From positions 14,943,425 to 15,007,424 of the forward strand of contig JARUPZ010000002.1 of NCBI GenBank assembly GCA_031213475.1: a stretch of 64,000 bases of DNA, read 5' to 3'. Source of the stretch: Nereocystis luetkeana. Taxonomy: Eukaryota; Sar; Phaeophyceae; Laminariales; Laminariaceae. How positions within the stretch are numbered: the first letter of the stretch is position 1; the number at the start of each line of letters is the position of its first letter. The notes under the pieces were generated by a model. It did not search any database, was not told where the DNA came from, and saw only the letters and a program-made list of their open reading frames with translations. Positions 1 through 64,000 of the stretch are shown here, piece after piece. The translations under genes were made by a program, and so were the position numbers.

Positions 1-3568
<3,568 letters not shown>

Positions 3569-3814
3569 ATTTTTCCCACGGCGTGGGGTCGTCGTCTCGA
3601 GGGGGGCTGTTAGCAGGCCGGCAGACGTGATGGTCTTCTCGCTTTGCGTAGTGGTTGTTCACATGATCGTGGCGCGCACGCCACCGCTGTGGTGTGCCAG
3701 CAGCCGGGTGATGCAATTAAATTATGTAGGACGCCTCGCGCCGAGAGCGTCAACTGCTGCACCGTGCCAGCGAGCGAGCGGGTGGAGGGGAACGTGTTTT
3801 ATCTATGTAAGCCC

Positions 3815-3897
3815 TTGTACAGATGCGAGGGTCTATGGCCACACAAGAACGGCCATGCCATGCATGGCATGAGTACCCCCCCCCCCCCCCCCCAATA
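3815..3897 (+). repeat. 3' fragment of dispersed repeat family A, ending in a C run
   Basis: The segment has the family A terminus (GATGCGAGGGTCTATGG, then a GCCATGCATGG-type motif and GAGTAC) and then runs into about 17 consecutive C residues. The same end recurs at 6540-6620, 7630-7690, 48190-48245 and 48740-48790, and on the minus strand at 8297, 16125, 20090 and 24679. Confidence 0.75.
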
Positions 3898-3980
3898 ACG
3901 CCGCCGCCCTGTATTTACATGTAGTAAATCTTGCCCTTACGTGTCGGCGGTGCGGTGCGGTGCGGTGGACTGTCGAACAG

Positions 3981-5031
3981 GTTACGAAGTACGTGCAGCC
4001 GACGAGGGACGGCGAGATCGAGCAATGGAGGGTGACATACGCTGACGGGGGCCATGAGGACCTGGAGAGTTTCGAGGTGGGCGTCGGAGTCTTGGTGATG
4101 GTGATTTCGATCGGGAATGGAGTTTCGATACCACTCGGGGCGGGAGGGAGTACCAACGAGTCACTCCGTTTGGACTCTAATATGAAGATACGAAACGGGT
4201 TATGATCACAACTCCCGGCCAGAGTGCACGATACCGAGAAATCGTAAAACGTTTTTTTTTTTTTTCGTTTTCTACGATTTTCGACACTTGGAAGCTTAAT
4301 GAGTCCTTTTGATACTGCATGCACCGTACAGAAACCAAAACCTGACTCCAGTTTCAAGTATGTTTGTCCCCACGACGGGAGTTCGGCCCTATACAGGTCA
4401 AGCGTTTTAGCTGTCGTACAGTGGGTATGCATGTATGTTTATGTAGGCATAGCAAACACGGGGTGTGTATTGACGGTGGTCAGTGAGGGGGGAGGGGTCA
4501 AACCCACGGTCCCTACGTACGGTCTGCTGTAGCATGAAAGCATATTTGCCAGTGATGGTCTTTTTGGGGGGTTGGGGATCTTGTGGAATATGTACCGCCC
4601 CAGGAAGCGAGGCTGAAAATGTTGGCATATGGTCGACGTTAGGCATGGCCTTTTCTCCTGAAAAGGGGAGCTAGTTCGTCTGTGTGACTCTTTTGTCCAC
4701 TCCAAGAACGATTCCGCACTAACTCTACTTGTAAGTGGTTTGTTTTGTCCCCATCAAGGCAGGCGCACTTTTTTTTTATTGTTTTTTTTAGTTTCTTAGT
4801 TTTTTAGTTTTTTATTTATTTATTTATTTATTTTTGTGACCCGCCTTGTGCTTGTTTTCCCTCACCTCGCGCTTTTTGGGGCTCGGACAGCTGGTGCGCC
4901 CCCTGCTGCGCCACGTAGAGAGGCGCATAGAGCAGAGGGAGGTGGTGTGGGGCCACCGCAAGCTGCTGGCGTACATGCACCGTACCGGGGACGGCTCTCG
5001 TCCCTTCACCACTCTCCCGGGCATAAGGTGA
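3981..5031 (+). CDS. 3' exons of an unidentified gene with a Tudor-like motif (partial)
   Basis: Two plus-strand exons can be supported. Exon 3981-4076 follows an acceptor (CGAACAG) and ends at GAG|GTGGGC; it encodes 32 residues including RDGEIEQWRVTYADGG and EDLESFE. This resembles the short Tudor-like 'W.V.Y.DG..EDL' motif common in chromatin-associated proteins, a family-level resemblance only. The second exon starts at 4891 after CTCGGACAG in matching phase 0 and reads LVRPLLRHVERRIEQREVVW, a basic helical stretch I do not recognise. It then either stops at TGA 5029-5031 or splices at 5027 (AAG|GTGACT). No later plus-strand exon was found, which favours the stop. The 5' part would lie left of the CTTG array, outside the window. 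The 814 bp intron between the exons contains T-rich DNA. Confidence 0.5.
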
Positions 5032-5605
5032 CTTTTCAAGGGGAAATTTGTACGAGCTCTCGCTGCGTACTGATAGGAACTCGCGCAAGCAGGGTATTTA
5101 AAGTCGTCCGTCAGCTTGTGCGCGTTGGTGGAAGGTTCCTAGAAAATTCTCCGAATTTGATACACGCAAGAGTTCGGCGGTCGTAACATGCCTCCAAAAA
5201 ATCAAGTAAATTCCGGCTTCAGCCAAAAAGCTCAAAGTAGCCCCCCCCCCCCCTCTTTTTTGGTGGCCATCTGAGTAATTAGAAGGCGTTATTGTTAGGT
5301 TGGTTCTACTCACGACGGTGCGCAGATGACGGGTGTACTGCTGTAAGACCGTCTATTCGTGAGTGCTATAGTTTGTCGTCGTGAAATGTAGTGCACATGA
5401 GTCGTGCCATACCCACCGGGAAAAGTCACTTGCTAAAATTTGAAGAGCATGCATCTGATCTCAACACGCCGGGCAGATGTGTTGCGATCACGATCAAGTG
5501 TAGATGACCTGCATTTCTCTACGGTAGTTCCGCACCTGGTCTCTGAGAGGTTGCACAGGATCTGTCTGCATCAGGTACAGATCCAACCTCAGGAGATACG
5601 CCCTA

Positions 5606-5710
5606 TTACGGGAGACCATAGTAAATAGGACCTATGGTACTGACAAAAAACAATATATTTACCCATTTTTACGAACAATAATTGGTCCTGTTTACTATGG
5701 TCCCCCGTAG
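5606..5710. mobile_element. TA-target MITE, copy 1
   Basis: This is a 105 bp hairpin element with terminal inverted repeats beginning TTACGGGAGACCATAG and ending CTATGGTCCCCCGTAG, flanked on both sides by TA. The AT-rich centre has a conserved TTTACCATTTTTA-like core. The TA target and short inverted termini suggest a non-autonomous Tc1/mariner-type element. Confidence 0.85.
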
Positions 5711-6108
5711 TAGGTGGTGCAGATTGTACAGCTCCAGCCCGTCAGCGGCAACATGGAACTGTAGATCATACGTACAGACCAGGAGTCTGGTTTGTCCTGA
5801 ATTTTGTTTTGGGCATCAAGTGGGAATCGGGTATCTGTTGGAGATGTGGGTATTACACACCAGGGACACTGAGGGTGCATCTTCGCCGCATCACGTAGAA
5901 AATAAAAGGGGTCAGACGTGTCCACAATGTTTGGACCCTTTTGGCACGGTATGGTGGGCATATTGGGAAGGAGGGAGGGGAAGGGAAGCTGTAAAACTGC
6001 GATGACTGACCTCGAGGCGAAAGACCGTGCGGCTGATCGAGAATAGCGAGTAGAATATTGCCCCCCCCCCCTCGTTCACGTCCCCCCCCCTATTTTATAC
6101 CTGGTATA

Positions 6109-6600
6109 GGTTGGGTTGGCGTCGGCTGGCAACGACACTGTAAGACATGCCGCTCACTACGTGAACTAGACAACCAGGGTACCGTTTTTTTTTTTTTGGC
6201 GGTCGCCCACAGCTGATTGTCGAGTTAGATCATTTGTGCGAGGTAAAGAACCTTAACTCCGCACAATTGGAAATGATCGTATCACGTACCAGTGTTCAAG
6301 GTAAGGCACCCAAGAGGCAGTTACATAGTACCCCCATTGCTGTCTCTGGAATTGCCTACACCGGATATTAGATTAACTCATTGATGCTGTCATCCATATG
6401 CAAGTCCGCCTCACAAGCGGTTCTTAGTAGGATGCAGCTCACCCTTCATGCGACTCGCCGGACACCTCACGGCGCTTCGCGCTTGGTGCAAGCAATGTCT
6501 GCCTGGTCGGTGAAAACCCGACATGCTCCGTCCCGGTATTGTAGGGATGCGAGGGTCTATGGTCATACGACTACGGCCATACATGAGATCGAGTACATCT
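6109..6600 (+). repeat. Family A dispersed repeat, near full-length copy
   Basis: This ~490 bp unit starts GGTTGGGTTGGCGTCGG and contains a T run followed by GGCGGTCG. Later marks are ATCATTTGTGCG, GTCCGCCTCACAAGCGG and CTTGGTGCAAGCAATG. It ends GATGCGAGGGTCTATGG...GATCGAGTACA. Similar units recur at 48300-48790 (plus) and 24679-25171 (minus), and partially elsewhere. It has no coding capacity and no clear terminal inverted repeats, so it is a SINE-like or unclassified non-autonomous repeat. Confidence 0.8.
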
Positions 6601-6705
6601 CTCCTATCGAGTACACCCCCCCCCCGTCCACGTGCACCCTGCACGCCGGCTTACGTCATACCAGTATATAGTAGCTGGTATATATGATACACACGTATCA
6701 TAGTA

Positions 6706-6810
6706 TTACGGGGGACCATAGTTAATAGGACCAAATATTTTTAGTAAAAATGGTTAAATATATAGGTTTTTGTGTATACCATAGGTCCTATTAACTATGG
6801 CCCCCCGTAA
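6706..6810. mobile_element. TA-target MITE, copy 2
   Basis: This 105 bp hairpin begins TTACGGGGGACCATAG and ends CTATGGCCCCCCGTAA, flanked by TA on each side. It is the same family as the copies at 5606, 10994 and 30756. Confidence 0.9.
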
Positions 6811-7023
6811 TAGTTGTATTGACGATGCGTTCATGTCTTTTTTTTTGTTTGGTTGTCTGCTGCACCGCTTTGAAGCATTCTTCCCCCCCCCCTCCCTCCC
6901 TCGTGTAGGTGACGCCTCCATGTAACCCCCTCGCGTACGTATGGTTAGCGCCTCTATATTTACCCTATCCTTCAATATCGTGTGGTTGACGCCCCTGTAT
7001 ATACCCCCCCCCACCCCCTCTGT

Positions 7024-7452
7024 TTTTTTTTTTTTTTGTGGCGGTCACCGCGGCTGGTTTTCATGTGGGATCATTTTTGTGCGGGGAGAACCTTTACTTC
7101 GCACGAGGGGGATGGTCGTAACACGTAGTGTGTATGTGGTAAAGCACCCACGAGGCAGGCACATAGTAAGCCCGTTGCTGTCTCAGGAAGTGACCACACC
7201 AGAAAATAAGTCAATCCATTGACGCTGTCATCCATATGCAAGAAAGTTCGCCTCAAAAAAGCAAGCGGTTCTTAGTAGGGTGCGGCTCGCCCTTCATGCG
7301 ACTCGCCGAACACCTCACGTTTCGCTTCGCGCTCGGTGCAAGCAATGTCTGCCTGGCCGGTGAAAGCCCGACGTGCTTCGTCCTGGCACGGTGGGGATGG
7401 GTCTATGGTCACACGCCTACGGCCATGCATAAGATCGAGTACACCCCCACCC
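7024..7452 (+). repeat. Family A repeat, 5'-truncated copy
   Basis: The copy starts at the T run plus GGCGGTCACCGCGGCTGG and continues to the GATCGAGTACACCCCC terminus. It lacks the first ~90 bp of the family. Confidence 0.75.
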
Positions 7453-7453
7453 C

Positions 7454-7690
7454 ACACCGGAAATTAAATCAACGCGTTGAAGCTGTCACCCATATGCCAG
7501 TCCGCCTCACAAGCGGTTCTCAGTAGGATGCAGCTCACCCTTCATGCGATTCGCCGGACACCTAACGGCGCTTCGCGCTTGGTGCAAGCAATGTCTGCCT
7601 GGTCGGTGAAAACCCGACATGCTCCGTCGCGGCATTGTAGGGATGCGAGGGTCTATGGTTATACGACTACGGCTGTGCATGACCTAGGTA
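7454..7690 (+). repeat. Family A repeat, 3' half, head-to-tail with the previous copy
   Basis: The fragment starts CACACCGGAAATTAAATC and follows the previous copy's C-rich end directly, so two units lie head-to-tail. It retains GTCCGCCTCACAAGCGG and GATGCGAGGGTCTATGG. Confidence 0.75.
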
Positions 7691-8296
7691 ACCCCCGCCC
7701 CCTGTTTCGAAAGGGATGCGTAGTCGAAGGCCAAGCGACTAAAGGCAAGCAACAAGTGAGTACGCCCCTCTCCCCCAGCCATGCATGATAATGAGTACAC
7801 TCCCTCCCCCCCCCCCCCCCCCCCGCGCGCTTCACCCGTGTGTGGTTTTTGTCGCCTGCTGGTATTTCTCAGCGCTAGCATGCCACAGCGACACTCCAAG
7901 ACGGCCGAGTAAAGTTTTTTTTTTTTGTGTGTTTTTTGCTCTCCTTTTTTCCGGAGTCGGGGCGGAAGGGAGGAGGGACGGGACGGATGGACGGACTGGA
8001 CAGAACAGGACAGCCTGGCGTGTGGAGTTTTTCGAGGGCTTCTTGGTTCTTGGGGATAGAAAAAATAGGGGGCGCAACAACCGCTGTTGCTGTCGCGGGG
8101 GTCTGGTTTAAGGGGCGAAGACAGGGCAGGGCAAGGCAAGGCGAAGCGAGGCAAGGCATCGCTGTGTGTGCCGTGCTGACCTCGGCGATGGCGCAGCTGT
8201 GGAGAAAAATAAAGAGGAAGGGGGACGAAAGGCAGGGGAGGGGAGAGTGAGGTAAAAGAGAGAGAGAGAGACAGAGAGCGGGGGGAGGGGGTGGGG

Positions 8297-8360
8297 GGTG
8301 TACTCATTATCATGCATGGCCGTAGTCGTATGACCATAGACCCTCGGGTCCCTACAATAC
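8297..8360 (-). repeat. Family A 3'-end fragment (reverse)
   Basis: The reverse complement of the family terminus appears as GTACTCATTATCATGCATGG followed by CCATAGACCCTCG. It lies next to G-rich DNA, the complement of the usual C run. Confidence 0.7.
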
Positions 8361-10993
8361 CGGGAGGGGGTGGGGGGGGAGAGAGGGGTGTGTGTGTGGG
8401 GGGGGGGGGTGGCGACAGGCGACAGGCTATCTATATTGTGCCGGAGGCAGCTTGTTGTCTGGGAGGTGTTGTTTCAATTGTTTTGTTTGTCTTCTTTTGC
8501 TCTATAGGGGCCGACGTTGTCCGATTTGACACGAGTCGCGAGAAATAAATGAATCTGGTGGTATTATACGAAAAAAGTTGCGAGAAATTCTCCGGCGGCC
8601 GGCACTTTGAAACGGTACGCTGGCGGTATACGTGATTCCGGTGTATTTTTCCCGGTTGCACACACTTTTCGAGTACGAAAATAGGGGATGCGCGCTCCCG
8701 GCCAATCGCTTCGCTCTTTTAAGCCCCCCCTACCCCGCCTCCCCTTCGATGAAAACGCCAGACTACAATGAAACCCTGGGTTTAGCTCGGAATGTGCCGT
8801 TCGCTGTGACAACCCATTTCGCACCCACCCGCCTTTTGGCAACAAAATACTTGGAATTAGAGGTGGACAATTCCTGGAAATTCTCGAATTTTCTTGGAAT
8901 TTTCTTTAATTTTCCTGGAAAAATCTTGCCGTGTGAAAAAAGGGTCAAAATGTGCGTTTTGTGCTCGTCACCCGCTTCAAGGCTGTCAGTGCGAGCGGCC
9001 CTGTTGAAGGATGATGTGGCGAATGACTGCCATTTCGTTGTTCCGGCGGTTTGTAAGGGGCAGATGTAGAGGGGGTAATATAAGGCAGGGCGCCCGCTTG
9101 TAAAGACACAATTTATTGAATTGCTGTGGGTGGGTGGATGGGTGCGGATGGGTTGAGTGTGGTCGGGACCTTGCTTGTGCGTCAGTGTGCTGTAGATGCA
9201 TACTATGTCGTGGGAGGTAGTAGTTTCCCTGCGTTTATTTGTTTTAAGTGGTGGTTTTCGTTCGACAGGAGGCGGTAGCATGTCGTAGGAGGCGTAGGCT
9301 TAGGGTTGGGTGGCGGAAGGAACGCTCTTCTGCTCGTGCTATGTCGCTTGTGTCTTGCGTGCTCTGTGCCTGGAGCGCGCGGGGGGTGTGGGGGTAGGGG
9401 GGGGGGGGGGGAGGGGGGCAAGAACGATCGGGTGAATTCCCTGGGCAACCTGTGGAGTACTCTGGCCGCGAATTAGCGTAGGTGTATTTTTTTATAGCTC
9501 TGGGACACTGTTGGATGGAGCTGAGAGGTTAGTCTCCTCTTGTTCCGCACACTGCTGTGGCTTTCGCTTTTTCTCTTTCGTTGTCTGGAAGGTTTTGCTG
9601 GCTCTGCTGCCGTCGAGTTGACTTGGCTCGGAGCGGGTGCATTTTTCGATCGGCACGTAGACAGCCCCCGCGGCCGGCGGTGTGTATTTATAGTTAAACC
9701 TAGGTTTAAAAACGGTGTGTGCGATAGACGGCGTGACTCTTGGGAAATGGAGAAAACAAATTTCGAAAAACTAATGAAACCTTGAATTTATAACATGAAA
9801 CTGAGATGGCCCAGGCTAGGAAGCACAATCGACTTTGGTAGAGCCGCTCCCGAATTTCCTGTTTCACCGGAAATAAATGTCGGGCTAAATTTCTTGTGGA
9901 GTTATTTATTGTGGAGAAGGTCGGTAGAGTGTACTCGTGCTCGTAGATAAGGACTGCTGCTATAATCCTGCGGCTCGCTGGTGTCGTAGGCTTGTCTACG
10001 TGCGGACGAGATGAAAACTGTGGAAGATGGAGAAAGCCGCGCAGTCCCCCAGTTCAGTACTGGGGTCTCTTATTACAAGCAAAAGTCTGAGCGTGTCCGT
10101 ACCGCGCGAAAAATTCCATAAAACGGTATACCGGTGGTTTTTACGCCAGTTGCCCGACAGCAAATCAGCTCATTATTTTTGGTGCGACAAACCAAAAAAG
10201 GGAGGTATAGAGCAGTAGTAGCACCGTTTTCTGTTAAACGGCCCAAGACGCCAAAAAGTTCCATTGGGATAGAAACTGCCGAAGCTAGCAAGAAACGCAG
10301 CGCGGCGGCTTAGTGCCGCGTACAACTGCACCGGGCAGCGGGAGCAACCCACGACGGGCAGCACCTAGTCGCACAAAGCTCAACATCGAAACTAGCAACA
10401 TGGACAAATACTGCTGTAGTCAAACTATGCTTCTGGAGAAACGGAAAACTACTGCCGGTATCTCTCGCTGTTTTTGAACGTCCCGCCGAGTGCAGAACGC
10501 GCGTCTCACTGCCTTTCCTCTGCTTCCCCTGTTGCTTTCTCGGGGCGTACGCCAGTCCTCCCCCGGTGGTCGTTGGAGATACGTGCACATGGACAGCTTC
10601 TAGAAAATTCCTCACAACACTACAAACTATTAATACGATACATTAGAGCTGTAAGTTGGTTGGCTGGACTTCACGGCTATGATTACTACCAGATGCAGTT
10701 GGATTGGTTGTATGTCGAAAGCTAACTGATTTGCGTAGTTGCATTTTACTATCATTTTGCTTGCAATCCGACAATGTGTAGTGTTCTAAAAAAAAGACTA
10801 ACAGTAAGTGAAGTAACTCTCCAGAACAAAAGCGCGGCAGTATCATACGGCAAATCAAAACTGATGTGACGCTCATTATTAAAAGACACACTGCGAGCCT
10901 CAAACGCGGCAAGTCAGATGGATACAAAGACGTGGAACTCCGAAAAAAAAGGCAGGACGCAACTAAGTGTGCTACCTTACCAACTAATGACTA

Positions 10994-11106
10994 TTACGGG
11001 GGACCATATAGTTAATAGGACCTATGGTATACATAAAAACCTACCAGTATTCATTTGACCATTTTTACCAACAATATTTGGTCCTATTAACTATGGTCCC
11101 CCGTAT
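10994..11106. mobile_element. TA-target MITE, copy 3
   Basis: This 113 bp hairpin starts TTACGGGGGACCATAT and ends ACTATGGTCCCCCGTAT, with TA flanks. Its inverted repeats are slightly eroded compared with copy 2. Confidence 0.88.
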
Positions 11107-11654
11107 TAGTCGTCAGCGTATGTATAGCCAACCAAAGTGAGTCTTGGCCAGGTCAGCTACGTATCTAGGACGAGGTGCCATGACATGGTGAACCTAGGGA
11201 GATAGGTCTAGCGAGATACTGCGAGATGAGACTGAGAGATGGTTACAGTAAGTGTGATAGGAGCACTCTAAATGCTGAAGAACGACTCGTCCGAGTGTGT
11301 TGTCAAGTGTTGAGGAATCTGAGTTGTGGAATGTAGCCTGCAGTTGTAGTACGTCAATGTTACAGCTTGGCCTCCCTCTTGGGCCGCGATCCCTCGGTCT
11401 CACCTCGATAGCCAGCTGTTGTCGTTCGTTGAGGAGTCCTAATGGAGATTTCCTCCGTCCCTTGCTCCTAAATCCTCCCGACGAGGTGGCCAGACGCCAC
11501 GGAGTCGAGTGGCGGTATTTATCCGCCACGGAGTCGAGTGTTGCTCTCTGCCACGAGGTGACCCGACGCCACTGAATCGAGTGTTGGTTCGTATTGCTCA
11601 GCAAATGCGACGTGAGAAAAGCACACATGATGTGCGTGAAGAGAGTGGAAATAA

Positions 11655-11910
11655 AAAATGTTCAGCTTGCAGCAGCTGCTCGTAGCTGTTGTTGTAATTG
11701 TCGTTGTCTTGACCTTCAATCGTTTTTTTCTTTCTATACGACGTCCAGCACACCCCGTGTCCGCACAGGTTCTCCGTCCAAGAGACAGGGACAAGAGTTG
11801 TGCGGTCACAAACCCCGAGACAGCGCAAACAAAAAGGCATCGTCTCGAACCAAAAGAGATATACCATGGTATGACAGATTACCTGAAACAATCAAATTAA
11901 ATGTCAAAAG
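11655..11910 (+). repeat. Dispersed repeat shared with 41560-41775
   Basis: The stretches CGACGTCCAGCACACC...AGAGACAGGGACAAG...GTGCGGTCACAAA match the region near 41610-41690 at roughly two thirds identity by eye. Conceptual translations share a sparse 'RD.S..VT' pattern. It could be a decayed retroelement tail, but I cannot assign a class. Confidence 0.35.
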
Positions 11911-14500
11911 AGCACAATAACAACAAAAACAAACCAAACGTACGGGTGGTACGTAGTAGTAATAGCCATCGCCACATAATCTCGTCCTGTGAGGCTACGT
12001 ATGTAGCCCCACCTCAAGAACCTCTACGTAGAACCCTGCCTGCAAACATAAAAATCGCAATCAATTGAACAGAAACTGAACCAGTGCTGTTCAGTAAAAC
12101 AAGCCGACAGCACAGCACAACACAACGCATCCAACGCAAAGAAAATGTAGTGTGTGCTATAATACGATAGCAAGGTGCAGTAAATCATAAACGACAACAA
12201 GAACAACATCATGACATGAAAAAAAGAGGTCAAACACCCTGACGCCAACTAGGGCCCCAGCACCGCCTCTCCCCCCCGCCCCCCCCCCAGCTAGTTTTTA
12301 CATCAACGAAATAAGGGGCCAACAAACAGCCAACCAAAACCAATCCAAAAAGCGAGCAAACGAAAAACAACAACGACGCAATTCCAGTCCAAACACCTCT
12401 CCGTGGTGACAGATACGATGTGTCTCCACACTAATTCACAGCTTTACGATAGCTGCTGCTGCTGCGATCTCATACCAGAGAGCAATAAATACCAAAACAC
12501 GCACCCATCCACCCATCCACCCAGCCGCCGAAATCGTACTACCAGGTATGCACTATACGTATAAAGCCGAAACATGTCGGCTGACGAATGCTACTACGTA
12601 CATGAACAGTCGTCAAACCAAGGCGTTTTATCTTCGCCGGTGGAACGAAGTCGGCGCGGCACGTTGTACCACCCGCCCTCTCGCTTTCGGCCGCGAGCAA
12701 CCACGGAGAGGGAGAGGGTGTTTAAATTGCGCGGCCTTGACACCTCCTTATACCACCAAGACACCAAAAAAAAACTCAAATTTACGCGAAGGAGAGAGAA
12801 TCCTCTTCTCGTCGCGCATTCGCTTATCGCCGTACATCATGCGAACGCCAAAATACTGTAAAACTACGAGAGTGAGAGCGTGAAGTGAGTGCGTGAATTG
12901 AATGCGCGAGTGAATAAATAGCTGACACTTCTTCAGTGCCAGCTACCGCTCTGTCACGAAAAATACAAAGAACGACCGTGTGTACCGTAGTGATCCCTCT
13001 ATAGTGCCGGTATGCGCCAGCGAACAATACCGGCATTATATAGCGGCAACCGGCACTAACTACTCCGCACACTGCCACGCCGGCTAAGCCCATCTGTGCC
13101 AAGCGATTTCACAGGCACTCGGTCCAAATATGTTCGGACAAGTGCTACGACAACAACCTTATTTTTAGTTTTTCCGCCTACCCCAAAAACAAAAGACAAA
13201 AAAACCCGATAAGAACAGGACGTAATGCTAACCAACGTCGTCCTTTCTCGCAGACCAAAGTAAACAAAATGACACCATGTGTAAATGTGTGGCAATCCAA
13301 ACAGAAAGTCTCTCGCAGACTCCACTCCCCAGTGACATGTCCGTGGAGGACCCGAAGCAGAGGATAATGAAGCCCTGTACGTAAAACGATCAACTACTCA
13401 AAGTTGTTTGTGAGCATCGACCATTTTTTTTGTTGAATTTGAAGAAAAGAAGTCACCGCTATTTGTTATGAAGAAGTGCTGACATTGAATGCTTTTGCCA
13501 GCTGCAGCGGGCTACAAAAGTATGAAAAAAAGGCACTACTCGTGTATAGTGCACACTGAACTCAGTCAGGTACAAGTACCAGTTCCCGAGGGGCGGGCGG
13601 GGGGGGGGGTAGGGTCACGTTTACACCAAACGAACCACAACAAGCAACAAGAACGGTTCTCCTCTGCTCGTTGTCCAAAACACTCTCAACGACCACACGA
13701 ATTTCGAACGCACAAAATTCTTGCCAGGGTCGATACAACAAAATCAACCACCCTCCCTCCCGAACCTATGCCGCCGAATTTTTTCCATCCAATCAATCAG
13801 GCAGGACCCCTTCCCTTCCCCTCCTCGACGGCCGTAGCTTTATCCCGGTACGACCTGAAAGGTGCACAGCGTCGCTTCGCGACTCAAAAAAGAAGACATA
13901 AACGGAAGAGCCGTGACCTATTCACTCGTATACTGCTATATACGGGCTAGCCGGAATAGATGCATGTTTTCCTCTCCGTCCACTATCATATTAACCCTCT
14001 TTGGGGGCTTTTCGAGGAGAGAGAAAACGACGGAACACGAATGTGTAAGGCACTGCTGGGTCAGCAAGGAGCACTACAAAAAAAAAAATCAAGTCCCCCG
14101 AAGTACACAACAAGAAGAACGGTTGTACGGGTTGTCGCACGACACGCGCACGCACACGCACACGACAACGTGGTTACTACTATTTCGCGCTGCTACGGGC
14201 TGTCACTGCTACACACCGTGTAGCACGCAAGGCAACATGCCCCCTGCGGTGAACTTCGGAGGCCAAGCGTTCTCCAAACCACGGGATGGGGGGAGGGCAC
14301 ACAAAGCAAAAACGATGGCTTAGCCGTCGAGGAAACCAGCGTCGAAAGTCGTCCACCGAGGGGTGGGTGTGTTATCTTTGCGTTTAAGACGGTATCGGAC
14401 CGCACTCATGTTAATAGTTCTTCGGGTGACAGCCAACACCTGGCGGTGCGATCCCCCCCCCCCAAAAAAATGGGTTACGGACGTACGAGTAGAACATGAC

Positions 14501-17500
14501 TTAAAGCCTATAGTCCAAAGTCCGGTAAACCCGTCGGCCTGGCGGTGCCGATCGTCGCTCTTCGAACAGACCCCCCTTCGGGGGCTCGTGGGGCCGCCTG
14601 ACGACCAAGCTCAGAACTCCGTTTTCCTGCCCGCGCATCGTCAGCTGTACCGCCTGTCGAATACAGCGCAAGAGTTAGGGTCGATGCAGCGGTGGGGGGA
14701 AGAGGGGTGGGCAGGGAGGGGGCGAGAGACATGCAATGAGAGCGGGTGTCTCTGTTGTAGCAATCGTAGCAATAGTCGAAGCTGCACAGCCTCATGCTCG
14801 ATGGGCGTGACGTCCCTCAGACACTCCCCGAGCGTGTCGGAAGTCAAGCCTCGGACGCGCATTCTACATTGAAGCGATCGACCAGCCGACCAAGCGACCG
14901 ACCGACCGAACGACTGACCGACCGACACACCGACCCTCTTCCAGCTCCCGCCGTCCAGCAGCTCGACGAAAAACCTCATCGCCCCAATCGACTTGCACCC
15001 TCTGCATCCCCTTCCTGCTCCCGCCCTCCCTTCCAGGTGCCACCCTCCAGCAGCTCGACAAGCAAGCCCCCCGCTCCCATCTACCCCCACCCCCTTATTA
15101 CCCTTCCTGCTGCCCCACCGGTCGACTGACCGACCGACCGACCGACCGACCGACCCACCCACCCATCCACCCACCCCCGACCAGCCGACCGACGCGTCGC
15201 CTCGCGGTTATTATAGAGGCAGTTTTATTCCGGCTTATCTTCTCCTTACCATACACGAACGGTGGGCTACAGATGGTTCCCTTCTGCGTACAACCTCGAG
15301 CTCGCCCTTCCGCTTGTTGCATATATTCGTCGTAGCCGTAAAAACAGTATTAACGAGACGACGTATAATGGTGAGACGATGTTGACTCAACCGTCCTGAA
15401 CTCCCTCCCAGCTGCAAAGAAGAGCGGTTTATCTGCTTCCAAGCTATGCTGCAGGTATTTATATATCTATACATAAATACCGGCGACATGTGTGGTAGCT
15501 TCATGGACGTAAACAAACAAGGGGTTCCGTGCCCGTATTTCGGCGAAAAATGAGGCAACGAGAAAAGGCAACTCTTAAAGAATTGGCGCGCACGTTTTTG
15601 GGTACAAAGCACTTGAACTTCGCGTGGGACATTTTTGGTAGCATGGCAAAGAAAGGGTGAAGGTTCCTGTCGTACTCCCTCCTCCCTTCCCCAGCCCCCC
15701 CCCCGCCCTTTTCGAAACGGTTATCGGCTTATGCTTGTATCGAAACGCGCAGTCGCTTTTTTTTTCTCGATTGATTTACGAATGAGAAGCTCACCTGGTC
15801 GAAGTTTCCCAACACGTGAAGACCATTGACGGACACGAGAACATCCCCAACTTTAAGACCCGCATCCAGAGCGGTGTCATAGTTGCCGTCGAGCGACGAT
15901 CGGTACGCGCAAACTGTAGCCTGTTTATTTTATTTGCGGCAACAGAGGCGAAGAGGGTTAATCTCGTACGTGCATGGCAGGTAAGTACGTGATCACATGC
16001 ATACTTCGTACAAGTTAGTCAGAAGATTATTTCAGTGAAAAACTGAGGAGCAGTGGGAATGTTGAACTGAACCCCATGATCTGCGTAATAGGAACCAAAC
16101 GCATGTGCCTGCGGGGGAGGGGGGGGGTACTCGATAGGAGAGATGTACTCGATCTCATGCATAGTCGTAGTCGTATGACCATAGACCCTCGCATCCCTGC
16201 GATGCCGGGAGGTACGGTAGAGAGCACCTGTGACCGCCGCTTGTATGTCTTAAGTTGCCGAGCGCTAAATAAGTCACGTAGGCTGAGATGAAACATAAAA
16301 ATGACGATAAAAACAACAGCTTATGATGATGCCTGGTACAATTTTTTATCGTTTTACTTCGCTTCATGCCTTCTGAAAAGGGGGCGCTCCTCTGGGTTCT
16401 TGAGTTTTGTTTATGTGTCATTATAGTTGTATTTCCTCATGCTCTTCTGACCTAGGAGTACAGGAGGGCTCGCCAGTGTGTACACAAAACTGGAACAAAG
16501 TGTAAATTCCTTTCACTCATGTATATTCCAACGCGTGGTTGGCCGTGATTCCATAAAAAAGCAGCACTTTTCGTACAAGGAGAAGGTCGGTGAAAGACGC
16601 GGGGTGAAACCCGAAGCTTTTCGGAGCAGGAAAAACACGAGGGAGCGACCACGCCCGTGGCGGTGATTCAGCAACCGGAACGTGCAGCAAGCTTAAGCGC
16701 AGCTCGGGTGGGATCTGTAATTACAATCGAAATCCTGAAGCTTGAGCACCGTAGCCAAACCATACTCGCCCGACACTAACGCGAGCGCCATTTAACCCCC
16801 CCCGCCCCCACCTCACATCCCTCACCCGTCCCCGCCCTTCAGCTTCCCTCTTTGCCCCCCCCGCACCTTCCCCATCCCTCCTCGCTCCCCCTCCCCGCCT
16901 CCCCTACCCCTCCCCGCCTCCTGCAGGAACGAGAGTATGGGCAACGTGTTTGGCTTTAATTGCGCACTGTGGCGGCTTCTCTCTTACCATGCCCTTGTTG
17001 TTCACGAGCTTCATGCCCAACCCAGTTCCTGGCGGGGCTTGCAGCATCAGTCGGACTTTGTTGTAGCCTGGCAATGGGCGGTCGACAGGGAAAACGTAAG
17101 GAAAAACGTCAAGCCTGGCACTGTGCCGTTAGCAGGCGAAAGCCTGCCCGGAAACAGGCGGTAGTTATACACTCTGGTCGAAATTGTAAAAATTGTTTGG
17201 TGTTACTATTCAAGTTTAAATGATCTTAATATTCCGTCCAGCGTAGTTGATGTGATGATATATTGTGCCGTTATTGTCCATGCGACGGCTCCTGACAAGG
17301 GAAAATATGCAGAACGATGACCAGACGAGGCCAAACCGAACAGGACACAAGAAAAGCCACGAGAGAAGAACAGGGGCATCGCCTGGCCTGGCCGTGTTTT
17401 TTTCGTCAGCGTCTTGATCGACGGAAAAAATGTTGGCACGGGTAGACATCGATCATCTCAGGCCGCGCAAGTAGAATAATATATGCACTGCAGGAGACGA

Positions 17501-18635
17501 TTTACGCGTTGCAAGCAAGCGCGCTATCTTTATAACAACGTACGTGTGTACTGCTGTGTAGCTGTCGTAGTGATATACCAGGTATACATATATGTACTCA
17601 CGAGCTCTTCTCGCCACCGCGGCACGTACGGCGGACACCGTCATCGCTCGCGAGTCCCTCCCTCCTCCGGAGCCCCCGGTGGGCCCCGTTTGGCCCCCGC
17701 TGGACCCCTTGGCCGCTCTTCGATCTCCTCGGAGCTCGGCTCCGCAACCGCTTACCGGTGCCGCGACAAGCTGGTCCTTCGGGTTGTCAAAGCTGTCTAC
17801 CCTTTCCATCGTCTCGATGTCGTCGACGAGTTGATCCTTTCCGGTACCGGTAACGGTAACGGTGACGCTTGCCGGTTGATGAACCACACCATCCAATTTG
17901 GCCACCGTCTTGTCTGCCGGCGTTTTGCTTGTGAGTTTCTTCCTGAAGATTGCCGCGGGGGGCGTCTGAGTAGTCCGGCTGGCGGCGCGTGGGAAGGGGC
18001 GGCGGTGAAGGATGAGTCTCGGAGGCGGGTGGGGCGGAGACACAAAGGGAGACTCCGCCACAAAGGAAAGCCGCTGGGTCGAAATTTCAAGACTGACGCC
18101 GTGAAAGGACGCGTCGCTCGCGGGAAGCTGCGCTGTCGATGAGTTTGACCTCGACGTCTTCCTGCCGCATTTCTGGCACGCCGCTGAAGAAGTAGCCGTT
18201 GTCGCTGCTGGACCCCCCGCCCCTGTTATCGCGCTGGAAGCAGCCGACGCCTTCCTTCTGTCGCGTTTGGCGCCCGCTGCCACCGCCGCCGCCGCCGACG
18301 CAGTTGCCGCCGCCGCGGCAGACACGGCCGACGCAGCGGCTGACGCCGCAGGACTCGCGCTAGAAGAAATTGGGGCTGCGAGCGCTTGCTTTTTCGTCGA
18401 GCTCTCAGGCGCTGGTGAATGTGCTGCTGGTGTATCATCGGTCAAACTATTTCGGAGAGACGGTGCGAGTGGTAGCGGCGGCATGGCGCGATTCTTCGCC
18501 ACTTTCGGAGATGAGCGCGTTAGCCGCCCACGGGTGAGAGCAGCGCCACCGCTGCTGCTGCCGCTGCAGTTGCTGCTGCCGCTGCCGCTGCCGCTGCCGC
18601 TGCCGCTGCCGCTGTTTATGTCACTGCTGCTACTG

Positions 18636-18670
<35 letters not shown>

Positions 18671-21600
18671 GCCGCTGCCAGCCGGGACAACCATCACACT
18701 TTTCGCGTGTACCGCAACGGGTGGGGGTTCCGAAGCATCGCGAACCTTACGTGGTTGTGGTGCGTTCGTCCGCTCTCGTCCGCCGGCGACAGCGGGTCCC
18801 CGCCCTGCTGAAATCAAAGGCGGGGTCGTTCGAGCGCGGCCGCGGACGGTGGCCTTCCCTCTCAGGAACACGTCCGGGACAATGACGTCGTGGCGTCCGG
18901 TGCCACCAGCGTAGGCAGAAGATGAAGCATTTAGTGTGTTCTGTGTAGTCGTCACCTCTAGGGATGCGCTTGCTAGCCCGAGAGCACGGGTCTCTCGCGC
19001 AGAAGGAACGGAAGAAGACGAAGAAGAAGAAGAAGAAGAGGAAGAAGTAGAAGAAGAGGTGGTAGAAGTACTAGAAGAAGCAGCAGCAGTAGATGAAGAG
19101 GAGGAGGAAGAAGACGAAGAAGCAGAAGAAGTCGTCGCCGCCGCTGCCGCAGCAGCAGCAGTAGTAGCAGCAGCAGTAGCAGCAGCAGTCGCCGTTGCAG
19201 CCGACGTCGAAAACGGAGAGGGCGACGAATAACGCCATGTCGAAGGAAAGTTTGATCTGGATTCGTCTTTTGCGGTGACCGTAGAGGGCAAACATGAACC
19301 CTTACGCAACGTTCCTACCGTTCCCACGGCGCCTGGCAGTCGCGGTGGCATGCGCGGCGCCGGAGAACGGAGCGCGAGCATCGGCAATCCCTCCGAAGCG
19401 CGAGGGGCGCCATCCGTTACGAGCACAAACTCGCTCGCGCCTACCAATCCGTTGAGCTGGAGGGCGTGCCAGAGTATGGACGAAGCGCGCGCGGCCGATG
19501 TGGGACAAGAAACTGGACGGGTTAGCGAGGGGGGGAGATCCGGGTGGTGAGAGCCAATGGCCATGTTGACTCAACCTAGCTAGCAAGGCATTTATTAAAA
19601 ATCACGATTAAACTGCTCCCCCCGCGCCCTCTTTTCTTCTCGTCGATGGTACGGCGCGCACAAACCTCCCGTTCCCACGTCGTTTTGAGCTGAAGAAACG
19701 TCTCGCTATTGCGGAACTGCATGAAGGCCCCTCTCTGGAGCAAGTCCGAAACCTCGACGAAGGCCTCGGTGAACATTTCCATCGGCGGTGCAGCACCCGC
19801 GGCGACACCCGCGAGGCTCTCTGCCTGCCTCGAGAGAATGGCTTCTCTACCCGCCGCGCTCAGGTTAACCTTGCGGTGCCGCAAAACAATGTATAAGGTC
19901 GTAATTGCAGTGACAGGAGGAAGGGAGGGGGGGGGGTCAACTCGTGCAATGTCCTCAGAAAGAAAGAAGATCATACAAGCGCGCGATTGCAGTTATAGGG
20001 GGGTGGGAAAGTAGTCGAATTCCGTATCCGCAAACAAGAAACCAGATGCTATGCAAGAGCGCGATGGCAGTCAGGGTTGGGGGGTGTACTGGATATCATG
20101 CATGGTCGCAGTCGTAAGGCCATAGACCCTCGCATCCATGCCAGGACGAAGCACGTTGGGTTTTTACCGACCAGGCAGACATCGCGAGCACCAAGCGCGA
20201 AGCGCCGTGAAGTGTTGGGCGAGTCGCATGAAGGGTGAGCTGCATCACTCTAAGAACCGCTTGTGAGGCGGACTGGCACGTGGATGACAGCTTCAACGAG
20301 CGAATTTATCTGCCGGCGTGGGTACTGCGTGACTGCCTCGTGGGTTGGGTTGACGTCGGTTGGCAGCGACACAACAAAACATTATTCTCAGTACGTGAGC
20401 TAGACATCCTGGGTACTGTTTTTTTTCGGCGGTCGGTCACAGCTGGCGATCGAGTTATTGATCATTTGTGCGGGGCGGGGAGCCTTCGCTCCGCACGAGG
20501 GGAATGATCGCATGACGTGGTGTTCATGGTAAACCACCCACGCCGGAAAACGGGGGGCATGATTGATGGTCACCCGGCAGGTGTGAGGGGTGGTCATGTA
20601 ATGTTATTGTGTGGTGTGGCTGGCCTGGGGTTGGACTATCTAGCCAAGGAACTGTACAAAGACACGGCGCGCGTCCTTTCAAGGGGCTAACAAACGACAA
20701 AAGTCGTAAATAAATACAGAGGGGCGTAGAGCGGCGCGGATAATCGTTTTAGTTTTTGCGGCAAATGCAAATGAAAAGCTGAGAAAGAGCGTCTCCTTCC
20801 ACTCGCAAAAAAATGTTTGACGGAGGGAACTGCAGGTCTATTCTATACCTGGATGAACCTGGGCCGGAGAGGCAGCACATAAAATGGGCTCTGTCGACTA
20901 CTGTAGCAATTTTAATTGTGGTGCGACGTACGGCAACGGTGAGGTGAGGCATGAAAGGGCGACCGGGGGACCTTTGAGGAACTTTAAAACTAGCTTTGCA
21001 CGTATATTTGAACATTTGAGCTGCAGAAGAGCTCGGGAACATGGCGTTTCAAGCGACAAGACGAAGCGAAAAACAGCGACTCTTCTTGTCCTTTAAGCTT
21101 TGATGCGTCTCCGCACCGTTCTTCTGGCACACACTCATTCCAACCAAGAGCTTCAACGGAACCCACCAACCCACCCATCGACCCACTCACCCACCCACCC
21201 ACCCACCCACTCACAGACCCACCCACCTGCTCAGCCCCCCCATCCATAACGAAACGATCCACGATGTCCTGCCCTGCGGCGGCAGCCGCCGCCGTGACCT
21301 CGGCGTAGCTAGCATCGTGGCTGTCGACCGCCGCCGCGCTTGGCTCGTGGCAACATAGCGCCCGGTAGGATGCAACGGCCTCCCGGAAATTGAGGTTCTC
21401 GACGGCGTGACGGGTACTGTACAACATCAAATGACCGTTTTCGAAGCAGTTTTTTTGTTCGCCGCTTTTGTTGTTAGAAAATGTACACAGTTCCCGAGGA
21501 GGAAACACTGCTGTGTGGACCATTTACGGGTATACAAGTACGTAGGAATCAGGGAGTTATCCCACCTCGTGGTTTGCGCTGCGGTTGAGGTTAGCTGAGC

Positions 21601-24600
21601 GTGATGTCTAGCTTTTGAGCGTATCATTTGCGCCCTAAAAAAAACCGGCCGGGGGTGAGGCGAGACAGTCTCCTGTATGACACACACGCGCTGGGACGTG
21701 ATCTTTCGTATGATGAAAGTTGGACTCCCGCACGTTGTCGTGGCAATCGATGCCTACTGCTATGTTTAGCACAGCAAGAGAGCCGTTCGTCGCCTTTTGC
21801 TAGTCCTAGTCATCTCCTCCCTCTCTCCATTCCTTCTTTTTCCATGCGACTACTACTATCAGCAAAAAATACCAACTGCATGCACCGGGGGCTATGGCAT
21901 ATAGTGTCGACGTTTTCGTTGAAGAATTCCGATGCATGGTCAGAATCGACGAGGCACACTCACCGCAACAGCTCACGAAACCCCGCAAGACACGCGGGGT
22001 TCGCGAGGGCCCTGCGGAATCCAACGCCCCCACTCCAGACCTCTTCCGTCGACGGAGAGTCGAACCTAAGTGTCGCCCACCGCGTGGCCTGCGATTATAT
22101 CATATGTTATGGGATGGAGTACAGTCAGGTGCACATTGCGCTTCGATGACAGCAAACACTGAACAAGCTGTACTACGTACGCGGCCCGGGCATGCCCGTT
22201 TGCTTCCTACCACTCGTCTACGCGACGGCTCCACCGCTGCGAGCAAGGTAGTCGGGGCAGGTTTCCACGTCTGGCAAAATAAATAAGGTGCTGCTGTACC
22301 TTTGACAAGCTGTCGGTATGTTCCTTCAGACTGAAGACGTTTAAATGGTGCTACGTATATACACCCGGGTTCCTACCCCAGGTCTGCGCGAAAGACGCAA
22401 GACGGAAACGAACTGCGACATGTTTTTACCTTGTCGCCTGAGCTGCAAGGCGCCCAGAAAGAACACTCTTCCAACTTGGGGGGGGCGCTACTGCTGCTGT
22501 TGCTGTTGCTGCTCTCCATCTCTTCCTCGCAGGCATCTCCACTGCTGGTGTCACCTCTTCCCTCGTCTCTGTCTGAGGGGAATACTTCCGGGTCGCTTGC
22601 GCCGCCGCCGCCGCCGCCGCTGCTGCTGCTGCTGCTGCCACCAACGTTGTCACCGGTGGCACCACGGGTGGCACCACTGGCTGTGCCTCCACCAGAGTGA
22701 TCTCTGCCGCCGCCGGGTGCACCACGACCGGTGGTCTTTTGGTAGACGAGGCGGGCGACCGTTCCCTGCCTGCTCCATACCGCCCTCTTGCAAATAATCC
22801 CCTTCCGTTTTCCCTGGCCCCGGCCCTTGCCAAGCCGAGTGGATCGCGGTGGTGACGGCGGCGTTATTGCCTCCTCCTGACTAGCGGAAACGACCTCGCT
22901 CGCAACGGCGTCTATCTTGCTTGCGACCGGGTCCCCGGATGACGAGCAGGGGGACGATGGCGGCGACCAGCTTGATGCGCTACCCCGCTGCTTGCCACCG
23001 CGGCCGCCGCCGTCTGCTGCCGGTTCACCGTCGCCACCGCCGACGCCGTGGGTCATCTTCGCCGTCGCTTTTTTCGTCAGCGCAACGTCGTCGGCCGAAG
23101 CTGTAACCCCCTTCTTAGAGATGGTTTGTCCGGTCAGCTCGTCGCTAGCGCTGTTTCTTGTTTTCGTTTAGGGTTTCAAGGTTTGGTTTTGGTTGGTATT
23201 TGGAAGCGAAACGAAAGCGCGCGCAAAACGGGGGGCTAAGTGAGGTCCTTCAGCAGTAGTTTGCGCGTGGAAGGTGCAGGCTTGCGGCGGTGTCGCCGTT
23301 TTTGTTTTGAGTCGATGGCCCTCCGGTTGTGGAGCGAACGCAGTCAAAACGTTAGCTGTAAAACCTTCCTCGCTCGGGTCAGCATCAGCATCGCCCTCAG
23401 AAACATATTCCAACTATCATTCACTTGGACTTCACCGGCGCGGGGGGGGGGGAGGGGAAGGGAAAAGCTCAAATGGTGAAACCGGTGTCATCGCTTTACC
23501 TTGAGCTGGATGTTGTCACCGACAGTACAGGTTCTGACCCACACGACAACAACCCGTCCATGGTCGCTTTCAAGGCGGCCACCCACTCGTTCTTTTCGGC
23601 GACATCTGTCGCCTGCGTGCAGTGAGAAACACGTTTGACGAGTGGGGGCGCGGAACAGGGCAGGGTAGCGTAGAAGTGGTGCAGTAATTCCATATGGAGA
23701 GGGGAAAGAGAGGGGCATCATCCGGTCTCTTGACGCCTCGATGTCATTTGTTTTTGGTCTCAAGATAACTGGATAGTCTAAGATCAAGAGGAGTTGTTCG
23801 ATGCAACGAGATTGTTTCCACGTTTAGATCTGCGGTTGAGCTGAATGAAATACTTCGTACACGTACAAAAAAAAGAGCTCTCGCACGGGATCTGGGCGGA
23901 CGAAAGCTATGCTTGGTGGCGTATAGTCCCTGGTTCCAGACGAGAACGAAACAAGTAAAAAATAAACGAAAACAACCAAAAAACAACTCCGCCTGAGAAC
24001 GATTTTTCGAATAATTACGCTGCTGTGCCCGAGCCACCTCGCTACATAGACCCAGAACAGGAATCGGTGCAGCCTCACATTCTAGTCTTGGTCGAGAGGC
24101 GCTACCGGTAGTCAGTAGAGCTTACCACTCATTCAAGATTTGGTCTGATGGGCTTAGGGTCAGGGTCAGGGTTAGGGATTGGGTGACGATTAAACCAATT
24201 CATCTCGTACACAATGTGTATGAACCATGTTTCCGGTAGTCTCGCGATAAAAAGGTGAAGGAGGAGATGGTCACACTGGCAGGTGCGGAGTTCGAGCGAG
24301 TTACCTCTATCGAAGGAGATCGATGTTCAGCGTTCAGCGCACGAAAAAATAAATACCGCTTCGATAGACACTACTCGGTCTCGTACGCAAAGCACACCAG
24401 CCGCACCTTCACCATGAATGAACTGCCGGCACACGCCACCACGAACGACGAGTGAAGGGGGGCGTCGAAACCGTCTATCACGAAGCAGTGCCTGCACGGG
24501 GAAGAATTAGGGGGTGAAACCGAAAACAACAACAAGCGGTCGGAACGTGTGCGTGCTCGTTCCACTTCGGCGGCGTGTGTGCCTCGCGCAGGTGTGTAAT

Positions 24601-27600
24601 TGTGTTTTAAGTCTCTGCTGGCAACCCTCTCCGAAGGGATGGCAGGTGGTCAACCGAGGAGATAGGGGGGGGGCGGTGTACTCACAATCATGCATGGCCG
24701 TAGTCGTACGAAGTATGGCATTTAGACCCTCGCATCCCTACAATGCCTTGGCGGAGCACGTCGGGTTTTCGCCGACCGGGCAGACATTGCTTGCACCAAG
24801 TGCGAAGCGCCGTGGGGTGTTGGGCGAGTCGCATGAAGGATGAGCTGCATCCTACTAAGAAACGCTTGTGTGGCAGATTTTCTTGTAGATGGATGACAGC
24901 GTCGAATAATTGATTTATCTTCTGGTGTGGCCACTTCCAGATACAGCAATGGGTTCACTATGTTGCCTCGAGGAGGCTTTACCATATACACACTACATGA
25001 TACGACCATCCCCCTTGTACGGAGTTAAGGTCCTCTCCGCACCAAAACGATCTAACTCGACCGCCAGTCGTGGAGACCGCCAAAGACGAAACAACGCTAC
25101 CCTGGTAGTCTAGCTCACGCAGTGAGAGGCGTGTTTTACAGCCTCGTCGCCAACCGACGTCAACCCCAACCTATATATATGTATATATGTACCAAGTATA
25201 TAAAATAGAGGGGGGGAAAGGGACAATAATATACTTAAAAGGCATTTTGTTGTGGTGCTCAAAACAACCCAAACATTTTAGGAGAACCCTTTGCGCTGCG
25301 TTGGCCGGCCTTTGGACGCACACAAAACTATAGTACAGCAGCACATCCCGTATTTTTGGCCGATTGACTCCGTGTACATTTGTTGCAAAATTCTGCGCGG
25401 CATCACGGAAAAGAGGAACCCATCCCCTCGAAAAAGCGCAAAGAGCTCACCCCAGAGAAACAGAGCCGACGCCGCGGTGGCGACCGTTCTGCGGACCCTG
25501 CTGAGCCTGCCCGGTAACGCCTTCGAGGGAAGCATGGAACAGCTCGTCAGGGTAGAGCACGAAACGGATCGACCTCGGCCCGTCCTGGCATATCTGCAAT
25601 AGACACGAGAAAAAAGGTGCAGGGGCGGAACAGGCCAGACGGGTCGCGTAACATTAACAGTAGCATATCCTCACGGGGTCGACAATCTTGGAGAAACCTA
25701 ACGATTCACCCGAACGTCTACCAAAGAGTTGACTTGTCCACCGCATTTTATCTCCCTCTTCCCAGCTGCTGCCCCCCCCCCCCTTCCCCCGCTATGCATG
25801 AGATCGAGTAGATCTCTCCTACCGAGTACACCTCTCCCCCGCCTCGTTTCCCCTCCCGCTTCCCAGCTTCTGCCTCTCCCACAGCCCCCCCCCTCGGATC
25901 CCCCACGTCACCGATTTCCTCATTACTCGCTGTTGTGTATGCCGCTCTTGATGTGCGCTTTCGCTTTTTTTTTTCCGTGCCTCGCGTCCTTGTCTCTTAC
26001 CTTGGCACGCCTCGCTCGCACCCCGCAAGCATAGAGGTGCACATTGTTTCTACTGTATTAAATTAAACAAATCAGACGGGTTTTTCGATAGTGGTATGCA
26101 CGAATGTGCTTTTTTTGGGAAAAACACGATACTTCTGCCCGAATGTGTTCCTCAAACTAAGAAAACAACCCAACATCGCCGAAACTGCAGTACCGTTCTG
26201 TGTTCAAAGACACATATGTATACTCTCGGTGTATTGTTTGTCTTGAGGCCATCGCATTGCTCATCGGTATCTTGCGCTTTTTCATGATTTTTTTTTTTTA
26301 AATCTGACATCAGTTTTTCATACCGTTTGGTGTTTTGACGAACAGACGGTGTATACCTACTGCAGTACGATGATGGGACTGTTCTATCGCATAAAATCAT
26401 TTTTTGGTGGTTTCCTTTTTTTTCTCTCACAAAGTGAAGCCAGTTGTTATTTTGGGGTCAGGTTTATTTAGTCTGTTAGATACATATACACAGGGATCGT
26501 AAAGGGTGAAATCACTGGACCTTCAGAGCAAAAAAATACTAGGCACATACCTAATGCCGCGGTAGCATGCGCCCCCCCCCCCCCCCCCTCCCTTCTCGGC
26601 ATACTTCGTAGAACACACTAGGACCACTACCCAGCGCTACCAAAAATACCTTTGTCAGGCGTCCCTCTTTGATTTTAGGCCGTGGGGTGGCCATTGACGC
26701 GGGCAGATACCCTGGACCATTCACCGCCTTTTTCACCGCAAGTAGCCAGAGAGAACACGCATTAAGAGAGAGAGAGAGAGAGAGAGAGAGTGGCGTCGTT
26801 AGGGTATATATATATATATATATAGCATGGTGGCACGCTCCTAAATAAGTGGACGCGATTGTGGAGGCCAACCCCGCGACACAGCGCGGGGGATTTTTTT
26901 TGTTTCGTTTTGCCGGATACGTAGGAGGCACGCTAAGATATACCTGTGGTAGCATACTATAAATACTGTTTAGAACCCGCACTATGGAGTAGTGACGAAA
27001 AAAAAACTGAAATTAGGCGTTGCAATCAGGGGTAGTAATATATCGGCGTCCCCGGTGGCTTGGTGGGTGGTCCGCGTGCCTATCAAGATCAATTTCGTGG
27101 AGTTCAAGCCTCACCGAGTGCATGCTCGTAGGGATTTTTTCTTGCATTAAAAAAAATGATTAGCGGAAAGCGCGAGAGCGTGAGTTAGCTACATTCAATG
27201 AAAATCAATGAGCAGTGGGAATGCTGAACCCTATGCGCGACAGAAAAAAAGGCCCGTACCCGGGGGGGAGAAGGGACGACACCTGTGACCACGGCTTGTC
27301 CAGAAGATCGCTGAGGGTAAAACCTCTTACGAATTTAGACTGGATAGTAAAAGTGATTTATATATATATATAAATATATATATATGGGTTGTAACTGCGG
27401 CCGTGCTACGATAGGGGTTGCAATTAGGGGCTGCGCTTTTTAAGCCCAGCGATTTCCCACTATGGGCGGGCTCTTCAACTGAACAAGCTACTTCGTACCC
27501 CCTTTGGGCGGAAATAGAAGGATCGTTGGGTCTTTCCTTTTTCTCCTGTTTGTATGAACGCTCCCTTGTTTTTCCGCTTCCCCCCCCAAGCACCGGCGGG

Positions 27601-30115
27601 TTTTTGCTGCGCGTGTGACCGATGCCGTAACCTTCACAAACATTTCGTCGTCCCTGTTGGCCCCAAAAGGAACGCACGAAGAAGAAGCACTCGGCAAGAC
27701 CGCAAGCCGGGGACTCCCCACGCACGCCTGTCTTGCTTGCTAGCTTGCGGGTGCGTGGATTCCATCGGCGCACAAAAAAAAGGCGCCGGCCGTTCAAAGA
27801 CAAGAGGGCATTCATTGTGGCGTGGACACGCGCTTTAAAGTGGCGAGAACTGGTGCCCTTACATGCGCGTCGAGTCGCCAAGGTGATAACGAAGAGAGAT
27901 ATATAAGACCACGCGCAGGATGGAGCTCCTCGTGAACACAAATTACAAAATCGATGCGAACCGCTTTCCGGGGCAACAAAGCGCACCAAAACAAATACCG
28001 TTTCCGTTTTGTTGACGCAACAGCTTGCTTTGTCTTATATATTTCGCGTGCGACATTGTTTTTGCTCAGGTGAACGCTTCTCTGGTTTATTTAGCCCGGC
28101 TTGTGGTTTTTACTTTCATCAGCACCCGCGGAGGGAGCAGCCAAATGGCAGCCCCGATATTGACTTATATGTGGAACCTGCTACAATGAGCAACTTCTTG
28201 ATCCTGACATATATGGCCGAGAGACGCTCCCGCCTCTTAATCGAAGGACAAGGTGCAAGGCCCCACACACCTTCATTGCCCCCGAACAACGTCCGTATCC
28301 ATGGCTCTGGCTGAGGGCGGTCCGATGCATGGCCGCGAACGGTATGTTCAGGCTCTGAGCCAGCTCTCGGTGCAACACCGCGAGGTGGGGCGGGCAAGTT
28401 TCCACGGTGGATTCAACAAGCACACGGTACTGCGCAACGCGCTGCAATGCGGAAAGGAAGGAGTGCAAGGGTAAGACACGATGGCTTGTTTTGACGAAGT
28501 TTTCGGCTGAATCGTTCTTGGGAGGAAAGCGTAGTTTCGAGCTTCGGCTCGCAGCTAAGACCCTCCCTGGCTGTTCTGACCAACCCTTTACCGCGCGCGC
28601 TGTACTGCATCCATCCGGAACTGTTTTAGCGCCCGGTTTTACGTGCAGGCACGGGGAGATTACTCTGAGCCAATCGTTGATTAGCAACTTTCACCTCGAT
28701 AGAAAATTGTTCTTATCGACGACGCAACGGCGTTTTGCCCGTGGTGCAAGCCATGATTAAAGCGCTGCGTTCAACCGTCATACCTGTGAAAGACCACTGC
28801 AGTATTATTTCGAGCGAATGCGAGTATACTACAGTAGTTTAGACGGTGTCAAAATGTTTCGAGATGGCTAAAGCGACCGACCGGCCGACCGACCGATCGA
28901 CCGACCGATCGACCGACCGACCAACCGACGGGTCGATAACGCGTCCAAGGTGACGTCGGTGACATATTCTGCTGCACGAGCTCCTAGCGACAGCTTATAG
29001 CATCTTGTACGGCTAAGCGTCGAGTAAATAATTTTCCGCAGACAGGAAGAAGCCCCCAAAACAATACCGTTCATGAGGAAACTAACACCTGCAAGGGCAT
29101 GGCGAGGAGATCCTTCAGATGGAGCCCTCCACACCTCTCCTGGAGCTCGCATGCCCTGAAGAACATGGCCACGGGCGGAATCGCCTCCATACGGTTTAGG
29201 CACTCCACTCTCTTGTTCCAGCCCGCCATGAACGCATCGTACACCTGATTTTTTGCATACATACAAAAAAGAGAGTACAGCGTTTGCGACATGTGTAGCG
29301 TGGTATAGTTTTTGGCGTGTATATGAACCTTACCGGTGACGACGACCGCTGCGAAGGAGGTGCTGCGGCGTAACAAACGCAGAGAGATAATATGGTGTCG
29401 TCGATTAGACGACCGACCGACTTCACGCCGTACAACGTTTATGGTTAGCTCTCTAGCTGGCTCGAGCTGGCTCGAGCTAGATCGACAGAGAGCTCGCGTG
29501 GTCCCTGGGAGTTTTGTCGTTGTGGAGCTTGAAAAAAACTCACAGGGCTAGACAGGAGTGTACCCAAAAGCTTCCCATTATATTAAATTCAACCAGTTGT
29601 TGGTGAATCGGGACTGTTTCTAAATAATGAAATGGGAATTGTCTGGACCCACACATTTGGGGGGGGAGGGAAAGGAACAACAACACAATCCTTGAGGTAC
29701 TGGTATGACACAATATGTGGTGCAAGTAACCCACATAACGCAGGAACCCACGCGAGGTCGTATTTCATGCCCATCTCAACGGCAAGTAAGTCTATACAGA
29801 GCGGCGATGACATCCATGCGCGTCGAACCGGAGCTACTACTAGCAGAGGCGTTTGTTTGTGTTTGCAGTACAAAACATCTACGAAAAGAACCGACGGTGC
29901 TACGGGGTAGTAAAAACGTCGATTCATCCCGATCTTGAGGGGGGAAATATCCAGCCAACCAAAAGAAAATTCAGGAAACAACCACGAACCTTGCTTACCC
30001 TTCTTAGAACTAAACTGCTGCACCCGCTATGGGGGGGCGACAAGCAATACTTGGATATTTGTCTGGCAGTGTAGGGTAAAAGGTTTGAAATAATAACAGA
30101 GGCAGTAATGCACGG

Positions 30116-30160
<45 letters not shown>

Positions 30161-32285
30161 CTATACGAAGTATATACATACACGAATGGGGGAAAAAAAA
30201 CTGCCACATTCCTCAAAGCACCAGTCAACGAGATGGCCAAGTTTGCTGTTGCGAGACCAAGGAGACAAGGGAGTTCACATTGCCAAACGGCATTAACTTC
30301 CGGACACACACCACGCGTTTTTCGTCACCCTGTCATTTCCACCTCGTTGACTTTGCACCCTCACCTTGAAGGAAGTGGCAAGCTGGAGGAAAACGACGAG
30401 CATGGCTCTTGATCTCGCCACGCGCACCCTCTCGAGCGCCAGGAGTAATCGTCTGGGTGATGTGAGTGTTCGGCGGCACGTCGGGTTGGGGGGTGGGGGG
30501 GGACTCGTGAAATTCGGCGAGCTTACTTGTTGCTCTCCCTTTCACCCTACTGTAGCTTTGCGCTGGTGAATAGAATCTCCAAACGAATCGCCCCGTACGA
30601 GTACGCACGATTCATCCGAATCGGAAAATAAGTAAAATAATGTTGGGTGTGTGCGACAATAAAAATCGGTGTATATACTGATATCAATATCGTGTGCCTG
30701 GAGGAAATCCAACTATTAATACTGTAGTTCACACTATTAATAATTTTACAAATTATTGCGGGGGACCGTGGTAATCAGGACCAACTATGCTCAGTAAAAA
30801 AACTGCAATATATTTTTTGTGTGTATGATGAGTCCTGATTACGAATATTTATGTCCCCCGTAATAACTTGTCGCGAAAAACGATTGGGGTGTGTGCTCCT
30901 TTTTCATCCTGCTGTATATTCGCCATTGCCTTACTTCCGCTGTTGTTAATGAACACATTGTTTCGATCTCGGCCTCAGCATCATTGTCCTACCCATTCAT
31001 GACAGCGGCCAGTAGGTTGTTGTACGTATTGCATGCGTATCGTGTGTCTGCTATTACAACTTGTTTCACAATGTATTATACCTCAAGACTTTCGGGCAAA
31101 ACATGTACCAGGGTACCAGGTACCAGGTGTGTGCTACTACCACCGTAGCTGAACATATCCTTCGAAGTATACGAAAAGGACGTCGTCAGCAGTGCAACGG
31201 GGAGTTTACATTACACACACACCAGTCTATACGTTGCGTCGTACTTACATGCACCTGACCAGCACCAGGTGTTTATGTATGAACCAAGTGGTGTGTATTT
31301 AGAGCTTATCATGCGTGTGCATGAACATGTAGCAAACACACCTGCTGAAGACGACGAGCTCGTCCAAGTTGGAGAAAACAAAAGCAATGTCCGTTCGGGA
31401 CACCGGACAACCCGTCCCGGCCCGATCGGCATCTTCTTGTTGCTCCAGCCACCGCACGAGCGGTGCGTGAAACACATCGACCAACGTCTGCGCACGAAGA
31501 AGACACCACGCATGCACGCCAGCAGCGGGAATCGATCGGAGTGAGCAACGTGCAGTAGGAATTACTCTTCGTAGTACGTAAACCTTCCCACAAAATGATG
31601 TACATACATACATCATACGTATAAAAATGTGCTTGGATAGCCATTCCCGAAGAGATAGATACGTCAGTTGGTGTAAAACGGAACGGCTGATCTGCATTTG
31701 GTACCGAACTCGACACAGAACCACGGATACAAAGCGCGTTGTGATGCTTACAGACACCATTATTATAAGCCGCCAGGGGACGCAACAGGTTGTCACCATG
31801 GCGAGATGTATCCGGCTTGAGAAACATCAGCATACAGCGGCGTGGAAACACATACGTACGGCGTACTTGTAGCACGATACACACCTGTGAAGCAGATTTA
31901 AAGTTGAAGCAAGAATTAATTTTGTCTTCCTGTGGTTGTCCGTAGTCTTCACGTATGTGCGCAGCAACTGCTACTGCTGTATGTACGCAGTGGTGGACAG
32001 CGACAAATACGCCAAGTTACACAGTAGTCGAACGCAAAACAAACAGCAGACGCTACACCTCCATATTCTGCTTGCTCTCGCACTCAGAGTGGCCCTTTAT
32101 ACACGCTTCATCACCTGCATATTAGTCAGAAACTTTCGCTCGTCAAGAAGGAGCTCGTCGAGCATCGCGTGGTGACACCCCCCGGCTTGAAAAGCAGCAG
32201 CCCACGAATCTCGCCTTGTCGCGGTACCGCCGATCGCACGCTCCGACTGACCATGTCCGTCGTCGGTGCTTGGACAATTGCCCAT
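14501..32285 (-). CDS. DH-PH-RGS-PDZ multidomain signalling protein (RhoGEF), 17 exons
   Basis: Exons, 5' to 3' on the minus strand: 32285-32115, 31487-31342, 30452-30365, 29244-29089, 28441-28271, 26727-26605, 25593-25451, 24491-24413, 23612-23500, 23150-22430, 22040-21964, 21416-21227, 19869-19666, 19456-17602, 17067-16988, 15920-15795, 14653-14501. All junctions are GT-AG with matching phase; the sum is 4596 bp, 1531 residues plus TAA. The start MGNCPSTD fits N-myristoylation. DH spans about residues 38-228 (AMLDELLLDERKFL; LAMPLQRVAQYRVLVE is the conserved 'PvQR..Y' helix). PH spans about 267-390 (IKEGRLTKV; RFVLYPDELFHA; C-terminal helix EKNEWVAAL). RGS spans about 640-790 (AVENLNFREAVASYRAL; VNLSAAGREAI; FMQFRNSETFLQL). 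A Ser/Ala/Gly homopolymer linker covers 795-1412. PDZ spans about 1416-1502 (GTGLGMKLVNNKGM; VGDVLVSVNG; LSLVVRRP). Inferred role: membrane-anchored exchange factor for Rho/Rac-type GTPases under G-alpha control. Least certain are the acceptors at 22040 and 19456. Confidence 0.85.
14654..15794 (-). repeat. Last intron of the DH-PH-RGS-PDZ gene with GACC-type tracts
   Basis: The intron contains (CCGA/GACC)n tracts at 14878-14936 and 15119-15178; the second grades into CACC repeats. Related GACC tracts occur at 28868-28935 and 56636-56664. Nothing else is recognised. Confidence 0.7.
16030..16310 (+). mobile_element. Degenerate tRNA-SINE body with a nested family A fragment
   Basis: The flanking parts match the SINE body (GAGCAGTGGGAATG near 16050; CACCTGTGACC..GGCTTGT near 16227) seen at 27045 and 38501. 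Between them, at about 16110-16210, sits a reversed family A 3' end (GATCTCATGCATAG, CCATAGACCCTCGCATCC). This indicates insertion of one repeat into the other. The whole lies in an intron of the DH-PH-RGS-PDZ gene. Confidence 0.6.
16795..16925. repeat. C-rich polypyrimidine tract in an intron
   Basis: About 130 bp are almost purely C and T on the plus strand, with several C runs of 7-8. It is purine-rich on the coding (minus) strand, so it is not a polypyrimidine splice signal for that gene. Confidence 0.8.
20090..20560. repeat. Rearranged family A copy (3' half inverted relative to 5' half)
   Basis: Positions 20090-20312 carry the family A 3' half in reverse orientation (CATGCATGGTCGCAGTCG; CCGCTTGTGAGGCGGAC). 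Positions 20342-20560 carry the 5' half in forward orientation (GGTTGGGTTGACGTCGG; ATCATTTGTGCGGGG). The composite lies in the intron between the second and third RGS exons. Confidence 0.7.
21150..21226. repeat. (CACC)n-like tract
   Basis: Imperfect CCCA/CACC repeats end exactly at the donor site (minus strand CAG|GTGGGT) of the middle RGS exon. Confidence 0.7.
24150..24183 (+). repeat. Short interstitial telomere-like repeat
   Basis: The tract reads TTAGGGTCAGGGTCAGGG followed by TTAGGG. It is a short variant array in an intron, with no chromosome end nearby in the window. Confidence 0.45.
24679..25171 (-). repeat. Family A repeat, near full-length copy (reverse)
   Basis: The reverse complement spans from CATGCATGGCCGTAGTCG to CGCCAACCGACGTCAACCCC. 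It lies in the intron between the second and third PH exons of the DH-PH-RGS-PDZ gene. Confidence 0.8.
26765..26823. repeat. (GA)n followed by (TA)n microsatellites
   Basis: (AG)n covers 26765-26790 and (TA)n covers about 26806-26823. Both lie just upstream, on the minus strand, of the first PH exon. Confidence 0.9.
27045..27355 (+). mobile_element. tRNA-derived SINE, copy 1
   Basis: The element starts GGCGTCCCCGGTGGCTTGG, an A-box-like tRNA head (TGGCTTGGTGGG), with an eroded B box (GAGTTCAAGCCTC). The body carries TTCTTGCATTAAA, GCGTGAGTTAGCTAC, GAGCAGTGGGAATGCTG and CACCTGTGACCACGGC. It ends next to a (TA)n tract. The copy at 38501 is very similar. It sits in an intron of the DH-PH-RGS-PDZ gene. 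Confidence 0.75.
27357..27386. repeat. (TA)n microsatellite
   Basis: An AT dinucleotide tract lies at the tail of SINE copy 1 and may derive from its 3' tail. Confidence 0.85.
28868..28935. repeat. GACC/GATC tetranucleotide tract
   Basis: Imperfect GACC and GATC units run head-to-tail within an intron between DH exons. Confidence 0.85.
30119..30157. repeat. (TA)n microsatellite
   Basis: About 19 uninterrupted TA units lie in an intron between DH exons. Confidence 0.95.
30756..30863. mobile_element. TA-target MITE, copy 4 (diverged)
   Basis: This 108 bp hairpin starts TTGCGGGGGACCGTGG and ends TGTCCCCCGTAA, with TA flanks. It is more diverged than copies 1-3. It lies in the intron between DH exons 2 and 3. 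Confidence 0.8.
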
Positions 32286-34835
32286 GCCTTCACGTCAAGT
32301 GCGAGCAATCAAGCTATATACCAGGTACCGATGCTACTCAAAGAAGGCACAACGAGCAGGCCAGGTCAGAGCATGCGCTGGCAGTCCGCGTGTAAAGTGA
32401 TTGAGTGAGGTGTCGGCGTCGGGGCTTGGCTTGGCTGTTGATGGCAAGATACACGTATGAACGTCGAGCTTAAAAAAATCGTTATCGTAGGCCGGCAGAC
32501 CGGCCCGCCCGTTTTCCCGAAATATGCGGCGTGTCCTGTACCGTTTCGAATATGCCTTTGAAAACAAGAGATAACGGAGGTGGAGAGACGTTACTACTGC
32601 TGTATCATGTACCGTATCATAAGAGGTATCTTACGATATCTTACAATTGTATGATACCTGGTATCATATTTATAGATCTTGTCCTTTGGGCGCCCCGATC
32701 ACCGCGGCTGGGGCGTCGCCGTGAAGAGACGGTGCCCCCCCCACTTTGGTCACTCTTCTCACCTTCGGATTATTGCTGTTGAGCGTATGATACAACGCAT
32801 CATCACGAGAAGAAAAAAAGGACAAAAAAAAACAACGTCTTTTTTTGTGCCCGTTGTTCGTACTTGCATTTATCATCATCAGCCAAACGCCGTCGCGAAC
32901 TTGATATTTTTTCGACCCTAAAAAAAAAAAAGCTCCAAGTAGTTTGTCCTCAGAAACGTGGGTAGAGCAGTCAGTCGTAAAGGCGCCGCATCTTAGGCCG
33001 CAATAAGCACATATAGTGCCCCGGCAGCAAGCGAGATTCCAGGAATCAATCCAGAGTCAGCCGAGTAGCTCTTCTACTCGGATCTCCTACCATGTATGAG
33101 TATATTCACGGGACGAGTCGTTCGTTTTTTTTCCCCATTCGACCGTACTGGGATGTATGCTCTCCTCGAGCTATCGGACGCTGTACTCGTATGAGTTTAG
33201 GAAACCAGTTGGCGGCCCCTATCTTCGGATGAAGTTCCTGTATCCAAGAGGTATCCAGCCAGGTATCTGTTACATACAGTGTACGTGTATATGTATGCAC
33301 TTGCTTGTGCATAGAAGTATATGCGTCCATCCAGAATGTCAGGGCGTAAAACACGCGCGGCAAACCGGCCAACAACGTCATGAGCATTGCAATGAGTGTT
33401 GAACACCACCAGCTCGTAGACTACTATTAACCCTTTTAGGACTGCAGTCTCCTTTTGGGGACAATTGGGGGCAAACTACTTGGAATTAGAATGGTTTGTC
33501 CCCAAAACGGGAATGGAGTTCTAATCGTACCAGGTACCAGTATATACTACGGTAGACCGGACTACTGCAAGCGAGGAGGAGCTTTTAGACTAAATTGACT
33601 TCGTGCAAGCGAGACGGCACGCGATGCGTCGGACACGTGGTGTGTCCTACAAACCTCTCTCGCGAAGGGCAATACAAACTTGCGACGTACCTGTGCAGGT
33701 ACTGTAGTTGGTCGATGACTCCGTGACACCAGTGCTCGTAATAAAGTACAAGGACGATACACACTGCTTGTACGTAGGGATATTTAACAGTGGTAGCATT
33801 AGGAGGAGTGGGTCGACAATGGACAGCACGATATATATAATGAAAAGTAAGCGAAAAACATTCGTAGAAGGCGTCAATCAAACGTTGGGTCCCTCGGCCC
33901 ACGAGGTCCCTTCAGAACTGATTGGCGTTTTGGGGGACATAATAATACTTGGATTTAGTGCGCGGTAATATTTGCAGTTCAAAAACGGTTAGCCGACCTC
34001 CCTTTGGGGTCTTCTGAGGGCGCTAACCGACATTTGCCATTCGCGTTGCTCTGCCTCCGCTGAAGAAAGAAACGTCGTGCCTTTTTCCTCTGAAATGCCA
34101 AGAAAAAAAGACGTGGCAGTCAAACGCATGGTCGAGTTGGGTTACCGTTACTGCTGTCTCGCTTTTTTTTCTCGTCCGAATGTGATGACTACCTTAAAGT
34201 TGCTCAAAAGCAAGCTTCTTCGGCTGAAAATATATATATATATATACCTGGTAGCAGTTTGCGCCATACTGGCTGTTGCGGGATATCGCAACTACAAGTA
34301 GTCGAACTTTCTGCCTACCTACCAGCCCATCGCTTAACTAGCATCTCCATACAATAATAAACTCCGGACACGGCAAACTCCCAAACACTCCTCACACGCA
34401 ATTCGAAAACTCTGGGTTTTGTCGTCGGGTCCAAAATTATTTTCGGCTTCCCCTCGAAAAAGCCTCTGACGGGAGTTCCAAAATATATATTTTTGAAAAA
34501 TTGGTGGCAGTAGTACGAGAGAAACACCGCTGTCTGCAATGTACACCAGTGGCACTACAGCAGGCCCGCAGTCGTAAGGGTCGACTTTCAAAGCGGCACT
34601 TACCTCTATATCCCCTCCCCCCCCGCCCTTATTTAGAAAAAAAAGACTATTTCACCCCGTCAAGAACTGACAGGCCGTATCACTCAGGCCGGGGGAATAA
34701 TCACCGTTTCGTATTCACATCGTACTTTTAATGGCGACTACATCACCGGCCAAGAGCGGCATATGTTTCTCTTCAAGGTCTACAGTAGTACAGCACCCTC
34801 CAGCCCGGCCACTTCATCGTATGCTTCGTCAAAGT
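32286..34835. other. Intergenic interval between two minus-strand genes
   Basis: No exon is supported. Visible structures are a hairpin-type element at 33431-33521 (CCCTTTTAGGACTGCAGTC start, TTGTCCCCAAAACGGG inside), related to 41029-41127, and a short stem-loop at 33986-34032 (GGTTAGCC paired with the GCTAACC motif). The part nearest 32285 should hold the promoter of the DH-PH-RGS-PDZ gene, but I see no defined element. Confidence 0.5.
33431..33521. repeat. Hairpin-type repeat, second family, copy 1
   Basis: It starts CCCTTTTAGGACTGCAGTC and contains ACTTGGAATTAGAATGG and TGTCCCCAAAACGGGAATGG. It is similar to 41029-41127 and partly to 61920-61985. Confidence 0.55.
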
Positions 34836-34893
34836 CTACAGCAGTACAGCACCCTCCAGCCCGGCCACTCCGTCGTATGCTTCGTCAAAGTCT
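34784..34893 (-). repeat. 56 bp tandem duplication across the stop codon
   Basis: Two head-to-tail copies of a 56 bp unit encode DFDEAYD(G/E)VAGLEGAVLL plus TAG. The first copy supplies the actual C-terminus and stop; the second lies immediately downstream as 3' UTR. The copies differ at only a few bases. Confidence 0.85.
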
Positions 34894-37800
34894 TCTCCGT
34901 CTTCTTCCTCCTCCTCCTCCTCCTCCTCGCTATCCAACTCCCCCCCACTACCCAAGCGGCCACCATCTTGTTCCACAAGATTGTCGTTGTCACCCAAGGA
35001 TACAAACTCGGCTGCGTTGTCCTCCAGCACGCCCGTGGGGAGAACACGGCTCTCTTGGCGTGCGACACCGGGTTTGCTGCCTGATGGGGCGGCGTTCTTT
35101 GTGTCGGCGAACTGTTTCCGATTATTATTCTGCCCAAAAGCGGAATCAATGCAACAAGCAGAAAACGCCGTTGGGTGCTTATACGTAATGTGGCGATCAA
35201 GAGCAGGAAACTTACGAGCCCAGAGGTGCGTACGTACATATGATACAGCTTTCACACAAAGTTTCGATTTTAAAGGAACGCAAAAACCCGGCACCAAGGT
35301 TTCTGGTGTTTTTCCTCAAGTTTTGAGATCGCGAATCGCCACACCGCGGCTGTGCTAAAATAATCGGTGAAAAAGAATACCGCAGTTGGAGGTGGACGAA
35401 CGCACACACACGTGGCAATATTGCAGACCAATCCATCTGGATAAAGAAGCACGAGGGAGGCGATGTGTATGCGGTGCGACCAACCGACGGGCATATACTA
35501 TTTCATTCTTGCTCCTCGCCGTCGCGGCAAGTACGACAGTACGTAGCTACCAGGTACCTGGTATCAGGTACGAGTATGTCTTACCACTCTCACCGGGAAC
35601 CTAAGCTCCATTCTATGTTCGCGTTAGACTACAAAACGGGCACTATATTCCCGTCCAGAGTGGTATATGTTTGGTTGATCATCGATAAAAATAGATCATG
35701 GAGTGCCTACTTCTAAAAATATGGCATGCGGCGTGAATACGACAGCCTCCGGTCGTGGGTAGGAGGGCGCGCACCCTCCACTGATCCACCGTGGCTTGCG
35801 TGCTTCCACCCCCGCACCAACGCGCACGCTCGCACCTGAGTGAAGGCGGTCGACTTCGACTCCCTGCGGGCGCACGCATTGAAGTTCTTGTGAAGCTGCG
35901 TATTCACCTCGCCGTCCTCGAGCTTTTAGCGATGGTGAAAGCGGGCGGCCCGAGAGACCGAAAAAGCGGGGCAGCACGACCAATGCGATGCGGGTTACCT
36001 CTGGGACATAGCCGAACATCAAGGGAAGGGTCGAGGAAGCATCCGCGTCGTTACTGTAAACGTAGCCTACCTCGTAGCGGCACAGCGGTGACGTTGTGGC
36101 ACCGGAACGTACGAGGTGGAAGCGCAACAACACTTCGACAACGTTCGTGCGAGCCCCGCCTGCGACCTCTTTGCCTGCGACGCCCCGTCTCACCCTGGTC
36201 CCCCCCAGCCCCGCCCCTCCGCCCCAGCGTCTGTGGGCCCTGTCTCGGCGTCCGAGGTCTCACCCCCTGGCTGGCAGCCTGCCGCGGCACACCTTGAGGG
36301 CGACTCTACCGCAGCGCTGGCATAGAGGTTTTACGCATTTCCCTTCCCTCCCCGCACTCTCTGTCTCTCTCCCCCCCTCCCCCCCCGCCCCCCCTACGTC
36401 TCTCCAGCACTCCCTACCTCCCATCCCCCCCCCCTGCCTCACCCCCTCCGTCTTTCGCTCCCCCCCCCCCCCCCCCCCCCCTCCCTCCCTCCATCCTTCC
36501 CTCCCTCCACTCCCCCTTCCTCCCACCCACCCACCCCCTCCCTCTTTCTACCCTCCTCATACAAGTTGAGGGGGCCTTATCGCGTCCACCACGCCATGGC
36601 AACAAAAATAAACGCTTTTGTTCTCTTACCGGCTCCGCGAATGTTTTCCGGTAGCAGTCGGGCGACACGCACTCATTTACGCAGTTGTTCGCCTCCAGGG
36701 GGACCAGGTGGCCGCACGTGCCCGTCTGGCAAGCCTGCCTCCGCTCGTACGTTGAGTCCTTGTTCTGCATAAAATAAAGCAAGCGAAGAATAGGGGCGGG
36801 GCGGGGAAGACGGGGTGATATAAACAGCAGTTCAAAAGGAGCTGCCACTATTAATAGCAAGCACTATATACTGAAATAATAATAGCCAAGTATGCTCGTA
36901 CCAGGTACGCAGAAGACCCCAGTTTGATGCCCTTGACTGACCGCCCCCTACAGTAAAACTGGTAATACTGTAGTATGCTAAGGCCAAAGGAGGCCTTAAC
37001 GCGCCCAGCAAGACCGGTTTCCAGCAGAAGCATATCATTCGCAATAAGTATTAGTTTCGAGATACAATTTGATCTCACAGCTGATGTGTGTGTACGAGTG
37101 TGTGCGTTGTTTTTCTTTTATCTTTTACAAATACTGGCTGCTGTAAGGAGTGGATAGGTCGGAGCGTAATTTCAAAACCACGTATGTATGGATGGTTGAC
37201 AGCACTCTCACCCCTCGACGGACAGCCGTCAAGGAACTCCCCACACCAAGACTAGTAGGCACGCAGATTCATTTTAAAAGAGGCAATGACCGGTCAAAAG
37301 TACCATAGACCGTCAACCCGACATATTTTGGTTGCTACGAACGGGCTCTATGGGTATGACGAGGGTAGGGTAAGCGCTCGACGACAAAGAGAACAGGGGA
37401 TAATACTGCGGGCGATCGGCTGAAAAACATTTTAGTTAAATTACTGCATAATAGTTGCCTTTACGTCGACACCTATCAATGCACGAATACTTGCCGTTCT
37501 GTTCTGCATGTGAATGTATCCCATATTATAGTGTTTCCCCGTAAAAAAAGAAAGTCGTGAGGATCGTCGTCTCGAGGTTACGCCGCTAAATTATACGTGA
37601 AAATTCAAAAACCTGGAAATTTTACCACGGCGAAAAAATATGACGAGAGGTACTTTTACGGGCATTTTGTTTTTCGTCGTGAGGATGAACAGCTGCGAAC
37701 AGACCGCACCCAGGCCATATGCACCCCCATCTCCCAACCTTGGCATCCCTCATCTCGTGCGCTGTAAGCAATCCACAGCAGCAGCAGCAGTGTACCACGA

Positions 37801-39916
37801 CGACAATACCGCTTCAACGTGTGGCCGGCCGGCACTGCGGGAGATAGATACTGCTTTCTGTTTGTGTGAAACCCTGCTTTCTGTTTGTGTGAAACCCATC
37901 TACGGCTCTGCGCTGATCGCATGTTGAGTTTCTTGTCTACGAGAGGAAACATGTCCTCGGGTGCACGCAGCAAGGGGCATGCAACCACACCAACAGCGAG
38001 CGCAAAATACATTCCATTTGCACTGGCATCCCGCCGAGTCGAGACCATCGCCAAGGCCGTGGAGAGCCGCAGCATGCCGGACTGGGGGTGGAGGGGGGTG
38101 GCGTTGGGCCTGTGACGGCGACCGGGAGAAACAGCTCTCCAGTGCGTCTGGATGATAGCTTTGGCTCGCAGGGACGCTCACCGGAGTTGTAATTTGTGGG
38201 CACGAGAGTTGGGGGAGCTGCTGCTGTGGTTGGAGGTTCGAGCGGGGTGGAGGAGGCAGATGAAAAGGACGAGGATGATGAGCAGGGGGGGGAATAACGC
38301 AGGCGGCGGTACCGCAGCAGGTTGTGCTTGAGGTTGTATGTAGCGGGTCATTCGGAGCATATATATGGCGTTCGTACGAGTATGATGTACGAAGAAGCAG
38401 CACGGAGGATCGCTCCCTATGATTTTGCGTTTCTGAAGATACTGGTCGCTGTAAAATGACCAGATACGAGTGTTTTATACCACTATTTATACCAGGTATG
38501 GCGTCCCCGGTGGCTTGGTAGGTGGCCCGCCTGCCTATCCAGATCAATTTCGTGGGTTCAAGTCCCGCCGAGTGCATGCTCGCAAGGGCTTTTTCTTGCA
38601 TGAAATAAATTGATTAGCGGAAAGCGCTAGAGCGTGAGTTAGCTACATTCGATGAACATCGACGAGCAGTGGGAATGCTGAACCCTATGGGCTACAAAAA
38701 ATAAAGGCACGTACCGGGGGGGAGAAGGGTAGACACCTGTGACCACGGCTTGTCCAGAAAGGTCGTCGAGGGTAAAACCTCCTACGAGTTAGGCTAGAAA
38801 GTGAAAGTGATGATAATAAAAAAATAAAAATAAAATGACACCTGGTGTGTTTGCTGTATGTACTCGTACATCCGGCAACTGCTGCTGTACGAGCTTCACA
38901 GGCATACATACAGTAATCAACATACACGTGATTGGACCCACGAATGCAAGGGGTGACATACAGTAATCAACACACACACGTGATTGGACCCACGAATGCA
39001 AGGGGTGTACAACGGCAGTAGCGCCAGTTTAAAAGATAGAGCACCTACCTGATAACCGGAGGTTTTAGTTCTTGCGGGTTCATGCGTCATACCTGGCAGG
39101 TGTGATGAGAGCATCAGGAATGCGCAATCGGCACAGGAAATATAATACCTGGTAGATGAAACAGCGGGCCGAACGTCGAGATCTACATCATTTCCGCAGA
39201 TTACCAGGTACTCGCCAAACTGTGGTTCAAACGTCACGGCGAACTTCGCGACGATTTACCTGAGACGACGTTCTTTCACGACGTTTTCTTATATTTTACG
39301 GGAAAACCCTCTAATAATGCTGGTACGTATGTACCAGTGCTTCTAGCGGGGCGTTACCGAAGCAGTAGTGCCCGGAGGGCCCCTTCACGTTGATACGTAG
39401 GTAGCAAGGCTACATGTAACGCCCGCGCTGCGCCTGCACGTCCTGCAGACTGCAGACTGCGGAGTGCTTTCGGCGAACCTACTCGAGCGTCGCGACCGTC
39501 CCGCTGTACCTACGAGTACTGCTGTACCAGGTACAAGTACCAGTATATACTTAAACCTGGTATGTACATTACTGCTGTAGTTGTTGATGTTTCATTGTCT
39601 ACTTTATTAGTGTATAATGCTGCAACCCTAACAAGGGTTTTCGTGCACCTCCTCTGAAAGAGAGAGCCCTCGATATACCGTCACCGTGCTACAGCAGTAC
39701 TGCTGTACCTCGAAGAACCACGGGCACCTCGAAGGACCCCCAGGCGCACAACTGCAGGAGCATCGACTGACTGCTTGACTGCTTGATTGAGTAAAGGAGC
39801 GATTCAACTTTCTCCCAAGGAAGCGCACGAACCTTCTTTCGTCTCTTCTTGCTTATTCCGTTTGACGGCACCGCGAGAAGGAGGCAAAGCGTCGCCACGA
39901 ACGCAGAGCCTCTCAT
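34836..39916 (-). CDS. Small secreted cysteine-rich protein with acidic C-terminus, four exons
   Basis: Exons: 39916-39833, 36764-36630, 35922-35836 and 35111-34836. All junctions are phase 0 and GT-AG; the sum is 582 bp, 193 residues plus TAG. Exon 1 encodes a clear signal peptide (MRGSAFVATLCLLLAVPSNG) followed by a basic KKRRKK patch. Exon 2 carries the cysteine core (CQTGTCGHLVPLEANNCVNE, then CVSPDCYRKTF). Exon 3 continues it as LEDGEVNTQLHKNFNACARR. This 'NNCV..C.SP.CY...PLE.GE.D' arrangement matches a eukaryotic conserved family of unknown function; I believe it is the DUF4787 type, but the name is from memory. Exon 4 is acidic (about ten consecutive Glu) and ends in DEAYDGVAGLEGAVLL. 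The protein is inferred to enter the secretory pathway; no enzymatic residues are evident. Intron 1 is 3.07 kb and holds a tRNA-SINE. The start codon is 186 bp from that of the divergent kinase gene. Confidence 0.8.
36326..36556. repeat. 230 bp polypyrimidine/polypurine tract
   Basis: The plus strand is nearly pure C/T with C runs up to about 20 and CTCC/CCAC units. It lies in intron 2 of the secreted-protein gene, so it is purine-rich in the transcript. It is the type of sequence able to form triplex DNA. Confidence 0.85.
37850..37900. repeat. 24 bp tandem duplication
   Basis: The unit CTGCTTTCTGTTTGTGTGAA plus ACCC is present twice in tandem, in intron 1 of the secreted-protein gene. Confidence 0.8.
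38501..38825 (+). mobile_element. tRNA-derived SINE, copy 2 (best preserved)
   Basis: The head starts GGCGTCCCCGGTGGCTTGG with an A-box-like TGGCTTGGTAGG, followed by a good B box (GGTTCAAGTCC). The body carries GCGTGAGTTAGCTACATTCG, GAGCAGTGGGAATGCTG and CACCTGTGACCACGGC. The 3' end is ATGATAATAAAAAAAT. It lies in intron 1 of the secreted-protein gene, opposite to transcription. Confidence 0.8.
38900..39008. repeat. 51 bp tandem duplication
   Basis: Two copies of a unit containing ACAGTAATCAACA, CACGTGATTGGACCCACGAA and TGCAAGGGGTG lie head-to-tail, differing mainly in a CA-repeat length. Confidence 0.85.
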
Positions 39917-40102
39917 AGTTGCACTGGAGAAGACCTTTATTCCCGGCTGGGTGGAGCCTGGCGCCTCTGGAAGCTGGGTAAAGCTAGCCTGTAGAAGCTA
40001 GAGCTTGTTCTTGGAGCTAGATGGTGCTACCGTCTGGTTGGAGTTCAAATCCCTAGAAGGCGTTTTGAATGTGGAACACTCCAACATCGATGTTCGCACG
40101 AC
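39917..40102. promoter_or_regulatory. Divergent intergenic region, probable bidirectional promoter
   Basis: Only 186 bp separate the minus-strand start codon (39916) of the secreted-protein gene from the first plus-strand ATG (40103) of the kinase gene. The region has repeated AGCTAG/GAAGCT-type words (40000-40025) but no TATA box I can defend. Both 5' UTRs and promoters must lie here or overlap the coding starts. Confidence 0.6.
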
Positions 40103-42690
40103 ATGAACATCCACACCTACTCCTGTGACCGTGTGATGGCTCTAGCACGATCCACCCTATCACGGACGGCGTCGTCATGCTTATGGCTAAGAGCGACGGC
40201 AGCTTATTCGTCTAGTCTGCACGCTTCTACGCAGCCTCGGCGCAACGTAAGAACCGCTGAAACTCGACAACAATGCGGACCCGTTTCGTCCCCTCCTCGA
40301 CACAAGCTGTCGGCAGGACCTGCTCTTGGCTGGGGTAGTAGTGCAAATTGTGTTCGGCGCCACTCGTCATCGGGAGGGGTGGACTTTAGCTCTCTCATGG
40401 CGGGGCCTGGGACACCCTTGCACAATGACATCATGGAGAGCGCTGCTCGCAGGCAGACCGGGTGAGGCCGAATAAAAGTACACTTTGTTGCAGTTAATTG
40501 AGTTGTGATTCCGCCGCGTTTTTTTCTTTCAAGTGCAACCACAACACTCAATATCTGGGGTACCCATAACCCATGACAACCTCTGCTGCTGTACGTAGCT
40601 GTACAACTCAACCCAAAAACGTTGCGGGCTCTCGAGCATCAGCGGGCTTCGATGGCACGGCGAGATGCCGCTGTGCAAGCACGTACGGGTATGTGAAGGC
40701 ATCTTCTGATCAAGAGCTAGCTGTCGATATTTCGCTTGGAGTTTGCCTTCCGTGCGTCTCCGCCTTAGCAACTACCAGGTACCTGGTACCAGTATATCGG
40801 TACGAGCTACACTACAGTTAGCAGTAGTATTGATAGTAGTACAGGAAGTAGTACCATGATTCGTACTTCGACACTTGGATTCAATGCACGTATTATACTT
40901 GTGACTGCATTACACGATGGCTATCAAACGGGGTCGAGGTCGAACGACACAGGCAGCAGTACCGATAAATAACGAAAGTTCGGTACGTACGATGTCGATA
41001 TCCGACACTACGAGTTATATACGAGTAGCCCTTTTAGAACTGCAGTCTCGTTTTGAGAACTACTACTTGGAATTTGAGTAGTATGTCCCCACAACGGGAC
41101 TGCAGTACTACAAAAGTGGAAGGGTTAGCCTTGAACTTTCGTTCAGTATGTCACGGAGTCCGCATAAAAAATGTTACGGGGAAGGATGCACGTGCGAACG
41201 CCCGTTTTTGCTGTTGAACTTTGCTGATGATTTACAGGGTAAGCCTGAAAACCCTGATCGACACGGGACGAGGAGATCTGCTGTCGGGGGAGATGGGACT
41301 CGCCGGACAATTCGACCTCTCAACCAAACAGAAGATGCTGATCCAGGTGACCACGATCATGAAATCACAAAAATTACTGGCACTCTGCTACAAGGCCCCC
41401 CTTCGGACGCAAGGGGTGACGCAAGGGTGTTGTTATCCTCATTGTTGTTGTCAGGATCGACAATGTTGTACCTGGTCTAAGTCGCATGATCTTCAACATT
41501 GATCACTCGTAATCACTCCGACAGAAATATCGAGAAAACGATACAGCAGTACGTCAGAATTGCGCTGTGCTGCTGTGTGTATTCTTCACGGTTAACCCTT
41601 CTTTCTACCCGTCGACATCCAGCACAACCAGTGGCCGTGCCGATTCTTCAATCCCAGAGAGATACAAGCTCTGTGGTCACAAAACTACGACACGGAGATA
41701 CTACATTGTTATGCAGTAAGCACAGTAGGCAGTGCAATGTCATGCCATCGTACTGGGACAGGCACGACATACGCATTCTATAAAAGCGAGAAACATCAAA
41801 AATCGAAATAAACAAAGGAAAAATAGTCGGAAAAACAAAAATAAACAAAAAACTGTCGTGCCCCCCAAAAGAAGATGTGGCAGACACCTCAAAACAAGCG
41901 AAAGCAAGAAAACCACCATATATATACGTACATAGAAGGAGTACGACTATGAACCTAAGGAAAGAACAGGCAAGCCCAAGTACAACAAATCAAAACAATC
42001 TTCAGCAGTCTAACGACAAGGACCAGTACAGACATGAAGGAATTGCGCCAAATCGAGATCTTTGGGAGCGCGCAACATCGAAGTTTCCACACATCGGACA
42101 CGCTCTGCTGCCGCTGCTGCTGCTGCTGCTCTTGCAGTCAGCAGTCTATTTCAGGTATACAGCAGAGACAGCGCAGTAGCAGCGACAGACACAGCAACAG
42201 AAATCGCACCAGCAGTATACGCAGCGGAAACATCAGCTTCAAATTTTCGCATGGAAGCTTCCCTTCATTGGACACTGCTGCTGCTGCTGTCAGTCTACAC
42301 TCTTAATACTAAGGCCAAGTATTATGGGAAATTTTTGAGACGTTATTTCTGTCTTTTTATTTTGTGAGTTTTCGGGCTACAGAAAAGTGTGGGTGAAAAT
42401 ATATAACGTGTATTATGGGTTCTGATTTTTAAAAGTGGTTTTGTATAGTATTGGTTGATCGTGGCTTCGTCTGAGGTGGGGTCCAACAGCTTGGCTTCGG
42501 CCTGTAGCATCTTCATCCAAGTTGATTTTCTGTAGTCTGGGCGTGGCTTGGCACGTCGCGAGCGTTTTACGGCAGGCGTCTCAGCGTCCTCCTCGTCGTC
42601 TTCAAACGTTGCGAAGGCAGCGGCGGCCGCGAGCGTGGTTTCAGCATCCAAACACGGGAGGATTAGCGCCGGCGACATCGAGTCGCCATC

Positions 42691-42739
<49 letters not shown>

Positions 42740-45700
42740 GTGCTGCTGTTGCTGCTGCTGCTGCTGGCGGTGCTGCTGCTGCTTCTGCTACTGCTGGTGC
42801 CGCTGTTGCAGCTGCTGCTGCCACCGCTAATATTGCTTCCATGTGAAGGAGAAGCCATCTCTCTTTACACAAGCGCCGTAGTTACCGCCCGCCGTCGGCT
42901 TGATGTTTTCGCGTGGTGGGTGACGGGTGGCAGGTGCGCAGGTAGATAGGTGGGCTGGCAGTAGTAGTGAGATGTAGCACCCAAAATACGAAAAATCTCA
43001 GTTCTCAGAAATCAGCCAAACCTCTCAGAACTGAGCTCAGTTCTGAGAGGTTTTGCTGATTTTTGCCCCCTCCAGGAACTGAGATCAAAAATATCGATGA
43101 TTTCCTGTCCCATAATAGATGGTTCTGATTTTTGGGCTTCGGAGATCGCTGAAAAAGCCAGAAATAACGTCTCAAAAATTTCCCATAATACTTGGCCTAA
43201 GCTACTGCTGCTGCTGTGGAAACAATTCGCACGTGAACATTGCATACTACAGCAGTCTAAAAGACCCGTATGCAACAAAAAGGAAATGCAACAAATACCT
43301 TTTTTGGAGCGTGCTGCAGCTGCAGTGGCAACTGCGCAGACAGCGCACCAGAAATAGCAGGAGGGCAAGCAGCAGTAGGAGCAGCGAAAACAACGCAGCA
43401 GCAGCAAGACAGCAAAAGGAGCGACAGCAGTATACGCAGCAAGTAGCTGCAGGAGTAGTTGCGCGAAAAGAACACTTCTGGGACAGCTGAGACACAGCGC
43501 AGCGAAAGCAGCAGCAGCAACGCAGCAGCAACAGAGCAGCAGCAGCAGTAGCCGCAACGAGGAACTGCAGCATCAACAGCAACAACTTCTAATTTCGCAT
43601 GGAAGCTTAAATACATCAGACACACTGCTGCTGTTCCATTTTGGTGCAGGCTGAAGATGAAGCTCAAACTTAAATCGATTAGATAAACGCCATCGCTCCA
43701 ATTTAACATGAAATGAACGAAAACGTTTATAGCGGGCTACTCCTATTTGTACTCGTCTTGTTGTTATTTCTCGTCCACGTGATCGTATTTATATTTCTGC
43801 ATTGGATATTTCTCGCTTGTCAAATGATTTCGGTGTTTTGATTTTATCGACAACAAAAGGGATTATGACTAATGAAAACTAAACACATCAGGGTCATCAG
43901 CTTCTGATTTCGCATGCAAAAGCTTCCACACATCGCACACTGCTACTGCTGTCAGCATTGTACCGCTGTACCGTCAGTGCAAGCAAATGTCGTGTCTAGA
44001 ACACATCACGTGGAAATAAAACAGCTGTATCGTTTCGCTGACGTGAAAAGAAAACGAGCGTCCCACCACCAGTTGAAGTTCTGAAGTCGATGGCCCTACA
44101 CAAAATGGGAAGCCCACCAGCAGCCACCAGTTGCAGTTTTGAAGTCTCTATAGTCCAAAGGAACGACATGCATAACAACCAGCCACACCATATGCGTTTA
44201 TATAGATATCTTGCCTCGTTCCTGGTACGGTATGTGTTATGTATGAAGGTAGCGATACTAACCCAGGTATACACCTTGAAGCTCTACGTACGTAATTCCC
44301 CATGTGTATCATGCGCGTACCTGTACAGACGTAAGTATCTGTACCTGGTACGTGATGGTACAACTATTGATTTAGTAACTCTGTGATGCTTACATCTACA
44401 AAAGCTACGTAGACTGGGACTGCTTGTGCTGGTGTACTGCAAGTAGAGGCACTCCCGTAGCTCCACTCAAAAGCTACATACATACGGTAGCTTTAGAGCT
44501 TTGCATTCAGACGCCTATGTACAAATCCCGTACCAAAAAGCTCTGCAGTCTTGCAGGCCTACGTATGTGCTTACCACGTAGATCGCACTTCAACAGCAAA
44601 CAGCGCGCAGTACAGGCACCGCAAGCGTTCAGTCAAATATTCGTCTTCCTCATCTCTCGAGCGAAGGCAGACCAAGACTGTATGCCTTGTCTCCTGTGTA
44701 CGATGCCACTGCTGTAGCTATCCAATCCATTCATTTCGATCTTTACTCGTAGACGTAGAGAGTTGAGAAAATACTCCTTCGTCAAGAGTGGCCGTTCTTG
44801 GATGTTTCGATTCCTGCCCCTAATACACCCAGCGTCGGCAACATTCCGTTTTGAATTTTCACCGTTGGTTGGCGACAGGCTGTTCTTCTAGCTCGACTGC
44901 AAGGCACATGGACTATATAGTCTACATGTATATACGTAGCATGTGCCAGTCAGTCACTGAACAACATTCGGTCGGCGGTGATGACGGCAGCGGTGCACCA
45001 GGTACCTGTCAAAACTTCAGGATTTCAAGCGCGCGCGGCGCGGTGCGTCTCGTTCGTCTTTTTCCAGCACAGTCGAAATTTGCACTACTGTTGTATTGAT
45101 ATATTTAACCGTAGGGTCCGCCTACAGACGGCGCAATTTTCCCCGGCCCCCGTCCGTCTCCTCCTCTAACCCCTTCTCCAATGCTCCAATGACGACGCTG
45201 CGGAACCAGGTGGCTTCGTTCTTGCACCGGGAGCTGCCCATCCGCTTGGCGCACCGTGTCCGAGACTTGGAATCCGTACCGGACATGCTAGCCCAGAAGT
45301 CTGTCCAGCAGGTGGGATGACGTTTCGGAGATGAAACGGTGGTGCTATCACGATAGGGGTGGGCTGAAACTTCTGCGATCGGGAGGAGAGAACTACGCAT
45401 CTTTTTTTTTTTCCACCTCACGGGGCAATGTGGCAACTGCGTGGCAACTGCAATGTGTAAAATATTGTGTGTATACCTCGTTGTGCGTGTAAAGTATTGT
45501 GTGTACACCTTGCTCTACGCGCAAAAACAATAGCACGGACGACAGAGAGCAAGGCGGCGCTCGATAGAAGACGTGGCAGCCGTTGTTTAAGGTGGCACTC
45601 GGAAAGGACGATGGCGCTCAGCGTGGCTGTTCTGGTGTAGTTATACAATGCGTCGTGCAGACGCAGCAGGGGGGCGTTTGTCTGAACAACGGGTCTCGAA

Positions 45701-48700
45701 TGTGTTTGTGGAGGTGTTTGCAGGCGGGACGGTCCAGTAGGCAACCCTCGCGATTGTCCAGCGGGTTCGCTGAACTGGTGCTGTCGGTCTCGTGCCCTCG
45801 GTTTCGCGCTGTCGGTTTTTATTGCTATCGATTTTGGGCTGTCGGTTTCGTGCTGTCGATTTCGTGCTTTCGGTTTACTTGCTGTCGGTTTCTTGCCGTC
45901 GGTTTCGTGCTATCGGCTTCCTCCTGTCAGGGTCATCCGAGGGGCTTTGCGCTCGCGATGCCCCGCTGTCGTAGCTGGCTCATGTTGGCGAGCATGAAGG
46001 ACGACGGATGTAGGAGGAGGACATCTCGTCAGAGCTCGACCTTTATTCTGCCTCTCACCTCAATCTTTTTGTGAGCTTCCCGTCTCGCAAAAACAAACAC
46101 GTCTCGCGAACAAATACATATCGCGAACACCTCTGGCAAGCACGTCTCATTCTTACGTCCCGTGAACGCATATCATATGACTTGGAACGGATGGGTGCTG
46201 TGATCAGGTGCGAGAGTGGTACGTGGTTTCGTACGAGGAGATCCGAGACTTCCCCCGTCCGGTCACCGTCGAGGAGGAGATCAAGTTCGCAGAGCTCTTG
46301 AAAGTGAGGGACGCAGGCGGGGCAACGCCGCTCTCTCGTGACGCGATACCTGTTAGAGATGGCTCTTAGCTGTGCTTTTAAGTGCTCAACACGTTATTGT
46401 GTGTTCATGTGTGCATGTGCGTGTGAAGGACAATTTAATTTGCTTATATATCCGGTGACCGTTCGCTCGGGGATTCTTGTTTTTGTTGGCGCAACGATAT
46501 TTTTCGAAGACGAGGACAGCGATTGGCTTCTCGATTTGTCTGCTGCCCGCTCTTGCATCCGACTTGGTCGACAGAAGGTTTCAATAGTGGAGTCGTTCCT
46601 CTGGTTGCCCGCTGTGCTTCTCCCAAATGTGTTGCGCGTGGTATTTCGATGAAGTAGCGAATCACGAGCTTGGCATGGTGTCGCGACCTGTTTTTGTACT
46701 CTCGGGGGCTCCTCTTTGTTTAAGCTACGGCAAGGCGGGTAGCAGCCTTGAACAGTGAGCTGCGAGAGTTTCGGGCGGACCGAACGCGCGTTACCATCCA
46801 TCGAACACTGCAACAATACAGAAAATGCACGTGTAACGCATCTAACGCATAATGTACCCGTGCTGCACATCGCCCAACGGAGTTAGGCAATCTATATACT
46901 GGTAAATATTATGACAGAGGAGATAGCCGTAGGGCGGGGGATACCCCGTGTGCGACGTTCTGTTTCTTTTTCCGTAAACGTTTTCCTCCCTGTTGGCGAA
47001 CTGGTTCTCATTTTTTTTATCACGCCTTGCCGTTTGCACACGCTTAGGGCATCTACCAAAGGCACGCGCCGGTGCTGCTCACCATGGCGAGGGGCGTGTG
47101 GGAGCTCCGCGAGTCTTTTGCGCCAAGCTCGTCGGGGCGGAAGGCCCAGAATCGCTTCACAGACTTCTACGACTTCGAACGGGTGCGAGTTGCATTGTAA
47201 CTATTATTTGTAGGCACGTTCTCTGCGGCTGAGGTATGCGGGTGCCTATTGCCCCATCACCACCTGTCGATACATATCTACCGAATCATATGGGTGATAA
47301 CGTAACACACCGTATCACACGGGTGATGATGTTACACACCGCATAACACGGGTGATACAACACACCGTATTTCACGGGTAATGATATAACACACCCCTTG
47401 CTGGGACAAATTTCCGAGCCGAGATTCTCCAAAGCAAGGGGAGTACACACAACCAAAATGCTGGCTTTGGAATAATCTCGAACGAGATATTTCCATACAG
47501 GTAGACGCATTATTGCACCTTCCCCATCCATTGTCGAGAGAGAGAGTCATCCGCGTAGTTCATCTGAGGGGGTGGGTTGTCTTGCGTGTCACCTGGCATA
47601 CGATACTTCGAAGTATGTACAGAAGAAATAACTATTTTTTGGTCTGGTCTACACCCGAGTGATTCACTACCAGGTACAGCAGTCTCTGGTTAAACCCTTT
47701 ATAAAGCAGTGCACCAACATTTCAGGGACAAGCAGCTTAGAAATTACAGGTAGTGTCGTTTGCAGTACCAAAAAGGCTTTAACTCGTTTTTTTTCGTGGA
47801 TCCCACCCCCCCCCCCGCCCCACTCCCCGGCGTCTCGTGCACCGCTTTTTTGTCGTATCTTGTGTGCATGCCGCAGACCCACAGCTTCTTGGACGGGTTC
47901 TACATGAGCCGCATCGGGATCCGCATCCTCATCGGACACTACCTCGCTCTCCAGGTTCGGCTCTCGCACGGGAAGCCCGTTCTTTTTGCTCCGCACCCAA
48001 GTGTCGGAAGGCAACGTGTTTGGTGTATATAAGGGCGAAACGGGGAATGTCAGTGCCGTCTGTGAAAAAAACGACAATATTGTGTTGGGGCGTCTCAGTA
48101 CTGGACTCTTTCGGTTTCGCACTTGTCACGTTGTGTACGCCCCCCCGCTCGTCGGCGAAAACCCGACGTTCTCCGTCCCGGCAATGTAGGGGTGCGAGGG
48201 TCTATGGTCATACGACTACGGCCATGCATGATACCGAGTACACCCCTACCCCCCCTACAGTCCTACAGTTCCTCCTCTGTATATTATACCAGGTATATAG
48301 GTTGGGTTGGCGTCGGTTGGCAACGACACTGTAAAACATGCCGCTCACCGCGTGAGATAGACAACCCGGGTACAGTTTTTGTTTTTTTCTGGCGATCGGT
48401 CACAGTTGGTAATCGAGTGAGATCATTTGTGTGGGGTAGCGGACCTTTACTCTGCACAAGGGGAATGATCGTATCACGTACCAAGTACCTGGTAGTGTTT
48501 ATGGTAAGACGCCCAAGAGGCAGTTACATGGTGCCCCCATTGCTGTCTCTGGAAGTGGCCACACCGGAGTTTATAATATCCCATTGAAGCTTCATCTGTA
48601 TGCAAGTCCGCCTCACAAGCGGTTCTTAGTAGGATACAGCTCACCCTTCATGCGACTCGCCGGACACCCCACGGTGCTTCACGCTTGGAGCAAGCAATAC

Positions 48701-51700
48701 CTGCCTGTTCGGCAAAAACCCGACGTGCCCCGTCCCGGCATTGTAGGAATGCGAGGGTCTTTACGGCCATGCATGATATCGAGTACACCCCCACCCCCCC
48801 TACACCCCCCCCTACACCCCCTGCTCCGTCTCGAAAGGGATGCGTGGTCAATGATCAAATTGCTGAGGCAGGCAACAAATAAGACCCCCGCCCTCCCCCC
48901 CATCTCGCCAAGGGGGGATGCCGGGGTGCTGTTTGAGCCGATAGACTCCAAGATGACGTTGTCGTCGGGATTGTTTGTTGATTTGTTTGTTGGTCCGTTT
49001 GCTCGTGTCTTTGAAAGTTTTCAATAACAAAAAAATATGCTGTTGAAGGGGGAAATGCGCTCTGCTGACCGGTACAAGCTGTAACAGTGTGCCTGTGGGA
49101 TGCGTGCACGAAATCCCCCTCGCTCGTATTCGGCGGCGGGGCAAAGCCTGAAATATGCCGAGACAAACCAAACGTGTGTCGCGGAAGTTCTTGTTCGACT
49201 CGGGGGCGACACGAGCGGCTTTGACAATCTTTGTCATCGCGTCCACGCCGCGCAGCTTGACTCTGACACTCTATCGTTTCGACTTTTAAGCATCTAAAAA
49301 AATGGCACGGTACAGTAGTCCTTGTGAGGAGCGAACGCGGTGCGCGTGGGACAGTTATTGCTGAATCAACCAGTCCTCTCGGCGGGCGACGCCATATGCG
49401 CAAGTCTTGGTTTTCACCGTTTCGTGCCCCCCGCCCCCATCCCCGCCTAAGGACTTGATGCATAGTTGCGTTTAAACCCGCTTATTTGTTCTCGCCTTCC
49501 ACACTCTGTGCATCGTTCTCTCCCGCCGGTTCCGGTTCGCGCGTGGTTTTTGCTCCTCCTCGTACTTGCAATGCACCTGTGAACGTTTGCCTCGTATTTG
49601 TGGTGCAACGCTGCAACGCTGCAACGTGCTCTCTGCTATGTTCCGACCGCGGGTGGGCGTCTGACAGGAATCGGGGTCGGAAAACTGGATCGGCATGGTG
49701 TGCCAGCAGACGTCGCCCGCCGCGATCGCCGAGGCGGCCATCGAGGACGCCAAGTTCGTGTGCACCCGACAGTACGGAGACGCGCCGGACGTGACCCTCC
49801 ACGGCAGGCTGGACCTCACCTTCTCTTGTGAGAGCTTGCACCTCTGAGAGCCGGCCGGCGACCGACCACGCACGGTGGCTCTCCGTTCTGGTGGTTTCTA
49901 GACCGGTCCAGGAGCACAACTGCTCGGGAAACGCTTTTTCGAGAGAGTCTTATTGCTCTTTGTGGTTTGTTTTTGCCATCTGTACTATACACCTGACGTT
50001 TACAGTGTTTTTCGTTGCGAACCTGGTGCCACAAGGGTATCTAGCGCCTCGATCACTCCGTGCGCAAGACGCTCTGCGCCTGCATTTCATAAGCCGCCAG
50101 CGCCGGTCGCCCTTTTGGGTGCGTTCGCGGCAGGCGGCAGGTAGCAACTTGACGTGTGGTCTGTTTGCTCGTCAGTTGGAAGAAACAGTGGGGCCGTCAG
50201 TTGGGGTTCACGAGTCGGTGGGAGGTCAAAACACCCCTAGTCGCCTGGTTCGTGTATTGTATTCGGGCGCGAATCGTTGCGAAGAGGCGCCCGCAAGGAA
50301 GCCGCCCAAGGTTGTATCAGGCAACCACGTTACGCGCGCACAGAGCGAGGTTTGAGCGGAAATGACAAAAGTGCTATACAGCCGCCTCCCGCATGAACTC
50401 GTGGTTATGCGTGCATTTTGCGGTGACCGCTGCTGGTCGATCGCGGTGGCCTCCTCTCTTTCGCGGCGTGGTCACGACACAGTTTTATGCCCGGCCAGTG
50501 GATGGGACGGCCGACTGTCGTGCGCGACATTTTTATCCAATGACCCGCCGCGCACTCACCTTGCTGACTCACCGCCCGCCTATGCTTTATTTCCTGTGCG
50601 CCCTGTTGTGGTTGTCGCTCTGTGATCCCAGACGTCCCTTCGCACTTGCACTACATCATGCTCGAGCTGATCAAGAACTCGATGCGAGCAACGGTGGATT
50701 TTCATGGGCTTGATGAGATGGACAACAACCCCATCCGCGTGGTCATTGCGGACGGAGAGGGAAATGAGGTAAGCAGGACAGGGCAGGGAGGAGTTTCGGT
50801 TAGCGTGGTACGACACGTCTCAATCGGTTGCTCCCTCCCCCCTCCCCCGTTTCCCCACGTGTCTTCGGCATCCGGGGACTGGGTTTTACACCCTCGCCCT
50901 TCCCAACGTGACGCGCGTTGGCCCTGCTCTTCGCCCGTTGCCCCTTTCCTATCGGCTAGGACGTCGTGATCAAGGTTGCAGACGAGGGAGGTGGGATCCG
51001 TCGCTCGTACATGAACCGCATCTGGAGCTACCTCTTCACGACCGCCGACCCTGCCGTTCAAGAGGGCTTTATCAACCTTGGCGAGGTCGAAAGCGACCAC
51101 TCCAAGGAGTCTCCGCTCGCCGGCCTGGGGTGAGAGCGAGTGGCGGCACCCGTGTGGGTTTATTCGCACGCCCTCCTTTTTTTTTCAGAAGCGCTGATCG
51201 TCTGGGTGTGTTTTTGTCGGGATGGCGGCGTGGACCGTGGTCTTGCCCCCCCCCGCCGCTTGCTCCTACACGGTGCATTTTTTGGCTATGCGACGTCGGG
51301 GCTCTGCGACGGCGGGGTTGGTGTATTTCAAACACACCACTGGCCTACGTGTAAACGCGCCGCCATCTACTCGCTGTGTCGAAGCGTTTAAATTTCCGTT
51401 GAATGGACCCGCGCTCTGGTCCCCGATTGATCTGTACCCGACTGATCTGTATCCCACTTGCTCCCGCACGGGGGTCGGGTGTGACCTGCGTCTTGTTGCT
51501 CTCTTGCCTGCATCTCTCACCCGCTCCTAGCCCTCATCCCACACATTAATCGAATCCTCCTCCCCCTTTCTCGTCAATTCGCCCTGATTTCAATGAATTC
51601 AACCCAACGCTTATCTCCTTCGCCTCCTTGTTTGTAGCTCCCGTTAGTTTAACCCCGATGCCCCTTCCCGCACGCATCTTTGCAATATACCTCCCCTGCA

Positions 51701-51837
51701 GGTACGGGTTGCCCATCAGCCGGAGCTACGCGCGCTACTTCGGCGGCGACCTCAGTATCGTTTCCATGGAAGGGTATGGCACTGATGCCTTCGTCCACCT
51801 CAGTCGCCTGGGCCATCACTCCGAGCCCTTGCCCTGA
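40103..51837 (+). CDS. PDK: Mitochondrial pyruvate dehydrogenase kinase family protein, ten exons
   Basis: Exons: 40103-40461, 41238-41346, 45210-45311, 46208-46303, 47048-47182, 47877-47954, 49668-49827, 50632-50768, 50960-51129, 51702-51837. Phases all match; the sum is 1482 bp, 493 residues plus TGA. The first ~80 residues are basic and Ser/Arg/Ala-rich, as expected of a mitochondrial transit peptide; an in-frame ATG at 40136 ([13 protein letters not shown]) is an equally good start. The N-terminal helical regulatory domain includes [14 protein letters not shown] and [11 protein letters not shown]. The GHKL ATPase domain has the N box [12 protein letters not shown]1 box ADEGGGI and G2 box GLGYGLPISR, with C-terminal [11 protein letters not shown]. 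Family role: serine phosphorylation of the E1-alpha subunit in the mitochondrial matrix, inactivating the 2-oxoacid dehydrogenase complex. The pattern looks closer to PDK than to branched-chain kinase, but that distinction needs phylogeny. Intron 2 (3.9 kb) holds a Harbinger-like element; intron 6 holds family A repeats. Confidence 0.92.
41029..41127. repeat. Hairpin-type repeat, second family, copy 2
   Basis: It starts CCCTTTTAGAACTGCAGTC and ends with the imperfect inverse (GACTGCAGTACTACAAAAG, then AAGGG). It contains TACTTGGAATTTGAGTAG and TGTCCCCACAACGGGAC. This is a MITE-like inverted repeat in PDK intron 1. Confidence 0.6.
41560..41775 (+). repeat. Dispersed repeat shared with 11655-11910
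   Basis: It carries CGACATCCAGCACAACC, AGAGATACAAGCTCTGTGG and TCACAAAAC in the same order as the copy at 11.7 kb. It lies in PDK intron 2. Confidence 0.35.
42313..43197 (-). mobile_element. PIF/Harbinger-like DNA transposon, non-autonomous
   Basis: The 885 bp element has perfect ~39 bp terminal inverted repeats starting GGCCAAGTATTATGGG and a 3 bp TAA direct repeat outside each end. A TWA target duplication is characteristic of PIF/Harbinger. On its minus strand an open frame (42858-42343, 171 codons) encodes a poly-Ser N-terminus, then [19 protein letters not shown] and [18 protein letters not shown]. This resembles the N-terminal part of Harbinger transposases, but the DDE domain is absent, so the copy cannot transpose alone. 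A second internal palindrome (CCTCTCAGAACTGAGCTCAG region, 43010-43065) is present. It sits in PDK intron 2. Confidence 0.75.
42690..42795. repeat. (CTG)n-rich tract
   Basis: CTG triplets interspersed with TTG and GTG lie inside the Harbinger-like element and give its poly-Ser frame. Further CTG/CAG tracts flank the element (42105-42130, 43200-43560). Confidence 0.9.
43200..44110. repeat. CAG/CTG-rich region with repeated 'TTTCGCATGGAAGCTT' motif
   Basis: The motif ATTTCGCATGGAAGCTT plus a CACATC..ACAC and CTGCTGCTG context recurs at about 42245, 43590 and 43905, and partly at 42076. This suggests a local repeat unit interrupted by the Harbinger-like insertion. Confidence 0.5.
45780..45940 (+). 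repeat. Minisatellite with GCTGTCGGTTTCGT unit
   Basis: About eight imperfect ~17 bp units based on TGCTGTCGGTTTCG lie in tandem in PDK intron 3. Confidence 0.85.
47288..47398. repeat. Minisatellite with GGGTGAT/ACACACCGTAT unit
   Basis: Four imperfect units of about 27-31 bp (GGGTGATnAnGTnACACACC) lie in PDK intron 5. Confidence 0.85.
48140..48246 (+). repeat. Family A 3'-end fragment
   Basis: It carries GTCGGCGAAAACCCGACG, GGTGCGAGGGTCTATGG and GCATGATACCGAGTACACCC, followed by a C-rich stretch. It is immediately upstream of a full copy. Confidence 0.7.
48300..48793 (+). repeat. Family A repeat, near full-length copy
   Basis: It runs from GTTGGGTTGGCGTCGGTTGG to GATATCGAGTACACCCCC, in PDK intron 6. 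It ends in C-rich CCCCCCTACACCCCC units. Confidence 0.85.
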
Positions 51838-54271
51838 GCACCGGCCGAGTGCGCAACGGCTACTGCCGTCAACACCAAGCGGTGTCGGCCGTTTCGTCTC
51901 ATTTTCCACAATGTTGCTGCTTTCTGCTGCTTCTGCTTGTGCTGCTGCTGCTTCTGCCGCTGCTGCTGCTGTTGCTGCTACGCGCATGCGCTGTTCGAGG
52001 CAAAGCAAACGGGTGTCATCTGCTGAGCACCGCTCCACCGCTAGAGCGCACTTACAGTGCTCGGAGATCGGCCGAGTGTCGACGCCATGCGGTATTTGCT
52101 GCCGCTTCTGCTGCTACTTCTGTTGCTGCCGCTTCTGGGTGTATGCGCTGCTCGAGGCAAACCACCACGGCTTCAACTGTTCCGTTGGGTTGCTGAACAC
52201 CGGTAGAGCTGGATGAGCGCGGGCTGAGGGGTGCGCGCGAGATTTTGATGGATGTAGAGGCGTGCCGTTTCTCGATGCGCGGGTAATGACCGGTCCGAAG
52301 GTGGATCAGTGGAAACATTGTATCGTCGGTGGGAGTTCCCAGTTGCCGCGGGGCACGGTGGAGACAGCGCCGACGTACATCGTGACAGATGTCCACTAAG
52401 AACGTCAGGGGGGGGGGAGGGCGTGTGCTTGCGAAGGGAGTAATAGGGACGGACGCCCTGAGATGATTTTCACCTTCACCGTTGATAGGACCAACCCTAT
52501 GAGTGCGCGCCACGGTTGGCAGCCGCAGCTCTAAGCCTTCGGGTATAGACAGGTACCGGCGTATGTTGCGCGGGCAAAGACTGATGTCGCGACTCTTTCG
52601 CTTCCCGTGATCGGTGGTGAGGCGAACTATATTTTTGCTGATCGTCTTTGCTACCTTACATACCCTCTCGAGGAATTTACAGTCGGGGCAAGTTTACGGG
52701 GTGTGGTTTGGACAGACAGCAATACCCATCAGCGTTCGTGTGTCTGGATGTGGTTACTGGGTGTGGGAGGAGCTCGGGGTTTTCGCACGACGTTAGAGAG
52801 TATAAACTGCTACGGTTGTGTGAAAAAAAAGGTTACGTATTATGTACTGGGTATCTGACACGTGTTACGTATTATGTACTTGGTATCTGACACGTAGAAA
52901 AGACGTTGCACACGACTCGGATGTGGGACCCCCCTCGAATTGGCCTCACACGTAACCCAGATGTGAGTTATTCATAGTGTATGTACGCCGCTAAAAGTAT
53001 GGGAAGTCGCTCGTACGGCTGTCCACTCTTTCAACCGAAGAACATTCTACTGGTGGAAGGCACGCGACCGAGTGCAACTAATTTGTTCTGCACTGGCTTG
53101 CATCAGTCCAAGAGTGACTTTTCCCTACCATCTTGTACATACGTATTAATAGTGCATGTGCATGGCTGTACCGGATGCATGTATGTATGTGCTGTCTCAG
53201 ATGGGGCCGTGACCCACTTGGTCAAACGCCGAGTTATTATGGCCGAAGTTTGCTCAGGCGGTCGAAGGCATGACGTGCTGTACCCACGTTGCGTTGCGTC
53301 GTGTTCTGTTTTTTTGTGGACACAGGACCCCGGAATATCGGCATTTAATTTAGTGAAGTTCACGTCGATATTTTTGTTGTGACAATAATTAACTGCAGCA
53401 CGCCGGCGAGACACACGTACCAGGTGTTGGTTTCGAGGGAGGCACCCGTTGGCAATACGAACTTGCTAACAATTGATGTCCGTTGTGATTCGGTTGGTTC
53501 CGGAAGAGGAGTATTACCGCCCCGAATATCCTGGCTTCCAGTCAATGCTCTGACACCAGAGCGGTAGTACACAGCAAGCATCAGACATAACTAAGAAATG
53601 GATTGTACTGCTGTCCCGCACCGATGCTGAAATACATGCCGCTTGCAATCTTCTTGGGGTCTCCCGTTCGCAGTGCCCAGCACCATCATCCGATTCGTAG
53701 AAGCTGCATACTGGTACTTCGGTACGAGTACTACTGCTGCAAAGACGAGCACTGATTATCACCTGGTTCCTGGTTCTGGTATCAATTACGACCTATAGCA
53801 TGTTGATATGTTGTTGCGAAGGTATCATGGTATCATACAGAGTCAGTACTCGCACGTCTTACGAACGTAGCAGTAACGCAACAATGGTCGTTGAGCAGAA
53901 GAGCTCCCGTTGAGGTATACAGTCGACTAAATAAATACGAAATATCGACGATCCCCGCCGTACGAATATCTTCTGCTGGGTACACATCACACATTCTACG
54001 CCCCTTCGGCGAACCCTTGAAGGATATCGTTAGGCGGAGCCAAAGGTATCAAGGCTCGTGCTACTACCCGCTGTTGGCGTGCCTGCCGCAAGATCGCATG
54101 ATTCGCGACATTTTCAGGGGGGGGGAAGTAGATTTGTGTTTAATTGCCGCCTCCTCGGTGTAAACCCCTTGAAACTGTTATTTTGCTGGTTTTGGCGATA
54201 GAAGATTTCCACGACCAATACAGGCTCGACTGCTGGGGACTTTCTACTCTGTTCCTGCACTCGAAGAAAGC
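51838..54271. other. Intergenic interval PDK-DNAL1
   Basis: A ~180 bp imperfect tandem duplication begins just after the PDK stop: 51900-52035 and 52080-52215 share CTGCTG tracts, TGCGCTG(T/C)TCGAGGCAAA and a GCTGA(G/A)CACCG(C/G)T motif. A second tandem pair is at 52832-52898 (unit GTTACGTATTATGTACT plus GGTATCTGACACGT). The remainder has no recognised element or exon. Confidence 0.55.
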
Positions 54272-54443
54272 ATGGTGAGGAAGTTGCAGGACACACTCTC
54301 GCTTGTAGTACATCTGTCTGGCTGTCGGTTCCCCAAGGCTTTGTCGCCAATGAGTCGTTCGCTGTAGCGTGAACTGACACGAAATTGTGGTATTTCTTGT
54401 CGAGATGAATAACACCGCCGATCGATCTGCGATATGATTACAG

Positions 54444-57400
54444 ACGACGTGCACGCAAGCGATCAAGAATTGGGAAGCGAAGAACGAGGCGTCTGCCGAG
54501 GAAGCTACTGTGGTGAAGCTGTACTGCCAGATGCCCCCGATTGCCAAGCTCGATAACTCCCTCAACACGCTCAAGAATTGCGAGTGAGTGCGCCGAAATA
54601 GACAAGACAATTACAGTAGAGGTAGGTGACTAACAAGTTGTGTTCGTCTCTTTGCGGTCCTTGCGTATCTACAGTAGTAGTACCTCGTATGTACTGCAGT
54701 CGACAGTACTCTATTAGTCTACAATCAAAACTACTGCTGTGCTGTACTCATGATTGATCGTACGCACGTACATAAAATGCGATCATCGAGTCCGTTGTTT
54801 CGTGGACGTTGCCAATGCTCACAATTATTGTATGCTCGTACCTGGTATACGTTTGAAAGTAACGCGATGCGGCGGTCATGGAAGACCATTCCACAATGCA
54901 CAATCTTCAGAAACTCAACTATTAATATTAATAACTGCCGTTGCTCAGTTTACCGCAAGCTGTGCGTATAATATGATACGGACAGACACAACCGTTGGCA
55001 TGGAAACCTAGGCAGGATCTTATCAGGACGAGAATGTCCAAATCTTGCTTTGAATCCTTATTTTGCGCCCCTCACCTTTCGGCCGATACCCACATAAACG
55101 CATGTAGTTGTAAGCAATCAACTTGGCACCATTTCGAATCTCGCCCCCAACGTTTTGTACACTCTTCACCTGTGAACAACGCATCAACGTGCGTGTACTG
55201 GTGCGTGATACGTGCACGAATGGATGTTGATATTAATAGCAGCCGTAGACAACGTAAAAGTTATCGTTTCACAGGCCCAGCCTCGGCGCCCAACTCGCGT
55301 GGGTTGGCGACGTCCGGCCGTAAATAGAGTCATGATACAGCTAGTTGGATTGTCGACCGCCACAGCAGCATGATCGATAGGCGCCTCCTTACGATGCCTC
55401 TCCGTCGAACCCACGTGCTTTCGGCGACAGGCAATTGTCGTTGTCGACAAACTGCATCGATCGGATCATTCCATTGGCGGGAATGAAGAATTTGAAGATC
55501 TTGTCGTTAGGACGAAATTGCATCAAGAAGGTGAGAAGGTATCTCTCTTACCATGCTTGTGGCGAACCATTCTTTGGTGAGGCCAAATGTCCTGGACACG
55601 ATATAAACACGCACATAGACACCGTTGTGCTTGTCACACATCCCATGGTGTAGGAGTCACACATTCCTTGGCTAACTATTGTCTCACCGATTGAGACCCT
55701 CCTCAAGTGAGCAACTACCGGTTACTTAAGCATTGTACTTTTACCAGTACATTTATTACCACAAAGCGCAACAAATTTACCTTTCGAGTAAGGAGCTCAA
55801 AAATGGGCTAACGAACCTAAAAGGCATTGCTCGAGTCGACACACGGCTGCATTACGCTGCAGCTTGTACGGTGGGGGCTTGTTTTCTGCCGTGTGCAGCA
55901 GTCCGGCAGACAGGTATTCTTGTGGTTTCGCTAGTTGAGCGGGTTGTTGCATGTTTCCCACTACTATCGACATCGAGGTTTCCCTGTTTTAAAAACAATC
56001 GGCATTCTCCTCGTTGTTGCAGCTGCGAATATTGCGCATACCCGCATGTAGAATACCCGGTACCGGGTACTACTGAAATGACAACAAAAATACGGATGTC
56101 TTTGACACAAACCCGGGCTACTGTAGTATAGAGACAACGACAACATTTCCCTCGACTACAACAGTACAACATCCAAGCTTGAGCGAATAAGGATTAGGAG
56201 TGCTAAAGCAATGCTGTGATATTTGAGGATAGAGGGCTTCTTCTCTTGTGTCAACGGTGCGCCTCGACCAACGTTGATGACAGGCAGAAGTTGGTCAAGC
56301 CCATTACATCCTTTGGTAGACGCCCCCAAGCCAAAACACTACTGCAAGCTTCTACAATCAAACTCGGGTTGCAGGGCAGCGCTTGCAAAAAGCCCGCAAC
56401 CCGCTTTGGCTTCGTTGTGATACTCTGCATCACAGCTTGCCTCACACGCACGAAACGCACAGCACAGCTTGTCGTGAACGCCCACCGCTGGCCCCGTGCG
56501 ATAAAAACAATCGTAGCTCTTCACTCAAGCACGTATGAACAGCTGACTCGAGCTACGCCTAGTACTCCCGACGTAGAAATGCGAGCTGCTAAATTACACA
56601 GCGTCTTAAAACGGGTATTTCTTTAGAGTGACTGAAACGACCGACCGACCGACCGACCGACCGGGATCCACCAACGCACACAAGTTGACGACTCTTACAA
56701 ACAACCTGCCTGCACGAGTTCCGACAGCAGTAGCGGCGGCTCTGTAATATCTGAACTAACAGCCGCGGATCACATCGTACGGCACACTGTTGACGTTCTC
56801 GTTTGGATTCTCAGATAGAGAAACTCGACGACGTCGCGGAGTCATTGGAAGAGCTGTGGATTTCGTACAACCAGGTCACCACTCTAGACGGGCTTTCCAA
56901 CCTGTCCAACCTCACGCGCTTGTATATGTCGAACAACAGCGTCAAGAACTGGGCGGAGCTAGACAAGCTGGTAGGTGAAGGGGGGGGGGGATATGATATG
57001 TACGAAAACGGCTGTGCTGTTCTGGGCTTTGCTGAAAATATGGAAACACACTGCGCTGTTCTGTGCTTTGCTGAAGATATGAAAACACACGTGAACGTAT
57101 AAGAAGGTACGTTATGTACGTGCCATTGTTATGGTATCCCATCTCCCCCGTTGCGGCGCTTTGATTTGTAGCAAGCGTGCCTTTCTGATGAGTGCCTCGC
57201 CCCTTCGTTCAGAAGACATCTGGTGAGGCAAGCAGCAACCAATACAAGAGCCTATAACTTCGAACATCGGCAAGTACCTTGTGTGAGTGCTAAGTGTAAG
57301 GACAACATGGACCTAGGGACCGACTGCTGCTAGCAGGTTGATGCCTTTGGCTCTGTTCTGGTCACTCACACGAGGTGCTTGACGATGGTATAAGCTCTTG

Positions 57401-60400
57401 TATTATTGCGGTTTGCCTTGCCAGATGTCTTCTGAACGAAGGGGCGAGGCGTTCATCAGAAAAGCAGGCGATAACGCCTGCCAGGTACGATGAGGAGACG
57501 ATTGCTACAAACCATAACGCCGCAACAGGGGAAAAGGGATACCGTAACACTAGCCCACCCTGAAGGGTCGTATATGCAGATTGATAGAAAACTCAGGCAT
57601 AAACAAAAATAATCCGGAGAATTTGGAGAATGGATCGAAGAGGCGGCACTCCACAACCCACTCCAACACCTCTAACTTGCAAGGCTGTGGCCGAATACCC
57701 GTGGACACTGCGAATTCAGACAACAACAACTTTGACAGTACCGATACGCGTTTGAGAACCTTGGCACCGGTACCAGATTTCGCACCCTGGCGAATGGTGG
57801 CAGCGGTGTTGTAGATCCATACCCAGCTACCGATGGTGTAGGAAGGGCGTTGTTTGAAGGCGTCTGAGAGCGCTGAGTTACGGCGCTCCACGCGAGAGAA
57901 TTCAGACAACAACAACTTTGACAGTACCGATACGCGTTTGAGAACCTTGGCACCGGTACCAGATTTCGCACCCTGGCGAATGGTGGCAGCGGTGTTGTAG
58001 ATCCATACCCAGCTACCGATGGTGTAGGAAGGGCGTTGTTTGAAGGCGTCTGAGAGCGCTGAGTTACGGCGCTCCACGCGAGAGACCGTGATAGCGTGTT
58101 GTTCGCGCACCAGCCCATACGCACGCCGTTGGCAGTCGGCGGCGAGGTCGCAGTATTCCAGTTGGTCGCGGGCGAGGCTTTGGTGGCCTCGGGCGTAGTG
58201 TTGTTCGAAAATGGTGAGGGAAAGGCGAGGGAGGCGATTCATGTGCACCTCAGTGGGGGCCAACCCGGTGGCGGCGCTGACGGAATAGTTGTAAGCAAAT
58301 TTCACGTGCGGTATATGGATGTCCAGTCGTCCTGGCGTTCGTTGCAGACAATCGCTAGCATTTGAGCCATGGTGTGGATAACGCGCTCGGCGCCGCCGTT
58401 GCCGTTGGGATGATAGGCGCTTGTGGTGATTTTTCGATATCCCAGAAGTTTTTACACGGCATGTGACAGCTTGGAGCAGACGTATAGTCCATTGTCGGAG
58501 AGAAGACTGACCGGACACCCCCGAAGAAGTATGTACCTATTGATTGAGATGTCGGCGGTGCCTTCAGCCGTGAATTCCGCAGTTGAGACGGCGTACATGG
58601 CGCGCCGGCTGAACCTATCCCATCCGTGAAGAGAAGAATGTAGCAGTTGCCTCGAGGCGTGACGGGAAGGGGGCCGAAGTAGTCAACGCTCACCGCGACA
58701 CAAGGGCCGGATGGTAACGGCAGAGAGAGAATGGGTCAACGTACCGTTTGTCTGGAAGACTTGCGCGCCTGGCATTGAAGGCAACGACGAAGCCACCACC
58801 GCGTGCAGATGCTCATGCCAATCCACCAACGAAAAACATTCGAGCATCGAGAGCGTTCGAGCGACACCGAGGTGACAGTAGGCGTTAGCATGGCAGGCTT
58901 GCATAATCCACGGACACATAAGCAGCGGGACGTAGATTCGCGTAGGCTCGTCGGCCAAAAGGCGGGCGGCACGTCCGCCAGGCTTGTAGGGGCAAGCCAG
59001 AGCGGGGGGGCGTCAACCCAAATTTGTCAGCGGAGAAAAAAAAACAGACCTCAAACAGGTACCAAAAGCGTCCTGCCGACGACGCCAGTATTAAGTATAA
59101 GGGCAATATGGACCTAGGGACCGACTGCTGCTAGCAGATTGATGCCTTTGGCTCTGTTCTGGTCACTCACACGAGGTGCTTGACGATGGTATAAGCTCTT
59201 GTATTATTGCGGTTTGCCTCGCCAGATGTCTTCTGAACGAAGGGGCGAGGCGCTCATCAGAAAAGCAGGCGAAAGCGCCTGCCAGGTACGCTGAGGAGAC
59301 GATTGCTACAAACCATTACGCCGCAACAGGGGAAAGATAATACCATAACATGAGTGACCAGAGCAGAGTTAAAGGCATCACCTGCTAGCAGTAGTCAGTC
59401 CCTAGGTCCGTACTGCCTTACACTTAACACTGGCGTCATCGACGATTGATAGACGCTTTTGGCACCTGTTCAAGGTCTGATTTTGTATCGCATATTTTCA
59501 ACGCGATTGACCCTTGTGAGGACTCAGGTGGCCGAAACGACAGGCGAAAATGGTGATAGCAGAATCATCAGTCACAAGCAGCAGCCGGGGGCGGCTGGGT
59601 TATGGGGGTTGGCATATACGCGTAATATGAGCAGGGCCTGAGAGTGGGAATTGCGTTCTGCGAACGCGTGCGGTGCATGACATTTGCTCTCCCCAGCTGC
59701 GGCGCGCTCACTCTTACTGTAGATGGTTGTTTTTTACAGAACTTTTTCAGTTTTTTTATTCGTCACTTTGCCCGCTGGTCGTAAAAATATTTTTCAACAC
59801 TGCTGTGAAATGTGCTTTACAAACAAGCACACCTCGGACACACGATCGATTCCTACTCGATGGTCTACAGTTTTTTTTAGGACAGATGTATTCCTGAGCT
59901 ATATGATCTACAGTAGCTCATGTTGCCGAATGGGAGCCGTGAAACCTGCAGTATCTAGGACACGACTTCTCGGGTGTGATATGTACTATACAATACAGAT
60001 CATCTACAACATATCATAACGACAGGGTAGGATCTAGATGATCTATCTGTAGATGATATATTTGTAGATGATCCTTCCGACGAGTACAAATACGCAACGC
60101 ATCTTTTGGGGACTAACACCGATTCGCCACGCAAGAACGATGATCAGGGATATTTAAGTACTACGTACACAAAGGTCGAACACGTTGGGTCCCCGCCAGA
60201 AGAGACAATACATGCTTCTGTAATTGATGTGAGCCATGCCACCGCCGTTAGACTTTACCGTGGTAAACACACTGGCTCTTTCTCTGTCGCGTCGAGAGGG
60301 TGCGCCCTTGACCCCTTCCGCATCAAATGCAAGCAAAACATGGTATACATAACAAAAACCACCATTTTCACTCATGCACAATACCGCCGCGCGTCTGTCT

Positions 60401-60628
60401 GCGTCTGCACACAAACGTGATTCTCGCGAAAACATCCATCGATATTCTCAGACGGGATTGGAGATGCTCACCGACGTTCTGTTCATGGGGAACCCCATCT
60501 ACGAGGGTATGCCCAAGGAGGAGGCGAGAATAGAGGTGCTGAGACACGTGCCGCAGGTCAGCAAGATCGACGGGGACATGGTCAAGCCGACGGAAAGGGA
60601 GGCGGCCAATCCTGACGCTGGAGCATAA
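54444..60628 (+). CDS. DNAL1: Axonemal dynein outer-arm light chain 1 (LC1/DNAL1)
   Basis: Exons: 54444-54583, 55431-55530, 56815-56970 and 60452-60628, all GT-AG with matching phase, giving 190 residues plus TAA. The starting methionine lies upstream in a tiny exon; ATG at 54272-54274 directly followed by GTGAGG would give M-TTCTQAIKNWEAK, but this is a guess. Family landmarks are KLYCQMPPIAKLDNSLNTLK, LSLSTNCIDRI, LKILSLGRN, SLEELWISYNQVTTL, LYMSNNSVKNWAELDKL and FMGNPIYEGMP, i.e. the leucine-rich repeats of LC1 plus its C-terminal helix. In the family, LC1 binds the motor or microtubule-binding region of the outer-arm dynein heavy chain in flagella. Its length equals animal and green-algal LC1. 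Intron 3 (3.5 kb) is enlarged by retroelement and foldback repeats. Confidence 0.93.
56636..56664. repeat. (GACC)n tetranucleotide tract
   Basis: Six to seven ACCG/GACC units lie in DNAL1 intron 2. Confidence 0.9.
57175..57545. repeat. Foldback repeat, left copy
   Basis: The segment 57175-57257 (CTTTCTGATGAGTGCCTCGC, CAGAAGACATCTGG) is inverted at about 57390-57478, forming a large imperfect palindrome. The part 57289-57545 (ATGGACCTAGGGACCGACTG onward) is repeated directly at 59091-59345 at high identity. The copies flank the gypsy remnant like long terminal repeats but are themselves palindromic. Confidence 0.7.
57550..58960 (-). pseudogene. Ty3/gypsy integrase remnant
   Basis: On the minus strand the fragments are in integrase order but in different frames. 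First is an HHCC zinc-binding region (HANAYCHLGVARTLSMLE, then CLQCQAR, about 58920-58740). Then come a catalytic-core start (SVDYFGPLPVTPRGNCYILL, about 58690), the core end (AYHPNGNGGAERVIHTMAQM, about 58430-58365) and the C-terminal region (SYTIGSWVWIYNTAATIRQG, twice). Frameshifts and stops break it into at least three pieces, and no reverse transcriptase or gag is present. It is a dead fragment inside DNAL1 intron 3, antisense to the gene. Its C-terminal part contains a 186 bp perfect tandem duplication. Confidence 0.85.
57712..58083 (-). repeat. Perfect 186 bp tandem duplication in the integrase remnant
   Basis: Units 57712-57897 and 57898-58083 appear identical base for base; 186 bp is 62 codons, so the frame continues across both copies. 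Confidence 0.92.
59047..59484. repeat. Long imperfect inverted repeat (foldback element), right copy
   Basis: The left arm begins CAGACCTCAAACAGGTACC and the right arm ends GGCACCTGTTCAAGGTCTG; each arm is about 120-140 bp. The arms share GACGCCAGT, TTAAGT.TAAGG, GACCTAGGGAC.GACT and CTCTG.TCTGGTCACTC. The ~170 bp centre (59170-59345) is the sequence also present at 57370-57545. Confidence 0.8.
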
Positions 60629-62208
60629 AACGATATATGATTGTTCAAGCGGGAGTGTACGTAGCGTTTTTATTAATTTAACTATACTTTTTGGTTTTTC
60701 CTCCGGTGGGTTTTTATTTTTTATTTTTATCCCCTGGCGGATTGGTAACAATACTTGAAGGCACGCACCGTAGTGGGTAGGGGGGGGGGGGGGTGCCCGC
60801 TATATATGTGACCTTGAGGGAGGATCAGAGCTACGACCGGGAGGGAGGGAGGGAGGGAGGGGGTTGCGAGTGGCATGGCGATGGCTTTCGTTGACGTTTT
60901 ATTCCTGCTCCTTAAGGCTGGGCCTTCCTTTCTTTCTCTTTTTTGACGTACCTTGCCGTTCAGAGGTGTGGGAGTGGGTTTAGAGGAGCCGCGTCTTGGA
61001 CTCATGTTCTAGCTCGTGGAATCGGGGTTTCCACGGATTTCCCTTATTCTGCATATGTATACGGCTCATCAGAGTGGGCTTGCAAATACAACATATGGGG
61101 ATGCAAAACACTGTATTTACATGCACGCGTGATCGCGATCGAATTATCGCACCAAGGTTGCAAAGATAGGTTTCGGGGAAATTGTCGATCTCAGAAACTT
61201 TCTTTCATTTTTTTTTCTCCAAGAAAACGCTGGTGGGTGCAGGAGAAGCGGACAGGGGGGATGCGATATATATGCGTGTATCCATTATATCAAAGTCGGA
61301 GGGTATGACTCAAAGGCTAGTGCTGTATAGACCCGGCATCGGAGAAACGAGCATTGCTTTTGCTGCCGTCAAAGTTACCAGGTATGCGGCATAGCCTCAC
61401 AACTAAGCGTAGCACTAAACTGAGGCCGCCGCAAGCACATCGCTTGCACCGCGCCCAGAGACTAAGACGAAAGGCAGGCTCGCCGCACGGAGGGGGGGTT
61501 CGGATGTTGGTGCCTTGAGGAATTTTGCCTTGTGGTTCCCTACACACCGCTGTTGTCTCGAGTTTAGGAGACCTTCAGTTACCTGGTACTCGTTACCCTG
61601 GTACAATTGTATGTGCATCTCTGGAACAAACGGCGGGAGGATGCGGCACCAAACTTCGACGACGGGATCCCGGAAGCGCACTCTCCGCGATGCCCAGGCC
61701 TGCCTGCACTAGAAGGAAAAACGCGGATGAAAAGTCAGCTGTGGGTGCATTTCTCTCTGAAGTCTTTCCGGCCTGCGGTGCGGCACCTCTGGAAACACAC
61801 GATTCCACAAATGTAAATTCGATCATTTTCTGGAGTTTCGTAGATGTCGCTGTATTGGTGAGGAAAACAAACGCCTCAGGTATTAAGTAGTACTATACTG
61901 CTGCCAATAAACAAAACGAACACTCCAATTCCAAGCAAATTGTCCCCGAAACGGGAGTGCAAACCTTGAGGCCTAAAGGGGTAAACATTCGTACAGCACG
62001 TTAGCGCGAGATCCCTTTTTCTCGGCGCTTGCCACAGCATCGGAAAAAAAAACGCCTTTTTCCCCGGAGCTCCAAGATCACCGCACGTTTGTTTGGTTAA
62101 AAAACATCGCAACCACACCCGCTGTCCTACCGGGAAAAATCCGTGGTATCGTCCGATTAGATTCATCCGACGCCTGCTTGGGCAAGCGGCCATTGCCGCA
62201 TTTTGATA
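60629..62208. other. Intergenic interval between convergent genes
   Basis: It holds a G run at 60780-60793, GGGA repeats at 60839-60861, and a fragment of the second hairpin family at 61917-61985 (CACTCCAATTCCAAGCAAAT, TGTCCCCGAAACGGGAGTG). No exon is supported; it should contain both 3' UTRs. Confidence 0.55.
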
Positions 62209-64000
62209 CTATTGCTGCTGCTTCACGACGTACACATCGAAACGGCCGTTCTTGCTCACAACGGCGTGGGACGGGGCCACATGACCCACGATAGCCGCGC
62301 CGTGCACGGGTCTCTTCACCACCACCTTGCGAGTCGCGACGCTCATCGCAGCGTCGAACAACCTCCGCTCTTCTCCTTCCCTCTCCCCACCACCACCACC
62401 ACCGCCACCACCACCACCAGCGAAAACGACGCCATCATCGTCATGTCCTTGTTCCATCGCCCCTCGTCTCTCGCCACCATCCTCTTCCAACAACGCCTGC
62501 AGCATCTGCATGCTTTTTTTTACAAGCGCGGATTTCTTTCGCTGAGGAAACATAGGGTCGAGGTAAACCACGGCTGGGCGCCGGGCCGCCACCGCCCCCC
62601 CCTCCTCTCCCCCGCCTCCGCCCTGTCCAGCCGCTCGCTCGCACGCAGCGTCGGTGCTATCGCCCACCACGAGGCTCATGCGAGAGGCCGCCATCCTAGC
62701 AGTTTCGTCTTCGCCAGCTCGCGCTCGATCCAAAGCGTCCTGCCATGTGAAATACGACGAAAATATGAACTATAGAGCGAATTACGTATCGCAGAAAATG
62801 GACATGAGGGTGTCGTACGTACTCGTTCTATATCGGAATGCGGTTAAATGACATGCACCGTACATTGTCGGAAGGCGAGTTGAAAACATAAATGAACAAA
62901 TAAGGTATGATACGTACGTGGGTCTCTCGGTGGAAACTTGTGCTGGTGTACAAGTGTTTCGTCACTATCGTCCAGTGCGTACCCGGAAAGACAATGTTGT
63001 TGTTGTTGTTGTTGTTGCTGTGGTTGTTTTTTCGGAGATAAAAATCGTTCTTCGGAGACTGTCGCGCGGACCGTGCGGTTCTCCGGTTTCAAAGTTTCTG
63101 TAAGCTGTCCGGCTTCACCAAGCTAAAAAGTAAGGCATGCCCTGTATTTTTAGGCAGCTGAGTCTACGTACCAACAACTCGCGAAGCATGCACATAGTAC
63201 GAAGGAGTTAGCGCACGTAACGCAACAGTTATTATTGCGTACGTACTGTAGCTACGATATAAGAAAACAGCGAACTCGCAGAATTTGCAGCAAAAGGGTG
63301 TCTGTGCGGCGGGTGGGCGGGACAAGCGAAACGCTTTCTAAGCCCCATCATATTATACGAAGTATACATCTAGGGGAGGAAAATGAGCCAGACGACACCA
63401 CAGGGGCGCTTCACGCTTGCCGCCGAGAACTCATCAACCCCTTCCGTTTTTTGAGACTCGCGAACATCTGAATAGAACACGCAGAAAACGTCGTCGTTGT
63501 TGAACCTCAAAGCTTGGGAAGGTCGCGTAGATCACTACCAAATACAACGCAACCCCGAGGTGTAGCGTTAAACATTCATCCTCCCATCACCCCCCCCCCC
63601 CCCCTCCCTCCCACGACATACATCCCAACCCCAGTCCGACGGTTCGGCCGTACCTGCACCATAGCCGCAACCACGGCTGATCGCTCGAACATTTCCACCC
63701 GCCACCCGGCCAAGGCCAGGACGAACGCGTCGGTGCCCAAACCGGCGGTGAGGTCCCACAGCAACGGCGGTCCCTCATCTTCCACGTCCCCACACCCCTC
63801 TTCTAAACCACCCCCCCCCTCCCTCTTTTCCCCTTCGCCGTTGGAATTCCGCGACACGCCAGAGGAGGTTTGGCGCCCGTTCATAGCAGTAGCAGCAGCA
63901 GCACGGCGCTTGGGGAGCGCCGCCGCCTTGACCACCTGCTCTGTCCCTTGCTGGTTCTTCGCCCTGTGTCCGGTCTTGCCCCCCGAGAAGTCCACCTGGT
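62209..64000 (-). CDS. rsmJ: RsmJ-type rRNA (guanine-N2) methyltransferase, 5' part outside the window
   Basis: Two minus-strand exons are visible: 64000-63654 (continuing beyond the edge or starting at an acceptor near 63996) and 62739-62209, joined in phase 0 across a 914 bp intron (donor CAG|GTACGG, acceptor GGCAG|GACGC). Exon 1 has VDFSGGKTGHRAKN and the SAM-binding motif DLTAGLGTDAFVLA, then WRVEMFERS.VVAAM. Exon 2 has AVVYLDPMFPQRKKSALVKK, SVATRKVVVKRP and GRFDVYVV, ending KQQQ. These are the signature blocks of the bacterial RsmJ (YhiQ) family, which in bacteria methylates G1516 of 16S rRNA. Poly-Gly and acidic insertions absent from bacterial members interrupt both exons. In an alga it presumably acts on plastid or mitochondrial small-subunit rRNA, but the targeting region is not in the window. 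Confidence 0.88.
63001..63033 (+). repeat. (TTG)n microsatellite
   Basis: Seven or more TTG units lie in the rsmJ-like intron. Confidence 0.85.

Follow-up and report, generated by a model that had tools for sequence, protein, structure and literature searches.

A predicted brown-algal RGS-RhoGEF with the domain order DH-PH-RGS-PDZ

Introduction

The animal proteins PDZ-RhoGEF (ARHGEF11) and LARG (ARHGEF12) combine four signalling domains in the order PDZ-RGS-DH-PH. In the animal RH-RhoGEFs (PDZ-RhoGEF, LARG and p115) the RH domain lies N-terminal to the DH-PH tandem, and in PDZ-RhoGEF and LARG the PDZ domain forms the N-terminus. The algal protein described here has the same domain set as these two (PDZ, RGS or RGS-like, DH and PH), whereas both its RGS and its PDZ domain are C-terminal to DH-PH. 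A first-pass annotation of the DNA had drawn this contrast with PDZ-RhoGEF and LARG. The difference in order stands, but the comparison was too narrow: RGS-RhoGEFs with a canonical RGS domain have also been published from Entamoeba and Naegleria.

P-Rex1 and P-Rex2 offer another animal comparison. They have an N-terminal DH-PH tandem with PDZ behind it, like the algal protein, and are under heterotrimeric G protein control, responding to G-beta-gamma and PIP3. They carry two DEP domains, PDZ domains (two in number) and an IP4P region, whereas the algal protein has one RGS domain, one PDZ domain and no DEP match.

The RGS-RhoGEFs of Entamoeba histolytica and Naegleria fowleri, which belong to other supergroups, resemble the algal protein in that a canonical RGS domain and DH-PH share one polypeptide and their hosts also encode G-alpha partners. 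The Entamoeba protein is described as binding activated G-alpha (PMC3499586). The Naegleria protein is described as binding G-alpha via the canonical RGS interface and acting as a GAP on it, and the same interface is said to apply to the Entamoeba protein, unlike the mammalian ones (PMC9283941). Unlike the algal protein, the Naegleria protein has putative N-terminal leucine-rich repeats, and the main text of that paper makes no mention of PDZ (PMC9283941). In 2012 proteins with RGS plus DH-PH were reported as exclusive to metazoans with amoebozoans as the sole exception (PMC3499586), and in 2022 Naegleria was added to their holders (PMC9283941).

Here we analyse a 64,000-nucleotide stretch of DNA from the kelp Nereocystis luetkeana (the window). 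We propose, with a probability of roughly 0.6, that one gene in it encodes a cytosolic, G-alpha-responsive RGS-RhoGEF of about 1500 residues with the order DH-PH-RGS-PDZ, its biochemistry being deduced from sequence.

Results

Relatives in protein databases

A search of 5.8 billion proteins, in which 7990 candidates were scored, returned three relatives, which we take as putative orthologues of the window gene. In two EukProt proteins, P0001 and P0002, the order of matches is RhoGEF, PH, RGS, PDZ, and P0003, a partial 'unnamed protein product' from Ectocarpus fasciculatus, shows PH-RGS-PDZ without DH. The architecture that the first-pass annotation had read from the DNA is therefore present in protein databases, twice in full and once in part: the order is the same in both relatives with an N-terminus and, for the remainder, in all three. 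P0001 and P0002 are closely related to each other, with 86% identity in DH-PH. All of these entries were already public, under no functional name. Two more searches, one with P0002's DH-PH segment and one with three of the four sequences aligned, each scored about 8000 candidates and among these gave only the same three proteins. When the three whole relatives were compared with Pfam, RGS was above cut-off in each, as was RhoGEF in P0001 and P0002, while PH (E 0.00026 to 0.072) and PDZ_6 (0.00022 to 0.00045) stayed under cut-off throughout.

Gene model

Exons were traced by eye in three-frame translations and then joined by script. The first-pass annotation had reported 17 minus-strand exons that join in phase, and both this and its outer coordinates (32285..14501) were recovered exactly. 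The refined spliced model encodes 1536 residues followed by a stop, the sole stop codon being the terminal one, against the earlier count of 1531, which may reflect another choice of splice site. All 16 introns are GT-AG with agreeing phases, the splice sites having been picked by eye to be GT-AG. The exon 11 acceptor was set at 22088 because the relatives carry the extra residues. The exons, with the evidence for each, are as follows.

32115..32285, minus strand: exon 1, ATG start (MGNCPS...) and start of DH helix 1; aligned with P0001 and P0002 from W28 onward
31342..31487, minus strand: exon 2, DH; 66-72% identity to P0001 and P0002 (tblastn)
30365..30452, minus strand: exon 3, DH; 81% identity (tblastn)
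29089..29244, minus strand: exon 4, DH; tblastn match and full alignment
28271..28441, minus strand: exon 5, end of DH and DH-PH linker; Pfam RhoGEF at residues 42-206, ending near 28385, tblastn and alignment
26650..26727, minus strand: exon 6, first PH strand (PRPKIKEGRLTK); 12-residue core identical in P0001 and P0002, without a tblastn match of its own
25451..25593, minus strand: exon 7, PH; tblastn match and alignment
24407..24491, minus strand: exon 8, PH; tblastn match and alignment
23500..23612, minus strand: exon 9, C-terminal helix of PH (EKNEWVAALK); Pfam, tblastn and alignment
22430..23156, minus strand: exon 10, low-complexity linker 1 with KLEECSFW at its end; alignment, without tblastn match
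21964..22088, minus strand: exon 11, start of RGS; Pfam, tblastn and alignment
21227..21416, minus strand: exon 12, RGS (VENLNFREAV); Pfam, tblastn and alignment
19666..19869, minus strand: exon 13, C-terminal half of RGS (VNLSAAGRE ... LLQRGAFMQF); Pfam, tblastn and RGS profile
17602..19456, minus strand: exon 14, long Ser/Ala-rich linker 2 with motifs MPPLPLxPSLR and SPPxxPPRL; tblastn, alignment and scoring of linker stretches
16988..17067, minus strand: exon 15, start of PDZ (GTGLGMKL loop); tblastn and alignment
15795..15920, minus strand: exon 16, PDZ; Pfam, tblastn and alignment
14501..14653, minus strand: exon 17, end of PDZ, C-terminus and stop codon; spliced model and alignment, without a tblastn match of its own

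With the three relatives as tblastn queries, 14 of the 17 exons are matched, in order and on one strand; for the remaining three the full alignment is good at exons 6 and 17 and weak at exon 10. The least certain points of the model are the exon 10 acceptor and the start codon. Specifically, the ATG of exon 1 lacks support from the relatives, where the MGNC start is not seen, and a TGA in the same frame precedes it by 9 bases. The MGNCPS start fits the N-myristoylation consensus, so that this modification is putative.

By region, the identity of the model to the relatives is as follows: DH 69-70%, DH-PH linker 45-47%, PH 52-62%, RGS 55-61%, PDZ 52-57%, first long linker 31-35% and second long linker 23-24%. 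Within linker 2, MPPLPLxxSLR is present in all four proteins; the ungapped stretches that contain it score 60, 55 and 57, compared with a best score of 51 in 60 shuffles, all of them made against P0002. Two further stretches of this linker, one directly behind RGS, score still higher in P0001 and P0002. SPPxxPPRL is aligned in all four proteins, with changes, and fits the PxxPxR form of SH3 ligands. Because the order is common to three database proteins, and because the domains are 52-70% identical where the long linkers are only 23-35% identical, a chance join of unrelated exons is very unlikely. The in-phase model and the order in the relatives thus strongly support the earlier proposal of a single DH-PH-RGS-PDZ gene.

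Domain content

Scored piece by piece against Pfam, the DH segment (RhoGEF, 75.8 bits, E 6.4e-21, cut-off 27.6) and the RGS segment (45.3 bits, E 1.3e-11, cut-off 23.9) are both above cut-off, far from the noise level that the first-pass annotation had named, for either, as a refutation of its reading. PDZ_6, at 35.7 bits and 7.4e-9, also exceeds its curated cut-off. The PH segment after DH is in the right position but scores 13.9 bits (E 0.078), under the cut-off of 25.1. PH was matched in all three DH-PH segments, the window's included, at E up to 0.1, with a best value of 3e-5. A whole-model scan, made on an earlier 1520-residue model and not on the 1536-residue one, placed RhoGEF, RGS and PDZ_6 above cut-off and left PH unlisted. 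Of the four signalling domains first proposed, DH, RGS and PDZ thus exceed their Pfam cut-offs in the window, while PH is weaker. RGS sits C-terminal to DH-PH, and PDZ occupies residues about 1418-1510 of 1536, i.e., the C-terminus. No DEP domain was matched at E up to 10 in the 1520-residue model, on a scan whose filters drop most matches above about 0.1.

A DH profile gave 33 PDB matches at E up to 0.01, the best being intersectin, P-Rex1, FGD6 and Vav, with ARHGEF1 and ARHGEF11 (the latter weak, E 0.0017) near the end of the list. In the QRxx(K/R)Y segment of DH the basic residue is replaced by Gln in the window gene, in P0001 and in P0002. The PDZ fragment matched true PDZ chains in PDB from E 0.0005 downward in the list; the top matches, four chains of a designed repeat protein, we take to be a repeat artefact.

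The RGS domain

Compared with PDB on its own, the RGS piece matched canonical RGS proteins weakly (best E 0.034), among 13 matches at E up to 1 that included some unrelated proteins. A profile built from the four RGS domains, with loop stretches cut in three of them, matched 24 distinct PDB sequences at E up to 0.01 (best 2.2e-5). All 24 are canonical RGS proteins (RGS1, 2, 4, 5, 7, 8, 10, 16, 17, 18 and GAIP), with the RH domain of RhoGEFs absent among them, and we therefore reject an RH identity for the algal domain. The identification as RGS rests on Pfam and on this four-sequence profile.

All four domains retain an E-N pair, a V-N-L segment and the Leu of the last helix. The Asp of the canonical 'KDSY' motif is Gly in the window gene but Asp in P0001-P0003; where the canonical domain has an Arg just ahead of the next Phe, all four have Gln. 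This Asp, the following Arg and the conserved RGS positions are contacts of RGS domains with G-alpha. Because both substitutions would fall on such contacts, the strength of any GAP activity may be low. P0001-P0003 have a long loop inserted within RGS. In joining a canonical RGS domain (45.3 bits) with DH-PH, of which the PH part is under cut-off, in one polypeptide, the algal protein resembles the protist type of RGS-RhoGEF known from Entamoeba and Naegleria, judged by sequence.

G-protein partners in the genome

The genome from which the window comes (465 Mb, 1987 contigs) has G-alpha exon matches at four loci, 14 in all; 5 exceed the cut-off, and in two the match is interrupted by a stop. 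The 14 control genomes yielded one G-alpha match, under cut-off. At three of these four loci switch I was legible by eye, and there it has the Gly that we equate with the one at which a change to Ser prevents RGS action in Naegleria. Exon-wise searches also found other DH exons at at least three loci, two of them seemingly identical, and at least one other RGS exon (on contig C7); because the gene described here was missing from their listings, the counts are lower bounds. The DH exons at L003 and L004, which lie on C11 and the short contig C1214, agree in score and in matched peptide, and C1214 may be a haplotype copy.

Ectocarpus is reported to have six G-alpha paralogs and to up-regulate Rac and a RhoGEF in female gametes; transcripts of G-alpha, Rac and RhoGEF are reported in brown-algal gametes (PMC3879662). 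Two further papers report a kelp RhoGEF, SJ19295, as up-regulated in female gametophytes at maturity (PMC8278619) and a GRK-like protein with an RGS-type domain in Ectocarpus (PMC3307776).

Discussion

How might such a protein work? The canonical-type RGS domain would bind activated, GTP-bound G-alpha, and this binding would recruit the N-terminal DH-PH tandem, relieve it, or both; DH-PH would then load GTP on a Rac-type GTPase. RGS may simultaneously accelerate GTP hydrolysis by G-alpha, which would make the relay self-limiting, and the PDZ domain, the proline-rich motifs and possibly N-myristoylation could place the protein at the membrane beside its partners. We read the protein as G-alpha-responsive because the canonical-RGS RhoGEFs of Entamoeba and Naegleria bind G-alpha and because the genome has G-alpha exons. 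Rac as the target is a guess from the literature. The fuller proposal, that the algal protein is a G-alpha effector and GAP as well as a Rac GEF, in a non-animal order, and that the relay so extends to stramenopiles, is more tentative, and we would put it at somewhat less than even odds.

The most serious competitor, though an unlikely one, holds that RGS is an off-switch only: the GEF carries RGS to the membrane, where it ends the G-alpha signal, and DH-PH is controlled otherwise, by G-beta-gamma, lipids or kinases, much as P-Rex is by G-beta-gamma and PIP3. The likeness of the RGS profile to canonical RGS proteins and not to effector-type RH domains fits this, as do the DH-PH-first, PDZ-later layout of P-Rex and the place of its DH domain among the best matches of the algal DH. 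However, both published protist RhoGEFs with a canonical RGS domain have been proposed as G-alpha effectors. Less probable again, by about half, is a loss of G-alpha binding that leaves the RGS fold to serve other contacts. The exchanges at two contact positions (Asp to Gly in the window gene, Arg to Gln in all four) and the long insertion in the middle of the relatives' RGS domains would be explained, but all four proteins share the E-N and V-N-L positions unchanged and the domain as a whole retains 55-61% identity. We think it quite improbable that DH is a catalytically weak scaffold, as the non-basic residue in its conserved QRxxY segment might suggest, since FGD6 has the same Gln and DH is the best conserved part of the protein (69-70%). 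That neighbouring genes were mis-joined, with DH-PH, RGS and PDZ encoded separately, is scarcely credible: the model derives from genomic sequence and P0001, with its DUF4787 part, seems to show that predictions in this group can fuse neighbours, but three database proteins have the same order (though P0001 and P0002 are close kin), exon 10 has linker motifs up to the start of RGS, and every phase fits.

For the G-alpha-responsive RGS-RhoGEF that we prefer, novelty lies in the arrangement. RGS-RhoGEFs as a kind are already known, from animals, Entamoeba and Naegleria. The first-pass annotation knew of no described DH-PH-RGS-PDZ protein, and none is among the matches listed, but a protist link from G-alpha to Rho is not new in kind. 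Among the literature matches listed we did not meet the DH-PH-RGS-PDZ order, a C-terminal PDZ domain or the brown-algal lineage. Judged by title and start of abstract, none of the top-ranked matches of the full-text searches, for example the best 20 of 128, 20 of 450, 15 of 3100 and 6 of 1727, concerned a stramenopile RGS-RhoGEF, a provisional result. If the proposal is true, a signalling link so far described chiefly in animals and amoebae would extend to brown algae, and the relay from G-alpha to Rho would be far older than thought or would have evolved again. A conserved stramenopile member with another domain order makes one ancient relay versus several inventions a testable choice. Brown algae would gain one concrete candidate link between G-alpha, Rac and RhoGEF, and in them the relay may be a driver of Rac-dependent polarity or of the interaction of gametes.

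Directly upstream of the RhoGEF gene, at 39916-35860 on the minus strand, three stretches match the N-terminus of P0001. This N-terminus consists of a DUF4787 part behind an apparent secretory signal, and is fused in P0001 to the RhoGEF part. Since the stretches that are fused in P0001 lie next to the gene here, the neighbourhood is shared. We think that DUF4787 in P0001 is more probably a gene-prediction fusion than a true N-terminal domain of the RhoGEF gene, because the apparent secretory signal comes with it and P0002 is without it.

Other features of the window were recorded in passing. At positions 1-3568 CTTG is repeated perfectly, head to tail, 892 times; this is a pure tetranucleotide array of great length or else a feature of the assembly. 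A frame at 57553-58536 on the minus strand, resembling a retroelement integrase by eye, contains a perfect duplication of 186 bases (57712-58085). By eye, frames at 62212-63998 on the minus strand resemble an RsmJ-type rRNA methyltransferase, a bacterial-type gene, and a plus-strand frame at 50568-50966 resembles an exon of a pyruvate or branched-chain dehydrogenase kinase.
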